Positions 1 to 64,000 of a stretch of DNA of 64,000 nucleotides are shown here, piece after piece. The translations under genes were made by a program, and so were the position numbers. The stretch comes from Burkholderiales bacterium (GTDB taxonomy: Bacteria > Pseudomonadota > Gammaproteobacteria > Burkholderiales > Burkholderiaceae_C): contig JACRNC010000015.1 in assembly GCA_016219375.1 (NCBI GenBank), forward strand, positions 1 to 64,000. The letters run 5' to 3'. Within the stretch, counting starts at the first letter, position 1, and every line of letters begins with the position of its first letter. The notes below the pieces were generated by a model. That model had not been told where the DNA came from and ran no database searches. It saw only the letters and a program-made list of their open reading frames with translations.

Positions 1-1
1 C

Positions 2-109
2 GGCACACGCGACTGGTCGCACATCCGGGCCGTTACCCTCAACCCTGAACGCGACTCTGTGGTCACAACGGCTGTGAGCCGAGGAGACATTCAGCCGATT
101 GCTGCGTGA
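2..109 (+). CDS. 3' end of an unidentified gene (partial)
   Basis: The frame entering the window at base 2 is open for 35 codons and ends at TGA 107-109, giving a tail that ends DIQPIAA. The 5' part lies outside the window and I do not recognise the family. It stops just before the truncated repA, so it probably marks the DNA that replaced the start of repA. It could also be a chance open frame. Confidence 0.3.
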   Translation, partial: GTRDWSHIRAVTLNPERDSVVTTAVSRGDIQPIAA

Positions 110-125
110 CAGAGGCGACAAGTAG

Positions 126-953
126 CTTGACGCGCGCCGCTTCCTTGCGGGAACCGTCGGTGCGCTCGTTGCTCCAGGAGCCACGGGTAAGAGCTTCTGG
201 GCGCTGGAAGCGGCCATGAGCATCGCATGCAGCGTTGCCGGCGGCGACCTCGTGGGCCTTGCCCCCGCACACACCGGGCGCGTGGTCTATCTGGCCGGGG
301 AAGACCCGCCGCCCGCGCTTGTCCGGCGCATTCACGCCATCGGCCAGCACCTCGGGCATACAGCCCGCCAAGCCATCGCCGAGAACCTCGTGCTTGAGCC
401 GATCATGGGCAAGCGCCTGAACGTCATGGACGAGGCTCACTTGCGCCGCGTCATCGAGTACAGCGCCGGGGCGAGGCTGATCGTGCTGGACACCCTGAGC
501 CGCATCCACGCCCTCGATGAGAACAGCAACGGCAACATGGCCCACCTCGTGGCCGTGCTGGAGCAGGTCGCGGCTACCACGGGCGCATCCGTGCTCTACC
601 TGCACCACGTCAGCAAAGGAAGCGCCCGCGAAGGGCAGACCGACCAGCAGCAGGCCGCGCGTGGCGCGTCCGCGCTGATCGACAACGCCAGGTGGTGCGG
701 TTACGTCGCCCGCATGACTGAGGACGAGGCGAAGCGCCTCAGCGACCGCGCCCATGACCGGCAACCCATCGGCGATGAGCGGCGCGGCTTCTTCGTGCGT
801 TTCGGCGTCAGCAAGCAGAACTACGACGCCACGCCGCTTGATCGCTGGTACATGCGGCACGCCGGCGGCGTGCTGGTGCCGGTGGAGCTGTATGAGGCCA
901 GCCGGAATGAGGAAAAGGGACGTGACGGTCGGAGGCGAGGCGATGGCTTTTGA
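126..953 (+). pseudogene. repA: 5'-truncated IncQ-type RepA replicative helicase
   Basis: RepA of IncQ plasmids is a hexameric RecA-fold helicase (about 280 aa) that opens oriV. The reading frame shows FLAGTVGALV, a P-loop (GATGKSF) at 177-197, a Walker B-like IVLDTLSR, LHHVSKG and the typical ending FFVRFGVSK. The frame is closed by TAG at 123-125, and between there and the first ATG (216) there is no ATG, GTG or TTG. Initiation at 216 would lose the P-loop. The homologous part begins near 138, so about 20-30 N-terminal residues and the start codon are missing, apparently through a recombination junction near 126-140. The 3' end overlaps repC by 11 bases, as in IncQ replicons. Probably non-functional unless fused to something upstream. 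Confidence 0.82.
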
Positions 954-1812
954 CCTCACCCATGCCAGGCACGATCCAATGCACTGCTTGGTCCCCGGCT
1001 TGTTCCGCAGTCTCAAGCGCGGCGAACGGAAGAAGCTCAAGCTCGATGTGACGTATCACTACGCCGAAAATGAACTAGCGCGGTTCGTCGGATTCGAGCC
1101 TCTTGGTGCTGATGACATGCGGCTGCTGCAAGGTCTTGTGGCTCTTGGAGGGCCGAAGGGCATCATCCTGACGCCAGAGCCAACAGCGGACTTGCCGAAG
1201 CAACTCCGTCTATTCCTTGAGCCGAAGTTCGACGCGGTAGGGCAGGATGCGCTGGTCGTGAGAGAGAGTATGACCAGCCTGCTAGGCGAAATCGGCTTGA
1301 CCGATGGCGGCGACAATATCAGGGCGATCAAGGCGAGCTTGCTGCGCATGGCAAACGTGACGGTGGTCGTCACCAAGGGGAGCAGGCAAAGGTCTTTTCA
1401 TCTGATGAGCTACGCCTTCGACGAGGAGGACGGGCGGCTATTCGTCGCGCTGAACCCTCAGATTGCAGAGGCGATTCTTGGGCGTCGCCCGTATACCCGC
1501 ATCGAGATGGCCGAGGTGCGGGCGCTACAGACTGACCCGGCCCGTCTGATTCACCAGCGGCTATGCGGCTGGATCGATCCGGGCAAAGCCGGGCGTGTGG
1601 AACTGGATACCCTTTCCGGTTATGTCTGGCCGGACCAGGCGAACGCCGAGGCCATGAAGAAGCGCCGCCAGAAGGCCCGCAAGGCTCTGGCCGAGCTTGC
1701 CACCGTGGGATGGAAGGTCAGCGAGTATGCGGCAGGGAAGTGGGAAATTGGCAGGCCGAAGCCCGTAGTAACGTTCCCCAAGCTCCGTAGCAACGTTCCC
1801 CTTCACCCGTAG
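943..1812 (+). CDS. repC: IncQ-type replication initiator RepC
   Basis: A 289-aa protein of the usual RepC length. RepC binds the oriV iterons and directs strand opening in IncQ plasmids. It begins MAFDLTHARHDPMHCL and contains RSLKRGERKKLKLDV, EVRALQTDPARLIHQRLCGWIDPGK and KRRQKARKAL, all typical of the RSF1010 RepC family. The ATG at 943 follows a GGAGGCGAGG Shine-Dalgarno and lies inside the end of repA, so the two were translationally coupled. The last codons (1765-1812) are made of iteron DNA, so the C-terminus is encoded by the origin itself. No repB primase is present in the window. Confidence 0.9.
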   Translation: MAFDLTHARHDPMHCLVPGLFRSLKRGERKKLKLDVTYHYAENELARFVGFEPLGADDMRLLQGLVALGGPKGIILTPEPTADLPKQLRLFLEPKFDAVGQDALVVRESMTSLLGEIGLTDGGDNIRAIKASLLRMANVTVVVTKGSRQRSFHLMSYAFDEEDGRLFVALNPQIAEAILGRRPYTRIEMAEVRALQTDPARLIHQRLCGWIDPGKAGRVELDTLSGYVWPDQANAEAMKKRRQKARKALAELATVGWKVSEYAAGKWEIGRPKPVVTFPKLRSNVPLHP

Positions 1813-1830
1813 CAACGTTCCCCGCCTCAA
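1765..1830 (+). repeat. Three 22-bp oriV iterons overlapping the repC stop
   Basis: The core GTAG(C/T)AACGTTCCCC occurs at 1765-1779, 1787-1801 and 1809-1823, in direct orientation with an exact 22-bp period. The first copy has T instead of C at position 5. Length, number and position beside repC fit IncQ-family RepC-binding iterons. The first two copies and part of the third code for the RepC C-terminus. Confidence 0.85.
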
Positions 1831-2013
1831 ACCGGAAAACAGAGCAACGGCGCGGGCTTGCGGCTAGTCCGCAAATTCCATCCATGATCTTCCAAGATCA
1901 TCCACTAGGCGAGGCACTTGCCGCCGCCCTTTAGGGCGACGCCAAGTCCTTGCCGATGGTCGGCCTGCGGCCGAGTTGTACGCCAGAAGGGCGGTCAGCT
2001 CCGGCCGGTTCTT

Positions 2014-2026
2014 TTTAGCGGCTAAA
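2014..2026. promoter_or_regulatory. KorB operator (site 1)
   Basis: TTTAGCGGCTAAA matches the IncP KorB operator TTTAGC(G/C)GCTAAA exactly. KorB is the global repressor and ParB-like partition protein of IncP-1 plasmids. No korB gene is visible in the window. Confidence 0.85.
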
Positions 2027-2031
2027 ACGCT

Positions 2032-2048
2032 GCGCCCCTCAAGTGTCA
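2032..2048 (-). repeat. IncP (TrfA-type) oriV iteron, minus orientation
   Basis: On the minus strand this reads TGACACTTGAGGGGCGC, the 17-bp iteron recognised by TrfA in IncP-1 (RK2) origins. It pairs as an inverted repeat with the copy at 2316-2332. Confidence 0.75.
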
Positions 2049-2061
2049 ATCAATAGGCAGG

Positions 2062-2095
2062 TGTTGTATGTTGTAGCGTGCTACAACATACAACA
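2062..2095. repeat. 34-bp perfect palindrome
   Basis: Two 16-base arms (2062-2077, beginning TGTTGTATGTTG, and 2080-2095) are perfect reverse complements around a 2-base spacer (GT). It is too symmetric and T-poor to be a simple terminator. An operator, a partition site or a single-strand initiation hairpin is possible. Confidence 0.85.
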
Positions 2096-2162
2096 GTTCA
2101 ATTCGATGCCCTGGCCACGGCATGAGATCGGCCTTTCTTTCGCGCGCTACGTCGAGCTGCAG

Positions 2163-2303
2163 CATCGTCATCTCCGGCGAGGCTGGCCATGTCCGGGCCA
2201 TGGTCGACCATCGTCACGTCCGACGATGCACCGAGGGCCCCATCGCCAGTTCTGACGATGACGGCCGCCGGCGCTGGAGCTCGCATCGCCACTTCTGACG
2301 ATG
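2163..2303. repeat. Cluster A of a 20-bp palindromic repeat (4 copies)
   Basis: Imperfect palindromes of the form CATCG(T/C)CA..GACGATG lie at 2163-2182 (degenerate right arm), 2209-2228, 2241-2260 and 2284-2303, 32-46 bases apart. Related copies form cluster B at 9550-9721. The arms CATCG/CGATG are nearly invariant while the centre varies. Confidence 0.8.
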
Positions 2304-2315
2304 CGATCCTCTCTT

Positions 2316-2332
2316 TGACACTTGAGGGGCCG
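2316..2332 (+). repeat. IncP (TrfA-type) oriV iteron, plus orientation
   Basis: TGACACTTGAGGGGCCG agrees with the RK2 iteron in its first 15 bases. With the copy at 2032-2048 it forms a 16-bp inverted repeat (2034-2049 against 2315-2330) spanning about 270 bases. Confidence 0.72.
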
Positions 2333-2529
2333 AGCGGCGGGGAATCTCCAGGCCTACTCCCCTCTTGGCGTTCAATTTTCCGTGCTGAATGAGCTGCCAT
2401 CCCTGTTTCGATGGGCGTGCCTGTGTCATCGGCTCCATGTCAACCATTTCGGCCAATTATTGGAATGTTGTGTAGGCCAGCACTCCGTAACCTTCGGAGT
2501 AGTTCAGTTGATAACGGAGGTTTACGTAC

Positions 2530-2808
2530 ATGGCGACGACAGAAAGCAGCTACCCCGAGGAGCTGGCCGCACGGCTGGCTCTTCAGCAGAAGACCTCGCA
2601 AACAAAGCGCAGGGACTACCTGGCCGCTTTCATGGCGGTGCGCTCGGACGTGAAGGAAGCGATGGAGGCCGGCTACGCGCTCAAGATCATCTGGGAGCAC
2701 CTGCGCGAGGTCGGGCGCATCCCTTTCCGGTATGAGACGTTCCTGAAGTACGTTCGCCAGCACATCACCAATGCGCGGCCTGGCTCCATGGGGCAGGGTA
2801 CGAAGTAA
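2530..2808 (+). CDS. traK: TraK-like oriT-binding relaxosome protein
   Basis: A 92-aa protein with the TraK signature: a basic N-terminal segment (QTKRRDYLAAFMAVRSDV), then GYALKIIWEHLREVGRIPFRYETF. TraK of IncP plasmids binds next to nic and bends DNA to help assemble the relaxosome. The proline-rich tail of RP4 TraK (about 134 aa) is missing. The ATG at 2530 is preceded by GGAGG. In RP4, as I recall it, traK is transcribed away from oriT and divergently from traJ. Here it reads toward oriT on the same strand as traJ, so the unit has been rearranged. Confidence 0.8.
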   Translation: MATTESSYPEELAARLALQQKTSQTKRRDYLAAFMAVRSDVKEAMEAGYALKIIWEHLREVGRIPFRYETFLKYVRQHITNARPGSMGQGTK

Positions 2809-2989
2809 GCAAAGTTCCATGCTCAATCGCTGCAAGCGCATGGCTGAAACGCTGTTACCGGCCTCTTGGATCGCTGCAAGCACGCGGACATTGGCAATTT
2901 CCGTTGGTTTTCCCGCTGCTGGCGCGCTGTTGCGAAGCAACGGTGCGGTTACAGCGCGAAATTCGATGAGTCATACGAGGCAAAAACAA

Positions 2990-3060
2990 CGCCGTAAGGC
3001 GGGCAGGATGTGTGAAGTAGGCCCACCCGCAAGCGGGTTGTCCTTCTTCACTTCCCCTTA
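2990..3060. other. oriT: IncP-type origin of transfer (oriT) with nic site
   Basis: The gap between traK and traJ matches the RP4 oriT closely. The minus strand reads ATCCTG|CCCGCC, which places the nick between 3004 and 3003. Next to it is the imperfect inverted repeat used by TraJ (about 3012-3051: GAAGTAGGCCCACCCGC / GCGGGTTGTCCTTCTTC). The conserved stretch runs on to the traJ start, including AGGCTGCCGGCTACCGCCGG. Confidence 0.88.
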
Positions 3061-3130
3061 TTCGCGCCGGGGGCGCTCAACGGGGCATCCTGCTCTGCGA
3101 GGCTGCCGGCTACCGCCGGCTGGAGAGCGA

Positions 3131-3502
3131 ATGGACGACGAGAAGAGAGTCACGCGGAAGAGCAGCCCGCCCATCAAGGTGTACTGCCTTCCTGAAGAGC
3201 GCGAACTGATCGAGGCGAACGCCAAGAGGGCCGGGGTCAGCGTGGCGCGCTACCTGCGCGACGTGGGCCAGGGCTACCAAATCAAGGGCGTCATGGATTA
3301 CGAATACGTGCGCGAGCTGGTGCGCGTGAATGGTGACCTTGGCCGGCTGGGCGGCTTGCTCAAGCTATGGCTTACCGATGACCCGCGCACGGCCCGCTTC
3401 GGTGACGCCACGATCCTTGCCCTGCTGGGTCGGATCGAAGCCACCCAGGACGAAATGAGCCGGCTCATGAAGTCGGTGGTGCAGCCGAGGGCCGAGCCTT
3501 GA
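3131..3502 (+). CDS. traJ: TraJ oriT-recognition protein
   Basis: A 123-aa protein, the same length as RP4 TraJ, which binds the oriT inverted repeat and recruits the TraI relaxase to nic. It contains SPPIKVYCLPEERELIE (ribbon-helix-helix N-terminus), VNGDLGRLGGLLKLWL, DDPRTARFGDATILALL and the ending VVQPRAEP, all strongly conserved in the IncP family. The ATG at 3131 follows GGAGAGCGA. A KorB operator lies between its stop and traI. The three relaxosome proteins and oriT appear intact, so the element could probably be mobilised by a helper. Confidence 0.92.
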   Translation: MDDEKRVTRKSSPPIKVYCLPEERELIEANAKRAGVSVARYLRDVGQGYQIKGVMDYEYVRELVRVNGDLGRLGGLLKLWLTDDPRTARFGDATILALLGRIEATQDEMSRLMKSVVQPRAEP

Positions 3503-3506
3503 GCTT

Positions 3507-3519
3507 TTTAGCGGCTAAA
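3507..3519. promoter_or_regulatory. KorB operator (site 2)
   Basis: A perfect TTTAGCGGCTAAA lies in the 34-base gap between traJ and traI, right before the relaxase gene. It implies the transfer genes once answered to an IncP KorB protein. Confidence 0.85.
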
Positions 3520-3536
3520 GAGCCAGGGGCCGGCCG

Positions 3537-5345
3537 ATGATCGCCAAGCACGTACCCATGCGCTCGCTGGGCAAGTCCGACTTCGCCGGCCTGGTGAACT
3601 ACGTTACCGACGCGCAGAGCAAGGATCACCGGCTGGGCCAGGTGCAGATCACGAACTGCGATGCCGCGTCCGTGCAGGACGCCATCACCGAGGTTCTGGC
3701 GACCCAGCACACGAACACGCGGGCCAAGGGCGACAAGACCTATCACCTGATCGTCAGCTTCCGGGCCGGCGAGCAGCCCAGCGCCGACACCCTGCGGGCG
3801 ATTGAGGAACGAATCTGCGGCGGGCTGGGCTATGGCGAACACCAGCGCGTCAGTGCCGTTCACAACGACACCGACAACCTGCACATCCACATCGCCATCA
3901 ACAAGATTCACCCGACCCGGAACACGATGCACGAGCCGTACTACTCGCATCGGGCGCTGGCCGAGCTTTGCACGACCCTGGAGCGCGACTACGGGCTGGA
4001 GCGGGACAACCACGAACCACGCCAGCGCGGTGCCGAGGGCAGGGCGGCCGACATGGAGCGGCACGCGGGCGTGGAAAGCCTGGTCGGCTGGATCAAGCGG
4101 GAATGCCTGGACGAGATCAAGGGCGCGCAGTCCTGGCAGGAGCTGCACCAGGTCATGCGCGACAACGGCCTGGAACTGCGCGAGCGTGCGAACGGCCTGG
4201 TGATCGAGGCCGGCGACGGAACGATGGTCAAGGCGAGCACCCTAGCCCGCGACCTTTCCAAGCCGAAGCTGGAGGCCCGGCTTGGCCCGTTCGAGGCTGC
4301 GCCCGAACGGCAGACACGAACCAAAGCGAAGCGGCAGTACCAGAAAGACCCGATCCGCTTGCGCGTGAACACCGTCGAGCTGTACGCCCGGTACAAGGAG
4401 GCACAGCAGCACCTCACGGCCACCAGGGCCGGCGCGCTGACCGAGGCGAAGCGCCGGAAGGTTCGGGCCGTCGAGAACGCCAAGAAGGCGGCGACCACCA
4501 AACGGGCGGCGATCAAACACCTGACAGATGGCCGGCTGACTAAGCGGCTGCTTTACAGCCAGGCCAGCGCCGCCCTGCGGACCGATCTGGAGGCGATCCA
4601 CAAGCGCTACGACCAGGAGCGGACGGCGATCTACCAAGCGCACAGCCGGCGCACTTGGGCTGACTGGCTCAAGCACCAAGCCCAGGCCGGCGACGGCCAG
4701 GCGCTCGATGCGCTGCGCGCCCGCGAGGCGGCCCAGGGCCTCAAACGCAACACCATCCAGGGCAACGGTCCCGCCAAGCCCGGCCATGCCCCGGTGATCG
4801 ACAACATCACGAAGAAGGGCACGATCATCTACCGCGCCGGCAGCTCGGCCGTGCGCGATGACGGCGAGCGCTTGGCCGTATCCAGCCAGGCCGACCGCGC
4901 CGGCGTCGTGACAGCGCTGCGCCTAGCGATGGAACGCTACGGCGAGCGCATCACCGTCAGCGGCAGCGTGGAGTTCAAGGCCGCCGTGATCCGGGCGGCC
5001 GTGGATGCTCAGCTTCCCATCACGTTCGCCGATCCGGCCCTGGAGAGCCGGCGGCAGGCCGAGGTCACCAAGGCACAGGTCAAGCGCCGGCCGAGTGTGC
5101 CGGCAGTCGGCCAGGAACCGCCGCCACATCGCCGGCACGGCCTGTGCACGCTCGGCCAGCTCGACAGCCTGCACATCGAGGGTAGGGCCCAGCGGCCGAC
5201 TCAGGCCACCCATATCCCGACTCCGCCAGCGGCCAAGATGCAGAAGTTGGCACCGTCTGAGCTGGAGAAGCGCGAGGCGCGGCTACGGGCGCAGATGGAA
5301 GCCAAGAAGGCGAAACGCCAGGGTAGGAAGGGGCGCGGCGTTTGA
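3537..5345 (+). CDS. traI: TraI relaxase (MOBP family)
   Basis: A 602-aa relaxase that nicks oriT and stays covalently bound to the 5' end during conjugal transfer. It starts MIAKHVPMRSLGKSDFAGLV and has the catalytic tyrosine at residue 22, as in RP4 TraI, plus the motif III histidine cluster (HNDTDNLHIHIAINKIHP), then the conserved RALAELCTTLERDYGLERDNHE and HAGVESLVGWIKREC. It is about 130 residues shorter than RP4 TraI; the C-terminal half is divergent and ends in a Lys/Arg-rich tail. It follows traJ across a KorB operator. The N-terminal nicking domain looks complete. Confidence 0.92.
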   Translation: MIAKHVPMRSLGKSDFAGLVNYVTDAQSKDHRLGQVQITNCDAASVQDAITEVLATQHTNTRAKGDKTYHLIVSFRAGEQPSADTLRAIEERICGGLGYGEHQRVSAVHNDTDNLHIHIAINKIHPTRNTMHEPYYSHRALAELCTTLERDYGLERDNHEPRQRGAEGRAADMERHAGVESLVGWIKRECLDEIKGAQSWQELHQVMRDNGLELRERANGLVIEAGDGTMVKASTLARDLSKPKLEARLGPFEAAPERQTRTKAKRQYQKDPIRLRVNTVELYARYKEAQQHLTATRAGALTEAKRRKVRAVENAKKAATTKRAAIKHLTDGRLTKRLLYSQASAALRTDLEAIHKRYDQERTAIYQAHSRRTWADWLKHQAQAGDGQALDALRAREAAQGLKRNTIQGNGPAKPGHAPVIDNITKKGTIIYRAGSSAVRDDGERLAVSSQADRAGVVTALRLAMERYGERITVSGSVEFKAAVIRAAVDAQLPITFADPALESRRQAEVTKAQVKRRPSVPAVGQEPPPHRRHGLCTLGQLDSLHIEGRAQRPTQATHIPTPPAAKMQKLAPSELEKREARLRAQMEAKKAKRQGRKGRGV

Positions 5346-5357
5346 TACTTGCATGGG

Positions 5358-5385
5358 TGACTGCATAGTTCTATGATTGCAGTCA
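5358..5385. promoter_or_regulatory. Palindromic operator upstream of fitAB
   Basis: TGACTGCA (5358-5365) and TGCAGTCA (5378-5385) form 8-bp arms, with inner CATAG/CTATG arms. The site is 28 bases upstream of the antitoxin gene, where FitA/VapB-type complexes repress their own promoter. Confidence 0.6.
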
Positions 5386-5412
5386 TGGAAAGCAAGTGAG
5401 AGGTTTTGAATT

Positions 5413-5667
5413 ATGGCAATTCTGACTGTAAGGAATGTGCCGGATGACGTGCATCGCGCTTTGCGCGTGCGGGCGGCCCAACATGGCCGCAGCACGGAAG
5501 CGGAGGTGCGCGAGATTCTGGCGGCCGTGGTCAAGCCGGAGAAGCGCGTGCGTGTGGGTGAAGCCCTAGCCGCCATCGGCCGCAAGATCGGGCTGACCAA
5601 TGAGGATTTCGCCGTGTTCGAGAGCGTGCGCGACAAGACGCCGGCCAAACCGTTGAGCTTCGACTGA
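5413..5667 (+). CDS. FitA/VapB-type antitoxin (ribbon-helix-helix)
   Basis: An 84-aa protein beginning MAILTVRNVPDDVHRALRVR, a ribbon-helix-helix DNA-binding N-terminus of the FitA/StbC kind, followed by STEAEVREIL and a C-terminal toxin-binding tail (PAKPLSFD). It should bind the palindrome just upstream and neutralise the adjacent PIN-domain toxin; the two genes abut with no gap. Such pairs stabilise plasmids and integrated elements by killing cells that lose them. Confidence 0.88.
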   Translation: MAILTVRNVPDDVHRALRVRAAQHGRSTEAEVREILAAVVKPEKRVRVGEALAAIGRKIGLTNEDFAVFESVRDKTPAKPLSFD

Positions 5668-6087
5668 ATGATCGTCCTGGATACCAACGTCGTTTCAGAG
5701 GCGATGAAGCCGGAGCCGGACGCGGCCGTGAGGGCCTGGCTGAACGACCAAGCGGCGGAAACCTTGTACCTGTCCAGCGTCACGCTGGCCGAGTTGCTGT
5801 TTGGCATCCGGGCGCTGCCGGCGGGCAAGCGCAAGAACATGCTCGACCGCGCTCTGGCTGAGCTGCTGGAGCTGTTCAAGGATCGGGTCTTGCCGTTCGA
5901 TACGAATGCAGCGCGCCACTATGCCGACCTGGCCGTGACGGCCAAGAACGGCGGGCGCGGCTTCCCGACGCCAGACGGCTACATCGCGGCCGTTGCAGCC
6001 TCGCGGGGCTTCATCGTGGCATCGCGCGACACATCGCCCTATGAAGCGGCTGGCGTGACTGTCATCAACCCTTGGGAGGATGTATAG
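5668..6087 (+). CDS. FitB/VapC-type PIN-domain ribonuclease toxin
   Basis: A 139-aa PIN-domain protein. The conserved acidic residues of the metal site are visible: D5 in IVLDTNVVSE, E42 in TLAELLFGIRALPAGKRK, and the C-terminal pair in FPTPDGYIAA and ASRDTSPYEAAG. VapC/FitB toxins cleave RNA. The ATG at 5668 immediately follows the antitoxin stop, so the pair is translationally coupled. All residues expected for activity seem present. Confidence 0.9.
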   Translation: MIVLDTNVVSEAMKPEPDAAVRAWLNDQAAETLYLSSVTLAELLFGIRALPAGKRKNMLDRALAELLELFKDRVLPFDTNAARHYADLAVTAKNGGRGFPTPDGYIAAVAASRGFIVASRDTSPYEAAGVTVINPWEDV

Positions 6088-6256
6088 GGCCAGGGACACC
6101 CGTAAGGGCCGAGAACAGAATCACCGAAGTCCGGGCCTCAGTGCCAAGGGCGATACCGATTAGCTAGTGGCGTAGCTCTTCGATGAAACCTTGCCGTGGG
6201 CAAGCGCGAGCTTGGTCAAGGCATTGCCTTTCTTTCATCGAATGGAGATTGCGACC

Positions 6257-7042
6257 ATGAAGCACGTCCGTTTTTTAGCGGCTAAAACCGCGCTCGCTGC
6301 CGTCCTGGCCGGCAGCATCATCATCACCCCGGCGCAGGCCGGCATCCCCGTCATCGACGGCGGCAACCTGGTGCAGAACGTCATGACGGCCATCGAGTCG
6401 GTGGCGCAGACGCTCAAGCAGATCGAGCAGTACCAGACCCAATTGCAGCAGTACGAGAACATGCTGCAAAACACGATGGCCCCGGCGGCCTACATCTGGG
6501 ATCAGGCGCAGTCCACGATCAACGGGCTGATGAACGCCGTCAACACGCTGGACTACTACAGGAACCAGCTCGGCAGTCTCGACGCCTACCTGGGCAAGTT
6601 CCAGGACGTGAGCTACTACCGCAGCTCGCCGTGCTTCTCGGCCGCCGGGTGCTCGGATGCCGAGCGCGCCGCGATGGAGCAAAACCGCCGCCTGGCGAGC
6701 GAGAGCCAGAAGAAGGCGAACGACGCGCTTTTCAAGGGTCTGGAGCAACAGCAGCGCAACCTTACCGCCGACGCTCGCCAGCTCGAACGGCTCCAGTCAG
6801 CGGCGCAGGGTGCGACCGGTCAGATGCAGGCCATCGGCTTCGCCAACCAGCTCGCCGCCAACCAGGCAAACCAGCTCCTGCAAATCCGTGGCTTGCTGAT
6901 CGCGCAGCAGAACGCCGCGACCGCCAGGATGCAGGCGCAGGCCGACCTTGAGGCGCAACAGCAGGCCGCCGGCGCGACTTCTAGGGAATCCAGGATCGAG
7001 CGAACGGCCAGCCCGAGAAACTGGCTCGAACTGACCCGCTGA
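6257..7042 (+). CDS. trbJ: TrbJ conjugal transfer/entry exclusion protein
   Basis: A 261-aa exported protein. The signal peptide ends near AQA-GIPVIDGGNLVQN. The mature part is Gln-rich and alpha-helical (LKQIEQYQTQLQQYENML), like TrbJ/VirB5-type subunits of IncP mating-pair formation. In RP4, TrbJ works with TrbK in entry exclusion. The start at 6257 has GGAG upstream, and the KorB operator at 6274-6286 encodes residues FLAAKT of the signal peptide. Upstream trb genes (trbB to trbI) are absent. Confidence 0.85.
   Translation: MKHVRFLAAKTALAAVLAGSIIITPAQAGIPVIDGGNLVQNVMTAIESVAQTLKQIEQYQTQLQQYENMLQNTMAPAAYIWDQAQSTINGLMNAVNTLDYYRNQLGSLDAYLGKFQDVSYYRSSPCFSAAGCSDAERAAMEQNRRLASESQKKANDALFKGLEQQQRNLTADARQLERLQSAAQGATGQMQAIGFANQLAANQANQLLQIRGLLIAQQNAATARMQAQADLEAQQQAAGATSRESRIERTASPRNWLELTR
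6274..6286. promoter_or_regulatory. KorB operator (site 3), inside trbJ
   Basis: A perfect TTTAGCGGCTAAA lies within the signal-peptide coding region of trbJ. Codon choice there (TTT TTA GCG GCT AAA) is constrained by the operator. Confidence 0.82.
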
Positions 7043-7057
7043 CGGAGGCCCTGCACC

Positions 7058-7327
7058 ATGAAGAAAACGATGCTGCTTGCCGGCCTCGTGGTGGTGCTGG
7101 TGGCCGGCTGCGACAACAAGCCGGTCATCCCGCCCACGCCAGAGGTCAATGACACCAATTGCCAGATCGAGGCGATCAAGAAGATCGAGGATAGGGCCAC
7201 GCGCGAGAAATTCGCCGGGCTGTGCTCGCGTCGGTCTCCGGCTGCCGGCGGCATCGCGCCGACCGAGAAGCCCATGAACTGGCTCGAACTGGCCGACCCG
7301 AAAGACCAGAAGGGGGTGAAGCCATGA
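7058..7327 (+). CDS. trbK: TrbK-like entry exclusion lipoprotein
   Basis: An 89-aa protein with a lipoprotein signal: MKKTMLLAGLVVVLVAGC, lipobox V-A-G-C with Cys18. In IncP plasmids TrbK sits between trbJ and trbL and blocks entry of related plasmids. The order trbJ-trbK-trbL and the short distance to trbJ (15 bases) support the name, since the mature sequence is poorly conserved. Its stop overlaps the trbL start (ATGA). Confidence 0.75.
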   Translation: MKKTMLLAGLVVVLVAGCDNKPVIPPTPEVNDTNCQIEAIKKIEDRATREKFAGLCSRRSPAAGGIAPTEKPMNWLELADPKDQKGVKP

Positions 7328-8919
7328 AAGCACTGCACAAGGCGGCGCTGATCGGCGGCGTCACCCTCGCGCTTTACTCCACCGCTGCATCGGCCCAGCT
7401 CACCAACCAGGGGATGCTTGACCAGGTGGTGACGGAGTTCGCCACGCGAGCCACGTCCTGGCAGACGGTGGTGATGAATGCCGCGATGTTCCTGTTCTGG
7501 ACGCTGGGCACGATCTCGCTGGTTTTCACCTTCGGCTTCATGGCGCTGCGCAAGGCTGACATTGGCGAGTTCTTCGCCGAGTTCATCAGGTTCATCCTGT
7601 TCTTCGGCTTCTTCCTCTGGCTGCTGCGCAACGGCCCGGCCTTCGCCAACTCGATCATCCAGTCACTGGCCCGGATCGGCGAGCAGGCGTCCGGGGTGGC
7701 GTCGGTGACACCCTCGGGCATTGTGGATATCGGCTTCATGATCTTGAAGCAGGCATTCAGGAACTCGTCGATCTGGTCGCCCGTGGATAGCTTCATCGGT
7801 GTGGCCTTGAGCGTCGGCATCCTGATCCTGCTGGCTGTTGTCGCCGTGAATATGTTGCTGCTGCTCGTATCGGGCTGGTTGCTGATGTACGCCGGAATCT
7901 TCTTCCTCGGCTTCGGTGGAAGCCGTTGGACTTCCGACATGGCGATCAACTACTACAAGACCGTGCTGGGCGTGGCCGTGCAGATCATGACGATGGTGCT
8001 CCTGGTCGGCATCGGGAACGACCTGCTTTCCAGCTTCTACGCCAGGATGAACACCGGCACCCTGAACTTTGAAGAGCTGGGCGTGATGCTGGTTTTCTGC
8101 GTGGCGTTGCTCATGCTGGTCAATCGTGTGCCTCCGCTTGTCGCCGGCATCATCACCGGCTCGGGTATCGGTGGCGCTGGTGGCATCGGCAACTTCGGTG
8201 CAGGTGCTGCCATCGGTGCGGCTATGGGCGCGGCGAGCATGGCTGCCGGAGCGGCAAGTGTGGCTGGCGCGGCCGTGATGGGCGGTGCGGCCTCGGCCGC
8301 CGGCGGCATGTCGGCGATCAAGGCAGCGTTCGAGAAGGCAGGGTCTAGCGCCGGTGGCGAATCGGGCGGGATGCCCATGTTTGGTGGTGGCGGTGATTCC
8401 GATGCTGGATCGTTCGCGCAGGCGGCGGGCTTTGGTGGCGGCGGTTCCAGTGCCGGCACAAGTACGCCGCTCGGCCAGGCGGCCGGCTTCTACAGCTCGG
8501 GAAGCTCCAGCAGCTCGGGCAGCAGCGGCGGCGACTCGAAGGGCGGCGACAAAGCCGGCTCCAGCTCGAAGGGTGGTGGCGATGACGGCGGCTCGAAGGC
8601 CAGCGGAGGCGGCGACGTTGGCGGCCAAGCCGGCCGAGGTGCGGGAAGCCTTCTCGCTGCGACGGCTGCGAACCTGGCGCAAGGCATTGGCGACGTTGCG
8701 AAAGCCAAGGCGGCCAGCATCCGCGACGCCGCCGCCGAACGCATCGCCGACACCACCGGCGGGAAGATCGCCGCCGCGATCCGGGCGAGCAGCCAGACAG
8801 ACCAGGCGGCCGAGGATGCGTCCAGCTTCGGCGGCAACAGCCTGACAGGGGCCGATTCGGCCGCTGCTGATCCTATTGATGAAGTCGCCGCGTTCGCCAA
8901 CCGCGACAAGGAGGTATGA
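7324..8919 (+). CDS. trbL: TrbL/VirB6-like inner-membrane conjugation channel protein
   Basis: A 531-aa polytopic membrane protein. A signal-like N-terminus (ALYSTAASAQ) is followed by hydrophobic helices between about residues 45 and 280 (AAMFLFWTLGTISLVFTFGF, FILFFGFFLWLL, GILILLAVVAVNMLLLL, VMLVFCVALLML). Then comes a Gly/Ala/Ser-rich cytoplasmic tail with a repeated PLGQAAGFYSSGSSS segment. This is the plan of IncP TrbL. The start at 7324 overlaps the trbK stop. Alone with TrbJ/TrbK it cannot form a transfer channel, so it is probably retained by hitch-hiking. Confidence 0.88.
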   Translation: MKALHKAALIGGVTLALYSTAASAQLTNQGMLDQVVTEFATRATSWQTVVMNAAMFLFWTLGTISLVFTFGFMALRKADIGEFFAEFIRFILFFGFFLWLLRNGPAFANSIIQSLARIGEQASGVASVTPSGIVDIGFMILKQAFRNSSIWSPVDSFIGVALSVGILILLAVVAVNMLLLLVSGWLLMYAGIFFLGFGGSRWTSDMAINYYKTVLGVAVQIMTMVLLVGIGNDLLSSFYARMNTGTLNFEELGVMLVFCVALLMLVNRVPPLVAGIITGSGIGGAGGIGNFGAGAAIGAAMGAASMAAGAASVAGAAVMGGAASAAGGMSAIKAAFEKAGSSAGGESGGMPMFGGGGDSDAGSFAQAAGFGGGGSSAGTSTPLGQAAGFYSSGSSSSSGSSGGDSKGGDKAGSSSKGGGDDGGSKASGGGDVGGQAGRGAGSLLAATAANLAQGIGDVAKAKAASIRDAAAERIADTTGGKIAAAIRASSQTDQAAEDASSFGGNSLTGADSAAADPIDEVAAFANRDKEV

Positions 8920-8921
8920 CG

Positions 8922-9197
8922 ATGACGCCGAGAGGATTTTTCGACTGCCTGGACGTTGCCGCTGCCGAGCAGAGCCAGGCGCAGGCGGTGGAGTTTGAGC
9001 CAGTCGGCGACCAATCGACCGATGCCGGCCGCGAGGCGGAAGTCGCTGCCTTCGTGAATCGACCTGCCTCGGCCACCATCGAGACCGCCAGGCCGGCGGT
9101 CAAGGTGAGCGGCAACGCTAGCAACTACAGCGGCGGCAGTGCGAGAAGTACGCCGCTGGCCGAGGCCGCCGGCTTTTACAGCAGCGGCAGCCGATAA
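8922..9197 (+). CDS. Small protein with TrbL-tail motifs
   Basis: A 91-aa protein of unknown function. The ATG at 8922 is chosen because AGGAGG (8909-8914) sits 7 bases upstream; ATG 8916 would be too close. Two segments echo the TrbL C-terminus: EAEVAAFVNRP resembles DEVAAFANRD, and STPLAEAAGFYSSGSR resembles STPLGQAAGFYSSGSS. It overlaps or abuts the end of trbL, so it may have arisen by duplication of the trbL 3' end. Confidence 0.6.
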   Translation: MTPRGFFDCLDVAAAEQSQAQAVEFEPVGDQSTDAGREAEVAAFVNRPASATIETARPAVKVSGNASNYSGGSARSTPLAEAAGFYSSGSR

Positions 9198-9260
9198 GCG
9201 CGCCGGCCGGCGTGGGGCCGGCCGACACTTCCACAAACCCACCTGTTAGAGAGGTGAATC

Positions 9261-9491
9261 ATGGCAACTCTGAATCCTACCAATGCAACGCAGGCAGTTC
9301 ATCATGCAGCCGTGCAGCTCGCCGCGCTCGACTGGCTCGACCAGGACGCGGCGCGGCAGCTCGGGCCGCTCGCCGAGGCCGTGGCAAACGCCTTCATGGT
9401 CGTGTTCTACCAGGCCGAGACGGGGCAGGCGACGCCTGCTGACTTCCGTGATGCCTTGGAGGCGGTGCGGCAGTCACTCCGCGCCGCGTAG
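9261..9491 (+). CDS. Hypothetical protein of the trb region
   Basis: A 76-aa soluble, Ala-rich protein (LNPTNATQAVHHAAVQLAALDWLDQDAARQLG... FRDALEAVRQSL) that I do not recognise. It has an acceptable ribosome site (GAGAGGTG) and is followed at once by a strong hairpin terminator, so it is probably the last gene of the trbJKL transcript. Confidence 0.55.
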   Translation: MATLNPTNATQAVHHAAVQLAALDWLDQDAARQLGPLAEAVANAFMVVFYQAETGQATPADFRDALEAVRQSLRAA

Positions 9492-9510
9492 GCACGCGCA
9501 CCAGGAACAG

Positions 9511-9535
9511 CAAGGGCGGCCAGTGGCCGCCCTTG
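9511..9535 (+). terminator. Rho-independent-type terminator after the trb block
   Basis: CAAGGGCGGCC and GGCCGCCCTTG form a perfect 11-bp stem around AGT, 19 bases after the preceding stop codon. The T-tract is weak (TCATT). Confidence 0.65.
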
Positions 9536-9549
9536 TCATTCCGGGCCTG

Positions 9550-9721
9550 CATCGTCAAAGGCGACGATGTGCGCCGGCGTGCTCGAGCATCGCCAGATCG
9601 TGCGATGACGGCCGCTCTGGCCTTCTCCCTTGGCGTGGATCTCGCATCGTCATTTCTAGCGATGAGATCCAGTGCACCAGGTCACGCACGTCGAGCTGCA
9701 GCACCATCAGTAATGGCGATG
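9550..9721. repeat. Cluster B of the 20-bp palindromic repeat (4 copies)
   Basis: Copies lie at 9550-9569, 9588-9607, 9645-9664 and 9702-9721 (degenerate), spaced 38-57 bases. Flanking DNA is also shared with cluster A: the 16 bases ACGTCGAGCTGCAGCA occur at 2149-2164 and 9688-9703, and both are followed 14 bases later by a GGCGA.GCTGGCCA block. The unit that comes first in cluster A comes last in cluster B. Confidence 0.8.
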
Positions 9722-9731
9722 CTGGCCAGTC

Positions 9732-10283
9732 CTATCCTTCCAAGCCGTGAATGGTTCGCGCACGTGCTGCGACTTGGTGCGCGTGCTCGATATAGGCCGG
9801 GTCGGCCGTAGCTTCGGCGTCGGCCAGGAACGCGGCCACGGCCTCGGCGCCTGTCAGCCATTCGGCCGGGTCAAACGGTGTCAGCATTTCACGGCCTGCG
9901 GCCTTCGTCATCTGGCGAAGTGCAATCAGTAGCTCGCCCTGGTCGCCATCCTCAAGGATGCTGTTCAGCAGTTCCACCGCATAGGCCGGGTCTTTGCGGA
10001 AGGCTTCGGCCATCGCGTCATCATGCAGGCGTGCGCGCTCTTGGTCAGCTTCCAAGGCTTCACATGTCGGCCACTCGCGGCCCACGGCCGGCGCATCCAC
10101 CCATTCGCGTTGTTCCGGCGGCAAGGGATACCCACCGGCGGCCTCGGCTTTGGCCAGCAACTCGGCCAGGGTATAGCGCACCTGGTCAGGCGTGACGGCG
10201 CGAGCCGGGTCTGCCTTCAAGGCGTCATGGGCCGGGCCCGCCTTCTCATGCAGCCAGTTTTCCAGGTTCTTCGGGTTTGTCAT
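9732..10283 (-). CDS. Hypothetical plasmid protein, partner of the upstream RHH-like gene
   Basis: A 183-aa acidic, soluble, helix-rich protein (begins MTNPKNLENWLHEKAGPAHDALKADP) that I do not recognise. Its start overlaps the stop of the preceding 54-aa gene by four bases (ATGA), so the two are translated together. No transmembrane segment, signal or catalytic motif is visible. It could be the effector of a two-gene stability module or a regulatory partner. Confidence 0.6.
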   Translation of the reverse strand: MTNPKNLENWLHEKAGPAHDALKADPARAVTPDQVRYTLAELLAKAEAAGGYPLPPEQREWVDAPAVGREWPTCEALEADQERARLHDDAMAEAFRKDPAYAVELLNSILEDGDQGELLIALRQMTKAAGREMLTPFDPAEWLTGAEAVAAFLADAEATADPAYIEHAHQVAARARTIHGLEG

Positions 10284-10444
10284 CGGCGGGCCTCATCGAG
10301 CCAGGCCAGCGTTTCAGCATCGCGGGCGGCTATGCGGGTCAGCAGCTCGCGCACGAAGGCTGCCATGCTGATGCTGCGCGCGGCCAGGACGGCCGCCGCT
10401 TCGGCCTTCACGTCCGCCGGCACGGCGGCGCTCACTGTTTTCAT
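10280..10444 (-). CDS. Small ribbon-helix-helix-like protein
   Basis: A 54-aa protein, MKTVSAAVPADVKAEAAAVL at the start, with a short beta strand, two helices and the ISMAAFVRELLTRIA segment expected of RelB/ParD-like repressors. The ATG at 10444 is 9 bases after GGAGG; an ATG two codons upstream is too close to it. The stop overlaps the start of the 183-aa gene. It is probably an autoregulator or antitoxin. Confidence 0.6.
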   Translation of the reverse strand: MKTVSAAVPADVKAEAAAVLAARSISMAAFVRELLTRIAARDAETLAWLDEARR

Positions 10445-10493
10445 GGTCATCTACCTCCTATCTCAGCTCGACCTCAGATCGACGCCAGGTCGC

Positions 10494-10521
10494 TGTTCAT
10501 AAAACGGTGATTTGTTGAACA
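10494..10521. other. Res-like recombination subsite upstream of the resolvase
   Basis: TGTTCA and TGAACA arms bracket a 28-bp interval, the spacing of resolvase subsite I in Tn3-type res sites. It lies 113 bases before the serine resolvase gene. Only one convincing subsite is visible. Confidence 0.4.
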
Positions 10522-10591
10522 TCTTCACAGCGAGATTGATTGGCTGTCCATGATGTCATCCGCCTGTTAAAATACTCGTCAACTTTTCAAC

Positions 10592-10617
10592 GTCCAGCAA
10601 TCACTCCTTTGCTGGAC
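10592..10617. terminator. Hairpin just upstream of the resolvase gene
   Basis: GTCCAGCAA and TTGCTGGAC form a 9-bp stem followed by ATTTTG. It could be a terminator, an attenuator in the resolvase leader, or part of the recombination site. Confidence 0.5.
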
Positions 10618-10633
10618 ATTTTGCGCTAGGACG

Positions 10634-11233
10634 ATGAAGCGGCCAATGGGGCAACGCATCGGGTACGCCCGAGTCTCGACAGATGACCAAAGCCTTGATT
10701 TGCAGTTCGACGCGCTGCATAGGGCTGGCATAGCCGACGACCGCCTCTACTCCGACACCGCGAGCGGCAAGGACGCCGAGCGCGAGGAGCTGGCTGCGTG
10801 TCTCAAGGCGCTGCGCGAAGGTGACACCCTGGTCGTTTGGCGGCTTGACCGGATGGGCCGTAGTCTGCCCGATCTTGTGCGCATTGTCGGCGAGTTGGAA
10901 AGGAAGGGCGTCGGCTTCGAGAGCCTGACTGAGAAGATTGAGACAGGGAGCGCAGCGGGAAAGCTGGTTTTCCACGTCTTTGCTGCGCTCGCTGAATTTG
11001 AGCGCAATCTGATCCGCGAGCGTACTCAGGCCGGCCTTGTCGCAGCTCGGGCCAGAGGAAGGCACGGTGGCCGCAGGCCGAAGCTTGATGCGCAGCAGAT
11101 AAAAGAGATTCAACAACTGATGTCTGACCCAACGATCCCGGTCAGCGTCATTGCGAAGCGATACAAGGTATCGCGGACCACTATTTACAAAGTAGCTCCC
11201 GTCAGGCGGCCCGAGCCGACGCGGCAGGCCTGA
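10634..11233 (+). CDS. Serine resolvase/invertase
   Basis: A 199-aa recombinase of the resolvase family, which exchanges strands at a res site through a 5'-phosphoserine link. Visible features are IGYARVSTDDQ with the nucleophilic serine near residue 15, VWRLDRMGRSL, FHVFAALAEFERNLIRERT (dimer helix E) and a C-terminal helix-turn-helix (PVSVIAKRYKVSRTTIYKV). It is complete and of usual size. It likely resolves multimers or cointegrates of the plasmid or belonged to a Tn3-like unit; no tnpA is visible. The next gene starts 16 bases later. Confidence 0.9.
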   Translation: MKRPMGQRIGYARVSTDDQSLDLQFDALHRAGIADDRLYSDTASGKDAEREELAACLKALREGDTLVVWRLDRMGRSLPDLVRIVGELERKGVGFESLTEKIETGSAAGKLVFHVFAALAEFERNLIRERTQAGLVAARARGRHGGRRPKLDAQQIKEIQQLMSDPTIPVSVIAKRYKVSRTTIYKVAPVRRPEPTRQA

Positions 11234-11249
11234 CAACAGAAGGATAAAG

Positions 11250-14200
11250 ATGGACGCCAATACCAAGAAGGGCTACGACCTCATCAACCGACGCCGCAAG
11301 CAGTGGGTCAACGAGGAAGAGGTACGCCACGCCTGGATGAAAGGGCTCGAAGAGGCTTTGCAGATCGACCTGGACGCCGAGCGAGCCAAGCGTGACTCCA
11401 GCTACAACAACGTTGTCATCGAGTTCAAAGGCCCTGGCCTTTTCAAAGGCAGCGAAACGAGCCCGAAGTTTGTCGAAGCGACCGATGGCCGCCTGCTGAA
11501 GTACATCGCTCGCTTGGCATCCGAGCAAGGTCTAGACGAGAAGGACTACATCGGCATTGCCATCGACGGTGAGCATGTGGGTTTCGCCCAAGTGCAGGAT
11601 GGAAAGATCATCCACCAGCCGCTGATGCCGTTCTCGACCATCACCTTCCAGATGGTGGTAGATGCGCTGCGGGCCAATTTCCGGCGAGCGATCACCTCCG
11701 AGAACCTAGCCGAGGACTTCGGGCACCTGTCCAGTACTGGCCGCGAGTTCATGCAGGAGCTGTCCAATGCGCTGGCCGACGCGCTCGGAAAGCAGGGGAA
11801 TCGCAAAATCAAGATGCTTTTCGAGGAGTGGTCAACGCTGTACGGGCAGGCCGCCGACCTGAGCATTCAGCAGCGCAAGAAAATCAATGGATCGTTGGGC
11901 TTCGACTTCGCAGGCCCGGCCGAAGTTGACCTGCCCGCCAAGCTCTTCGTCACCCATACCTTCCATTCGCTGCTAATGAAACTGATTGCGGCCGAGCTCG
12001 TGGCCGCGCACGGCATGGCGTCCAGCACGTCACTGATACACGAGCTGCTGGCTCTGGGGTCGGATGAGGCGCTGATCGACGCCCTGCGGTCGGATGTCGA
12101 GAACGGTGGATTCTTCAACGCGGTGGGTTTGCATGGCTTCGTCGAAGAGGCCATCTTTAGCTGGTATCTGGACGCCACAACCAAGAAGTCTATCCGCACG
12201 TCGACGTGCCTGGCGATTCGCACGCTGCTGGCTCAGCTCTCCGTCTACCGCTTCGACACAATCAAGAAAACCGGCCGATCACGAGATGTCTTGCGTGACT
12301 TCTACCAAGACTTGGTGCCGGAGGAATTGCGCAAAAGTCTTGGAGAGTTCTACACGCCGGATTGGCTGGTCGAGCACTCCGTGGCCAAGCTCGGATACAG
12401 GCGGGACAAGTGGCTTTCTGCTCGTCTCCTTGACCCGACATGCGGTTCGGGATCGTTCCTTTTGGAGGCCATCGAACAGAAGCGCAGCGCAGCTCTCGCG
12501 GCGGGCTGGAATGCCGAGCAGACCGTGGACATGCTGACGACCACGGTCTGGGGTTTTGATCTCAATCCTCTGGCTGTGCAGTCGTCTCGCGTGAACTTCC
12601 TGATCGCGATTGCCGACCTATTGCAGCAGTGCAAGGGCAAGGATGTAGAGATTCCTGTACTACTGGCTGATGCGGTTTACTCACCAGCCCCCCATCCAGA
12701 CGGCGACCAGAAGGTCGTCGAGTACAGCATCGGAAGCCAGCAGGCCAACCTTCAAGTTGTTCTCCCCGCCGACCTGGCCCGTGATCGCGTGTTGCTGGAC
12801 AAGGTGTTCCAGCTTATGGGCGAAGAGGTCGAGAACGATACGGAGTATCCGCCTGTCGCCAAGGCGCTGGTGAAGGCTCGCATCCTGACCAAGGCACAGG
12901 CCGACGAGTGGCATGACCATCTCAAGCTGACCTACGACCAGGTGCTCGCCTTGCACCGACAAAATTGGAATGGCATCTGGTTCAGGATCGTGCGCAACTT
13001 CTTCTGGTCAGCCACCGCTGGGCAATTCGATGCCATCGTCGGTAACCCGCCTTGGGTGCGCTGGTCGAACCTGCCCGAGGCGTACCGAAACCGAGCCAAG
13101 CCGACTTGCGAGAAGTACGCCATCTTCTCGGATACAAAGTTCCACGGCGGCAACGAGTTGGACATCTCCGCCATCATCACCTACACGACAGCCGACAAGT
13201 GGCTGGTCGAAGATGGCAGGTTGGTGTTCGTCATCACGCAGACTGTTTTCCAATCCCCTTCATCGCAGGGCTTTCGACGCTTCCGCATCAACGCGACCGA
13301 CCGTTTGGTGCCGATTTCGGTTGATGACATGAAGGAGCTAAAGCCCTTCCCGGACGCTGCCAACAAGACGGCCGTCGCGATGTTCACGAAGAAGGTGGGG
13401 GGAACGACCCGTTACCCGTTGGACTATCGGGTCTGGCTCGGCAAGCCAAAGACGGACGATGCTGGCAACCCGAAGAAGGGGCGCGGCGGTCAAGTGGCCC
13501 GATTGAAGGCCATCGACCCTCGCTTGCATCGTGCCAAGGTGATTGACCTGGTGGACGTGGTCCAGATGGAGGCCAATCCTGTTTCGCAGACGATGGAAGG
13601 CGCACCCTGGGCCATTATGAAGCCTGGGCATTTCGCCGCCTGCCAGCCGATGTTTGGGGCTTCGACCTGGGTCAATGGCCGAAAGGGCATCACGACTGAC
13701 CTCAATGGGGTCTACTTCGTCGATGTGATCGACTCGAATCCGGTCGCTCAGACGGTCAAGGTGCGCACACGCCCGCACGAAGGCAAGACCAACCTGGGCC
13801 AGCCGCGCGAGTTTTGGGTCGAGGCCGAGAGCTTGTTCCCGCTCGCGAAGGGGGCAGGGGACTTGCACCCCTGCTACTTCCTGCCAGAGAACACCCTGTA
13901 TGCGTTCGTCCCCAACAAGGGCATCGACCGCGCGTCGCTGGACACCGCTGCGGCGCGCTACAGCAGCCACACGAACCCCAAGACCTTCAAGTTCTTCAAG
14001 GCGTACAAGTCTTTCCTGGAGTCCCGATCCACCTTCAAGACGCGCATGAAGGGAGCGCCCTTCTTCGCGATCTACAACGTAGGCGACTACACCTTCGCGC
14101 CCTTCAAGGTCATTTGGGCCGAGATGACAGGTGACTTCTCGGCAGCCGTGGTCGAGTCAGGCTCCGTGCCTGGCTACGGGGCTCGTGTCTATGTGCCTGA

Positions 14201-14504
14201 CCACAAGCTTTACTTTGCCGACTTCGATCAGCCGGAACCAGCCTACTACCTGTGCGGCTTACTGCACTCGGAGATCGTCAAAGAGATGATCGAGGCGCAC
14301 AACGTGGCGACCAACATGGGCGACATCTTCAAACATGTGAGCTTGCCCTCATACGACGCATCGTCCGCTGATCACAAGGCGCTTGCCGATCTGGTGAAAC
14401 AGGCCCACCAAGAGCATGACTCCAACGCACGGGCCACTATCGTCACAAAGGTTCGGGCTGCTGCTGCAAAGATCATCGATGCAGAGATTGCATTGCGTAG
14501 GTGA
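11250..14504 (+). CDS. Type IIG restriction-modification enzyme (Eco57I-like)
   Basis: A 1084-aa fusion of nuclease, N6-adenine methyltransferase and target-recognition regions. Near the N-terminus D49 and E58-F-K60 (KRDSSYNNVVIEFK) fit a PD-(D/E)XK nuclease. LGEFYTPDWLVEHSV is followed by motif I DPTCGSGSF (395-403), and motif IV is GNPPWVRW with NPPW at 599-602. The remaining 450 residues would contain the specificity domain. Single-chain enzymes of this kind methylate their site and cut nearby without partner subunits. The start at 11250 has GAAGGA upstream. The gene is intact and lies between a resolvase and a zinc-hook ATPase, a typical defence context. Confidence 0.85.
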   Translation: MDANTKKGYDLINRRRKQWVNEEEVRHAWMKGLEEALQIDLDAERAKRDSSYNNVVIEFKGPGLFKGSETSPKFVEATDGRLLKYIARLASEQGLDEKDYIGIAIDGEHVGFAQVQDGKIIHQPLMPFSTITFQMVVDALRANFRRAITSENLAEDFGHLSSTGREFMQELSNALADALGKQGNRKIKMLFEEWSTLYGQAADLSIQQRKKINGSLGFDFAGPAEVDLPAKLFVTHTFHSLLMKLIAAELVAAHGMASSTSLIHELLALGSDEALIDALRSDVENGGFFNAVGLHGFVEEAIFSWYLDATTKKSIRTSTCLAIRTLLAQLSVYRFDTIKKTGRSRDVLRDFYQDLVPEELRKSLGEFYTPDWLVEHSVAKLGYRRDKWLSARLLDPTCGSGSFLLEAIEQKRSAALAAGWNAEQTVDMLTTTVWGFDLNPLAVQSSRVNFLIAIADLLQQCKGKDVEIPVLLADAVYSPAPHPDGDQKVVEYSIGSQQANLQVVLPADLARDRVLLDKVFQLMGEEVENDTEYPPVAKALVKARILTKAQADEWHDHLKLTYDQVLALHRQNWNGIWFRIVRNFFWSATAGQFDAIVGNPPWVRWSNLPEAYRNRAKPTCEKYAIFSDTKFHGGNELDISAIITYTTADKWLVEDGRLVFVITQTVFQSPSSQGFRRFRINATDRLVPISVDDMKELKPFPDAANKTAVAMFTKKVGGTTRYPLDYRVWLGKPKTDDAGNPKKGRGGQVARLKAIDPRLHRAKVIDLVDVVQMEANPVSQTMEGAPWAIMKPGHFAACQPMFGASTWVNGRKGITTDLNGVYFVDVIDSNPVAQTVKVRTRPHEGKTNLGQPREFWVEAESLFPLAKGAGDLHPCYFLPENTLYAFVPNKGIDRASLDTAAARYSSHTNPKTFKFFKAYKSFLESRSTFKTRMKGAPFFAIYNVGDYTFAPFKVIWAEMTGDFSAAVVESGSVPGYGARVYVPDHKLYFADFDQPEPAYYLCGLLHSEIVKEMIEAHNVATNMGDIFKHVSLPSYDASSADHKALADLVKQAHQEHDSNARATIVTKVRAAAAKIIDAEIALRR

Positions 14505-14542
14505 TTGTTGAACGGACGTTCCAGTAGTAGGTAGGGGGCAAC

Positions 14543-14773
14543 ATGAAATCGAAGGACCAGGAAAAAAACGAGCCGTTTTTCATCACCGAGGACGTGGCGG
14601 CCGAGATGGCCGCTGCCGGCTACGAGTTCAAGCCACCAGGCCATGCCAGAACGAAGAGCGTGCGCGACCTCTACGGATGGCAGTTCGGCGAAATGCTGGA
14701 GGAGGCCATACGCAGGCACCTGGGAAAAGCTGATGCAGCTAGCGAGTGCGAACCGAGAGGCGAAGGCGTATGA
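14543..14773 (+). CDS. Small unknown protein coupled to the ATPase
   Basis: A 76-aa charged protein (MKSKDQEKNEPFFITEDVAAEMAAAG at the start, cut here) with no recognised family. AGGGGGC precedes the ATG. Its TGA overlaps the ATG of the ATPase gene (ATGA at 14770-14773), so translation is coupled. The gap to the restriction-modification gene is 38 bases, so the three genes probably share a transcript. It might be a regulator or sensor subunit of the module. Confidence 0.6.
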   Translation: MKSKDQEKNEPFFITEDVAAEMAAAGYEFKPPGHARTKSVRDLYGWQFGEMLEEAIRRHLGKADAASECEPRGEGV

Positions 14774-17376
14774 CGACGGAAGCAGAGGCGCTCGCCAACA
14801 TCCTTGCGTGGTCTGCTGACAGTCCTGGCTGGCAGCGCGACGCACTGCGCCGACTTGCAACACAAGCGGCCCTGGAGCCGGCCGAGATCGACGAGTTGGC
14901 TTCCATCTGCAAGGGCGACAATCCGGCGGTCCCGCTGGAAGCGGGGCATCTTCGCGGCTCGAACCGCGATCAGGGGGAAGTCTATCTGCGGCAGGTGCAT
15001 GGAGTCCGGCATGTCAATGCTCTGGCTCCCGACCAACGGCTGACGCTCCACCGTGTCGGTTTGACGATCATCTATGGCGACAACGGATCGGGAAAATCCG
15101 GCTACGCGCGGATTCTCAAGAAGGTATGTCGCGCCCGTATGCCTGGCCGAGCCGAGGAAATCGCTCCCGACATCTATGACGCTGCACCAGGCACGCCGAG
15201 CGCCACGATTGAATACGCGATCAGCGGCCAGAACCGCACTTGCGCTTGGCAGCTTGGACAGGCTGCCGACACTGCGCTTTCAGGCATCAGCGTGTTTGAT
15301 TCCCGCACCGCGAACGTCCACGTTGATGATACGAATGACGTGGCTTACACGCCGTTTCCGCTCAAGCTGTTGGGTGCGCTGGCGCAGCTCTGCAAGTCGG
15401 TCAAGGACAAGCTGGCAGCCGAGATTGCGCAGATAAAGGCGCAAACGCCCGAAGCGATCAGGACGCCGGCATGCAGCCGGGACACAGCGGTCGGCAAGCT
15501 CATGGCCAGAGTCACCGCCAACACTGCGCCGGCGGCGGTCGAAGCGTTGGCCACGCTCACGCAAGCAGAGCAAGACCGATTGGCGCAGCTCACGGCGGAC
15601 CTGGCTGGTGATCCGGCTCGCGCGGCGCGCCAGCTTGTTGCGTTGAAGACTAAGGTTGACGGGCACGTTGCACGCCTGGATCGGCTATTTGCTTCAATCA
15701 GCGACGATACCGCCAATAACCTGCGCCGCCTTGCTGTTGATAGCGATGCCGCACGCCGGGCGGCAGAAGCTGCTTCCAGTGCGCTTTTCCGCGACGAACC
15801 GTTGCCGCAGATTGGGTCGGAGGTTTGGCAGGCGCTATGGGCCAGTGCCCGAGCATTTTCTGACGCGGAAGCCTATCCCGAACGGCGATTCCCCGTCACA
15901 GACCCCGGCAGCGTATGCGTGCTTTGCCAGCAGGAATTGACACCCGTCGCCGCTGATCGGCTCAATCGCTTCGAGGCTTTTGTGCGCGACGACAGCCAGC
16001 AACGTGCCGACGCTGCGCGCGTCGCATACGACAGGGCGCTGGCAACGTTCAAGGGTGAGGCTGTTTCGTTGGCCGAGTTGGCGAACATTGTGGCAACCGT
16101 CCGCGACGAACTGCGCCAGGATGCCTTGGCGATGGAGATCAGGGGCGCGACCCTTCGAGCCCTGTGGCGTCATCGCCAGATCACGCGACGCCACGCAAGT
16201 CCAAGCGCCGCTATTGACGTGCCCGTTACGGAATATTCGCGCCAGGCGCTGGTCGATCAAGCAGCGGGCATTGAGACTCGGGCGAACGCCCTTGCCGCGG
16301 AGGCTGGCTCTCCAGCTCGCGCCGCCTTGCTTACCGAAAAGGCCGAGCTTGTGGATCGGCAATGGCTTGGTGGCATCAAAGCCGATGTTCTCGCCGAAAT
16401 CGAACGCCAGAAGAAAATCGCACTGCTTGAGACGGCCCAGCGGGACACTGCTACCAACCGCGTCACCACAAAGAGCACCGAGATCGCTCAGGCTTTGGTG
16501 ACGGACGCGCTACGCGCGCAATTTGCTCGCGAGGTGGCGAGCTTCGAGATTGCTGGCCTCGCTGTGGAGCTTCGACAGCAAAACAGCGTTCAGGGCATCC
16601 CTCGCTTCAAGGTCGCACTTACACGGAAGCCCACGGCTGCGGTGGGGCAGGTTTTGAGCGAGGGCGAGCATCGCTGCGTCGCCCTGGCCGCGTTCATGGC
16701 CGAACTCACCACCACCGAAAACAAGTCCGGCATCGTCTTTGACGATCCCGTTTCCTCGCTCGACCACATGCACCGGGAGGCAGTAGCTAAACGCCTGGTT
16801 GCTGAGGCCGCTCATCGCCAGGTCATTGTCTTCACTCATGACCTGGCGTTCCTGTTCGAGTTGAATCGCGCGGCTGACGATGCGCAGCCAAAGCCGCCGG
16901 TTGCGATTAGCTCCATCAGCCGGGGTGCTGACAAGGCAGGCTTCTGCCGCAGCGAGCCGCCATTCAAAGCGCGTCGGGTCAGTGACATCACCACAAGTCT
17001 GAGCAATCAGCTTGCCGGTGAACGCTACCATTTCGAGCAAGGCAATCAAGACGAGTGGCGAAAGTCCGTCAAATCCATCGCCGCGACGTTGCGCGATACG
17101 TGGGAGATCGCGGTTGAAGAAGCTGTCGGGCACGTCATCCGGCGGCTGTCCAACGAAGTGAAGACGCCTGGGTTGGTCAAGCTTACCGCGATCACGGTTC
17201 CCGACTGCGAGGCCATGCGTGACGGCTTTGGTCGCTGTTCCGAGCTGCTGCACAGCGCCGCCGCTGCGTTGAACCGCCCTCTGCCGAGGCCAGAAGCACT
17301 GACGGCCGAGATCGATGCCTTGGCGGCCTGGGCGGACAGCCTTCGGCAGCGTCAGAGTGCTGCGAGGTTGCCCTGA
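14770..17376 (+). CDS. SMC-like zinc-hook AAA ATPase (RloC-like defence protein)
   Basis: An 868-aa protein with split ABC-ATPase domains around long helical arms. The P-loop is GDNGSGKS (103-110). A zinc-hook CVLC sits mid-arm (Cys383 and Cys386), the ABC signature is LSEGE (629-633), and Walker B is IVFDDPVSSLDH (Asp658-Asp659). This is the plan of RloC-type proteins, which sense DNA damage or phage and cleave tRNA. The region after Walker B contains TLRDTWE (an R-x3-E) and a later LLHS histidine, reminiscent of an anticodon-nuclease triad, but I cannot confirm that. Start chosen at 14770 because of the ATGA overlap. Other SMC-like defence ATPases are alternatives. Confidence 0.75.
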   Translation: MTTEAEALANILAWSADSPGWQRDALRRLATQAALEPAEIDELASICKGDNPAVPLEAGHLRGSNRDQGEVYLRQVHGVRHVNALAPDQRLTLHRVGLTIIYGDNGSGKSGYARILKKVCRARMPGRAEEIAPDIYDAAPGTPSATIEYAISGQNRTCAWQLGQAADTALSGISVFDSRTANVHVDDTNDVAYTPFPLKLLGALAQLCKSVKDKLAAEIAQIKAQTPEAIRTPACSRDTAVGKLMARVTANTAPAAVEALATLTQAEQDRLAQLTADLAGDPARAARQLVALKTKVDGHVARLDRLFASISDDTANNLRRLAVDSDAARRAAEAASSALFRDEPLPQIGSEVWQALWASARAFSDAEAYPERRFPVTDPGSVCVLCQQELTPVAADRLNRFEAFVRDDSQQRADAARVAYDRALATFKGEAVSLAELANIVATVRDELRQDALAMEIRGATLRALWRHRQITRRHASPSAAIDVPVTEYSRQALVDQAAGIETRANALAAEAGSPARAALLTEKAELVDRQWLGGIKADVLAEIERQKKIALLETAQRDTATNRVTTKSTEIAQALVTDALRAQFAREVASFEIAGLAVELRQQNSVQGIPRFKVALTRKPTAAVGQVLSEGEHRCVALAAFMAELTTTENKSGIVFDDPVSSLDHMHREAVAKRLVAEAAHRQVIVFTHDLAFLFELNRAADDAQPKPPVAISSISRGADKAGFCRSEPPFKARRVSDITTSLSNQLAGERYHFEQGNQDEWRKSVKSIAATLRDTWEIAVEEAVGHVIRRLSNEVKTPGLVKLTAITVPDCEAMRDGFGRCSELLHSAAAALNRPLPRPEALTAEIDALAAWADSLRQRQSAARLP

Positions 17377-17959
17377 ATCCTTGGCGTCATCCAAGTGCTG
17401 TGGAGCTGAGCGTGGTATTGTTCATGGCACTTACATGGCGACCGTTAGTAAGGTATTGATATGTATAGTGGTTTTTTGGTTATTTATAATCGAGTGGGAA
17501 TGATCCAGACCCGTCTCAACCGTTGCGAGAAGGTCTGAATAGGTCGCCCCCGACCGCAGGGATCCACATGAAGTCTTGAGACGCTACGGCGCCTGGAGCA
17601 GCACGGCCTTGGCCCTGGCAATGCCGGCCAAGCAAACTCGGCGCCGGAGTTTTTGGAGGACATGGAGAAGGTCGTGCCCTGGGCAGGCCCAATGCCTTTC
17701 GCGTTGTCGTACCTACCCGCCACCAAGCGAGGTTTCCCGCAGTTTCTTCCGGGGCAACCATGCTGTCACCGCTCCATGCAGCAGTGGTTCGCGCTGGGCG
17801 ATCCGGCGATGGGACAAGCGCTTTAGGACATATCGGTGGTCTGCACGCGCTGTTTGCACTGGCCCAACTACGGCTGGTGAGGCGCCCGCGTGAACGCGGA
17901 TCTCAAGAGGCTTTACCTACCTGGCACCCACCTTGCATTGCACCGCGTGTCTGGAGGGC
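17377..17959. other. Intergenic region with AT-rich patch and IS relic
   Basis: These 583 bases hold no intact gene. An AT-rich patch (about 17440-17500, including GGTTATTTATAATCG) is followed by the transposase relic. The composition differs sharply from both neighbours and marks the join between the defence block and the nitrile hydratase cluster. Confidence 0.6.
17621..17900 (+). pseudogene. Decayed IS5-family transposase fragment
   Basis: Pieces of an IS5-type transposase can be read: MPAKQTRRRSF, then FLEDMEKVVPWA after a one-base shift in the T-run at 17650-17654, then MQQWFALGDPAMGQAL, a stop at 17824, and DIS. The expected order in IS5 transposases is FL.EMERVVPW ... LQQWYALSD.AMEEALYD. 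The middle part is scrambled and the catalytic DDE region is absent. It is a relic, so it cannot move, but it shows past insertion beside the catabolic genes. Confidence 0.7.
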
Positions 17960-18925
17960 ATGGTGGTTGTCAGTGATGTCGATGTCCGTCTTCTAAGGGT
18001 GTTTCGAGCAGTGGTCGAAGCCGGTGGCTTTGCAAACGCTCAGTCGGCACTCAATGTGGGCTCGTCCACGATCAGCGCGCAGATGTCTCAACTGGAGACG
18101 CGGCTGGGCTACGTGCTGTGTCATCGGGGCCGCGGTGGGTTCCGGCTGACAGACAAGGGCGAGGCGCTGTACCGGCTGGTCATTGACTTCTTCCAGTCCG
18201 TGCACAACTTTGAGATGCAGGCGGACGCCTTGCGTGGCGGCATGACCGGACAGCTGCGCATCGGCTTCATCGACAACATCGTCACGGATCCGCATTCCCC
18301 GTTCCGCGCGGCGGTCGAGAATTTCCGTCAGCAGCCGCTCAATCGCGCGCGTTTGCTGCTTGACGTCCTGCCTCCACAAGAGCTGGAGGAGGCGCTGTTG
18401 GACCACCGCGTCGACGTGGCAGTAGGGATCTTTTACAGCCGGCTGCCCCGCCTGGACTATGAGCCGCTCTACCTGCAGCGCGAGATCTTGGTGTGCCACC
18501 GAGATCACCCATTGGCCTTCGCGGACGAGACCGAACTGGCGGCGGCGCTGCCGTCAACGCACAAGGTGCTGCGTTCCTTCCTGGGCACGCATGAGTTCCC
18601 GTTCGCCAGCCCGGGTGGAGACTGCATGGTCTCCAGCATCAGTCATATCGAGGCGACCGCCTTGATGGTGCTGACCGGCGACTGCATTGGCTTTTTGCCG
18701 CAGCACTACGCTCGGCACTGGCTGAACACCGGCGAGATGGTGGTGTTGCTACCCGACCAGCTCTACCGCGACTCGCAGTTCTCTATCGCCACACGTGCCG
18801 ATCAGCTACGGCCTCCACCCGCCTTGCATGCATTCCTGGGGAGCTTGCGCGCCGCCAAGGTGCAGCAAGGCGCCGAAGCGGTGCGTTCGCAGGTCGAGCG
18901 ACAGTTCACGTCGATCGTGTCGTGA
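17960..18925 (+). CDS. LysR-family regulator of the nitrile hydratase cluster
   Basis: A 321-aa LysR-type regulator. The winged HTH is at the N-terminus (VDVRLLRVFRAVVEAGGFANAQSAL..SSTISAQMSQLE), followed by a periplasmic-binding-like effector domain (GQLRIGFIDNI...). The ATG at 17960 follows GGAGGG. It is on the same strand as the ABC/nitrile hydratase operon and ends 108 bases before it, so it is the natural candidate for its activator, responding to the nitrile or its amide product. Many LysR genes are divergent from their targets; the co-directional layout here may reflect the IS-scarred left border. Confidence 0.85.
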   Translation: MVVVSDVDVRLLRVFRAVVEAGGFANAQSALNVGSSTISAQMSQLETRLGYVLCHRGRGGFRLTDKGEALYRLVIDFFQSVHNFEMQADALRGGMTGQLRIGFIDNIVTDPHSPFRAAVENFRQQPLNRARLLLDVLPPQELEEALLDHRVDVAVGIFYSRLPRLDYEPLYLQREILVCHRDHPLAFADETELAAALPSTHKVLRSFLGTHEFPFASPGGDCMVSSISHIEATALMVLTGDCIGFLPQHYARHWLNTGEMVVLLPDQLYRDSQFSIATRADQLRPPPALHAFLGSLRAAKVQQGAEAVRSQVERQFTSIVS

Positions 18926-19033
18926 GTTACTTCGATACGCCGCTATTTATCCGGTCAGGCGGCCTGCCTACAGTTTCCTTTCATGACGGAACCCGATGCA
19001 GCTCGCACCGGTCGTCTCACGGAAGGACATGGA

Positions 19034-20023
19034 ATGAACCGTATCGTGTGGGTGATTGCCGGTGCCGCTGCGCTGGCTCTGGGAGGTGCGGCCTCTGCCG
19101 CTGATAAGCCGCTGACCAAGGTTAAGGCTGGGCACTTGGTGGCCATTGACATGGCGCCGCTGTTCGTGGCCAAGGAAAGCGGATGCTTCGCCCAGCAGGG
19201 GCTGGACGTCGAAACCGTTTTCTTCGCTAACCCCGGGGACAACAACGCTGCCTTGGCCGGGGGCGCCATTGACTTCAGCACCAACCCCTTCACGCTGCCG
19301 TTCTTTGCGGCCAATAGCGGCGTGCCGATCCGTGTGATCGCGGCAGCGGGTGGGTGGGGCGTGATGGAGGTGGTCGCCCAAGGCAAGCATGGCTTGAAGT
19401 CTATGGATGACCTCAAGGGCTATGTGAAGGCCGGGAAGCCCAAGCTGAAAATCGCCACGCTGCAGGGGGACACCCTGGAGCTCATCCTCAAGCGCGAGTT
19501 CAGTCGCCTGGGGTTGTCGGACAAAGACGTCGAGTTGGTCTACTTCAATGACCTGCTGGCCATGGTCGAGTCCTTCCGCTCCGGTCAGGTGGACCTGTTG
19601 AGCCATATCAAGCCCTACACCACCGACATGGTGGTCAGCAAAGGTGCCACGGTGCTGACTACCAGCGCCAAGACCTACTCGACGACCACGCCCAACACGG
19701 TGGTGAGCGTGCTGGACAAGACCCTTAAGGGGCGTCCCCAGGTTGTGACCAGCTACCTCAAGGGCCTGCAGTGCGCTGCGGCCATTATCAACAAACAGCC
19801 GGAGAAGGCGGTGGAGTACCTGGCCAAGGGTAACTACTTCCGCGTGGCTCCCAAGGTTCTGCTGGCCTCCATGAAGGCTGCTCCGGCTCCCGTGAGCTTC
19901 ACGCCTGATGTGCTGGCCGTGCAGACCGTCGTCGACGAGCTGACCCAGTTGGGCTATGTGAAAGGGTCGATCAGCACCAAGGACATTTTTCGTCTGGACA
20001 TCATCAAGGGTCTGGAGAAGTGA
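19034..20023 (+). CDS. ABC transporter substrate-binding protein (NMT1/nitrate-sulfonate type)
   Basis: A 329-aa periplasmic binding protein. The signal peptide ends near AASA-ADKPLTKV, and the mature part begins VKAGHLVAIDMAPLFVAKESGCFAQQGLDVE, typical of the NMT1/THI5 and SsuA/TauA group that carries taurine, nitrate, pyrimidine precursors and nitriles. GGAAGG precedes the ATG at 19034. It heads the operon with permease and ATPase, stop to start overlapping. The ligand cannot be read from sequence; the neighbouring nitrile hydratase suggests a small polar nitrile. Confidence 0.85.
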   Translation: MNRIVWVIAGAAALALGGAASAADKPLTKVKAGHLVAIDMAPLFVAKESGCFAQQGLDVETVFFANPGDNNAALAGGAIDFSTNPFTLPFFAANSGVPIRVIAAAGGWGVMEVVAQGKHGLKSMDDLKGYVKAGKPKLKIATLQGDTLELILKREFSRLGLSDKDVELVYFNDLLAMVESFRSGQVDLLSHIKPYTTDMVVSKGATVLTTSAKTYSTTTPNTVVSVLDKTLKGRPQVVTSYLKGLQCAAAIINKQPEKAVEYLAKGNYFRVAPKVLLASMKAAPAPVSFTPDVLAVQTVVDELTQLGYVKGSISTKDIFRLDIIKGLEK

Positions 20024-20816
20024 TGAGGGGCGGCCGCGACGCCATGCGCTCTGCCGCCCCCTGGGTGGTCGGCGTGCTTTCCGTCAGTCTCGTCCTGGGA
20101 CTGTGGGAGATGGCAGGGCTGCGGGAAGGGGCGCTGGCCAGCGTGCTGCCGCCACCTTCGCAGTTCCTTTCGAGCATTGCCCAAAGCGACTTTCGCATCG
20201 GGCTGGGGTCGCAGGCCGCCACGGTGACTGAATCCCTCACGGCGACCTTCTTCCGGGTGTTCGTGGGCATGGCGGTCGCGTTTGTCGCAGCCATCCTAAC
20301 GGGGGCGCTGCTGAGCCTGTCGCGCTTGGCCACCTGGGCGCTGTCGCCCCTGCTTCAGCTGCTGGCCCCCATCGCGCCCATCGCGTGGATTCCGACGGCC
20401 ATCGTCGTCTTCGGTATCAACGATGTGACAGCCATTTTCATCGTGTTCATGGGGGTCTACTTCATTCTGACCCTGGCTACGCTGGCCGAGATCAGGCGCA
20501 TTCCGCCCGAGTTCGGCACCGTGGCCGGCAACTTGGGAGCGACTCCCCTACAGCGCTGGCTGTGGGTGACGCTGCCGGCCATTCTGCCCGGGGTGTTCGT
20601 GCTGTTGCGCACAACTTCATCGCCGCCTGGATGGCGGTGCTGGTGGCTGAGATGGTGGGGCTGCGTGACGGGCTTGGCGCCATCATCATGATGGGCCGCA
20701 ACCTGTTCAACAACGAGTTGGTGATGTTCGGCATGGTCGTCATCGGGCTGACGGGCTTCATCGTCGACCGACTGCTGCAGTTCATCGGGCAGCGGATCCT
20801 GTGGTGGAGAGTATGA
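20023..20816 (+). pseudogene. ABC transporter permease with a frameshift
   Basis: A BPD_transp_1-type inner-membrane permease (SsuC/TauC-like). The frame from 20023 encodes several membrane helices and the EAA region (AGNLGATPLQRWLWVTLPAILPGVFVLLR), then shifts. The remaining part (HNFIAAWMAVLVAEMVGLRDGLG ... ILWWRV, cut here) continues in another frame to 20816. One missing C at about 20610 (CGCAC for CGCCAC) explains it. Upstream the reading stops at 20691. Everything else is well conserved, and the next gene still overlaps the original stop, so this is either a sequencing error or a very recent mutation that would disable uptake. Confidence 0.85.
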
Positions 20817-21571
20817 GCATGCTGATGAAGACCGAGGCGGCGGAGGCCTTCCGCGTCGAGAAGCTGACCGTGGACTACGGTGGCAACCATGGCCCCCTGC
20901 AGGACTTCAGCCTGTCCATCCGACAGGGCGAGGTTACCTGCCTGCTGGGCCGCTCGGGTTGTGGCAAGACCACCTTGCTCAAGTCGCTGGGGGGCTTTGT
21001 GGTCGGACGCGACACGGGGGGCGTGCTCTTCGAGGGGCGCTACCTCAATGGCCCGACGCCCGACATCGTGATGATCTTCCAGGAAAACAACCTTTTCCCC
21101 TGGCTGACCGTGCGCGGCAATGTCGAGTTCGGCCTGAAGTTCAAGCCGCGCAGTCAGCGCCGGGGCGACGTGGTTGACGAGATGCTGCGCATCGTGGGCT
21201 TGAGCGATGCCGCCAGCCGGTATCCGCACGAACTGTCAGGCGGCATGCGCCAGCGCACCGCCATTGCCCGGGCGCTCGTGTCGGATCCCCACGTGCTTCT
21301 GCTGGACGAGCCTTTCAGCGCGCTGGACATCAGCCTGCGCCGGCGCATGCACGCCTTAGTGCTGGAGCTATGGGAGAAGACCTCCATGACCATGGTCATG
21401 GTGACGCACAGTATCGAAGAGGCGCTTCAGGTGGGGCACCGCGTGGTCGTGCTGGGCAACCGCCCGGCGAAAGTGCTCATCGACGCGAACACACGCGCGC
21501 CTGCCATGAAAGATCGCTACTCCCCGGAGTTTCTGGCCCTGCAGCAGCGCATCGAGTCGGTCATTTACTGA
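20813..21571 (+). CDS. ABC transporter ATP-binding protein
   Basis: A 252-aa ATPase of the nitrate/taurine importer group. Visible are Walker A GRSGCGKTT, Q-loop FQENNLFPWLTV, signature LSGGMRQRTAIARAL, Walker B VLLLDEPFSALD and the switch MVTHSIEEAL. The start at 20813 overlaps the permease stop (ATGA). It energises uptake by the two preceding gene products. The nitrile hydratase beta gene starts 17 bases after its stop, so transport and catabolism are co-transcribed. Confidence 0.92.
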   Translation: MSMLMKTEAAEAFRVEKLTVDYGGNHGPLQDFSLSIRQGEVTCLLGRSGCGKTTLLKSLGGFVVGRDTGGVLFEGRYLNGPTPDIVMIFQENNLFPWLTVRGNVEFGLKFKPRSQRRGDVVDEMLRIVGLSDAASRYPHELSGGMRQRTAIARALVSDPHVLLLDEPFSALDISLRRRMHALVLELWEKTSMTMVMVTHSIEEALQVGHRVVVLGNRPAKVLIDANTRAPAMKDRYSPEFLALQQRIESVIY

Positions 21572-21588
21572 ACAAGGAAGGGCAGCCT

Positions 21589-22275
21589 GTGAATGGCATC
21601 CACGACATGGGCGGACTGCACGGCTTCGGGCCGGTGGTCCGCGAGGAGAACGAGCCGGTGTTCCATTCGTACTGGGAAAGCCGGGTCTTTTGCATCACCC
21701 AGGTACTCGATACCAAGGAGATCTGGAACCTGGACGAGCACCGCCACGAGATCGAACTGATGAATCCCGCGGACTACTTGACGGCCGGCTACTACGGTCG
21801 CTGGCTGTTCGCGATGGAGCGGCTGCTGGCGCGCAAGGACATCCTGCGTGCCGAGGAAGTGCAGCGCCGAGTCGACGAGCTATCGCAAGGCGTGCAGCCG
21901 CTCAGTCCTGCGGCCTCATGTGCGCGCGGCTGGCCACTGGCGCCGGAGCGCAGGGTGCGCTGGGGCGCTTGGCGACATGACCAGGAGGTGACGCCCCGCT
22001 TCGAGGTGGGTGAGCGTGTGCGCGTGCGCAACATCCATCCGGAAGGACATACGCGTGTCACGGCTTATGCGCGGGGCAAGGTCGGCGTGGTGGACCGCGT
22101 CAACGCCGAGGCGTGGGTGTTTCCGGACACCCGGGCGCATTACCGGGGCGAGAACACCCAGGCGGTCTATGGCGTGCGCATCGTCGCCTCCGAGTTGTGG
22201 GGGCCCCAGGCCGAGCCCAATGCCTCGGTCTACATCGACCTGAGTGAAGACCATCTTGAAGCCGTCACTGAATGA
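21589..22275 (+). CDS. nthB: Nitrile hydratase beta subunit
   Basis: A 228-aa protein of normal length for the beta subunit. It begins with GTG (21589, GGAAGGG upstream) as [16 protein letters not shown], the family hallmark, followed by [14 protein letters not shown]. The C-terminal SH3-like barrel appears as [31 protein letters not shown]. The beta subunit supplies arginines that hold the modified cysteines of the alpha subunit. Beta precedes alpha, the order usual in cobalt-type enzymes. Stop and alpha start overlap (ATGA). Confidence 0.93.
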
Positions 22276-22874
22276 CCGACATGGACACTACATCGAACCA
22301 AGGCAAGCCCTGGCAGGCGGTGCGGACCGAAGCTGTGGAAAGCCTGCTAGTGGAGTTGGGCGTCATCGACTCCGCCCGTGTGGACGAGTTCGTCCGGCAC
22401 TATGAAGAAAAGGTGGGACCCAAGGGTGGCGCGCGCGTCGTGGCGCGGGCTTGGGTGGATGCCCACTTCAAGCAGCGCCTGCTGGCCGACGGGCTGGCCG
22501 CCTGCGCCGAGCTAGGGCTCGGGGGGCCTGAAACCGAGAAGCTGCACGTGGTCGAGAACACACCCACGGTGCACAACGCTGTGGTGTGCACCTTGTGCTC
22601 GTGCTACCCCTGGCCAATCCTGGGTGTGCCACCTGCCTGGTACAAGTCCAGTGCCTACCGTTCCCGCATGGTCCGCGAGCCCCGTCGCCTGCTGGCCGAG
22701 ATGGGGCTGAGCCTGGACCCCAGCGTGGAGATCCGAGTCTGGGACAGCGTCTCGGAGATCCGCTATCTGGTGCTGCCCGAACGTCCGGCCGGCACCGAAG
22801 GCCTCAGCGAGGAGCAACTGGCCGACCTCGTCACCCGGGACGCCATGATCGGCGTGGCGAAGGTGACCGCATGA
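22272..22874 (+). CDS. nthA: Nitrile hydratase alpha subunit (cobalt type)
   Basis: A 200-aa metal-binding subunit. Nitrile hydratase adds water to a nitrile to give the amide. The claw motif V-C-T-L-C-S-C is at residues 105-111 (Cys106, Cys109, Cys111 with Ser110), followed by [15 protein letters not shown]. Threonine in the second claw position marks cobalt enzymes; iron enzymes have CSLCSC. All ligands are present. The following gene supplies a likely cobalt-insertion activator. The natural substrate is unknown; thiocyanate hydrolase, a relative with three subunits, is less likely because beta is full length. Confidence 0.93.
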
Positions 22875-23335
22875 GCACAGCGTTTTTCGACACCGCACCC
22901 TCGACCTTTCCCACGCCCTGGGCTGCCCGGGCCTTTGCCCTCGTCAACGCGGCGGCGGAAGCCGGCGTGTTCGATCTGCGTGATTTCCAGCAGGCCCTGA
23001 TCAGGACCATTCAGGGGTACGAGGCTTCCGGGGGCTGCATCGGCGACGAGGCTAGCTACTACGACTGCTGGATCCGGTCCTTGACGGCGCTTGTCCAGGA
23101 GCGTTGCATCGACCCGGTGCAACTGTCCGCCATGGAGGCGTTGATTCGGGAGCGCTACGCGAATCGACACGGCCATGCGCACGGCGGTCATCCGCAGCAC
23201 CCCCACGATCACCAGGACCACGATCACCGGCATCCGGCCCACCCTGCTCACCCCGGTCACCCTCACCAAGGACACACCGTTCTGGAGGGCGGGTCACGAG
23301 TGCCTAGGCCCATCTATGTGGAGCGCGCGCAATGA
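22871..23335 (+). CDS. Nitrile hydratase activator with His-rich tail
   Basis: A 154-aa accessory protein. Residues 1-98 resemble the beta-like activator (p14K type) of cobalt nitrile hydratases ([28 protein letters not shown] ... [13 protein letters not shown]). Such proteins escort the alpha subunit and help load cobalt and oxidise its cysteines. Residues 100-135 add a tail with 15 histidines mixed with Gly, Pro and Asp, like the metal-storage tails of nickel and cobalt chaperones. The start overlaps the alpha stop (ATGA). The tail is not a usual part of p14K proteins. Confidence 0.82.
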
Positions 23336-24027
23336 GGCAAGTTGCCGCTGAACCCTATGCCTTCCCGATCGAAAGTTCGTTCGACCCCGGGTCGGCGGCC
23401 CTCGTCATCATCGACATGCAGCGAGACTTCTGCGACTCGGCCGGCTACATGGGCCGCCGAGGGGCTGACGTCAGTGCTGCCCAGGCTCTGGTTCCCCGCA
23501 TTGAGAGGCTGCGGGACGCGGCGCGCAAGGCTGGCATGCAGGTCATCTACACCCGCGAGGGGCACCACCCCGGGCTAGGCGATCTGCCGCCCAGCAAGCG
23601 CGCCAAGACACGCCTGGCTGGTGCCGAGATCGGCTCGGCTGGAGCGCTGGGTCGACTGCTGATCCGGGGCGAGGACGGCTGGGACATCGTGCCCGATCTG
23701 GCTCCCGGGCCGGACGAGGTCGTCATCGACAAGGTGGGAACAGGCGCCTTCTATGCCACTGACCTCGAGCATCGGCTGAGGGTGCGGCACATCGAGCAGA
23801 TTGTGCTGGTCGGTGTGACCACGGGCGTGTGTGTGTCGAGCACGGCGCGCGAGGCTGCCGACCGGGGCTTTCACGTGCTGGTACTGGCTGACTGCTGTGC
23901 CGAGCCCGACCCGTACATGCACGAGATCGCCATGGATCTGCTGCAGGTCGAGGGCGGCTACATCGCCACCATTGGCGAGAGCGATTCGCTGCTTGAGGTG
24001 CTATCCATGTCGGATTCCGCCGGCTAA
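23332..24027 (+). CDS. Isochorismatase-like cysteine amidohydrolase
   Basis: A 231-aa hydrolase of the isochorismatase/nicotinamidase superfamily, which includes biuret hydrolase, N-carbamoyl hydrolases and guanylurea hydrolase. The catalytic triad is visible as Asp28 (VIIDMQRDF), Lys134 (VVIDKVGTGAF) and Cys167 (GVTTGVCVSSTAREA, with the usual cis-peptide). Its start overlaps the activator stop. In this operon it stands where an amidase normally follows nitrile hydratase, so it probably hydrolyses the amide or ureido product and releases ammonia. Confidence 0.88.
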   Translation: MRQVAAEPYAFPIESSFDPGSAALVIIDMQRDFCDSAGYMGRRGADVSAAQALVPRIERLRDAARKAGMQVIYTREGHHPGLGDLPPSKRAKTRLAGAEIGSAGALGRLLIRGEDGWDIVPDLAPGPDEVVIDKVGTGAFYATDLEHRLRVRHIEQIVLVGVTTGVCVSSTAREAADRGFHVLVLADCCAEPDPYMHEIAMDLLQVEGGYIATIGESDSLLEVLSMSDSAG

Positions 24028-24067
24028 GGTGACTGCACGGGACGTTGTCATTCCCCGGAGCCTTGTG

Positions 24068-25216
24068 ATGCTCTATGCCGCCGATGTCCCTCACGGAAGC
24101 GAAGGCCTTGCCGAACCCGGCTCGGCTCGTGCAGAGGCCCGAACTCCAGCGGCTTGGGGGCTGGCGGCCCGCGCCCGGGCCGTCCATGTGCTGCTCGCCC
24201 CCTGGCTGGCCCAGCCGGGCGTGTCCCTGGCCTGCGGTCGCTGGTCCGATGGTGCCATCTCCGAACTTATGCTCGGTGGCAAGGCTTGTCTGCTGCCCGA
24301 GCGCTACGACGGCCCCTTCGCGGGCATCCGGGAGCTGCGCCTAGCCGACGCGCAGCACCATCTCCACGTGGATCTGGGTCGGGTTGAGCGTGTCGCCTTT
24401 GCAATCGCACCGAGTGTCTGCCTGGGCTTCAAGCCGTCCCTCGAAGTGCGGCTGCTTACCCAGGTGCAGCCGCAGGAATGGACCGTGTCTCTGATGCTTC
24501 AGCCCCCTTACGACGGCGATCGCTTGGACCTGGAGGCCGTAACGCGCTTCCTGGAGCTGGCCTGCCGCCAGATGCAGGCGCAGCCGGACCTCACGCAGTG
24601 GGCGCTGGATCCGGGGCTCACGTCCAGCAAGCATGGGCAAGCCCTGCTAGGCATACTAGATGCGGCGACCACGCAGGCCGGCTTGAGCATGCCGGCTACC
24701 GAGCTCATGATGCCCGCAGCCCGTCCTGACGACCCCTTGTGTCTGCCTCTCCTGAGACAGGCTCTTACGCTGGCGGATGCGTCCCTGGTTATCTTCCGGG
24801 AGCGCTCGTTGGTTGAGTTCAAGACGGATCATCTCGATGGCGTGCACCGCCTTGAGGAGAACGGCCACGTGTCCTGGCAGCTGGGTGCTTTCCAGCACCA
24901 CCATTGCCACCTGGCCCTTGAGGCCGTGACTCGCGTGGTCTTTTCAGCCGAGCCGGTGCCTTGCCAGGGTGGCGGGCTCAACTACACGGTTTGGTTCCAG
25001 ACCGCCTGGCCAGCTGGCAACCCGCATCGTCCGCATGGGTACTTCTCGGTCACACTCAACCGGCCCTACCTGGGCAACGTGTCCGGCGCAGCGCCTCGAC
25101 TGGAGGTCATCAAGCCAGTGCTGGATCTGTATCGGCGCTACGCCCAAGAGCCATGGGTGGAAATCGACGACGCTTTCCAGCGCGTGCTGGAGAACGGGCC
25201 GCCAGCCCGGCCATGA
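24068..25216 (+). CDS. Unrecognised protein with internal duplication
   Basis: A 382-aa protein (ATG 24068 with GGAG upstream; a GTG at 24029 is an alternative). I do not recognise it. Two halves share a pattern: HHLHVDLGRVERVAFAIAP...GFKPSLEVRLL near residues 97-131 and HHCHLALEAVTRVVFSAEPVPCQGG near 277-301, each H-H-x-H followed by a strand. No signal peptide or membrane segment is seen. The spaced histidines, and a weak likeness to the two-repeat HemS/ChuX fold, could mean metal or cofactor binding, but that is speculation. As the last gene of the cluster it may serve enzyme maturation or product handling. Confidence 0.7.
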   Translation: MLYAADVPHGSEGLAEPGSARAEARTPAAWGLAARARAVHVLLAPWLAQPGVSLACGRWSDGAISELMLGGKACLLPERYDGPFAGIRELRLADAQHHLHVDLGRVERVAFAIAPSVCLGFKPSLEVRLLTQVQPQEWTVSLMLQPPYDGDRLDLEAVTRFLELACRQMQAQPDLTQWALDPGLTSSKHGQALLGILDAATTQAGLSMPATELMMPAARPDDPLCLPLLRQALTLADASLVIFRERSLVEFKTDHLDGVHRLEENGHVSWQLGAFQHHHCHLALEAVTRVVFSAEPVPCQGGGLNYTVWFQTAWPAGNPHRPHGYFSVTLNRPYLGNVSGAAPRLEVIKPVLDLYRRYAQEPWVEIDDAFQRVLENGPPARP

Positions 25217-25317
25217 TCCAGTGATGTCGGGGCGTCTTTAGCCGAGGCAAACGCGATAAAACGTAGGTTGGCTAGAGTAAAAGTAATGCGCTGTTGCAAA
25301 GCGGTGAAGGGCAGGCG

Positions 25318-25545
25318 ATGCGGGGCATCTTCGGTCTGATCGCGCTCGTGCTGGCGCTGGCCGTCGTCGGCGTGCTGGCGGTCAAGCAGTTGCGCAGCAA
25401 TCCGGCGGTGCCCGAGGCCCTGCCGCGGGCAGGCGAAGCGTCCGCCCCGGCTGCCATGCCGGCGGCCTCGCTGCCGGCCCAGGTGGGCCGTGAGCTGGAC
25501 CAGCTCATGCAGAACCGCCCAAGGCAGCTCGACGAGGGGCAGTAG
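25318..25545 (+). CDS. Small single-pass membrane protein
   Basis: A 75-aa protein with one transmembrane helix (GIFGLIALVLALAVVGVLAV) and a Pro/Ala-rich exposed tail ending RELDQLMQNRPRQLDEGQ. AAGGG lies upstream of the ATG at 25318. Small membrane proteins of this type are common beside housekeeping genes in Burkholderiales; function unknown. It directly precedes thpR, and is the first gene that looks fully chromosomal. Confidence 0.6.
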   Translation: MRGIFGLIALVLALAVVGVLAVKQLRSNPAVPEALPRAGEASAPAAMPAASLPAQVGRELDQLMQNRPRQLDEGQ

Positions 25546-26127
25546 GTGCAGGCCTCGCTCGACGGCTTCGACGCGCCGGCGCGGCCGACGGACCGGCTGT
25601 TTTTCGCGCTATTCCCCGATGCAGCCACGGCGCGGCAGGCGTGTGGGCTGGCGGCTGAGCTGCGCGCGCAGCACGGGCTGGCCGGCAAGCCGCTGCAAGC
25701 CGAGCGGGTGCACGTGACGCTGTGCCACCTGGGCGACTTCGTCGGCCTGCAGCCCAGCCTGGTGGAGGGCGCACGCCGGGCCGCCGAGTCGCTGGACGAG
25801 CCGGCTTTCGACGTGCGGCTGGAGCGCGTGGGCAGCTTCGTCGGCCAGCCCAGCCGGCTGCCGCTGGTCGCCCTGGGCGACGATGGCGTGCAGGCGCTCA
25901 AGGCCTTCCAGGCGCGGCTGGACCAGGCGCTGCGCCGGCAGGGTGTCTTGCGCAGCAGCCCGGGCCACTTCGTGCCGCATCTGACCCTGCTCTATGACGA
26001 TGCGCGCGTGCCGCAGCAGCCGATCGAGCCGCTGCAGTGGCGGGCGTCGGACTTCGCGCTGGTGCGCAGCCTCCTCGGGCAGACGCGCTACGAGATCCTG
26101 GGGCGCTGGCCGCTGCGCGAGGCTTGA
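25546..26127 (+). CDS. thpR: RNA 2',3'-cyclic phosphodiesterase (2'-5' RNA ligase family)
   Basis: A 193-aa protein of the 2H phosphoesterase family, which opens 2',3'-cyclic phosphates on RNA. Both signature motifs are present: HVTL (His56, Thr58) and HLTL (His145, Thr147). FFALFPDAATAR and SFVGQPSRLPLVAL are typical family segments. The start is GTG at 25546, directly after the previous stop, so it is coupled to the small membrane protein. Length is normal. Confidence 0.9.
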   Translation: MQASLDGFDAPARPTDRLFFALFPDAATARQACGLAAELRAQHGLAGKPLQAERVHVTLCHLGDFVGLQPSLVEGARRAAESLDEPAFDVRLERVGSFVGQPSRLPLVALGDDGVQALKAFQARLDQALRRQGVLRSSPGHFVPHLTLLYDDARVPQQPIEPLQWRASDFALVRSLLGQTRYEILGRWPLREA

Positions 26128-26260
26128 GAAGGCCGGGCAAGGAGGCGGTGTGCCTGCCTGCTGTCACGGCGCTTCGCTGACGTCACGACCTGGCCGCCAT
26201 GTGAGCCGTCATGGCAATCGCCTCCCGACGGTTGCAGCCAGCGCTTCCAGCGCAGAAAAG

Positions 26261-26290
26261 ACAAGGGGCGCCGGCTCGGGGCGCCCCTTG
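26261..26290. terminator. Bidirectional terminator between thpR and bamC
   Basis: ACAAGGGGCGCC and GGGCGCCCCTTGT form a long GC-rich stem around GGCTCG. On the minus strand it is followed by CTTTTCT, which suits the end of the dapA-bamC transcript; thpR ends on the other side. Confidence 0.75.
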
Positions 26291-26361
26291 TTTCGTCGGC
26301 AGCAGCGGCCCTGGGGCGGGCGGCTTGCGGCTGAGATGGTCCTGCCTTGCGCGTGGGTGTG

Positions 26362-27522
26362 TCAGCGCAGCTGTTCCAGCAGCACGCCGGCGATGCGCTG
26401 GCCAGTTTCGCCGCGCACCGGCTGGCCCTGGGCGTCCAGCACCGTCACCAGCGACTGGCCGTCCTGTCCGGCGACCTTGATGCGATATTGGCCGGGCGCC
26501 GTGGCCGGTTTGCTGCCGCCGAAGATCCGGCTGAGGAAACCCGGCTCCGAACGCGCAGCGCGGGACGGCTCCACATAGCGGACGAAATACACGCCTTGCG
26601 CGCGGTCGCGGTCTTCGACGGTGAAGCCGCTGCGGTCCAGGGCCAGGCCGACGCGGCGCCAGGCGCGGTCGAAGCCGTCGAGTACGACCAGCGTGCCGGG
26701 CTCGCCGGCACGGGCCTGGGCCGGGGCCACATTGGGCACCGCGCTGCCGGTGGCGGCTGCAGCCTTGGCAGCTTCTGCGGCCTGGGCGGTGGCACCCAGG
26801 CGGACCATCAGCCGGCTGAGCATCTCGGCCTCCAGGCCGGGATCGGTGGGGCGCACCTGCCAGGCGGTCTGCTCGCCCTTGGCGTCGGTCACGTTCTCGA
26901 CCACGCCGCGGTGGCTGATGTAGATCTCGGTGCCTTGCGCGGTGCGTTCGATGCGGGTGCGGAAGCGGTCGCGCTCGCCGGTGTCGTAGAGCGAGTTCAG
27001 GATGCCGCCCAGCATGTTGCGCACGGCGTCCTTGGGCAGCTTGGCGCGGTTCTCCGACCAGTCGGTCTCCAGGATGCCGGCCTCGGGCTGGTCGATGGCC
27101 AGCGTGAAGCCCTGATCCAGCCAGAAGGCCTTGGCGATCGGCCACACCTGCTCGGCCGGCAGGGCGGTGACCAGCCAGCGCTGCGTGCCGTCGCGCTGCA
27201 GCTGCACGGGGCCTGCGCTCTGCGCGGCGATGGCGGTGGGCGGGGCGGTGCCGGCCTGGGCCGCCTGCTGCGAGGCTTGCTGGGCCGAGGCGCTGACGGG
27301 GCCGTCGGCAAGCTGGTAGCGCGAGCCGCCGCTGAGCTGCGTGAGGTCGGGCGGCACCTCCAGCTTGACGGCCTGGGCGCTGCCGCTGTTGCGGTAGTCC
27401 ACCTTGTCGGAAGCCAGCAGGTTGCCGACGGAGGAGCAGCCGGCCAGGCCCGAGCAGGCAAGGGCAAGGGCGGTCAGGGCGGCGGGGATCCGGCTGGCGG
27501 GCATGGAGTGCAGTCTGGACAT
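26362..27522 (-). CDS. bamC: Outer membrane assembly lipoprotein BamC
   Basis: A 386-aa lipoprotein of the NlpB/DapX family, part of the BAM machine that inserts outer-membrane barrels. The signal ends in the lipobox L-A-G-C (Cys29 from the start at 27522; an ATG at 27504 would place it at 23). The conserved unstructured segment DKVDYRNSGSAQAVKLEVPPDLTQL follows. Then come two helix-grip domains (WLVTALPAEQVWPIAKAFWLDQGF ... ERDRFRTRIERTAQGTEIYISHRG). The gene follows dapA directly, the common arrangement in Proteobacteria. Confidence 0.92.
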   Translation of the reverse strand: MSRLHSMPASRIPAALTALALACSGLAGCSSVGNLLASDKVDYRNSGSAQAVKLEVPPDLTQLSGGSRYQLADGPVSASAQQASQQAAQAGTAPPTAIAAQSAGPVQLQRDGTQRWLVTALPAEQVWPIAKAFWLDQGFTLAIDQPEAGILETDWSENRAKLPKDAVRNMLGGILNSLYDTGERDRFRTRIERTAQGTEIYISHRGVVENVTDAKGEQTAWQVRPTDPGLEAEMLSRLMVRLGATAQAAEAAKAAAATGSAVPNVAPAQARAGEPGTLVVLDGFDRAWRRVGLALDRSGFTVEDRDRAQGVYFVRYVEPSRAARSEPGFLSRIFGGSKPATAPGQYRIKVAGQDGQSLVTVLDAQGQPVRGETGQRIAGVLLEQLR

Positions 27523-27638
27523 GAGGTGAGGAGGGGGCGGGGGGCCGCCACGCGTACAGCGGAAGAGGGGCGCGGTCAGGAGGCGTGGATGACGCTGGCG
27601 GCCCGCCCCGACAAAGGCGGGTGCCTCTGCAGCGTTTT

Positions 27639-28520
27639 TCAGATCAGGCCGCATTCACGCAGGGCCTGCTCCAGCACGCCTTCGTTCGCGGCAGCCAGCG
27701 GCGTGAGCGGCAGGCGCAGCGTGCCGCCGGCGCGGCCCATGCGGGCCAGGGCCCACTTGACCGGGATGGGGTTGGGCTCGATGAAGAGCAGCTTGTGCAG
27801 GGGCAGCAGCCGCATGTGGATCTCGGTGGCGGCCTTGGCGTCGCGCGCGATCGCGGCGCGGCACAGGTCGGCCATGGCGCGCGGGGCCACGTTGGCGGTG
27901 ACGCTGACGTTGCCGTGGCCGCCCAGCAGCATCAGCGCGACGGCGGACGGGTCGTCGCCGGAGTAGATGTGGAAGCCCTGCGGCGCCTCGCGGATCAGCC
28001 AGGCGGCGCGGTCGAGGTTGCCGGTGGCTTCCTTGATGCCGACGATGCCGGGCACCTGGGCCAGGCGCATGACGGTGTCGTGGGCCATGTCGGCCACCGT
28101 GCGGCCGGGGACGTTGTAGAGCACCACCGGCAGGTCCACCGCCTCGGCGATGGTCTTGAAGTGCTGGTAGATGCCTTCCTGCGTCGGCTTGTTGTAGTAG
28201 GGCACGACCTGCAGCGTGCAGTCGGCGCCGACCTTTTGCGCATAGCGCGTGAGCTCGATGGCCTCGCGCGTGGAGTTGGCGCCGGCGCCGGCCATCACCG
28301 GCACGCGGCCGGCAGCCTGCTCGACGGCCACGCGGATGATCTCGCAGTGCTCCTCGACGTCCACCGTGGGCGACTCGCCGGTGGTGCCCACCACGCCGAT
28401 GCAGTCGGTGCCCTCGGCGATGTGCCAGTCGATGAGCTTGCGCAGCGTCGGGTAGTCGACGCTGCCGTCTTCATGCAGCGGGGTGATCAGCGCAACGATG
28501 CTGCCGAGGATGGGTGTCAT
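27639..28520 (-). CDS. dapA: 4-hydroxy-tetrahydrodipicolinate synthase
   Basis: A 293-aa TIM-barrel aldolase that condenses pyruvate with aspartate semialdehyde, the first committed step toward diaminopimelate and lysine. The catalytic residues are Thr46-Thr47 (GVVGTTGES), Tyr109 (VVPYYNKPT), Tyr135 (LYNVPGRT) and the Schiff-base Lys163 (VGIKEATG). Length is exactly typical. It is the first gene of the dapA-bamC unit, with a gap of about 115 bases before bamC. Confidence 0.97.
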
Positions 28521-28601
28521 GGCGGGGCCTTCAGAGTCGGGGCATTCTAGCGAGGGGGTGGGGCGCCGCCGCGGCCGTGCGGAGCGGCAGACCGGGGCGG
28601 C

Positions 28602-29408
28602 TCAATGCGGGCGCACGTCGGCCTTGAGCGCCTTGAGCGCCAGGCGGTCGACCAGGCCCGGGGCGAGCAGCTTGAGCCAGCGCGAGAACTTGCCCTGGGC
28701 GGTCATCACCACCTCGCGCCGGCGGGCCTGCAGGCCGTCAAGGATCAGGCGGGCGCAGACCTCCACCGGCATGGCGCCCCGCTCGTCCAGGCCGCTCTTG
28801 CCCGCGGGATGGCCGGCGGCGTCATAGCCGCGCAGGCGGATGCCAGTGGCGACCACGCCGGGGTAGGCGACGGTGACGGTCACGCCATGCGGGGCCAGCT
28901 CGATGCGCAGGGCCTCGAAGAAGCCGTTCATCGCGAACTTGGTGGTGGAGTAGGCGGTGCGGCCGGGCAGGGCGACGATGCCGGCCAGGCTGGAGACGGC
29001 CACCAGCCGGCCGCGGCTGGACTTCAGGTGCGGCAGCGCGGCATGCGTGCACCACACGGCGCCCCACAGGTTGATGCGCATGAGGTCTTCGTACCAGCCG
29101 AGGTCGGCCACGTCCTCCAGCAGCGCGTGGCCGGACATGCCGGCGTTGTTGATCAGCGCATCGATGCGGCCGAAGGCCTGGATGGCAGCGTCGATCAGCC
29201 GGCGGCAATCGGCCTGCACGCCGACATCCGTGGGCTGCACGCGCACCGTCGCGCCTGCCGCGCGGCAGTCGGCGGCCACCTGCTCCAGCTTGTCGGCGCT
29301 GCGCGCGGCCAGGACCAGGGCCACGCCGGCGCCGTGGCGGGCCGCCAGCTGGCGGGCGAGTTCGGCACCGATGCCGTCAGAGGCGCCGGTGAGGATGACG
29401 ACTTGCAT
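28602..29408 (-). CDS. Short-chain dehydrogenase/reductase
   Basis: A 268-aa classical SDR. The NAD(P) site is TGASDGIGAELARQL near the N-terminus. NNAG is present, and the catalytic residues are Ser in VAVSSLAG and Y-x3-K in AYSTTKFAMNGF. The hydrophobic C-terminus (FSRWLKLLAPGLVDRLAL) is usual in membrane-associated members acting on lipids or steroids. The start at 29408 is chosen because the fold begins there (MQVVILTGAS). The exact substrate is unknown. It is transcribed like the MFS gene behind it but separated by a small ORF. Confidence 0.88.
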   Translation of the reverse strand: MQVVILTGASDGIGAELARQLAARHGAGVALVLAARSADKLEQVAADCRAAGATVRVQPTDVGVQADCRRLIDAAIQAFGRIDALINNAGMSGHALLEDVADLGWYEDLMRINLWGAVWCTHAALPHLKSSRGRLVAVSSLAGIVALPGRTAYSTTKFAMNGFFEALRIELAPHGVTVTVAYPGVVATGIRLRGYDAAGHPAGKSGLDERGAMPVEVCARLILDGLQARRREVVMTAQGKFSRWLKLLAPGLVDRLALKALKADVRPH

Positions 29409-29437
29409 GTTGGGGAGCCGGGCGGATGCGCCGCCGG

Positions 29438-29578
29438 TCAGAAGCAGGCCCACAGCCGCGTGGCCAGATCGACGGCCAGCGTGGGCGTGAGGTAGGCGGC
29501 GAACACGGCGGCCAGCACCGCGACCGCCGCGGCAGCCAGCGCCCAGCGGCGCCAGGCGGGCGGGCGGCTGCGCATCAT
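29438..29578 (-). CDS. Small membrane protein coupled to the MFS gene
   Basis: A 46-aa protein: an Arg-rich start (MMRSRPPAWRRW) and one membrane helix (ALAAAAVAVLAAVFAAYL). Its ATG overlaps the stop of the MFS transporter (ATGATG junction at 29575-29578), indicating coupling. Unknown function; possibly a transporter accessory peptide or a chance frame. Confidence 0.45.
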   Translation of the reverse strand: MMRSRPPAWRRWALAAAAVAVLAAVFAAYLTPTLAVDLATRLWACF

Positions 29579-30810
29579 GCCGGCAGCGCCTGCGGGCGCT
29601 GGATGGCGGTTTCCCGCACGGGCAGGTTGAGCAGGGCGGCCATCACGCCGAAGGCCACGGCCAGCCACCAGACCACGTCGTAGCTGCCGGTGGCGTCGTA
29701 GAGCCGCCCGCCCAGCCACACGCCCAGGAAGGAGCCGACCTGGTGGGCCAGGAAGACGAAGCCGCCCAGCATGGAGAGGTGCTGCACGCCGAAGACCTGG
29801 GCCACGATGGCGTTGGTGGGTGGCACCGTGGACAGCCACAGGAAGCCCATCACCGAGGCGAACACCGCCACGCTCAGCGGCGTCAGCGGCACGCTCAGGA
29901 AGACGACGATGGCCACCGAGCGCAGCGCGTAGATGGCGCTCAGGATGTGGCGCTTGGCCATGCGCTGGCCCAGGCTGCCGGCGGCATAGGTGCCGAAGAC
30001 GTTGAACAGGCCGATCAGCGCCAGCGCCGTGCTGGCCACCTGCGGGCTCAGGCCGTGGTCCTTGAGGTAGCTGGGCATGTGCACGCCGATGAAGACCACC
30101 TGGAAGCCGCACACAAAGTAGCCGCCCATCAGCAGCAGGAAGCTGGGCGTGGCGAACGCCTCGCGCACCGCCTGCCCCGTGCTTTGCCCGCCGGTGCGCC
30201 GGCCCAGGCTGTGCGCCGGCTCCTTTAGGCCCCAGGCCAGCGGTGCGATCACCAGGGCGGACGCGGCCAGCAGCACCAGCGCCTGCTGCCAGCCGAAGGC
30301 GCCGATCAGCCCGCTCTCCAGCGGCACCATCAGGAACTGACCGAAGGAGCCGGCGGCTGCGGCCACGCCCATCGCCCAGCTGCGCTTGTCCGGTGCGATC
30401 TGCCGGCCGATGACGCCGTAGACCACCGCATAGGTGGTGGCCGACTGGGCGATGCCGATCAGCACGCCCGCGCCGCCGGTGAAGGCCCAGGCCGAGGCGC
30501 CCAATGCCATGCTCAGCAGCCCCAGGCTGTAGAGCACCGCGCCCGCCACCAGCACGCGCAGCGCGCCGAAGCGGTCGGCCAGCATGCCGGCCAGCGGCGA
30601 GCACAGGCCCCAGACCAGGTTCTGCAGCGCGATGGCGAAGGCAAAGGTCTCGCGCGGCCAGCCGCGCTCCATCGTGATCGGCACCAGCCACAGCCCGAAG
30701 CCGTGGCGGATGCCCATGCTGAGCGTGACGATCAGGCCGCCGCAGATCAGCAGGCGGGCGGCGGACAGCGGCGCGGAGGCGGACGGGGCGGCGGGCGGGG
30801 TGGAGGGCAT
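29575..30810 (-). CDS. Major facilitator superfamily transporter
   Basis: A 411-aa transporter with about 12 hydrophobic helices. The N-terminal half has RHGFGLWLVPITMERGW and the loop 2-3 motif GMLADRFGALRVL; the C-terminal half has GFLWLSTVPPTNAIVAQVFG and LGGFVFLAHQVGSFLGVWLGG. These resemble the monocarboxylate/oxalate-formate antiporter-like group. The start at 30810 follows GGAGG-poor DNA and is preceded by a long Ala/Pro-rich open frame that I exclude. Substrate unknown. It is divergent from parE with about 110 bases between. Confidence 0.85.
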   Translation of the reverse strand: MPSTPPAAPSASAPLSAARLLICGGLIVTLSMGIRHGFGLWLVPITMERGWPRETFAFAIALQNLVWGLCSPLAGMLADRFGALRVLVAGAVLYSLGLLSMALGASAWAFTGGAGVLIGIAQSATTYAVVYGVIGRQIAPDKRSWAMGVAAAAGSFGQFLMVPLESGLIGAFGWQQALVLLAASALVIAPLAWGLKEPAHSLGRRTGGQSTGQAVREAFATPSFLLLMGGYFVCGFQVVFIGVHMPSYLKDHGLSPQVASTALALIGLFNVFGTYAAGSLGQRMAKRHILSAIYALRSVAIVVFLSVPLTPLSVAVFASVMGFLWLSTVPPTNAIVAQVFGVQHLSMLGGFVFLAHQVGSFLGVWLGGRLYDATGSYDVVWWLAVAFGVMAALLNLPVRETAIQRPQALPA

Positions 30811-30922
30811 CGGGCCACTGTAGCCAGTCGCCGGCGCGGCTGCTGATGGCGGCTGGCGCCGCGGGCCCTGCCGACGACCCGCCCGCCGGCCGGGCCTCGG
30901 CCGCTTCCTAGAATCCCGCGCC

Positions 30923-32926
30923 ATGACGACCGAGCGCTCCACGAAATCCGCCGCCTCCGCTTCCACCTACGGCGAAGCCTCCATCCGCGTCCTCAAAGGG
31001 CTGGAGCCGGTCAAGCAGCGGCCGGGCATGTACACCCGCACCGACAACCCGCTGCACATCGTGCAGGAGGTGATCGACAACGCGGCCGACGAGGCGCTGG
31101 CCGGGCAGGGCAAGACCATCGCCGTCACCCTGCATGCCGACGGCTCGGTGAGCGTGGAGGACGAGGGCCGCGGCATCCCCTTCGGCCTGCATCCTGAAGA
31201 AGGCGTGCCGGTGGTGGAGATCGTCTTCACCCGGCTGCACGCGGGCGGCAAGTTCGACAAGGGCTCGGGCGGCGCCTACAGCTTCTCCGGCGGCCTGCAC
31301 GGTGTGGGCGTGAGCGTGACCAATGCGCTGTCCACCCGGCTGCAGGTGACCGTGTGGCGCGACGGCCAGGTCGCCACGCTGGCCTTCAGCGGCGGCGACG
31401 TGATCGAGCCGCTGGCCGTGCGCAAGGCCGGCAGCGGCGACCGCAAGCGCGGCACCACGGTGCGCGTGTGGCCGGACAAGAAGTACTTCGAGAGCGCCGA
31501 GCTGCCGCGGGCGGAGCTCGTCCACCTGCTGCGCAGCAAGGCCGTGCTGATGCCGGGCGTGAAGGTGACGCTCACCATCGAGAAGGCCGGCAAGGACGCG
31601 GACGTGCAGACCTGGCTCTACCAGGGCGGCCTGCGCGACTACCTGCTCCAGACGCTGCCCAACGACCCGCTGATCCCGCTGTTCGAGGGCGCCCACCACG
31701 CGGCGGCCGGCGAGACGGAGAACTTCGCCGAAGGCGAGGGCGCGGCCTGGGCGGTGGCCTTCACCGAGGACGGCGCGCCGGTGCGCGAGAGCTACGTCAA
31801 CCTCATCCCCACCGTGGCGGGCGGCACGCATGAGGCCGGGCTCAAGGACGGGCTGTTCGCCGCGGTCAAGGGCTTCATCGAGATGCACGCCCTGCTGCCC
31901 AAGGGCGTCAAGCTCATGCCCGAGGACGTGTTCAGCCGCGCCAGCTTCGTGCTCTCGGCCAAGGTGCTGGACCCGCAGTTCCAGGGCCAGACCAAGGAGC
32001 GGCTCAACAGCCGCGACGCGCTGCGGCTGGTGGCCACCTATGTGCGCCCGGCGATGGAGCTGTGGCTGAACCAGCATGTGGAACACGGCAGGAAGCTGGC
32101 CGAGCTGGTCATCCGCCAGGCGCAGACCCGCCAGCGCGCCAGCCAGAAGGTGGAGAAGAAGAAGGGCTCCGGCGTGGCCGTGCTGCCCGGCAAGCTGACC
32201 GACTGCGAAAGCCGCGATCTGACGATCAACGAGCTGTTCCTGGTGGAGGGCGACTCCGCCGGCGGCAGCGCCAAGATGGGCCGCAACAAGGAGTTCCAGG
32301 CCATCCTGCCCTTGCGCGGCAAGGTGCTCAACTCCTGGGAGGTCGAGCGCGACCTGCTGTTCAAGAACAACGAGATCCACGACATCGCCGTGGCCATCGG
32401 CGTGGACCCGCACGGCCCGGGCGACGAGCCGGACCTCTCCGGGCTGCGCTACGGCAAGGTCTGCATCCTGTCGGACGCCGACGTGGACGGCTCGCACATC
32501 CAGGTGCTGCTGCTCACGCTGTTCTTCCGCCACTTCCCCAAGCTGATCGAGCGCGGGCATGTGCACGTGGCGCGGCCGCCGCTGTTCCGCGTGGATGCGC
32601 CGGCGCGCGGCAAGAAGCCCGCGGCCAAGCTCTATGCGCTGGACGAAGGCGAGCTGACGGCCATCCTCGACAAGCTGCGCAAGGAAGGCTGCCGCGAAGG
32701 CGCCTGGAGCATCAGCCGCTTCAAGGGCCTGGGCGAGATGAGCGCCGAGCAGCTGTGGGAGACGACGCTCAACCCCGACACCCGGCGCCTGCTGCCGGTG
32801 GCCTGGGGCGCCAGCGGCTTCGACGAGACGCAGGGCGCGCTCAACAAGCTGATGGGCAAGGGCGAGGCGGCCGCCCGGCGCGAGCTGATGGAGCTGCGCG
32901 GCGACGAGGTGGAAGTGGACGTCTAA
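30923..32926 (+). CDS. parE: DNA topoisomerase IV subunit B
   Basis: A 667-aa GHKL-ATPase/TOPRIM protein, the ATP-driven half of the topoisomerase that unlinks daughter chromosomes. Visible are EVIDNAADEAL, DEGRGIPFG, SGGLHGVGVSVTNALS (ATP lid), ELFLVEGDSAGGSAK with RNKEFQAILPLRGKVLN (TOPRIM and quinolone region) and LSDADVDGSHI. The length suits ParE rather than the longer GyrB of this order, and parC lies 1.25 kb downstream, separated by a PEP-CTERM protease gene. Confidence 0.95.
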   Translation: MTTERSTKSAASASTYGEASIRVLKGLEPVKQRPGMYTRTDNPLHIVQEVIDNAADEALAGQGKTIAVTLHADGSVSVEDEGRGIPFGLHPEEGVPVVEIVFTRLHAGGKFDKGSGGAYSFSGGLHGVGVSVTNALSTRLQVTVWRDGQVATLAFSGGDVIEPLAVRKAGSGDRKRGTTVRVWPDKKYFESAELPRAELVHLLRSKAVLMPGVKVTLTIEKAGKDADVQTWLYQGGLRDYLLQTLPNDPLIPLFEGAHHAAAGETENFAEGEGAAWAVAFTEDGAPVRESYVNLIPTVAGGTHEAGLKDGLFAAVKGFIEMHALLPKGVKLMPEDVFSRASFVLSAKVLDPQFQGQTKERLNSRDALRLVATYVRPAMELWLNQHVEHGRKLAELVIRQAQTRQRASQKVEKKKGSGVAVLPGKLTDCESRDLTINELFLVEGDSAGGSAKMGRNKEFQAILPLRGKVLNSWEVERDLLFKNNEIHDIAVAIGVDPHGPGDEPDLSGLRYGKVCILSDADVDGSHIQVLLLTLFFRHFPKLIERGHVHVARPPLFRVDAPARGKKPAAKLYALDEGELTAILDKLRKEGCREGAWSISRFKGLGEMSAEQLWETTLNPDTRRLLPVAWGASGFDETQGALNKLMGKGEAAARRELMELRGDEVEVDV

Positions 32927-33087
32927 CGGGGTTCCGCGGGCTTGACCCCCGACGTAAGGGGGGGATCGGGTTGTCGTGGGCACCGGGGTGGCGGGCGCTC
33001 CCTAGACTGGGCCGCACAACTGGTTGCAACACGGGGCACAGGCCCCGCACGGTGCAGCCGCCCAGACCAAACCCCGAGGAGACACCC

Positions 33088-33906
33088 ATGGCCCGCACGC
33101 TTGCCGCTGCGCTCAAGACCTCCCTGTCCGGCCTGGCGCTGGCCGCCGGCCTGCTGGCCCAGCCGGCCCAGGCGCTGACCGACTCCACGTCCACCACCGG
33201 GCTGCAGAGCGTCGGCGCGCTCGACGGGCTGTCGGGCGTGCTCATCGCCTCCAACTGGGTGCTGACCGCGGCCCACGTGGCCAGCGGCCTGAGCGTGGGC
33301 AGCAGCAGCTTCGTCACCGACGGTGGCAGCGCAACGGTGGCGGCCGTCTACCGCTTCTCCAATGAGGCCTTCCCGGCCAACGACATCGCCCTGGTGCAGC
33401 TCTCCAGCAGCCTGTCGTCGGGCGTGCTGCCCACCCTCAATGCCACGCTGCTGACCGACAGCTCCTCGCTGGGCAATGCCACCGTGGCCACCCAGGCGGG
33501 AGCGGGCCAGCGCTCGCTGGGCGTGGTGGTGCTCGACAGCGCGCAGACCACCTACACCGAAGGCGGCACCACCTCCACCGTCAACTGGCTGACCTCGCTC
33601 TACGGCTCCAGCCTGGAGGGCGGCGACAGCGGCGGCGCGCTGTTCAGCGGCGTGCTCGACGGCACCGAGTCGGGCTCGCCGGTGCTGCTGGGCCTGGCGT
33701 CGGCCACGCTGGACGACCCGGGCCTGGGCGTGACGCCGTCGGCCTTTGTGCAGGTGGCCGCCTACCGCGACTGGATCGACGCCACGCTGGCGACCTCCGG
33801 CCAGTCGGCGCAGTGGACGGCGCCGGTGCCCGAGCCGTCCACCTGGGCGCTGAGCGTCCTGGGCGGCGCCGCGGCGATCGGCATGGCCCGCCGCCGCCGC
33901 GCCTGA
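33088..33906 (+). CDS. PEP-CTERM-sorted trypsin-like serine protease
   Basis: A 272-aa secreted protein. The signal peptide ends near AQA-LTDST. It is a chymotrypsin-type protease domain with catalytic His63 (TAAHVAS), Asp99 (NDIALVQL) and Ser181 (GGDSGGALF). The C-terminus is a PEP-CTERM anchor: VPEPSTWAL at 247-255, a hydrophobic helix and RRRRA, processed by exosortase. GAGGAGA precedes the ATG at 33088. There is no visible propeptide. It sits between parE and parC, an unusual place, and was probably inserted there. The role would be extracellular, linked to biofilm or exopolysaccharide. Confidence 0.9.
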   Translation: MARTLAAALKTSLSGLALAAGLLAQPAQALTDSTSTTGLQSVGALDGLSGVLIASNWVLTAAHVASGLSVGSSSFVTDGGSATVAAVYRFSNEAFPANDIALVQLSSSLSSGVLPTLNATLLTDSSSLGNATVATQAGAGQRSLGVVVLDSAQTTYTEGGTTSTVNWLTSLYGSSLEGGDSGGALFSGVLDGTESGSPVLLGLASATLDDPGLGVTPSAFVQVAAYRDWIDATLATSGQSAQWTAPVPEPSTWALSVLGGAAAIGMARRRRA

Positions 33907-34177
33907 TGCCGGCCTGATCGGCCGCGCCCGGGCCCGGCTTCTGCCGCGCTCCTGCGGCTTGGCCAAGGGCAGGCTGGTCGCGGCCAGGGGCGGCCAGTCG
34001 CGGCCAGGGGCACCCGGCCCGCCCGGCGCCATCCCAGCCCGCACGGCTTCGGCCCTGCGGGCTTTGCGCTTTTTGCATGGTCTAGGATGCGCGGCTTTCG
34101 GCGCGGCCTGCGGGCTGCCGCCGTCCGGCGTGCCGCGGCGCGGCGCGCGATGAAGCTGCGAACGACCTCCGGCGCCC

Positions 34178-36541
<2,364 letters not shown>

Positions 36542-36597
36542 GCGGCAGCAGCTCACGCAATACACCAACGCTCGACCCACCAGCCTGAAAGGCGCCA

Positions 36598-37281
36598 ATG
36601 ATCACCGTCCATCACCTCGACAACTCCCGCTCGCAACGCGTGCTCTGGCTGCTGGAGGAGCTGGGCCTGCCCTATGAGATCCGCGCCTACAAGCGCGATG
36701 CCCAGACCATGCTGGCGCCGCCGGAGCTCAAGGCCGTGCATCTGCTGGGCAAGTCGCCGGTGGTCACGCTGGACGAGCCGCAGGGGCGCATCACGCTGGC
36801 CGAGTCGGGCGCGATCATCGAGTACTTCGTCGAGCGTGAGGGCGGCAAGCTGCGCCCGGCGGCCGGCACGCCCGAGCGTCTGGACTACACCTACTTCCTG
36901 CACTACGCCGAGGGCTCGGCCATGCCGCTGATGGTGATGAAGCTCATCTTCAGCCGCATCCCCAAGTCGCCGATGCCGTTCTTCGCGCGGCCCATCGCCC
37001 GGGCGCTGAGCGACAAGGTGCAGCAGACCTTCCTCGACCCGCAGATCCGCACGCATCTGGACTTCCTGGAGGCGCACCTGGGCCGTCACACCTGGTTCGC
37101 TGGTGAGGAGTTCAGCGCCGCTGACATCCAGATGAGCTTTGCCGTGATGGCCGCCCTGGTGCGCGGCGGCAGTGCCGGGCGCCATCCGCGGCTGCAGGGC
37201 TTTGTGCAGCGCATCAAGGACCGGGCGGCCTATCAGCGCGCCATCGAGCGCGGCGGTCCGCTGCAACTGCTGGGCGGCTGA
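36598..37281 (+). CDS. Glutathione S-transferase family protein
   Basis: A 227-aa cytosolic GST. The thioredoxin-fold N-terminus is MITVHHLDNSRSQRVLWLLEELGLPYEIR with the catalytic Ser/Arg region at SRSQR. GKSPVVTL carries the cis-proline, LAESGAIIEYF binds the gamma-glutamyl part, and the C-terminal helical domain includes FSAADIQMSFAVMAAL (N-capping box). Glutathione conjugation or peroxidase activity is expected; substrate unknown. It follows parC by 56 bases. Confidence 0.9.
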   Translation: MITVHHLDNSRSQRVLWLLEELGLPYEIRAYKRDAQTMLAPPELKAVHLLGKSPVVTLDEPQGRITLAESGAIIEYFVEREGGKLRPAAGTPERLDYTYFLHYAEGSAMPLMVMKLIFSRIPKSPMPFFARPIARALSDKVQQTFLDPQIRTHLDFLEAHLGRHTWFAGEEFSAADIQMSFAVMAALVRGGSAGRHPRLQGFVQRIKDRAAYQRAIERGGPLQLLGG

Positions 37282-37350
37282 CCCACGGCCAGCAGGGCAG
37301 GCGGCGGGTGGTCAGAATGGCCCCTCCTCCTGCTGCCTGCATCGGCTCAC

Positions 37351-39948
37351 ATGGCGTCATCTGCTGCCCCGCTGACTTCTGCCAACCGCCCGCCCGCGCT
37401 GTGGCCCTGGGCCTTGCGCCAGCTCTGGCGCGACTGGCGGGCCGGTGAGCTGCGGCTGCTGCTGCTGGCGGTGACGCTGGCCGTTGCGGCGCTGACGGCG
37501 GTGAGCTTCTTCGTCGACCGGCTGGACCGCGGCCTGCAGCGCGATGCGGCGCAGCTGCTGGGCGGCGACGGCGTGATCGCCTCCGACCAGCCGCTGCCGC
37601 CGGTCTTCATCGACGAGGCGCGCAAGCGCGGCCTGGCGCTCACGCGCATGGCGGCGTTCCCCAGCATGGCGCGCTCGCCGGACGAGCGCGGCGGCGCCAC
37701 GCGGCTGGTGTCGCTCAAGGCCGTGGACGGCGCCTATCCGCTGCGCGGCCGCATGGTGGTGTCCGACGCGGTGGAGGACGGCCAGCCTGGCGCGCACGAG
37801 CGCCGGCTGGCCAGCGGCCCGCCGCGCGGCGAGGTCTGGGCTGATGCCGGCGTGCTGCGCGCCTTGGAGCTGCGCGTGGGCGACACGCTGCTGCTGGGGG
37901 ATGCCAGCCTGCGCATCGGCGCGCGCATCGTCACCGAGCCGGACCGCGGGGCCGGCTTCATGGCCTTTGCCCCGCGCGTGCTGATGCATGCCGACGATCT
38001 GCCGGCCACCGCGCTGATCCAGCCGGCCAGCCGCGTCACCTGGCGCCTGGCCGTGGCCGCGCCGCGGCCGGACGACCCCAATGCCCAGGCCGCGGTGCAC
38101 CGCTACATGGCCTGGGCCGCGGCCACCATCGAGCAGCAGCGCCTGCGCGGCGTGCGCGTGGACACGCTGGAAAGCGGCCGGCCCGAGACGCAGCAGACCC
38201 TGGCCCGCGCCGAGCAGTTCTTGAAGCTCGTCGCCCTGCTGGCCGCGCTGCTGGCGGCCATCGCCGTGGCGATTGCGGCGCGCGACTTCGCGCTGCGCCG
38301 CCTGGACGCCTGCGCCGTGCTGCGCGTGCTGGGCGAGCCGCAGCGGCGCATCGCCGGCGGCTATGCCATCGGCTTCATGGTGGCCGGCACGCTGGCCAGC
38401 GTGGCGGGCGTGGCGCTGGGCCTGCTGCTCAACCAGGTGTTCGTCGCGCTGCTGGGCGACCTGGTGGGCACGCGGCTGCCGTCCCCGGGGCTGTGGCCGG
38501 CGCTCTTCGGCCTGGCCGTGGGCTGGGTGCTGTGCCTGGGGTTCGGCCTGCCGCCGGTGCTGCAGCTGGCCCGCGTGCCGGCGCTGCGCGTGATCCGCCG
38601 CGACGTGGGCGAGCCCCGTGCCGCATCGCTGGGCGTGACGCTGGGCGGGCTGGCCGGCTTCGGCGTGCTGCTGTGGAGCGTGGCGGCCGAGCCGCGGCTG
38701 GGCAGCTATGCCGTGGGCGGCTTCGCTGCGGCGGCGGCCGTCTTTGCCCTGGGCGCCTGGGCGGCGATCGCCGTGCTGCGCCGGCTGCTGGCCACGCCGC
38801 TGGCAGCGCGCTGGCCGTCCTGGCTGCGGCTGGCCACGCGCCAGGTGGCCGCGCGGCCGGCGCTGGGGCTGGTGCAGGTCACGGCGATGGGCCTGGGCCT
38901 GTTTGCGCTGCTGCTGCTCACGCTGCTGCGCACCGACCTGATCGACAGCTGGCGCCAGGCCACGCCGGCGGATGCACCCAACCGCTTCGTCATCAACATC
39001 CAGCCCGACCAGGCGGCGGACTTCCAGCGCGTGCTGGGCGAGCAGGGCGTGGCCCGCTACGACTGGTATCCGATGGTGCGCGGCCGGCTCGTGGCCATCA
39101 ACGGCCAGCCGGTGCAGGCCGCGCGCTTCGAGGATGAGCGCACCCAGCGCCTGGTGGAGCGCGAGTTCAACCTCAGCCATGCCGGCCAGCCGCCCGCGCA
39201 CAACCCCATCGTCGCCGGCCGCTGGCAGCCCGAGGAGCGCGATGCGCTCAGCGTGGAGGCCGGCCTCGCCCAGCGCCTGGGCCTGAAGCTGGGCGACCGC
39301 CTGCGCTTCGACGTCGCCGGCCAGGTCATGGAGGGCCGCATCACCAGCCTGCGCCAAGTGGACTGGGCGTCGATGCGGGTCAATTTCTTCGTCATGTTCC
39401 CGCTGGCCGAGCTGCCGGCGGGCGTGCCCAAGACCTACATCTCGGCCTTCCGCACCCCGGGCGGCCTGCTCGACCGCGTGCTGGGCCATGACTTCCCCAA
39501 CCTGACCGTGGTGGACGTGACGGCGCAGATCGCCCAGGTGCAGGGCGTGATGAACCAGGTCATCCGCGCGGTGGAGTTCCTCTTCGTCTTCACCCTGGCC
39601 GCGGGGCTGGCGGTGCTGGTGGCGGCGCTGCTGGCCAGCCGCGAATCGCGCACCCGCGAGTTCGCCGTGCTGCGCGCGCTGGGGGCGGGCAACCGCCTGC
39701 TGTCGCGCGTGCAGGCGGCGGAGCTGCTGGGCCTGGGCGCGCTCGCCGGCGCGCTGGCGGGCGTGGCCTCGCTGGCCGTGGGCTGGGTGCTGTCCGACCG
39801 CGTCTTCGACTTCCCCTGGCAGGCCCCGCTGTGGTGGCCGCTGGTGGGCGCGGCCGTGGGCGCGGTGCTGGCCTGGGCCGTAGGCTGGTGGGGCCTGCGC
39901 GACGTGCTGCGCCGGCCGGCGGGCCAGAGCCTGCGCGAGGCGGTTTGA
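37351..39948 (+). CDS. FtsX-like ABC transporter permease (YbbP type)
   Basis: An 865-aa membrane protein with two FtsX modules. The N-terminal helix is LRLLLLAVTLAVAALTAVSFF, followed by a large periplasmic domain, then helices near residues 290-400 and 430-530. A second periplasmic domain (about 540-730) precedes the last three helices (FLFVFTLAAGLAVLVAALL, LGLGALAGALAGVASLAVG, PLVGAAVGAVLAWAVG). This is the YbbP plan. The matching ATPase and TesA-like esterase are not adjacent. It probably extracts lipids or peptides from the membrane. Confidence 0.87.
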   Translation: MASSAAPLTSANRPPALWPWALRQLWRDWRAGELRLLLLAVTLAVAALTAVSFFVDRLDRGLQRDAAQLLGGDGVIASDQPLPPVFIDEARKRGLALTRMAAFPSMARSPDERGGATRLVSLKAVDGAYPLRGRMVVSDAVEDGQPGAHERRLASGPPRGEVWADAGVLRALELRVGDTLLLGDASLRIGARIVTEPDRGAGFMAFAPRVLMHADDLPATALIQPASRVTWRLAVAAPRPDDPNAQAAVHRYMAWAAATIEQQRLRGVRVDTLESGRPETQQTLARAEQFLKLVALLAALLAAIAVAIAARDFALRRLDACAVLRVLGEPQRRIAGGYAIGFMVAGTLASVAGVALGLLLNQVFVALLGDLVGTRLPSPGLWPALFGLAVGWVLCLGFGLPPVLQLARVPALRVIRRDVGEPRAASLGVTLGGLAGFGVLLWSVAAEPRLGSYAVGGFAAAAAVFALGAWAAIAVLRRLLATPLAARWPSWLRLATRQVAARPALGLVQVTAMGLGLFALLLLTLLRTDLIDSWRQATPADAPNRFVINIQPDQAADFQRVLGEQGVARYDWYPMVRGRLVAINGQPVQAARFEDERTQRLVEREFNLSHAGQPPAHNPIVAGRWQPEERDALSVEAGLAQRLGLKLGDRLRFDVAGQVMEGRITSLRQVDWASMRVNFFVMFPLAELPAGVPKTYISAFRTPGGLLDRVLGHDFPNLTVVDVTAQIAQVQGVMNQVIRAVEFLFVFTLAAGLAVLVAALLASRESRTREFAVLRALGAGNRLLSRVQAAELLGLGALAGALAGVASLAVGWVLSDRVFDFPWQAPLWWPLVGAAVGAVLAWAVGWWGLRDVLRRPAGQSLREAV

Positions 39949-40260
39949 GCGTCAGGCCGGATGCGCGTGGTTTGAATCACTCGCCTTGCGGCGCGCCCAC
40001 CGATGCAGGTGAGCCCGCCGCCTGGCTCTCCACAGAGCAAGCGACAACCCGTTTCAAACGTCCACCCTCTTTAAACACCGCCGCGCCCCAGCCTGCGTCC
40101 GCGCCCCGGGATAACCCGTCCACGGCCCCGGAGCCTTGCGCCACCCGCGCGGCGCAGTGGCTCTGTGCGACGGCGGCAAGAAGCCGAAAACTGGTCGCCT
40201 GCCCGGCCGGCCTGCGTTTCAAACGCAGCGCGTGTGCCGGATCAAGACAGGAGACCGCAG
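39949..40260. promoter_or_regulatory. alkB leader with two CGTTTCAAACG palindromes
   Basis: The 312-base gap has no gene. CGTTTCAAACG, an 11-bp palindrome, occurs at 40050-40060 and again at 40215-40225, where it extends to 13 bases (GCGTTTCAAACGC). The copies are 165 bases apart and the second lies 35 bases before the alkB start, suiting repression by a dimeric regulator, possibly with looping. Confidence 0.6.
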
Positions 40261-41493
40261 ATGAACCGACCCGCCATTGCCGCCACCGCCCGCCCCGCCC
40301 ACGCTGATCCAGCCCCCGGCGCCGCGCCACCCCAGCCCTGGGCCGACCCCAAGCGCCTGCTCTGGCTCTTCGGCCCGGCGCTGCCCTTCATCGCCCTGGC
40401 CAGCCTGGTCGGCTACGCGCTGACGGGCAACGTGCTCTTCTGCTGGCCCGGGCCGCTGCTGATGCACGTCATCATCCCGCTGGCCGACTGGCTGGTGGGC
40501 GAGGACCGCAGCAACCCGCCGGAGTCCGCCGTGCCCGCGCTGGAGGCCGACCGCTACTACCGCGTCATCGTGGCGCTGTACGTGCCGGCGCAGTTCGCGC
40601 TGACCATCTTCGGCGCCTGGCTGGCCGCCACCCAGGTCGAGTCGATCTGGGCCCTGGCTGGCCTCGTCCTCACCGTGGGCGCCATCAACGGCGTGGCCAT
40701 CAATACCTCGCATGAGCTGGGCCACAAGCACAACGCCTGGGAGCGCTGGCTGGCCAAGCTGGCGCTGGCGCCCACCTTCTACGGCCACTTCTTCGTCGAG
40801 CACAACCGCGGCCATCACAAGAACGTTGCCACGCCCGAGGATCCGGCCAGCTCGCGCATGGGCGAGAGCTTCTGGCGCTTCCTGCCGCGCACGGTGATCG
40901 GCAGCCTGCGCTCGGCCTGGCGGATCGAGGGTGAGCGCCTGGGCCGCCGCGGCAAGGGCGTCTGGAGCCTGGACAACGACAACCTGCAGGCCTGGGCCAT
41001 GTCGCTGGTGCTGTTCGGCGCGCTGGTGGCCTGGCTGGGCTGGGCGGCGCTGCCCTTCCTGCTGCTGCAGGCGGTCTACGGCTTTTCGCTGCTGGAGGTG
41101 GTCAATTACCTGGAGCACTATGGCCTCAAGCGCGCCGCCGGCCCGGACGGCCGCTACGAGCGCTGCCAGCCCCGCCACTCCTGGAACAGCAACCACGTGG
41201 TCACCAACCTGTTCCTCTACCAGCTGCAGCGCCACTCCGACCACCATGCCCACCCCACGCGCCGCTACCAGGCCCTGCGCCACTTCGACGAGGGCCCGCA
41301 GCTGCCGTCGGGCTATGCATCGCTGCTGATGGTGGCCTACGTGCCGCCGCTGTGGTTCCGGCTGATGGACAAGCGGGTGATGGCGCACTACGGCGGCGAC
41401 CTCTCCAAGGTCAACGTGTACGAGCCGGCGCGGGCCCGGCTGCAGGCCCGCTGGAGCACCCCGGCAGCCGGCCGGCCGCGCGTGCCGGCCTGA
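40261..41493 (+). CDS. alkB: Alkane 1-monooxygenase (AlkB-type diiron hydroxylase)
   Basis: A 410-aa integral-membrane diiron enzyme that hydroxylates the terminal carbon of alkanes using rubredoxin electrons. The histidine boxes are HELGHKHN, EHNRGHHKNV and LQRHSDHHAHPTRRYQ, and the AlkB signature NYLEHYGLKR is present. About six membrane helices lie between. AGGAGA precedes the ATG at 40261. No rubredoxin domain or rubredoxin gene is adjacent. Regulation may use the two palindromes upstream. Confidence 0.93.
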   Translation: MNRPAIAATARPAHADPAPGAAPPQPWADPKRLLWLFGPALPFIALASLVGYALTGNVLFCWPGPLLMHVIIPLADWLVGEDRSNPPESAVPALEADRYYRVIVALYVPAQFALTIFGAWLAATQVESIWALAGLVLTVGAINGVAINTSHELGHKHNAWERWLAKLALAPTFYGHFFVEHNRGHHKNVATPEDPASSRMGESFWRFLPRTVIGSLRSAWRIEGERLGRRGKGVWSLDNDNLQAWAMSLVLFGALVAWLGWAALPFLLLQAVYGFSLLEVVNYLEHYGLKRAAGPDGRYERCQPRHSWNSNHVVTNLFLYQLQRHSDHHAHPTRRYQALRHFDEGPQLPSGYASLLMVAYVPPLWFRLMDKRVMAHYGGDLSKVNVYEPARARLQARWSTPAAGRPRVPA

Positions 41494-41660
41494 GCGTCGG
41501 TCAGCGTGCGACCAGGGGCGCCTGGACAAGGCCGGCAGCGGGCCCGGGGCGGCTCCGGCCACAAGCGGCAACCGCCGGGCCACCGGCTTGCCGGCAGGGA
41601 AGGGTGGATGGCTATAATGGCCCATCTGGCTATTTCGGCCAGTCATGCTGGAGCAGCTGC

Positions 41661-42005
41661 ATGAGCGCGCTGACCTATCGCAACCGCCAGGGGCAGGTGG
41701 TAGACATGCCCGAGTTTTCGGCCACCGATGCCAAGAACGGCTTCGGGCGGGTGCTGGAGACGGTGTTCAGCCACGGTGTCGTGGCCATCACCAAGCGGGA
41801 CGAGCCCAAGGCCGTCCTGCTGTCGCTGGAGGCCTACGAGGACCTGCTGGGCCGCCAGCGCGAGCCGCTGCAGGCGCTGAGCGCCGAGTTCGACCAACTG
41901 CTGGCCGGCATGCAGCAGCCGGCCCACCGCCCGGGTTGGGCCGGCGCCTTCGACGCGTCGCCCGAAGAGCTGGGCCGCGCGGCCGTGGCCGCGGCGTCGC
42001 GCTGA
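41661..42005 (+). CDS. Phd/YefM-type antitoxin
   Basis: A 114-aa protein with the Phd/YefM fold: MPEFSATDAKNGFGRVLETV, HGVVAITKRDEPKAVLLSLEAYEDLL. These proteins bind their own promoter and block a toxin. GGAG is present before the ATG at 41661. No RelE/Doc toxin follows directly. The next gene, a zeta-like kinase 386 bases on, belongs to a toxin class normally held by epsilon or AAA-type antitoxins, so the pairing is uncertain. Confidence 0.8.
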   Translation: MSALTYRNRQGQVVDMPEFSATDAKNGFGRVLETVFSHGVVAITKRDEPKAVLLSLEAYEDLLGRQREPLQALSAEFDQLLAGMQQPAHRPGWAGAFDASPEELGRAAVAAASR

Positions 42006-42391
42006 GCCGGCCTGACGGCGCCGGCGCGCCCCAGCACGCTCCTTCAGCGCGCTTCTTAAGCACGCGGGGCTCAAGGCGCTTTCTGCGTCGCCGGCGGCCG
42101 GGGCGTGGCCTGGGAGCCACCCAGGCTGCGCCACCCAGTTGCGCCACCCAGTTGCGCCACCCTGCCTGGCCACCGCTGCAGGCTCACCGCCCGGCCGTCA
42201 CCAGGCCGCCGCTCTGCCCGCTGACTGCAGCGCCTCCTGCAGGCTTCGCCGCCCCGACGGCCATCCACCTGCCACCCTTCGCGCGCCCCCGGGCGGCAGG
42301 CGAGGTCAACGACGGCGGGCTTGGCCCCGCGCGGTTCGCCGCTTGTCGGCGCGGTCTGTCCGGCGTCATTTCCCTTTTGCCTCCACCACCC
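42006..42391. other. Intergenic region with 13-bp tandem repeat
   Basis: No gene is apparent in 386 bases. GCGCCACCCAGTT is repeated almost three times in tandem at 42128-42162. The rest is GC-rich DNA without a clear promoter or terminator. Confidence 0.5.
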
Positions 42392-43222
42392 GTGAAGCCC
42401 ACCGTCGTCACCCCTCGTCGCAAGCGGGCCGCCAACCAGCCGCAGGCCCCGGACGCTCCCGCGTCCCGCCCGGCCGGCCGCGTGCGCGCGCGCCAGCCGG
42501 GTGATGCCAGGGCCGCCCCAGCCTCGGCCGCACCGGCCCCGCGCCTCTATGTGCTGGCCGGCACCAACGGCGCGGGCAAGAGCAGCCTGGGCGGCGCGAT
42601 GATCCGCGCCCGCGGCGCGGCCTACTTCAACCCCGACGAGGCGGCTGCCGCCATCCGTGCCGCCCACCCGCACCTGAGCCAGACGCAGGCCAACAGCGCT
42701 GCCTGGCAGGAGGGCAAGCGGCTGCTGGAAAAGGCCCTGGCCGAGCGGCTGGACTTTGCTTTCGAGACCACGCTGGGCGGCCGCAGCATCGCCGCGCTGC
42801 TGGAGCGCGCCGCGCGCCAGGGCTTCGAGGTGCGCATCTGGTTTGCGGGCCTGGCCAGCCCGGAGCTGCACCTGGCGCGCATCCGCTCGCGCGTCACCCA
42901 CGGCGGCCACGACATCCCCGAGGCGGACGTGCGCCGCCGCTATGACCAGAGCCGGCTCAACCTGGTGCGGCTGCTGCCGCTGCTGGCCGAGCTGCGCGTC
43001 TACGACAACTCGGCCGACGGCGACCCCAAGGCCGGCCAGCCGCCGCAGCCGCGGCTGCTGCTGCACTGGCAGGGTGGGCACATGAGTGGGCACATGGGTG
43101 GACATAGGGGCGGGCACATGGGTGGGCACATCGCCGCGCCGCCGCTGCCAAACCTGGCGGCCACGCCGGATTGGGCCAAGCCCATCATCGCGGCGGCGCT
43201 CAAGCTGCAGCAGGCCGCCTGA
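42392..43222 (+). CDS. Zeta-toxin-like P-loop kinase with Gly/His/Met tail
   Basis: A 276-aa protein (GTG start at 42392). A basic, disordered N-terminus of 50 residues precedes the kinase core: P-loop AGTNGAGKS (56-64), YFNPDEAAAAI, FAFETTLGGRS and RVTHGGHDIPEADVRRRY. This agrees with the zeta toxin/UDP-N-acetylglucosamine kinase-like group. Residues near 231-249 form a GGHM/SGHM/GGHR repeat, encoded by tandem GGGCACATG units (43075-43130), which could bind metal. The kinase may act on cell-wall precursors or another small molecule. Confidence 0.8.
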   Translation: MKPTVVTPRRKRAANQPQAPDAPASRPAGRVRARQPGDARAAPASAAPAPRLYVLAGTNGAGKSSLGGAMIRARGAAYFNPDEAAAAIRAAHPHLSQTQANSAAWQEGKRLLEKALAERLDFAFETTLGGRSIAALLERAARQGFEVRIWFAGLASPELHLARIRSRVTHGGHDIPEADVRRRYDQSRLNLVRLLPLLAELRVYDNSADGDPKAGQPPQPRLLLHWQGGHMSGHMGGHRGGHMGGHIAAPPLPNLAATPDWAKPIIAAALKLQQAA

Positions 43223-43315
43223 CACCACGAGCGGCCCGCCGGCCGTCTGCGGACGATCAGCCGCCCAAGCCCGCGTGCCCCGGGGCGCGGCCCGCTCGTG
43301 CGCACGCCAAAGCAA

Positions 43316-43337
43316 ACGGCCGGCAGATGCCGGCCGT
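43316..43337. terminator. Terminator shared by the zeta gene and cheW
   Basis: ACGGCCGGC and GCCGGCCGT form a 9-bp stem with AGAT loop. On the minus strand TTTGCTTTGG follows, so it probably ends the chemotaxis transcript. Confidence 0.6.
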
Positions 43338-43358
43338 GTGGCTGATCGGGGGTGCGCC

Positions 43359-43937
43359 TCAGCCCGCCAGCGTGTCGATCAGCCCCATCTCGGCGCTGCT
43401 CATCAGCGCCTCGATGTCGGTGACGATCAAGAGGCGCTCGCCCAGCTTGGCGATGCCGGTGATGTAGCTGGTGTCCACCAGCGTGGTCATCTGCGGTGCG
43501 GGCTTGATGATCTCGGGGCTGAGCTGCACCACGTCGCTCACCGAATCCACCACCGCGCCCAGCACGCGGCCGCGCACGTTGAGCACGATGACGACGGTGA
43601 AGTCGTTGATCTCGGCCTCGCCCTGGGCGTTGAGGCAGTTGAACTTCACCCGCAGGTCGACGATGGGCACGATCACGCCGCGCAGGTCGATCACGCCCTT
43701 GAGGTAGGCCGGCGCATTGGCAATGCGCGTGGGCGGCTCGTAGGAGCGGATCTCCTGCACCGTCAGGATGTCGATGCCGTACTCCTCGGCGCCCAGGCGG
43801 AAGGTGAGCACCTCGCGGCTGGGGCCGGCTGCTGCGGCGGTGGCGCGCGCATCGGCCCGGGTCTGGCCGAAGGTGCTGCCTGCTGCGCGGCTGGGGGCGG
43901 CGGGCGTCGTGGGGCGGGTGTCGGCTAGGGCTTCCAT
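43359..43937 (-). CDS. cheW: CheW chemotaxis coupling protein
   Basis: A 192-aa protein with a disordered Ala/Thr-rich N-terminus of about 40 residues and a CheW domain: REVLTFRLGAEEYGIDILTVQEIRSY, LKGVIDLRGVIVPIVDLRVKF and FTVVIVLNVRGRVLGAVVDSVSDVV. CheW joins chemoreceptors to the CheA kinase. The start at 43937 is the last ATG before the homologous region. It lies downstream of two receptor genes on the same strand and is likely their partner. No cheA is in the window. Confidence 0.93.
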   Translation of the reverse strand: MEALADTRPTTPAAPSRAAGSTFGQTRADARATAAAAGPSREVLTFRLGAEEYGIDILTVQEIRSYEPPTRIANAPAYLKGVIDLRGVIVPIVDLRVKFNCLNAQGEAEINDFTVVIVLNVRGRVLGAVVDSVSDVVQLSPEIIKPAPQMTTLVDTSYITGIAKLGERLLIVTDIEALMSSAEMGLIDTLAG

Positions 43938-44130
43938 GTGTCGGTCCAGTATGTCTGGTCGGGATGCGTGCGGGTGGGGGCAGGTGAGGGCCGGTGGGCA
44001 GCGATGCGCAGCCCGGGCGGCACCGGGGCGGCCAGCCTGCATACGGCTTATCGGCCGCCGCCGGGCGGGCTTGAGGGCGGCTCCTGGGCCGCTCTTGGGA
44101 CGGTGGCCTCGGGGCCCGGTCTTGCGCCTT

Positions 44131-45636
44131 TCAGGCTGCGGCGCCGTCCAGGTGGAACACCGCCACCGCCTGCGCCAGCCGCTGGGCCTGGTCGCGCATG
44201 GAGGCGGCGGCCGCGGCGGATTCCTCCACCAGCGCGGCGTTCTGCTGCGTCATCTGGTCCAGCTGCGACACCGAGCGGTTGACCTGGCCGATGCCGTCGC
44301 GCTGCTCCTTGGAGGCGGTGGCGATCTCGCCCATCAGCGCGTTCACGCGCTGGATGCCGGCCACGATCTCGGACATGGCCGCGCCCGCCTGCTGGGCCAG
44401 GCCGGCGCCGGATTCCACGTTCTCCACCGAGGCGCCGATCAGGCTCTTGATCTCCTTGGCCGCCTGCGCGCTGCGCTGGGCCAGGCTGCGCACCTCGGAG
44501 GCCACCACGGCAAAGCCGCGGCCCTGCTCGCCGGCGCGGGCGGCCTCCACGGCGGCGTTCAACGCCAGGATGTTGGTCTGGAAGGCGATGCCGTCGATCA
44601 CGCCGATGATGTCGGCGATGCGGCGCGAGGACTCGGTGATCTGCTGCATGCTGCCGATCACCTGCTCGACCACCGTGCCGCCGCGGCTGGCCGAGCCCGA
44701 GGCACCGTGCGCCAGCTCGTTGGCCTGCACCGCGGTGTCGGCCGACTGGTTGACCGCGCTGGCCAGCTGCTCCAGCGCCGATGCGGCCGCCTGCAGGTTG
44801 GATGCCGTCTGCTCGGTGCGCACCGACAGATCCTGGTTGCCGCTGGCGATCTCGCTGCTGGCGCTGCCCATGCTGGACGCCGTGGCCTGCACCTGCAGCA
44901 GCGCGGCGTGCACCTTGCCCAGCGCGGCCTGTAGCATGCGGGCGGCGGGCGTGCGCACCGGCAGCGCCGACTGGTCCACATGCAGCTGGCCGTCGCGCTC
45001 CATCGCCTGCACCAGCATGCGCAGCTCGGCGCCCTGCAGCGTGTCGCGGCGCATGTCCACGGCGATGATCACCTCCAGCGCCGTCTGCACCACCACATAG
45101 GACGCGTGCAGCAGCACCATGCCGATGCTGGGCTCGGACAGGCAGAACACCGGAAAGTCCAGCGCCTGCAGCCGGTCGAAGGCCAGGTGATGCACCGCCA
45201 CCAGCGCCGCGGCATAGACCAGCACGCGCCAGTCGCGATAGACCAGCAGCAGCGCCAGCGACACGAAGACGCCGAAGTGGAACTCCACCAGCCCGCCGGC
45301 CAGCTGGATCTGCAGCGCCGTGGTGCCCACGAGGCTGGTGGCGATCAGCAGGCGCGACAGCAGCGTGCCGCGCATCAGCAGCGCACCGCCGGCCAGGGCG
45401 ATCATCAGCAGCGCGCCGCCGGCGGCCAGCCCCGGCGTGCCGAAGTGCCAGCCCATGCCGACAGCAAAGAGGCTGAAGGCGACGATGGCCGCCGCCAGGA
45501 TCAGGTCGCCCAGGCCCGCGTGCGACCGCAGCGTGGCCTCGGCCGCCCCGCGGGCGGCCTCGGTGGAGATCGGCCGGTGGCCGGGGACCGCCAGGGCAGG
45601 CTGCCCGACCGAGGTCGGGGACAAGAAAGCGGTCAT
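44131..45636 (-). CDS. Methyl-accepting chemotaxis protein with membrane-embedded sensor
   Basis: A 501-aa chemoreceptor. The N-terminal 215 residues contain about six hydrophobic helices and no large periplasmic domain. Histidines are conserved-looking at [20 protein letters not shown] and [12 protein letters not shown], typical of an integral 6TM sensor class. No clear HAMP domain is seen. The signalling hairpin tip is [42 protein letters not shown] (cut into known core residues: [11 protein letters not shown]). GAGAGGG precedes the ATG at 45636. The stimulus may be a lipophilic or redox signal. Confidence 0.9.
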
Positions 45637-45935
45637 GGCAATCCCTCTCGCAGATTTGTATTTCCGCGAGCGGAACGGCCCCGAGCCCTGCAATGACAAG
45701 GAAGGATGTGCCGCTACGGCTCGCGTCGCAGGCGAGCCGCTGCCCGTCCGGGCCGCCGCCCCGGTGGCAGACCCGGGCGGTGAAGAGGACGGTGCGTATC
45801 GCTGCCCGGCTATCGGCGGGGCGGCGGGCCCACTTGAGGGCGCCGCATTTGATCAATCGCAAGATCTGCCACGTTTCGCAGATCTATCACTTTAGGCCTC
45901 GTGCCTGTCGGTCCGCGCCTTGTTCAGCGCCCGAC

Positions 45936-47492
45936 TCAGCGGTCCCTGGCCTCGACCTGGAACCGCGCCACCGCCTCGGCCAGCCGCTCGGCCTGCTCGT
46001 GCAGCGAGCCGGCCGCGGCGGTGGATTCCTCCACCAGCGCGGCGTTCTGCTGCGTCATCTGGTCCAGCTGCGCCACCGCCTGGTTGACCTGGCCGATGCC
46101 GTCGCGCTGCTCGCCGCTGGCGGCCGAGATCTCGCCCAGCAGGTCGGTCACGCGCTGCACGCCGTCGGTGATGCGCGCCATCGCCTGGCCGGCGGACTCG
46201 ACCAGCCGCGCGCCTTCGTCCACCGTCTCCACCGAGGCGCCGATCAGGCTCTTGATCTCCTTGGCCGCCTGCGCGCTGCGCTGGGCCAGCGTGCGCACCT
46301 CGCCGGCCACCACGGCAAAGCCGCGGCCCTGCTCGCCGGCACGCGCGGCCTCCACCGCGGCGTTCAGCGCCAGGATGTTGGTCTGGAAGGCGATGCCGTC
46401 GATCACGCCGATGATTTCGCCGATCTTGCTGGAGCGGCTGGCGATCTCGCGCATGTTGTCCACCACCTCGCCGACCACGGTGCGGCCCTCGCCGGCGGCG
46501 GCGGCGGCCTGCTGCGCCAGCTGGCTGGCCTGGCGTGCGGTGTCGGCCGACTGGGTCACCGTGCCGGTGAGCTGCTCCATGCTGGAGGCCGTCTGCTGCA
46601 GGTTGGCGGCCGCCTGCTCGGTGCGCGAGGACAGATCCTGGTTGCCGTGGGCGATCTGCGCCGCCGCGGTGGACACTGAGTCGACGCCCGAGCGCACGTC
46701 CGACACCAGGCCGCGCAGGTGGTCGACCATCGCGCCCAGGCTGCGCATGAGCTGGGCGCACTCGTCGCGGCCCTCGGCCTGCACGCGGGTGCTCAGGTCA
46801 CCGCCGGCCACGGCCTGCGCCGTGCGCACCGCGTCGGCCAGCGGCCGGGTGATGGAGCGCGACAGCGCCCAGGCCAGCACCGCGCCGAAGGCGATGGCCG
46901 CCGCCGTCAGCGCCCAGATGCCCAGCCGGCCGGCGTCGTACAGCGCCTGGCTGCGCCGGGTGGCCACGCTGCCGCCCTCGCGGTTGAAGGCCACCAGCGC
47001 TTCCAGCGTGCCCACCGTGTCGCGAAAGCGCAGGAAGGCCTCGCCCATCAGCAACTGCTGCGCCGCGGCGGTATCGCCCCGGCGGTCCAGCTCGCGGATG
47101 CGGCGGGTCACGTCCTTGTAGCCGGCCCACTGGGCGCGCACTTTGTCGTAGAGCTGCCTCTCCTGCTCGGACGCCACCAGCGACGCATAGCGCGCCAGCG
47201 GCGTCTCGATGCGCACGATGTCCTGCTCCAGCACGCCGAGCGCGTCCTGCTTCTTGTCCGGCCCCACGGCCAGCAGCCGGTATTCGCTGGTGCGGTAGCG
47301 CGTGACGCGCTGGGCGATCTCCCAGGCCGTGTCCACGGACGGCAGCCAGTTGGTGTTGATCTCGGTCGTGGCCTGGTTGACCCGGGCCAGCTGGACGCTG
47401 GCGAAGATCCCCAGCAGCACCATCAGGGCCAGAACGGTGGCAAAGGCCCCACCCAGCCGGACCCGGATGGTCCAGCGCGCAAGCAACGGCAT
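45936..47492 (-). CDS. Methyl-accepting chemotaxis protein (classical topology)
   Basis: A 518-aa receptor with a first helix ([21 protein letters not shown]), a four-helix-bundle periplasmic domain ([21 protein letters not shown] ... [19 protein letters not shown]), a second helix ([21 protein letters not shown]), a HAMP segment ([24 protein letters not shown]) and the signalling domain with the same tip as its neighbour. Both end in [15 protein letters not shown] precedes the ATG at 47492. The domain resembles 4HB_MCP sensors for small molecules. It is likely part of the same chemotaxis group with cheW. Confidence 0.94.
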
Positions 47493-47737
47493 GTCGGTCT
47501 CCGTCAGGAAGACGTGCCGCTGCGTGGACGGTGTCGCGGAGGGCCCAGCGGCGGTGCCGCTCCGCAAGCTAAATGAGGTCGGGCCGCTTGTTTCGGCGCA
47601 TCCCGCGCCGGGCTTGAGGCCGCAGGCGGGCGGCGTGCGTGACGCAGGTCGCCCGCCGGCCTGCCTGATGCGGCGCCCAGGGCGGGGCGGCCTGCAAGCG
47701 GCAGCGGATGCCGCCCCAGCCGCCCGCCGTGCCGCGG

Positions 47738-48928
47738 TCAGAACGCCGCGATGCCCGTCTGCGCCCGGCCCAGGATCAGCGCGTGCACGTCGTGCGTGCC
47801 CTCGTAGGTGTTGACCACCTCCAGGTTCACCAGGTGGCGGGCCACGCCGTACTCGTCGCTGATGCCGTTGCCGCCCATCATGTCCCGCGCCAGGCGGGCG
47901 ATGTCCAGCGCCTTGCCGCAGTTGTTGCGCTTCATGATGGAGGTGATCTCCACGGCCGCCTTGCCCTCGTCCTTCAGGCGGCCCAGGCGCAGGCTGCCCT
48001 GCAGGCCCAGCGCGATCTCGGTCTGCATGTCGGCCAGCTTCTTCTGGATGAGCTGGTTGGCGGCCAGCGGGCGGCCGAACTGCTTGCGGTCCAGCACGTA
48101 CTGCCGGGCGCGGTGCCAGCAGTCCTCGGCCGCGCCCATCGCGCCCCAGCTGATGCCGTAGCGGGCGCTGTTCAGGCAGGTGAACGGGCCCTTCAGGCCG
48201 CGCACCGTGGGGAAGGCGTTCTCCTCCGGGCAGAACACGTCATCCATCACGATCTCGCCGGTAATGGACGCGCGCAGGCCCACCTTGCCCTTGATGGCCG
48301 GGGCCGACAGGCCCTTCCAGCCCTTCTCCAGCACGAAGCCGCGGATCTGGTCGCGGCCGTCTTCATTGCACTGCGCCCAGACCACGAACACATCCGCGAT
48401 CGGGCTATTGCTGATCCACATCTTGCTGCCGCGCAGGGTGTAGCCGCCGTCCACCTTGGTGGCGCGCGTGATCATGCTGCCGGGGTCGGAGCCGTGGTTC
48501 GGCTCGGTCAAGCCGAAGCAGCCGATGTATTCGCCCGTGGCCAGCTTGGGCAGGTATTTGCGCTTGGTCGCCTCGTTGCCGAATTCATTGATCGGCACCA
48601 TGACCAGCGAAGACTGCACGCTCATCATCGAGCGGTAGCCCGAGTCCACCCGCTCCACCTCGCGGGCGATCAGGCCGTAGCACACGTAGTTCAGCTCCGC
48701 GCCGCCGTATTCGGCGGGGATGGTCGCGCCCAGCAGGCCGAGCTCGCCCATCTCACGAAAGATCGCCGGGTCCGTCGTCTCATTGCGGAAGGCCTCCAGC
48801 ACGCGCGGCAGCAGCTTGTCCTGGCAGTAGTTGCGCGCGGCATCGCGCACGGCCCGCTCGTCGGCGGTGAGCTGGTCGTCCAGCAGCAGCGGGTCGGCCC
48901 AGTTGAAGGTGGCTTTGGTGGCGCTCAT
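47738..48928 (-). CDS. gcdH: Glutaryl-CoA dehydrogenase
   Basis: A 396-aa acyl-CoA dehydrogenase. It starts [23 protein letters not shown], specific for GcdH, and has [33 protein letters not shown] and the catalytic Glu376 in [16 protein letters not shown]. The enzyme oxidises and decarboxylates glutaryl-CoA to crotonyl-CoA in lysine, tryptophan and aromatic-acid breakdown. The divergent LysR gene is a common neighbour and probable regulator. Start at 48928 has a weak ribosome site. Confidence 0.95.
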
Positions 48929-49338
48929 GGAGGTGTCTTTCTGGAGTCGGTGAAGGGCAGGGCGGGGAGGGGATGAAGGGGGAAGGGAGCAAAGGGGAGA
49001 GCGGCCGCGCAAGGCGCACGGCAGCAGGCGCCCAAGGCCGGCAAGGCGCTGGCCCAGCTCGCTGGCCGCCCGGCCGGGGCTGCCGTGAAGAGCAGGCGAT
49101 CTGTGCATCTCCCGCACCAGCTGGCTGGGATGCCCGGACGGCATCAAACCGGCCGCTATGCTAGGCACGCCACGCCCGCCGCTCAACCGCTTTCTCCGCA
49201 CCGGCTTGTGCGTGCTGCGCACAGGTCAGGCGCGGGAGGTGTGCGTTGCCTCTTCCTTGTAAGTCCGCCGCCGGGCGGCCAGCCCCCGCAGCCCCGCAGC
49301 CTCGCAGTCCCGCAGTCCCGCAGTCCCGCAGTCCCGCC
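48929..49338. other. Divergent region between gcdH and the LysR gene
   Basis: No separate gene is seen in 410 bases. It must contain both promoters. An 8-bp tandem repeat (49288-49335) and a strong GGGAGG (49234-49239) lie at its right side; the latter suggests the LysR gene may begin here (see that entry). Confidence 0.5.
49288..49335. repeat. 8-bp tandem repeat, six units
   Basis: GCAGTCCC is repeated four times perfectly (49304-49335), preceded by two variant units (GCAGCCCC, GCAGCCTC). Unit length is not a multiple of three, so gain or loss of one unit would shift any frame running through it. Confidence 0.85.
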
Positions 49339-50226
49339 ATGCGCCGCGCCATCCCCAGCACCGCCACCCTCATCGCCTTCGACGCCGCGGCCCGGCACGA
49401 GAGCTTCACCCGCGCCGCCGCCGAGCTGTCGCTGACCCAGAGCGCCGTCTGCCGCCAGATCGCTGCGCTGGAGTCGCAGCTTGGCGTGGCCCTCTTCGAG
49501 CGCACCCGCCGCGGCGTCAAGCTCAGCCAGGCCGGTCAGGCCTACGCCCGCAAGGTCGCCCAGCGCCTGGCCGAGCTGGAGCGCGACGCCCTGGCCGTCA
49601 TGGCCGGCGAAGGCAGCGGTGCCGTCATCGAGCTGGCCGTCGTCCCCACCTTCGGCACCCGCTGGCTGCTGCCCCGCCTGCCCGCCTTCCAGCGACAGCA
49701 CCCCGGCGTGCAGGTCCACCTGCATACCCGCACCCGGCCCTTCCTGTTTGAAGGCAGTGGCCTGGACGCCGCCATCTACGCCGGCGACGGCCACTGGCCC
49801 GGCGCCCAGACCCAGCTCATCCTCCCCGAAACCCTGGTCGCCGTCTGCGCCCCCAGCCTCCTGCCCGGCGGCCGCCCGCTGGCCCCCGCCGCCCTGGCCC
49901 GCCTGCCCCTGCTGCAGCAGACCACCCGGCCCTACGCCTGGCGCCGCTGGTTCGAGCAGGCCGGCGTGCAGACCGACGTGGACGTCATGGGCCCCAGGTT
50001 CGAACAGTTCTCCATGTCCATCCAGGCGGCCGTGCAGGGCATGGGCGTGGCGCTGGTGCCGGAGATATTCGTCAGCGAGGAATTGGCCGAAGGGCGGCTG
50101 CTGCAAGCCGCGGATGCGCGGCTGGGGAGCGATCTGGCGTATTACCTTGCCCTGCCAGAGCGGCGGGCTGTGCCAGAGGGTGTGCGCAAGCTGAGCACTT
50201 GGTTGGCTGACGAAACGGTGGACTGA
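49339..50226 (+). CDS. LysR/GcvA-type regulator divergent from gcdH
   Basis: A 295-aa regulator counted from ATG 49339. The HTH is MRRAIPSTATLIAFDAAARHE (first part) ... SFTRAAAELSLTQSAVCRQIAALE, with a LysR_substrate domain after residue 90 and GcvA-like features (MGVALVPEIFVSEELAEG). It probably controls gcdH. The start is uncertain: a TTG at 49246 is 6 bases after a strong GGGAGG and is in frame, adding 31 residues encoded partly by the 8-bp tandem repeat, whereas ATG 49339 has no visible ribosome site. Confidence 0.9.
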   Translation: MRRAIPSTATLIAFDAAARHESFTRAAAELSLTQSAVCRQIAALESQLGVALFERTRRGVKLSQAGQAYARKVAQRLAELERDALAVMAGEGSGAVIELAVVPTFGTRWLLPRLPAFQRQHPGVQVHLHTRTRPFLFEGSGLDAAIYAGDGHWPGAQTQLILPETLVAVCAPSLLPGGRPLAPAALARLPLLQQTTRPYAWRRWFEQAGVQTDVDVMGPRFEQFSMSIQAAVQGMGVALVPEIFVSEELAEGRLLQAADARLGSDLAYYLALPERRAVPEGVRKLSTWLADETVD

Positions 50227-50279
50227 GCGCGGCTGAGCCGCCTGCTTGTCGGCCGGGTTCATCGGCGGTGTTTCAGGCT

Positions 50280-50411
50280 GCCTAATGCGCATCCCAGACT
50301 CGAGGGAAGCGCCTGCTTTCTCCTATGACCGCTCGGCATTAGAGTGCCCTCTTTGTCGCACGTTAGGCCGCGCCGGATGCGGCGCAGCGTGCGGCCTAAT
50401 GAAAGTTAGGC
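50280..50411. other. attC-like integron recombination site
   Basis: GCCTAAT (50280) and GTTAGGC (50405-50411) resemble outer R''/R' core sites about 130 bases apart. Inside, TTAGGCCGC and GCGGCCTAA form a strong hairpin (50363-50399). GTTAGGC stands directly before a short ORF (ATG at 50415), as in gene cassettes. R'' has T where C is expected, so the site may be degenerate. Confidence 0.45.
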
Positions 50412-50446
50412 AGCATGTCTGAGAAGGTGCACATGTTCTGGAGCAA

Positions 50447-50617
50447 ATGGGATCTGGGGTGGCCGTGCACAGGCCGAGGCGCGTCCCTGCCGATCTTGGT
50501 GCTGATGTTCGCCACAAACGTCATGCGCAGCTGAACCGATATCTTGCGTTGGTGGGACCCGGTTTGGCTTTCGTGGCTTGCCGTGCCGATGCACTTGCTG
50601 CGGCGTCTGAATCATGA
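50447..50617 (+). CDS. Possible small cassette protein
   Basis: A 56-codon frame (MGSGVAVHRPRRVPADLGAD at the start) whose TGA overlaps the ATG of the next frame (ATGA at 50614-50617). The overlap is the main support; no family is recognised and no good ribosome site is visible. It might be chance. Confidence 0.25.
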   Translation: MGSGVAVHRPRRVPADLGADVRHKRHAQLNRYLALVGPGLAFVACRADALAAASES

Positions 50618-51178
50618 TTCCAATCTACGAACAAGGTAGCGGCAACGGCATCGGGCACAGCCTGCAATCGTTCCTTGCGTGCTTCGAAAAAATCTGCGCA
50701 GAACATCTGGCTGCGGGCCGGGCGGGGGCCTTCGCCTTCATCTTCTACGACTGCACCGATCAAGCGCTGCGCAAGATTCTCAAGAATCAAGGGGTTTTCT
50801 CCAAAACTTGATCGTTTGTCTGGCACCCGACTGAGTGTCTTCTACTTGCATGCTGATACACGCGCCCACGTCAAAGCGTTCAATGCGCACTTCTTCGGCT
50901 CGCTTGGAATTGAGGGCCAAGCAACGCTTCCATGTGTCGTCTTTTTCCGCGTGCACAAAGGAGCCGTTGAAGACATCGAGATTGCGCAACTGGAGAGCGC
51001 GGATCTGATACACGGGTTCTCCGAGATATATGGCGCCATCGAGAAGTATCTATTGGCCCAGCCTGCAAGCTCTGTGGAACCTTCTCGTGCAGTTCGTTGG
51101 CTGAAGGGAAGCGCTAAGTTTCTATCGGTAGAGGTTTTTCGCGGCGTACTCAAAAAGGGTTTGGAGCTGCTCTTCTAG
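50614..51178 (+). pseudogene. Frameshifted unknown gene (cassette-like)
   Basis: The frame from ATG 50614 (MIPIYEQGSGNGIGHSLQSF...) reads to TGA at 50809-50811. Removing one A from AAAA at about 50804-50807 joins it to LDRLSGTRLSVFYLHADTR ... EIYGAIEKYLLAQPASSVEPS, giving about 187 aa ending GVLKKGLELLF. Composition is less GC-rich than the neighbours. The middle part (LPCVVFFRVHKGAVEDIEI) looks like a thioredoxin-like or periplasmic sensor fold, but I cannot name it. It is either a pseudogene or a homopolymer sequencing error. Confidence 0.6.
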
Positions 51179-51365
51179 CATCGTGTGCAGCCGCCGAATC
51201 TTTCATTTCAGTGAACTGCCTTCGGCAGCCACTCACTGCAAGCACGTCGACGCTGCCCAGGCACGTGCGGACCGCGGCATACGAGTTGCCCCAGAAGCGC
51301 GCGGGCCGGTTGATCCTTGGCCGGATAACCGCCGAGCCTGTCACCCCAGGCGCATGGAGCCCGAT

Positions 51366-51566
51366 ATGACCCCGCAGACTGAAGAAGCAGCCGTGATGCC
51401 CAGCAACCCGCTGCGGCATGCCAGCATCCCCAGCGACCGGCATGACGAAGACGGTGCGCAAGGCGCCGGCGCCCTGCGCTGGCGCAGGGGGGTCTCGCTC
51501 AGCGAGGACGTCGTGCTGCGCCAGCAGTGGTCGGCCGACGTGGAGCCGCTTCTCGTGGCCCAGTGA
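51366..51566 (+). CDS. Hypothetical small protein
   Basis: A 66-aa frame (MTPQTEEAAVMPSNPLRHAS at the start) just before the convergent desaturase gene. It is polar with no recognised motif. An ATG four codons upstream is also possible. There is no clear ribosome site, so it may not be real. Confidence 0.3.
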   Translation: MTPQTEEAAVMPSNPLRHASIPSDRHDEDGAQGAGALRWRRGVSLSEDVVLRQQWSADVEPLLVAQ

Positions 51567-51590
51567 GCAAGCCTGGGCGGTATGGCCGGA

Positions 51591-52670
51591 TCAGGCCGCT
51601 GCTGCCACCTGCAGGTCCGGCCGCCGGTAGCGCCAGATGCGCGTCACCACCGTGCTGAACTGCCCCCACATCGTGCCGGTGTTGTAGGTCTGGCCATAGC
51701 GCTCGCACAGCGCGCGCACTTCCACGGCGATGGCGGCGTAGCGGCGTGCCGGCAGGTCGGGGAAGAGGTGGTGCTCGATCTGGTGGCTGAGGTTGCCGGT
51801 CATGATGTGGAAGAGCGGGCCGCCGGTCATGTTGCTGGAGCCCTGGAGCTGGCGCAGGTACCAGTGGCCGCGGCTCTCGTCCTTGAGCACGCTGGGCGGG
51901 AAGACGGCGGCCTTCTCGGTGAAGTGACCGCAGAAGATGACGGTGAAGGTCCAGAGGTTGCGCAGCAGGTTGGCCACCGCGTTGCCCGCCAGCACGGCCC
52001 AGCCGGCGCCGGTGATCAGGCCCAGCAGCGGCCACACCAGATAGTCCTTGAGCCACTGGCGCGCCACCTTGTGCTTGAAGACGCGCCACTTCTTCGGCCA
52101 GGCCTTCTCGGGCCGGCCCTTGAAGACGCGCTCCAGCCGCAGGTCCTGGATGGCCACGGCGTACTGGAACAGCACGGCCTGCAGGAACACCCACAGCGGC
52201 TGCCAGCGGTGGTGCGGCTTCCAGCGCTGCTCGGGGAAGAGCCGCGCCAGGCCGTAGCCGACGTCGTCGTCCTTGCCGATGATGTTGGTGTAGGTGTGGT
52301 GGATGTGGTTGTGCGTGTGGCGCCAGAAGTCCGACGGCCCGGCGATGTCCCATTCATAGCGCTGGCCGTTGAATTCGGGGTCGTTCATCCAGTCGTACTG
52401 GCCGTGCATGATGTTGTGGCCCAGCTCCATGTTCTCCAGGATCTTGGCCAGCGCCAGCAGCAGCGTGCCCGGCAGCCAGGTCAGCGGGAACCAGCCGAAG
52501 AGGAGCAGGGTGCGGCCGGCCACCTCCAGCGCGCGTTTCACGGCGCGCACGCGGCGGATGTAGCGGGCGTCGGCTTGGCCCAGGTCGGCCACATGGCGCT
52601 GGCGCAGCTCGTCCAGCGCGGCGCCGAAGGCGTCGATCTCGGCGGGGGTGAGGGTGCGGTCGGCTCGCAT
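51591..52670 (-). CDS. Membrane fatty acid desaturase (DesB-like)
   Basis: A 359-aa acyl desaturase with the three histidine boxes HNIMH, HTHNHIHH and HQIEHH and about four membrane helices (LLFGWFPLTWLPGTLLLAL, LVWPLLGLITGAGWAVLAG). It inserts a double bond into acyl chains of phospholipids or acyl-CoA, using electrons from a ferredoxin-type domain. The reductase gene ends 8 bases upstream, so the two form an operon. With the TetR gene across the divergent operator, the locus resembles desCB/desT of Pseudomonas. Confidence 0.93.
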   Translation of the reverse strand: MRADRTLTPAEIDAFGAALDELRQRHVADLGQADARYIRRVRAVKRALEVAGRTLLLFGWFPLTWLPGTLLLALAKILENMELGHNIMHGQYDWMNDPEFNGQRYEWDIAGPSDFWRHTHNHIHHTYTNIIGKDDDVGYGLARLFPEQRWKPHHRWQPLWVFLQAVLFQYAVAIQDLRLERVFKGRPEKAWPKKWRVFKHKVARQWLKDYLVWPLLGLITGAGWAVLAGNAVANLLRNLWTFTVIFCGHFTEKAAVFPPSVLKDESRGHWYLRQLQGSSNMTGGPLFHIMTGNLSHQIEHHLFPDLPARRYAAIAVEVRALCERYGQTYNTGTMWGQFSTVVTRIWRYRRPDLQVAAAA

Positions 52671-52678
52671 GGTCGAGT

Positions 52679-53851
52679 TCAAAGGTCCAGTTCCAGGTCG
52701 GTGGCGGGCGCGTTGACGCACAGGCGGATGGTTTCATCCGGCTCGGCCTGCAGGTGGCCGTTGCGCAGGTCGCGCACGCTGCCGCTCTTCTTGCGGCAGG
52801 CGCAGGTGTTGCAGATGCCCATGCGGCAGCCGTGGGCCGGACGCTCGCCGGCGGCCTCCAGCTGGGGCAGCAGCGCCTGGGCGGTGGACAGCTGCAGCGT
52901 GCGTCCGGAGGCCAGGCGCACGCTGACGCTGCGGGCGGCATCAAGGGCGGACGCGGCTGCGCCGGCCGCGGGCAGGGTGAAGGCCTCCACCTGCAGCGAG
53001 CCGCGGCGGGCGCAGCCGTCCCACCAGCTCTGCACGGCCTCGATGAAGGGGGCCGGCCCGCAGGCGCGCACGGCCTGGGCATCGGCATCGCTCAACCAAG
53101 CCGCCAGTTGCGCGGCGGATGGTGCATGCGCCTGCATCTGCTGCAGCGTGTCGCCGGTGGCGATCACCGCGCTGCGCAGGTTGGGGTGGCGCGCAGCCAG
53201 CTGGCGCAGGGCATCGGCATAGGGCTGCAGTGCCGCGTCGCGCACGTACTGCAGCAGCACGATGGGACGGGTCTCGCCCGCAGCCAGGGCCGCACGGGCC
53301 AACCCCAGCAAGGGGGTGATGCCGCTGCCGGCGGCCAGCAGCAGCAGGCCGGGCTCGGCCGGCGCGGCGCCCTGCAGCTCGCCGAAGGGCGCACCCAGCT
53401 CCACCACGTCGCCCGGGCGCAGGGCGTCGATCAGGTGGTTGGACACCCGGCCGCCGGGCACCCGGCGCACCGCCAGCTCCAGCACCTGTCCGCGGCCGTT
53501 GTCGGTGCCGGTCAGGCTGTAGCTGCGGCTGTGGCGCACGCCGGCGATGTCCACGGTCAGCATCACGTGCTGGCCCGGCCGCGCGCCGCGCCAGTTGGCA
53601 TTGGGCTGCAGGCGCACGGCCAGCATGTCCGGCGCCACCCACTGCCGCCCAACCACGCGGGCCATCACCCGGGTGAGCCGCCAGGTGGGGTGCAGCAGGG
53701 TGGAGCAGGCGTCCACCGCCGATTCGGCCAGCCAGCCGCGGCGCACCAGCGGGCGCAGGGGGGACAGCAGCGGATGCAGGGCGCGCGCGATGCTGGCGCG
53801 GGCAGAGGGGCGGGCGCGTTGCGCCGGGGCGGGAAGGGTCAGGGTGCTCAT
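52679..53851 (-). CDS. Ferredoxin-NAD(P)H reductase fused to 2Fe-2S ferredoxin (DesC-like)
   Basis: A 390-aa electron-transfer protein. The FAD domain shows RSYSLTG, and GGRVSNHL follows; the NAD(P) domain has LLAAGSGITPLLGL and CGPAPFIEAV. A C-terminal plant-type 2Fe-2S domain has CRMGICNTCACRKKSG plus a later Cys (LCVN). It passes electrons from NAD(P)H to the desaturase encoded next. The ATG at 53851 is about 35 bases from a palindromic operator. Confidence 0.93.
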   Translation of the reverse strand: MSTLTLPAPAQRARPSARASIARALHPLLSPLRPLVRRGWLAESAVDACSTLLHPTWRLTRVMARVVGRQWVAPDMLAVRLQPNANWRGARPGQHVMLTVDIAGVRHSRSYSLTGTDNGRGQVLELAVRRVPGGRVSNHLIDALRPGDVVELGAPFGELQGAAPAEPGLLLLAAGSGITPLLGLARAALAAGETRPIVLLQYVRDAALQPYADALRQLAARHPNLRSAVIATGDTLQQMQAHAPSAAQLAAWLSDADAQAVRACGPAPFIEAVQSWWDGCARRGSLQVEAFTLPAAGAAASALDAARSVSVRLASGRTLQLSTAQALLPQLEAAGERPAHGCRMGICNTCACRKKSGSVRDLRNGHLQAEPDETIRLCVNAPATDLELDL

Positions 53852-53885
53852 GCAGGGGAGCCGTCGATGCGCCGGTGCGCATTCT

Positions 53886-53903
53886 AGTGAACACCTGTTC
53901 ACT
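53886..53903. promoter_or_regulatory. DesT/FabR-type operator
   Basis: AGTGAACA-CC-TGTTCACT has perfect 8-bp arms. It lies between the divergent reductase/desaturase operon and the TetR gene and has the TGAACA/TGTTCA core of DesT-like sites, so the TetR product probably binds here in response to the acyl-CoA saturation ratio. Confidence 0.8.
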
Positions 53904-54023
53904 TTGCCGGCGATGGGCTGGAGCTGCGCCCCGGCGTGCGTCTGCCCCGGCGTGCCGCGTGAGGCGGCCAGCCAGCATGGCGAAGGCTTGTCGCCCGGGG
54001 CCGCTTGCTAAAGTGCCGCGGTC

Positions 54024-54812
54024 ATGCCCAGCCCACAGACCGCCTCTCCCCGCACGCCGGCTCCGGCCGCGCCCGCGCCCGCTCCCGTGCTGGCGCCTGC
54101 CCTGGCGGACGACGCCGCGGCCGCATCGCCCACCCCGCCTCGCGCCGGCCGCAAGCAGCAGACCCGCCAGGCGCTGATGGACGCCGCGCATGCCTTGATG
54201 GACGCCGGCACCGGCTTTTGCGCGCTCAGCTTGCGCGAGGTGGCGCGCACCGCGGGCGTGGTGCCCACGGCCTTCTACCGGCACTTTGCCGACATGGACG
54301 CGCTGGGCCTGGCGCTGGTGGACGAGGTGGGCCAGACCTTCCGTGCCGCCATCCGCGAGGTGCGCCGGCACGAGTTCGAGAAGGGCGGCGCCATCCCCGG
54401 CTCGGTGCGCATCTTCCTGGACGCGGTGGAGCGGCACCGCAGCCAGTTCGTCTTCCTGGCGCGCGAGCAGTTCGGCGGCTCGGCCACCGTGCGCCAGGCG
54501 CTGCGCCAGCTGCGCCGCCAGTGCGCCGACGACATGGTGGCCGACCTGAAGGCGATGGCCCAGCTCACCCACCTGCGCACCGAGGACCTGGACGAGATCG
54601 CCGACCTGGTGGTCAAGACCGTGTTCGCCACGCTGCCCGACATGATGGACCCGCAGCCCGCCGACCTGCCCGAGCACCTGCGGCCGCAGACCAAGATGGT
54701 TCAGCAGCTGCGCTTCATCATGATCGGCGCCAAGCGCTGGAAGGGCATGCGCGGCGCCTTCCTCGCCCAGCGTGACGGCGCTGGCGCACGCGCGGCGCTG
54801 CGGCGCCGCTGA
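54024..54812 (+). CDS. TetR-family regulator (DesT/FabR-like)
   Basis: A 262-aa regulator with a Pro/Ala-rich N-terminal extension of about 40 residues. Then the HTH: GRKQQTRQALMDAAHALM, LREVARTAGVVPTAFYRHFADMDAL. The C-terminal domain includes RHEFEKGGAIPGSVRIFLDAVERHRSQF, a FabR/DesT feature. It is divergent from the desaturase operon with the palindrome between, so it likely represses desaturation genes and itself. The N-terminal extension is longer than usual; an internal start is possible but none is better placed. Confidence 0.88.
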   Translation: MPSPQTASPRTPAPAAPAPAPVLAPALADDAAAASPTPPRAGRKQQTRQALMDAAHALMDAGTGFCALSLREVARTAGVVPTAFYRHFADMDALGLALVDEVGQTFRAAIREVRRHEFEKGGAIPGSVRIFLDAVERHRSQFVFLAREQFGGSATVRQALRQLRRQCADDMVADLKAMAQLTHLRTEDLDEIADLVVKTVFATLPDMMDPQPADLPEHLRPQTKMVQQLRFIMIGAKRWKGMRGAFLAQRDGAGARAALRRR

Positions 54813-54979
54813 AGCAACTGCCTCGGCCACAAAGGCGCCGACAGAGGCCGCGCCAGAGACCGCATCCGCGCGCGGCCACTGCAGACGGCCTATCCTTCGC
54901 GCCCTCCTGCAGGCCACTTGCGCCGCGCCCTGCGCTTCTTGTGGCCGCCCCGATTTCGCCTCCTGCCGCATCCCCGCCC

Positions 54980-55414
54980 ATGTTCGCCCCCAACCAGGAA
55001 GACGTGCGCCGCTTCTTCTGTGAAGTGGCCCGCAAGCACCGCAGCGGCGAGCCGCTCACGCCGCTGGAGGCCATCGCTGCCGACTGGGTGGCCGAACACG
55101 GCGAATATGCCGACGACCTGGCCGACGTGGACGCCGCGCTGCGCGCGCAGTACACGGTGGAGGAAGGCCGCACCAACCCCTTCCTGCACCTGGCCATGCA
55201 CCTGTCGCTGGCCGAGCAGATCAGCATCGACCAGCCGCCGGGTATCCGCCAGGCGGTGGAGCTGCTGGCACGCCGGCGCGGCTCGCTGCACCAGGCCCAT
55301 CACGAGGCGATGGAATGCCTGGGCGAGATGCTGTGGACGTCCCAGCGCAGCGGCCTGCCGCCGGACGGCGCGGCCTACATCGACTGCGTGCGCCGCCGGG
55401 CCACGCGCGACTGA
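54980..55414 (+). CDS. DUF1841 family protein
   Basis: A 144-aa protein: MFAPNQEDVRRFFCEVARKH, TPLEAIAADWVAEHGEY, NPFLHLAMHLSLAEQISIDQPPG and HEAMECLGEMLW. This family is nearly confined to beta- and gammaproteobacteria and has no known function; the HLxMHLS segment may coordinate something. It is convergent with the cytochrome gene, sharing a terminator. Confidence 0.85.
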   Translation: MFAPNQEDVRRFFCEVARKHRSGEPLTPLEAIAADWVAEHGEYADDLADVDAALRAQYTVEEGRTNPFLHLAMHLSLAEQISIDQPPGIRQAVELLARRRGSLHQAHHEAMECLGEMLWTSQRSGLPPDGAAYIDCVRRRATRD

Positions 55415-55438
55415 CCGGCCGGCGCAGGCGCCAAGAAG

Positions 55439-55462
55439 AACGGCGGCCCGCAGGCCGCCGTT
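55439..55462. terminator. Bidirectional terminator
   Basis: AACGGCGGCC and GGCCGCCGTT form a 10-bp stem with loop CGCA between the convergent DUF1841 and cytochrome genes; TT(C) follows on the plus strand and CTTCTT on the minus strand. Confidence 0.75.
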
Positions 55463-55490
55463 TCATCGCCGATGCGCCGACGGGCGCGGC

Positions 55491-56159
55491 TCAGTGCTGC
55501 GCCGTCTTGAAGCGCGACTGCGGCACCGTGGCCAGGCTGCCGGGCAGCGAGCCGATGTAGTCGGCCAGCAGCTTGAGCTCTTCGTGGCTGAAGGGCTTGG
55601 CCATGCCGGCCATGATGGCGTTGCCGCGGCCGATCTTGGCGTTGTCGCTGGTCTGGTAGGCCTTGAGCGCCACCAGCAGGTAGTCGGCATGCTGGCCGGC
55701 CAGCTTGGGATAGCCGGGGATGGGCTTGTTGAAGTTGGCGCCGTGGCAGGACGCGCAGTTGCCGCGCGTGAGCAGCTCGGCCACTTCCTTGGGCGGCTGG
55801 GCCGCCGTGTCGGGGACGTTGGAGATGCTGACCTGCGACTCGTAGTAGGCCGCGATGTCGGCGATCTGCTGGTCGCTCAGGCTGCCGGCGATGGCGCGCA
55901 TGGTGGGGTGCTTGCGCTCGCCCTTCTTGTAGCCCAGCAGCGCGGCGGTGATGTAGGCCGCGGACTGCCCCGAGATCATCGGCACCTTGTGCACCTGCGG
56001 GAAGCTCGACTGGTAGCCCGGGATGCCGTGGCAGCCGATGCACATGGCCACGTGCGTGGCGCCCGTCTTGACGTTGCCGGGCTGGACGTCGGCGGCCCGG
56101 CCGGGCAGGGCGGTGAGCAGGGCACCGGCGGCGATCATCGTGGCAAGCAGTCGTTTCAT
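55491..56159 (-). CDS. Diheme cytochrome c4-like protein
   Basis: A 222-aa periplasmic cytochrome. The signal peptide ends near GRA-ADVQPGN. Two class I domains each have a heme site: CIGCH (Cys40, Cys43, His44) and CASCH (Cys135, Cys138, His139), with methionines in the following loops as sixth ligands (PTMRAIAGSLS, MAGMAKPFS). Cytochromes of this type feed electrons to terminal oxidases. It is divergent from the MoxR gene. Confidence 0.92.
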   Translation of the reverse strand: MKRLLATMIAAGALLTALPGRAADVQPGNVKTGATHVAMCIGCHGIPGYQSSFPQVHKVPMISGQSAAYITAALLGYKKGERKHPTMRAIAGSLSDQQIADIAAYYESQVSISNVPDTAAQPPKEVAELLTRGNCASCHGANFNKPIPGYPKLAGQHADYLLVALKAYQTSDNAKIGRGNAIMAGMAKPFSHEELKLLADYIGSLPGSLATVPQSRFKTAQH

Positions 56160-56201
56160 GGGCGAGGCGACGTGTCGTTGAGTTGGATCAAGGCAGCGGG
56201 T

Positions 56202-56233
56202 CAGTATATGCGGCTGACCCCGTCGATATACTG
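56202..56233. promoter_or_regulatory. Inverted repeat with two opposed -10-like boxes
   Basis: CAGTATAT and ATATACTG are perfect 8-bp arms around 16 bases. Each arm contains TATACT on the outward strand, so it could hold face-to-back -10 boxes for the cytochrome and moxR genes or bind a dimeric regulator. Confidence 0.5.
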
Positions 56234-56300
56234 CCCCGACACCCGGACAAGCCCCTGGGCCGCAGCCCTTGAAAGCGGCCCTTCAGCCATATCAGCCGTC

Positions 56301-57155
56301 ATGAAATTCGAAGGCTCGAAGAACTACGTCGCCACCGACGACCTCAAGCTCGCCGTCAACGCCGCCCTGGCCCTGCAGCGGCCGCTGCTGGTCAAGGGCG
56401 AGCCCGGCACCGGCAAGACCATGCTGGCCGAGGAGGTGTCGGCCGCGCTGGGCATGCCGCTGCTGCAGTGGCACATCAAGTCCACCACCAAGGCACAGCA
56501 GGGCCTCTATGAATACGACGCGGTGAGCCGCCTGCGCGACAGCCAGCTGTCGGACGCCGAGAGCTCCGAGCGCGTCAAGGACATCCGCAACTACATCGTC
56601 AAGGGCGTGCTGTGGCAGGCCTTCGAGTCGGGCCAGCAGGTGGCGCTGCTGATCGACGAGATCGACAAGGCCGACATCGAATTCCCCAACGACCTGCTGC
56701 GCGAGCTCGACCGCATGGAGTTCCATGTCTACGAGACGCGCGAGACCATCCGCGCCAGGCACCGGCCGCTGGTGATCATCACGTCCAACAACGAGAAGGA
56801 CCTGCCGGACGCGTTCCTGCGCCGCTGCTTCTTCCACTACATCAAGTTCCCGGACGCGGCCACGCTCAAAGCCATCGTCGAGGTGCACTACCCCGGCATC
56901 CGTCAGGAGCTGCTGAGCGCGGCGCTCAAGACCTTCACCGACGTGCGCAACCTGCCGGGGCTCAAGAAGAAGCCGTCCACCAGCGAGTTCCTGGACTGGC
57001 TCAAGCTGCTGGTGGCCGAGGAGATCCCGGCGCAGGCGCTGCGCGGCAAGGACGATCAGGTCACCATCCCGCCGCTGGTGGGCGCGCTGCTCAAGAACGA
57101 GCAGGACCTGGGCCTCTTCGAGAAGCTGATCTTCATGCAGCGGCACAACCGCTGA
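56301..57155 (+). CDS. MoxR-type AAA+ ATPase
   Basis: A 284-aa AAA+ protein. Walker A is GEPGTGKT (33-40), Walker B LLIDEIDKAD (Asp119-Glu120), sensor 1 IITSNNEKDLPDAFLRRC, which also carries the arginine finger. MoxR ATPases act with VWA proteins as chaperones that load cofactors or mature enzymes. The partner VWA gene is 1.5 kb downstream, separated by an opposite-strand GGDEF gene. The ATG at 56301 is not preceded by a strong ribosome site. Confidence 0.92.
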   Translation: MKFEGSKNYVATDDLKLAVNAALALQRPLLVKGEPGTGKTMLAEEVSAALGMPLLQWHIKSTTKAQQGLYEYDAVSRLRDSQLSDAESSERVKDIRNYIVKGVLWQAFESGQQVALLIDEIDKADIEFPNDLLRELDRMEFHVYETRETIRARHRPLVIITSNNEKDLPDAFLRRCFFHYIKFPDAATLKAIVEVHYPGIRQELLSAALKTFTDVRNLPGLKKKPSTSEFLDWLKLLVAEEIPAQALRGKDDQVTIPPLVGALLKNEQDLGLFEKLIFMQRHNR

Positions 57156-57191
57156 GCGGTCGTCGTCGCGCCCGGCTGCTCTGCACGGCTG

Positions 57192-58400
57192 TCAGGACGC
57201 CAGCGCCGGGTCCTCATCGCGCGTGGGCTTGTGGCCCGCGGCCACGATGACCGTGTCGCGGCCGGCCGACTTGGCGGCATAGAGCGCCTGGTCGGCGCGG
57301 CGCAGCAGGTCGGCCACCGATTCGCTGCCGCCGGCGGCGGCCACGCCGATGCTCAGGCGCACGTCGATGCTCTCCTCGCCCCAGCGTACGGGCTGGGCCC
57401 GCAGCGCGTCGCGCAGGCGCTGGGCGGCATGCAGGGCGCCTTCCTCGCCGGTGTGCGGCAGCAGCACGCAGAACTCCTCGCCGCCGTAGCGGGCCACGCG
57501 GTCCACCTCGCGCGCCTGCTGCATCAGCACCTGAGCCACGGCACACAGCACGGCATCGCCGCCGGCATGGCCCAGGCGGTCGTTGATGCGCTTGAAGTGG
57601 TCCACGTCGGCCAGCAGCACGGCATAGGGCTCGCCGAAGCGCTGCAGGCGCTGGGCCTCGCGCTCGATCAGGGTCTCGATGGCGCGGCGGTTGAGCAGCC
57701 CGGTCAGGCCGTCGTGCTGCGACAGGTGGCGCAGCCGCGCGACCAGCCGCACCACAACCAGGTAGGCCAGGCCGAAGTTGAGCGTGATCTGCACGAGCAG
57801 GAAGGCGAAGGTCAGCGCCACCTCGCCGGCGCTGCCCGGCGAGGTCAGACGCGCGCCGCCCGGCTGGCCGGTGAGCGCACCTGAGAGCGCCCCGGCGATG
57901 CGCGCGGCAAACAGCAGCGCGGCCAACAGCAGCGGCGCGGCCACGGCCCAGCGCGCGCCGGTGCCGAACTCGCGGGTGATGCCCTCGGCGCAGTCGCGCG
58001 CCGTCAGCACGGCCAGCACGACGACGATGCCCGACGAGCCGGCATTGGTGTAGGCGCCTGCGGCCGGCCACACCGCGCCGACGATGGGCAGGGCGATCAG
58101 CACGACGACGATGGCCGCATGCAGCCGGTCGGGCTGGCGCTGGCGCAGGAACCACTGCAGCCCGCGGCGGATGACCAGGAAGCCGAAGGCGCCCAGCGAG
58201 CCGGCCAGCGTCAGCAACTCGGCGCGCCGGCCGGCCAGCAGGAACAGCACGATGCCCAGCCCGTGGGCCATCACCCCGGCCAGCCAGTGCGAGGCCGCAC
58301 GCCGCGACAGGCTCAGCAGCGAGCCGCCGGACCACCACACCATAGCGACGACGACGTGGATCAGCAGGGTGGTGAGCAGCAGGACTTCGTGCGAACTCAT
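57192..58400 (-). CDS. Diguanylate cyclase with integral-membrane sensor
   Basis: A 402-aa protein. About six hydrophobic helices (LLLTTLLIHVVVAMVWW to LTFAFLLVQITLNFGLAYLVV) are followed by a GGDEF domain: DGLTGLLNRRAIE, LLADVDHFKRINDRLGHAGGDAVL, active site RYGGEEFCVLLP. An inhibitory RxxD (REVD) lies five residues before GGEEF, so product inhibition by cyclic di-GMP is expected. It lies between the moxR and VWA genes on the other strand. Confidence 0.92.
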   Translation of the reverse strand: MSSHEVLLLTTLLIHVVVAMVWWSGGSLLSLSRRAASHWLAGVMAHGLGIVLFLLAGRRAELLTLAGSLGAFGFLVIRRGLQWFLRQRQPDRLHAAIVVVLIALPIVGAVWPAAGAYTNAGSSGIVVVLAVLTARDCAEGITREFGTGARWAVAAPLLLAALLFAARIAGALSGALTGQPGGARLTSPGSAGEVALTFAFLLVQITLNFGLAYLVVVRLVARLRHLSQHDGLTGLLNRRAIETLIEREAQRLQRFGEPYAVLLADVDHFKRINDRLGHAGGDAVLCAVAQVLMQQAREVDRVARYGGEEFCVLLPHTGEEGALHAAQRLRDALRAQPVRWGEESIDVRLSIGVAAAGGSESVADLLRRADQALYAAKSAGRDTVIVAAGHKPTRDEDPALAS

Positions 58401-58697
58401 GCGGTACTGCAGGGAGCAGGGGACGGCCGCTGCTGCCGGGCGCGTCCAGTGGTGGCGGCAGGCGGGATGCTACGCCGGCCCGGGCTTGGTGAGGGCGTGC
58501 GGCAGGGCGGGCGGGCTGTCGCCCGCGGCAGCCTGGTCGGGGCGGGCCGGGGCAGGTGAGACGGCCGGCTCGCCGGCGGGCTGCACCGCCTCGTGGCGGG
58601 GCGCCGCCCGGCGCAGCGTGCGGCGCCAGATGCCCTTGCCCTGGCGCGGCGGGCCGGGTGCTTTGCACGCCACAATAGCCGACGAACGGGTCTTCAT

Positions 58698-59870
58698 ATG
58701 CTGATCGACTTCTTCTTCACGCTGCGCGCGGCCGGCTTGCCCGTGACCATCCCCGAATACCTGGGGCTCTTGGAGGCGCTCAAGCGCGGCCTCATCGAGC
58801 CTTCGGTGGACGAGTTCTATCACCTGGCCCGGCTGTCGCTGGTCAAGTCAGAGAGTCATTTCGACAAGTTCGACCGCGCCTTTAGCGCCTACTTTCGGGG
58901 TATCGAGTCGGTGGCCGACTTCACCAAGGACATCCCGCTGGAGTGGCTGAAGAAGCGCCTGGAGCGCGAGCTCTCGCCCGAGGAGAAGGCGGCCATCGAG
59001 AAGCTCGGCTGGGACGAGCTGATGAAGCGGCTGAAGAAGCTCTTCGAGGAGCAGAAGGAGCGCCACGAGGGCGGCAGCAAGTACATCGGCACCGGCGGCA
59101 CCTCGCCCTTCGGCGCCCACGGCTACAACCCGCAGGGCATACGCGTGGGGCAGGACAAGTCGCGCCACCGCAGCGCGATCAAGGTGTGGGACGAGCGGGC
59201 GTTCAAGGACTACGACGACAACGTCGAGCTCGGCACGCGCAACATCAAGGTGGCGCTGCGCCGGCTGCGCCGCTTTGCCCGCGAGGGCGCGGCCGAAGAG
59301 CTGGACCTGGACGACACCATCCACTCCACCGCGGCCAATGCCGGGCTGCTGGACATCAAGATGGTCCCCGAGCGGCACAACAACGTGAAGGTGCTGCTGC
59401 TGATGGACGTGGGCGGCACGATGGACGACCACATCCACCGCGTGGAGGAGCTGTTCTCCGCCGCCAAGAGCGAGTTCAAGCACCTGGAGTTCTATTACTT
59501 CCACAACTGCGTCTACGACTACGTGTGGAAGAACAACCACCGCCGCCACAGCGAGAAGCTCGACACCGTCGACCTGATGCGCAAGTTCAACAAGGACTAC
59601 AAGCTCATCTTCGTCGGCGACGCCACCATGAGCCCCTACGAGATCCTGCAGCCCGGCGGCAGCGTGGAATACAACAACGCCGAGCCTGGCGCGGTATGGC
59701 TGCAGCGGCTGATCCACACCTTCCCCAAGTACGCCTGGATCAACCCCGAGCCGCCCGGCGTGTGGAGCTACCGGCAGAGCATCTCGATCATCCAGGAGAT
59801 CCTGGGGCCGCGCATGTTCCCGCTGAGCGTGGCGGGGCTCGAAGGCGCGATGCGGCTGCTGAGCAAATGA
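58698..59870 (+). CDS. CoxE-like VWA domain protein, MoxR partner
   Basis: A 390-aa protein: an N-terminal helical region (LIDFFFTLRAAGLPVTIPEYLGLLEAL), then a VWA domain with VKVLLLMDVGGTMDDHIHRVEELF. The metal-site motif is D-V-G-G-T instead of the usual D-x-S-x-S, so metal binding may be altered. It presumably works with the MoxR ATPase. The ATG at 58698 is chosen as the first residue of the conserved part. Its stop overlaps tamA (ATGA). Confidence 0.88.
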   Translation: MLIDFFFTLRAAGLPVTIPEYLGLLEALKRGLIEPSVDEFYHLARLSLVKSESHFDKFDRAFSAYFRGIESVADFTKDIPLEWLKKRLERELSPEEKAAIEKLGWDELMKRLKKLFEEQKERHEGGSKYIGTGGTSPFGAHGYNPQGIRVGQDKSRHRSAIKVWDERAFKDYDDNVELGTRNIKVALRRLRRFAREGAAEELDLDDTIHSTAANAGLLDIKMVPERHNNVKVLLLMDVGGTMDDHIHRVEELFSAAKSEFKHLEFYYFHNCVYDYVWKNNHRRHSEKLDTVDLMRKFNKDYKLIFVGDATMSPYEILQPGGSVEYNNAEPGAVWLQRLIHTFPKYAWINPEPPGVWSYRQSISIIQEILGPRMFPLSVAGLEGAMRLLSK

Positions 59871-62062
59871 GGCGCTGCGCGGCGGACTGGCGCGGCTGGG
59901 GCTGGGCGCTGGGCGCGGCCGCGCTGGCCGGCCCCGTACTGGCGCAGACCGCCCCGGCAAGTGCCGCGGCATCGGCCCCGGCGCAGGCGCAGCCCGTGCC
60001 GCCGGCTGCCGTGCAGACCCGGGCGCTGGACGCACCGATGACGGTGGAAGGCGCACCACAGCCTCCGCGCACGCCGCGGCTGGCCGGTGCCTGGCGGCTG
60101 GAGATCGACGCGCCCAACCCGCTGGACGACTTGCTGCGTGATTACCTCGACCTGGCGCGCTTCCAGCGCGAGTACGGGGCCGGGCAGGGCGGCACGCAGG
60201 CCGGCGCGGTCGCCGCAGCGCCGAGGCTGAGCGGGCTGCGCGATGCGGCCACCGGTGCCGCCGTGGGCGTGGCCCGGGGCGTGGGCCGGGTCACCGACGG
60301 CGTGGCCAGCGGCATCAACCGCGTGGTGCCGTCGGGCGACGAGGCAGCGGCCGGTGCGGCGGGCAGTGCCCAGCCCGCCGATGCCGCCGCCAGCCATCCG
60401 ACCCATCAAGGCCTGGAGGCCGATGGCACCCCCGCGGCCGAGGAGCTGCCCGCCGTCACCCTGGGCGAGCTGCGCCGGCTGGTGGCCGCCGCACCCGCCC
60501 AGGCGCGCGAGCTGCTGGAGACCGAGGGCTACTTCTCAGCCGACGTGTCGGCCAGCCTGGACGCTGCCGCCAGCCCGCGCGTGGCGCGCATCCGGGTGGA
60601 GCCAGGCCCGCGCACACGCGTGGGCAACGTGGTGCTGCGCTTCGAGGGCGCGCTGGACGACTCGGCCCAGGCGGGCGATGCCACCGCGCAGGCGCTGCAG
60701 AAGCGGCTGCGCGCCGACTGGGGCCTGCCGGCCGGCCGGCCCTTCCGCCAGGCCGACTGGACGGGCGCCAAGGGCGACAGCCTGACGCTGCTGCGCGCCC
60801 AGGGCTATTCGGCCGCCGGCTGGAGCGCCACGTCGGCCATGATCGACGCGCAGACGCAGGACGCGCGGCTCTTCCTCATCGCCGACAGCGGGCCGTTGTT
60901 CCACTTCGGCACGGTGACGATCGAGGGCCTGGGCTACCAGCGCGCCCAGCCGCTGCTCAACGCGCTGCCGTTCGAGGCCGGCACGCCCTACAGCGACAAG
61001 CTGCTCTACGACTACCAGGAGCGGCTGCAGAAGCTCAATCTCTTCGAGTCGGTGTCGGTGATGCTCGACCCGGACCCGGCCAAGGCCGATGCGGCGCCGG
61101 TGACGGTGCGCGTCAAGGAGCTGCCGCGCCAGCAGGCGGTGTTCGGCGTGGGCGTCAGCGCCAACACCGGCCCGCGCGTCACGCTGGAGCACACCAACCG
61201 CCTGCTCATGGGCTGGGACTGGCAGTCGCGCACCCGCATGGAGCTGGGGCGCGACCTGAACCAGCTCAATGCCGACCTCATCAGCCACCCGCGCGCAGAC
61301 GGCTACCGCCACCTGCTGTCGGCCACGGTCAACCGCCAGGACGTGGAGGACACCACCACCACCAGCGAGAGCCTGCGCATCGGCCGCACGCGCGATGCCG
61401 AGCGCATCGAGCGCACCATGTACGTGGAGTGGCAGCGTGCCCGCTCGCGCACCGACACGGCCGAGACGGCCGCCTCCGCGCTGACGGCCAACATCCGCTA
61501 TGTCTGGCGCGACGTGGACAGCGTGCTGCTGCCCACGCGCGGGCTGGTGGCCTCGGGCGAGCTGGGCGCCGGGCGGTCCTTTGCGGCCGACGAGTCCGAA
61601 GGCTTCTTCGGCCGCGCGCTGGCCCGGCTGACCGGCTACTGGCCGCTGCCGGCGCGCTTCTTCGGCCAGGCCCGCATCGAAGCCGGCCGGGTGCAGGCCA
61701 AGCCCGGCGTCGGCGTGCCTGACACGCTGCTCTTCCGTGCCGGGGGTGATGACTCGGTGCGCGGCTACGGCTGGCGCACCATCGGCCCCGAGCAGGACGG
61801 GCTGGAGATCGGCGCGCGCTCGCTGCTGACCAGCAGCGTCGAGGTGCAGCGGCCCATCTCGCCGCGGCGGCCGGCCCTGCTGTGGTCGGCCTTCGTCGAT
61901 GCCGGCGATGCGGCTGATTCCTTCCAGGACATGCGGCTGAAGATCGGCTATGGCGTGGGCCTGCGCTGGCGCAGCCCGGTGGGCCCGCTGCGGCTGGACC
62001 TGGCCTATGGCGAGGCCGAGCGCCGGCTGCGCCTGCACTTCAGCGTGGGCATCGCACTGTGA
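59867..62062 (+). CDS. tamA: TamA-type Omp85 outer-membrane translocation protein
   Basis: A 731-aa protein, longer than E. coli TamA (577 aa). A signal peptide (ALAGPVLAQ) precedes an extended low-complexity Ala/Pro-rich segment (about 25-200), then POTRA domains (LETEGYFSADVSASLD, LFHFGTVTIEGLGY) and a C-terminal 16-strand barrel ending HFSVGIAL with the GGDDSVRGYGWRT lid motif. It works with TamB to insert autotransporters and move lipids. The start overlaps the VWA stop, and the tamB gene overlaps its end. Confidence 0.92.
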   Translation: MRRCAADWRGWGWALGAAALAGPVLAQTAPASAAASAPAQAQPVPPAAVQTRALDAPMTVEGAPQPPRTPRLAGAWRLEIDAPNPLDDLLRDYLDLARFQREYGAGQGGTQAGAVAAAPRLSGLRDAATGAAVGVARGVGRVTDGVASGINRVVPSGDEAAAGAAGSAQPADAAASHPTHQGLEADGTPAAEELPAVTLGELRRLVAAAPAQARELLETEGYFSADVSASLDAAASPRVARIRVEPGPRTRVGNVVLRFEGALDDSAQAGDATAQALQKRLRADWGLPAGRPFRQADWTGAKGDSLTLLRAQGYSAAGWSATSAMIDAQTQDARLFLIADSGPLFHFGTVTIEGLGYQRAQPLLNALPFEAGTPYSDKLLYDYQERLQKLNLFESVSVMLDPDPAKADAAPVTVRVKELPRQQAVFGVGVSANTGPRVTLEHTNRLLMGWDWQSRTRMELGRDLNQLNADLISHPRADGYRHLLSATVNRQDVEDTTTTSESLRIGRTRDAERIERTMYVEWQRARSRTDTAETAASALTANIRYVWRDVDSVLLPTRGLVASGELGAGRSFAADESEGFFGRALARLTGYWPLPARFFGQARIEAGRVQAKPGVGVPDTLLFRAGGDDSVRGYGWRTIGPEQDGLEIGARSLLTSSVEVQRPISPRRPALLWSAFVDAGDAADSFQDMRLKIGYGVGLRWRSPVGPLRLDLAYGEAERRLRLHFSVGIAL

Positions 62063-64000
62063 CGCGCTCGCCGCAGCCGCACGACGACGCCGGCTCCGCG
62101 GCTGACGGCGCGGGCACGCCGCCGCCGCGCCGCCCGCGCTGGCGCTGGGCCCGGCGCCTGGCCTGGACGCTGGCCGCGCTGCTGGGCCTGATGGTGCTGG
62201 GCGTCATCACGCTCGCGCTCGGCCTGCGCACGCCCGCCGGCACGCGGGCCGTGCTGGGGCTGGTGCCGGGGCTGCAGGTCGAGGGCCTGAGCGGCGCGGT
62301 GATCGGCGACTTCACCGCCAGCCGGCTGCTGTGGCAGTCCGGCGGCATGCGCGTGGAGGCCCGCGAGCTGGCCTGGACGGCGCTGCGCCCGGAGCGGGTG
62401 GCCAGCGTCAGCTGGGGCTGGGGCCTGGCGGTGGACCGCCTGAGCATCGGCCGCCTGGTGGTGCAGACCCAGCCCTCGCCCCCCGGCCCCAAGACCGGCG
62501 CGCCGGCCTCGCTGGCCCTGCCGCTGGCGCTGCGTGTGGACGAGCTGCGCATCGCCGAGCTGCAGGCCAGCGCCATCGGCGAGCGCCCGCTGCAGGACCT
62601 GCGCGCGGCCGTCCGCCTGGGCCATGCGCGGGATGGCCGGGCGGAGCACCGTGTGGAGCTGCGCAGCCTGCGCTGGGACCGGCTTGCCGGCAGCGGCTGG
62701 CTGGCCGTGGGCGTGGCTGCCCCCATGCCGCTGCAGGGCGCGCTGAGCGCACGCGCCGACGAGGTGCTGGCCGAGGTGCAGGGCGCGCGGCCCGCAGCCA
62801 CGCCGCCGGCCTCGCCTACGCAGGAGGCCGTCGCCGGCCAGCGCGCCCGCGAGGCCACGCGAGACGCGCCGCAGGCCGCGGCCAAGGCCGCCGCCCAGGC
62901 CGTGGCCGCCACCGCGGCCCAGGCCGCGCGCGAGGCTGCATCCGCTGGCGAAGCGCGCGCCGTGCGCGCACAGGCCCGCATCGGCGGCACGCTGGCGCGT
63001 TGGGCCGTGCAGGCCGATGCGCAGGCGCGCGACCAGGCGCTGTCGCTCAAGGCCCAGGTCACGCCGTTCGACGTGTGGCCGGTGGACCGGCTGGAGCTGC
63101 AGGCCCGCGGCTTCGACCTGGCGGCGCTGGACAGCCGCGCCCCGCGCACGCGGCTCAGCGGCGAGGTGTCGCTGTTGCCCGTGGTGCCGCAGATCAGCGC
63201 ACCGGGCCGCCCAGGCGCCGCGCCAGCGCCGTCCCCGCGCGCCTCCGCGGCGGGCAGCGGCACATCGTCCCCTCGTGCCCAGGACGCCCAGACCGCCGTG
63301 CGTGCCCGCCTGCGCAACGACGCCGCCGGCCGCTGGGATGAGGGCCGCCTGCCGCTGCGCGAGCTGGACCTGCGCCTGCGCCTGGCCGGCCTGAGCGTGC
63401 GTCAGGGCTGGCTGGACGCGCTGACCGCCAGCCTGGGTTCCGCTGATCGGCCCGGCGGGCAGCTCACCGGCCGCGGCCGCTGGGTGCTCGACTGCCTGCC
63501 CGACTGCGCCGCGGCCGGCTCAAGCGGCGCGGCCGCTCAGCCGGCCCAGCCCCTTGATCCGTCTGCCGCCAAGCCGGCTGCGGCCGTGCGGCCGCACGCG
63601 GCAGCCAGTGGAGCGAGCGGCGGGCTGCCTGCCGCGGCTGGCGGGCCCGCCCGCGCCGGCATGGCGGACAACGCCGCCTGGTCGCTGCAGCTGGATCTGC
63701 GCGACCTGCGCCCCGCCGCGCTGGACAGCCGCGCGCCGCAGATGCGGCTGAGCGGCCCGGTGCAGCTGGAGCAGACCGCGCTGGCACCCGAGGCCCCGGG
63801 CCTGCGCCTGCGGGTGGACCTCAAGGGCCAGTTGGAGGCCGTCGCCCCGCCCACAGCGCTGGACATGCGCGGGCAGGTGGCCTACACGCCGGGTGAGACG
63901 CTGGTGGCTGCGCTCAGCTCGCGCCTGGGTGCAGCGCGCATCGGGCTCAACGCGGTGGCGCAGTCGGTGGACGCCTCGTCGTCGGCGCTGCTCGATCCCT
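62059..64000 (+). CDS. tamB: TamB translocation protein (5' part)
   Basis: A GTG at 62059 overlaps the tamA stop (GTGA). The frame stays open to the window edge (647 codons). One membrane helix follows a basic stretch (RWRWARRLAWTLAALLGLMVLGVITLALGL), then LVPGLQVEGLSGAVIGDFTASRLLW, the conserved start of the TamB beta-helix groove (VEGLSG.L). Later repeats (LDSRAPRTRLSGEVSL and LDSRAPQMRLSGPVQL) are typical AsmA-like strands with Ala/Pro linkers. The DUF490 C-terminus lies beyond the window. Confidence 0.93.
   Translation, partial: MTRSPQPHDDAGSAADGAGTPPPRRPRWRWARRLAWTLAALLGLMVLGVITLALGLRTPAGTRAVLGLVPGLQVEGLSGAVIGDFTASRLLWQSGGMRVEARELAWTALRPERVASVSWGWGLAVDRLSIGRLVVQTQPSPPGPKTGAPASLALPLALRVDELRIAELQASAIGERPLQDLRAAVRLGHARDGRAEHRVELRSLRWDRLAGSGWLAVGVAAPMPLQGALSARADEVLAEVQGARPAATPPASPTQEAVAGQRAREATRDAPQAAAKAAAQAVAATAAQAAREAASAGEARAVRAQARIGGTLARWAVQADAQARDQALSLKAQVTPFDVWPVDRLELQARGFDLAALDSRAPRTRLSGEVSLLPVVPQISAPGRPGAAPAPSPRASAAGSGTSSPRAQDAQTAVRARLRNDAAGRWDEGRLPLRELDLRLRLAGLSVRQGWLDALTASLGSADRPGGQLTGRGRWVLDCLPDCAAAGSSGAAAQPAQPLDPSAAKPAAAVRPHAAASGASGGLPAAAGGPARAGMADNAAWSLQLDLRDLRPAALDSRAPQMRLSGPVQLEQTALAPEAPGLRLRVDLKGQLEAVAPPTALDMRGQVAYTPGETLVAALSSRLGAARIGLNAVAQSVDASSSALLDP

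What the first reader, a model, noticed from the sequence alone, without database searches (positions are those of the whole stretch)
19034..25216. Nitrile hydratase cluster with an isochorismatase-like hydrolase in place of an amidase
The order ABC importer, nitrile hydratase beta/alpha, activator, isochorismatase-like hydrolase and unknown protein is a single coupled operon. A signature amidase normally follows nitrile hydratase; here a Cys-triad hydrolase of the family containing biuret and guanylurea hydrolases does. A natural hypothesis is a nitrogen-rich substrate such as cyanoguanidine (hydration to guanylurea, then hydrolysis) or another cyano-ureide, taken up by the importer. I have not seen this exact cluster described.
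Basis: partly seen in the sequence, partly recalled or inferred. Interest (0 to 1): 0.85.

Follow-up and report, generated by a model that had tools for sequence, protein, structure and literature searches.

The report
Likely bacterial operon for cyanoguanidine breakdown
A set of neighbouring bacterial genes looks like an import-and-breakdown route for cyanoguanidine (dicyandiamide, a fertiliser additive), pairing a nitrile-hydrating enzyme with a probable guanylurea-splitting enzyme; the same set recurs in other bacteria and on plasmids, but no activity has been measured.

Summary
LysR regulator, ABC importer, cobalt-type nitrile hydratase (beta, alpha, activator) and a Cys hydrolase form one tightly spaced run; 10 relatives keep the importer-to-hydrolase order, an 11th with LysR inserted. 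Two corrections: the permease frame is broken near 20,611, and the last "unknown" gene is in only 2 of 12 clusters.

The hydrolase belongs with biuret, triuret and guanylurea hydrolases but has Thr and Glu at biuret hydrolase's Lys145 and Gln215; the characterised guanylurea hydrolase of Pseudomonas mendocina MET has Tyr and Glu. Three relatives carry carboxyguanidine-deiminase genes and an allophanate-hydrolase-type amidase in the same run; one also has a guanidine-II riboswitch and SugE exporter beside it; three hydrolases of the same clade without nitrile hydratase lie in guanidine-I riboswitch loci. UAAP2 is in 10 of 10 cluster genomes searched, against 32 of 250 in the order.

Best reading: cyanoguanidine is imported, hydrated to guanylurea, hydrolysed to carboxyguanidine, then mineralised. 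Gene content is shown; every reaction is inferred. My literature searches listed no paper joining nitrile hydratase with cyanoguanidine breakdown, in a library that lacks most subscription journals. In the window the cluster lies between plasmid-type genes and higher-G+C sequence.

The parts
17933..18925 (+). LysR-type regulator, same strand, just upstream of the operon; start codon uncertain
   Evidence: PF00126 + PF03466; 81% and 77% identical LysR in the same place in L006 and L008
19034..20023 (+). ABC importer, periplasmic substrate-binding protein (NMT1/SsuA-like)
   Evidence: PF09084; TIGR01728 below its cut-off; 59-89% identical to SBPs of the other clusters, 28% or less to the other SBP matches in the loci held
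20023..20816 (+). ABC importer permease, frame broken near 20,611 (one base short of relatives)
   Evidence: PF00528 and TIGR01183 matches, both below cut-off; alignment; open in the 8 relatives checked
20801..21571 (+). ABC importer ATPase
   Evidence: PF00005
21589..22275 (+). nitrile hydratase beta subunit
   Evidence: TIGR03888 above cut-off
22272..22874 (+). nitrile hydratase alpha subunit, cobalt-type CTLCSC
   Evidence: TIGR01323 above cut-off; clade of 12 cluster enzymes, support 100/99
22871..23335 (+). nitrile hydratase activator, His-rich tail (probable metal chaperone)
   Evidence: TIGR03889 above cut-off
23332..24027 (+). isochorismatase-like Cys hydrolase, proposed guanylurea hydrolase; triad D28, K134, C167; T137, E207
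   Evidence: PF00857; active-site table; tree
24029..25216 (+). unknown protein, tentatively two ChuX/HutX-like repeats; probably not part of the pathway
   Evidence: no Pfam or NCBIfam match; low-confidence model, Foldseek likeness to 3na2/3fm2; found in 2 of 12 clusters

Best explanation
The cluster is a mobile catabolic operon for cyanoguanidine (dicyandiamide). The ABC importer takes up the compound; the cobalt nitrile hydratase hydrates its N-cyano group to guanylurea; the Cys hydrolase releases ammonia from guanylurea and leaves carboxyguanidine; carboxyguanidine deiminase (UAAP1/2, CgdAB) makes allophanate, and allophanate hydrolase makes ammonia and CO2. In three relatives genes for all of this lie in one same-strand run; in this genome the last steps are encoded on another contig (C16) next to a guanidine-I riboswitch. 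Shown: gene content, order, homology, conserved active-site residues, co-occurrence. Inferred: every reaction, every substrate and the direction of transport.
For: Order kept in 10 relatives, plus L028 with LysR inserted. Nitrile hydratase alpha of all 12 clusters is one clade, 100/99, against 31 other rows. Hydrolase: at BiuH Lys145 Thr in 11 of 12 and Tyr in 1; at Gln215 Glu in 12 of 12; the characterised guanylurea hydrolase of pMET-2 has Tyr and Glu; the 3 solved BiuH/TrtA sequences and 2 similar L042 rows have Lys and Gln. Alanine at D36, K142 or K145 abolished BiuH activity and at F41 or Q215 cut it by over 90% (PMC7948467 passages); GuuH-MET is active on guanylurea and nearly inactive on biuret (PMC9800807 passages). 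NCBIfam BiuH model NF050097 (cut-off 370): BiuH-type L042 427, GuuH-MET 271, window 257. CgdAB (TIGR03425/TIGR03424 above cut-off) and an amidase above the cut-off of the allophanate-hydrolase subfamily model NF006043 lie in the run in L006 and L008, with identical copies in L007. L008 has a guanidine-II riboswitch (36.8 bits, gathering 32) and a SugE exporter above cut-off next to LysR. Three hydrolases of the same clade without nitrile hydratase nearby (L014-L016) lie in guanidine-I riboswitch loci, two of three with CgdAB, carboxylase and AtzF. UAAP2 above cut-off in 10 of 10 cluster genomes searched, against 32 of 250 in the order (the 250 include the window's own genome); allophanate hydrolase TIGR02713 in 9 of 10, no base rate run. 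Ni/Co transporter genes follow the hydrolase in at least 5 of 12. A cobalt nitrile hydratase hydrates the N-cyano group of acetamiprid (PMC12646544 passages).
Against: No assay. Thr137 and Gly165 differ from GuuH-MET (Tyr, Asp); the window hydrolase is 53% identical to GuuH-MET but also 47-49% to BiuH and 46% to TrtA. Glu at position 215 is common and not proof of guanidine linkage: of 19 other Glu rows without nitrile hydratase, 6 lie in loci with a guanidine riboswitch and 13 do not, the characterised GuuH-MET locus among the 13. CgdAB is in the run in only 3 of 12 clusters; no guanidine riboswitch was found in the window, L006, L009-L013, L028, L039 or L040. The amidases of L006 and L008 miss the allophanate-hydrolase equivalog TIGR02713 (477 and 471 against 511). 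The SBP is 26% identical to that beside GuuH-MET. The window's permease is frame-broken. The 12 cluster hydrolases are not one exclusive clade: L028 stands apart and L014-L016 nest inside (AU p 7e-13). The NHase tree carries a long-branch warning for its join to 4ob1.
Confidence: 0.68

Rival explanations
1. The substrate is another N-cyano compound (for example N-cyanoguanidine drugs or N-cyanoamidine insecticides); the hydratase makes an N-carbamoyl-amidine or substituted guanylurea that the hydrolase then cleaves.
For: Cobalt nitrile hydratases hydrate N-cyano insecticides (PMC12646544 passages). The Thr137/Gly165 pair leaves smaller side chains than GuuH-MET's Tyr/Asp. Two plasmid records come from one wastewater isolate.
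Against: CgdAB and an allophanate-hydrolase-type amidase in the run of three relatives point to an unsubstituted guanidine core.
Confidence: 0.17
2. The hydratase acts on cyanourea and the hydrolase is a biuret hydrolase, so that the pathway runs through biuret and allophanate.
For: Nearest solved structures are biuret hydrolases, 6xjm and 6azo; the hydrolase scores on the BiuH model.
Against: Below the BiuH cut-off (257 against 370), Lys145 and Gln215 both changed in all 12, and CgdAB would not be needed.
Confidence: 0.06
3. Ordinary nitrile hydratase for small carbon nitriles that happens to share an operon with a guanylurea hydrolase; no joint pathway.
For: No direct biochemical link (no call could test it); nitrile hydratases are often broad in substrate range (general knowledge).
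Against: Order kept in 10 relatives and nearly so in L028; one NHase clade with fixed beta residues rare elsewhere (Gln38, Asp41, His51 in 12 of 12; at most 1 of 24 others at each); in L028 a hydrolase of a different lineage with the same Glu accompanies the same hydratase.
Confidence: 0.09

Closest known systems
Guanylurea hydrolase of Pseudomonas mendocina MET (BB_00025, plasmid pMET-2)
   Same: Isochorismatase-like Cys hydrolase with D/K/C triad, Glu in place of BiuH Gln215, no Lys at BiuH 145; its gene lies with LysR, SBP, permease and ATPase
   Different: 53% identical; Tyr and Asp where the window has Thr and Gly; no nitrile hydratase beside it; its SBP is 26% identical to the window's
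Biuret hydrolase BiuH and triuret hydrolase TrtA
   Same: Family, catalytic triad and Phe41
   Different: Lys145 and Gln215 absent; below the BiuH equivalog cut-off
Cobalt nitrile hydratases (alpha, beta, activator), such as Pseudomonas putida 3qxe
   Same: Both subunits, CTLCSC motif, activator
   Different: Own clade; followed by a Cys hydrolase; with its own ABC importer; fixed beta Gln38, Asp41, His51
Guanidine assimilation operons (guanidine carboxylase, CgdAB, AtzF, ABC importer; PMC12186494 passages)
   Same: CgdAB and allophanate-hydrolase-type genes shared in three relatives; the window's genome has such a set on C16
   Different: Entry is by nitrile hydratase plus hydrolase; no carboxylase was found in the L006-L008 loci, as expected if the hydrolase delivers carboxyguanidine directly (inference)

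Membership tests
Cobalt nitrile hydratase | alpha and beta subunits above curated cut-offs | tested here: met
   TIGR01323 287.3 (249.85), TIGR03888 220 (152.2)
Cobalt nitrile hydratase | CTLCSC metal motif in alpha and beta Arg52 | tested here: met
   sequence of P0003; beta Arg52 in 12 of 12 cluster and 24 of 24 other enzymes. That Arg52 is essential is recalled.
Cobalt nitrile hydratase | metal content and hydration activity | not testable with these tools
   needs purified enzyme
Isochorismatase-like Cys hydrolase | PF00857 domain and Asp-Lys-Cys triad | tested here: met
   158.5 bits (cut-off 27); D28, K134, C167
Biuret hydrolase (BiuH) | Lys145 and Gln215; NF050097 above cut-off | tested here: not met
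   Thr137 and Glu207; 257 against 370 bits; a BiuH-type control L042 scored 427
Guanylurea hydrolase (GuuH) | Glu at BiuH 215 and a residue other than Lys at BiuH 145, as in GuuH-MET | tested here: met
   My own provisional rule from one characterised sequence; 19 rows without nitrile hydratase (GuuH-MET among them) also meet it; the P. mendocina GU enzyme was not available.
Guanylurea hydrolase (GuuH) | falls in the clade of GuuH-MET | tested here: not met
   own clade (100/100), separate from that of GuuH-MET
Guanylurea hydrolase (GuuH) | activity on guanylurea | not testable with these tools
   needs assay
Guanidine assimilation operon | CgdAB, AtzF and guanidine riboswitch at the locus | tested here: inconclusive
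   not in the window; CgdAB and amidase in L006-L008, riboswitch in L008, such a set on contig C16 of the same genome

The most novel reading that the evidence does not exclude
A dedicated, horizontally spread pathway that mineralises cyanoguanidine without the ATP-using carboxylase: a nitrile hydratase clade whose physiological substrate carries a nitrogen-bound rather than carbon-bound cyano group, coupled to a second, separate lineage of guanylurea hydrolase (Thr/Glu type) that feeds carboxyguanidine straight to CgdAB.
Probability: 0.6. Interest if true: 0.8.

Novelty: new variant of a known kind. Interest (0 to 1): 0.72.

Why it matters
Guanylurea, a common contaminant, forms from metformin and from the fertiliser additive cyanoguanidine (PMC11410670 passage), but the listings of my searches showed no paper on genes for the cyanoguanidine step (open-licence papers only). 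If right, this operon gives that step, a gene marker for cyanoguanidine breakdown in soil and wastewater, a physiological role for one clade of nitrile hydratases, and another source of guanidine-type metabolites for bacteria that sense guanidine by riboswitch. It is directly testable with two purified enzymes and one growth experiment.

Tried and rejected
Biuret route (cyanourea to biuret): not first choice, because both BiuH residues are changed and the BiuH model is missed. Unknown gene P0006 as a pathway enzyme: apart from the window's own copy it was found in L008, strongly in one and weakly in another of 250 genomes of the family, and in one of 369 genomes of the class, there in two pieces; no nitrile hydratase was detected near the strong family match or the class match; its model is poor (mean pLDDT 50.8), so the Foldseek likeness to 3na2, 3fm2 and ChuX is a lead only. 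No plasmid match for it. SBP likeness to the GuuH-MET SBP: 26%, not informative. Promoter and terminator scan: 0 found where shuffles gave 1.1 and 4.6. The base rate of UAAP2 (32 of 250) comes from the window's order and includes the window's genome, whereas cluster genomes include other classes, so the Fisher values (4.5e-9; 1.1e-6 without L006-L008) are only a guide; the hosts of the plasmid clusters were not searched. The genome scan uses short peptide patterns of the window protein and finds close relatives only. Beta residue numbers printed are one too low; one search has the right ones. The NHase tree uses the 30 best-ranked loci (one of them the window's own), so weaker matches are not sampled. 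Gene calling in relatives was crude, longest frames only.
Full report
What is there. The cluster is real and at the stated place. From 17,933 to 25,216 on the + strand lie a LysR regulator, an SsuA/NMT1-type substrate-binding protein, an ABC permease, an ABC ATPase, nitrile hydratase beta, alpha and activator, an isochorismatase-like hydrolase, and a protein without family. From the SBP on, five of seven junctions overlap and the other two gaps are 17 and 1 bases. The alpha subunit carries CTLCSC, read as cobalt-type in PMC12646544 (passages).

Conservation. A pattern-based scan of genome contigs (84,980 species, close relatives only) with the hydrolase gave 33 loci. In 9 of 33 the nitrile hydratase lies with it: L006 and L007 (a Burkholderiales MAG and Aquabacterium parvum, with identical hydrolase and alpha subunit), L008 (Burkholderiales MAG), L009-L011 (Paraburkholderia and Burkholderia), L012 (Enterobacterales MAG), L013 (Marinobacter HL-58) and L028 (Tistlia). 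Among plasmids 539 records match the hydrolase; I opened six (H1-H5 and H7), and three of these carry the cluster: one Stutzerimonas and two of one Klebsiella wastewater isolate with the same protein accessions; I count the latter once. Ten relatives (L006-L013, L039, L040) keep SBP, permease, ATPase, beta, alpha, activator, hydrolase in order on one strand; L006-L008 have two genes inserted between SBP and permease; L028 has LysR between activator and hydrolase. In a sample of 399 genomes of the order, 86 have a nitrile hydratase match at E 1e-30 or better, but apart from the window's own the best is 64% identical, against 74-90% for cluster members, so the cluster looks rare. The 12 cluster alpha subunits form one clade (100/99) against 31 other rows, with a long-branch warning on its join to 4ob1. 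The SBPs of the clusters are 59-89% identical to the window's, and no other SBP found in the loci exceeds 28%.

The hydrolase. By sequence it is nearest in the PDB to biuret hydrolase 6xjm. In BiuH, alanine at D36, K142 or K145 abolished activity and at F41 or Q215 cut it by more than 90% (PMC7948467 passages; structure in PMC5806882, passages). The window keeps D28, F33, K134 and C167 but has Thr137 at the K145 place and Glu207 at the Q215 place. Across 12 cluster hydrolases the first is Thr in 11 and Tyr in 1, the second Glu in 12; the guanylurea hydrolase of P. mendocina MET has Tyr and Glu; three solved BiuH/TrtA sequences and two similar rows of L042 have Lys and Gln. That enzyme was read from plasmid pMET-2, whose hydrolase is identical to the KHPS1 copy used in the alignment; PMC9800807 (passages) reports 11 umol/min/mg with guanylurea and 0.4 nmol/min/mg with biuret. 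Loss of a positive and gain of a negative charge in the pocket suits guanylurea's cationic end better than biuret; this is my inference. Both GuuH-MET and the window miss the BiuH equivalog cut-off (271 and 257 against 370), which a BiuH-type control passes (427).

How specific is that signature? Among all rows, 19 without nitrile hydratase also have Glu with a residue other than Lys (GuuH-MET among them). Six of the 19 lie in loci with a guanidine riboswitch (L014-L016, L027, L034, L044), four of these with CgdAB; 13 do not, including the characterised GuuH-MET locus. Of 14 locus rows without Glu none has either, though three of those loci (L035-L037) were not scanned for RNA families. The signature is therefore suggestive, not diagnostic.

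In the tree, 11 of 12 cluster hydrolases form one supported clade (100/100) together with three from Paraburkholderia (L014-L016) that have no nitrile hydratase within the stretch held; the twelfth, from Tistlia, is of another lineage. The AU test rejects the 12 as an exclusive clade (p 7e-13). So one hydratase clade goes with hydrolases of two lineages, both with the Glu. The clade is distinct from that of GuuH-MET; I therefore say it works like a guanylurea hydrolase, not that it is a member of that clade. PMC12625717 (passages) also separates biuH, trtA and guuH by phylogeny and notes nitrile hydratase and biuH genes in nitrifier genomes; the passages do not put the two in one cluster.

Links to guanidine metabolism. 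The two genes inserted in L006-L008 are UAAP1 and UAAP2 (TIGR03425 and TIGR03424 above cut-off in L006 and L008; identical in L007), proteins annotated for urea metabolism that Schneider et al. 2020 identified as carboxyguanidine deiminases (title seen in the reference list of PMC12186494; paper not read; that its proteins are UAAP1/2 is recalled). Downstream of the hydrolase these three have an amidase above the cut-off of the allophanate-hydrolase subfamily model NF006043 but below the equivalog TIGR02713 (L006 and L008; it lacks the C-terminal part). L008 has a guanidine-II riboswitch at 2714-2758 (36.8 bits, gathering 32) directly before a SugE exporter gene (NF008512, 148 bits, cut-off 126), which is followed by the cluster's LysR; PMC9800807 calls SugE-family proteins Gdx exporters. 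L014, L015 and L016 each hold one or two guanidine-I riboswitches, and L015 and L016 also CgdAB, carboxylase and AtzF. At gathering score no guanidine riboswitch was found in the window, L006, L009-L013, L028, L039 or L040; L007 was not scanned.

The same genome. Contig C16 carries a second hydrolase of the Tyr/Glu type, a guanidine-I riboswitch, an SBP, allophanate hydrolase (801 bits, cut-off 511), a urea-carboxylase-family protein (1879, cut-off 1304), UAAP2 (338, cut-off 285) and beside it a UAAP1-position paralogue (125 bits on the UAAP2 model; the UAAP1 model was not run on it). UAAP2 is above cut-off in 10 of 10 cluster genomes searched against 32 of 250 in an order sample that includes the window's genome, and in 1 of 14 control genomes; allophanate hydrolase in 9 of 10, the tenth (L008's genome) having the shorter amidase. 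So the downstream steps are encoded even where they are not in the operon.

Mechanism. Import of cyanoguanidine, hydration to guanylurea, hydrolysis to carboxyguanidine and ammonia, deimination to allophanate, hydrolysis to ammonia and CO2. No carboxylase was found in the L006-L008 loci, which have CgdAB, as expected if the hydrolase supplies carboxyguanidine directly; published work describes the guanylurea hydrolase products as ammonia and guanidine (PMC11410670 and PMC12186494 passages). Cobalt supply fits: CbtA (L006, L007), HupE/UreJ (L013, L039) or NicO (L012) genes follow in at least 5 of 12. That a cobalt nitrile hydratase can act on an N-cyano group is known from acetamiprid. The cluster clade has fixed beta residues rare elsewhere (Gln38, Asp41, His51 in 12 of 12); position 41 is a tunnel-entrance residue in PMC9297474 and position 37 a tunnel residue in PMC7193024 (passages). 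This suggests a distinct conserved substrate, not which one.

Mobility. The first 11 kb of the window encode plasmid replication, transfer and resolvase proteins; G+C in the cluster is 61-66% against 70-73% to its right; relatives sit on plasmids with transposase genes nearby. The module appears to travel.

Literature. Searches for cyanoguanidine with guanylurea and hydratase, nitrile hydratase with isochorismatase, dicyandiamide with nitrile hydratase, dicyandiamide with degradation and guanylurea, nitrile hydratase or carboxyguanidine since 2023 (30 of 211 listed), cyanoguanidine with nitrile hydratase, and dicyandiamide with hydratase listed no paper whose title or abstract start describes this cluster. 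The library lacks most subscription journals, and I recall, without having read them here, older papers on enzymatic dicyandiamide degradation by soil bacteria; they may bear on priority.

Noticed in passing
window 216-11233: Integrated plasmid or conjugative element: AAA_25 and RepC replication proteins, NikA, TraI-like relaxase, T4SS (PF07996) and TrbL transfer proteins, traJ-II RNA (3001-3104), PtaRNA1 (9196-9267, minus), resolvase; the window begins at base 1 of contig C14.
   Followed up: partly
window 11250-17376: Two large genes between the transfer genes and the cluster: an Eco57I-like restriction-modification protein (1084 aa) and an AAA_13 protein (876 aa), possible phage-defence cargo.
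   Followed up: no
L044 9403-13516 (contig C16 of the same genome): A fatty-acid-desaturase-family gene and an EamA transporter lie between a guanidine-I riboswitch with SBP and the Tyr/Glu-type hydrolase, an unexplained set in a guanidine locus.
   Followed up: no
L009-L012 and L040, upstream of the SBP: A second conserved module: ABC ATPase, permease, SBP and a carbon-nitrogen hydrolase (559 aa in L040) before the nitrile hydratase operon in five loci.
   Followed up: partly
window 24029-25216: Rare protein without Pfam or NCBIfam match; a low-confidence model suggests two ChuX/HutX-like repeats.
   Followed up: partly
L041 8540-12248 and pMET-2 (L092): The characterised guanylurea hydrolase gene lies in an SBP-deaminase-hydrolase-permease-ATPase run with LysR, similar in logic to the window's cluster but with a distant SBP.
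   Followed up: partly
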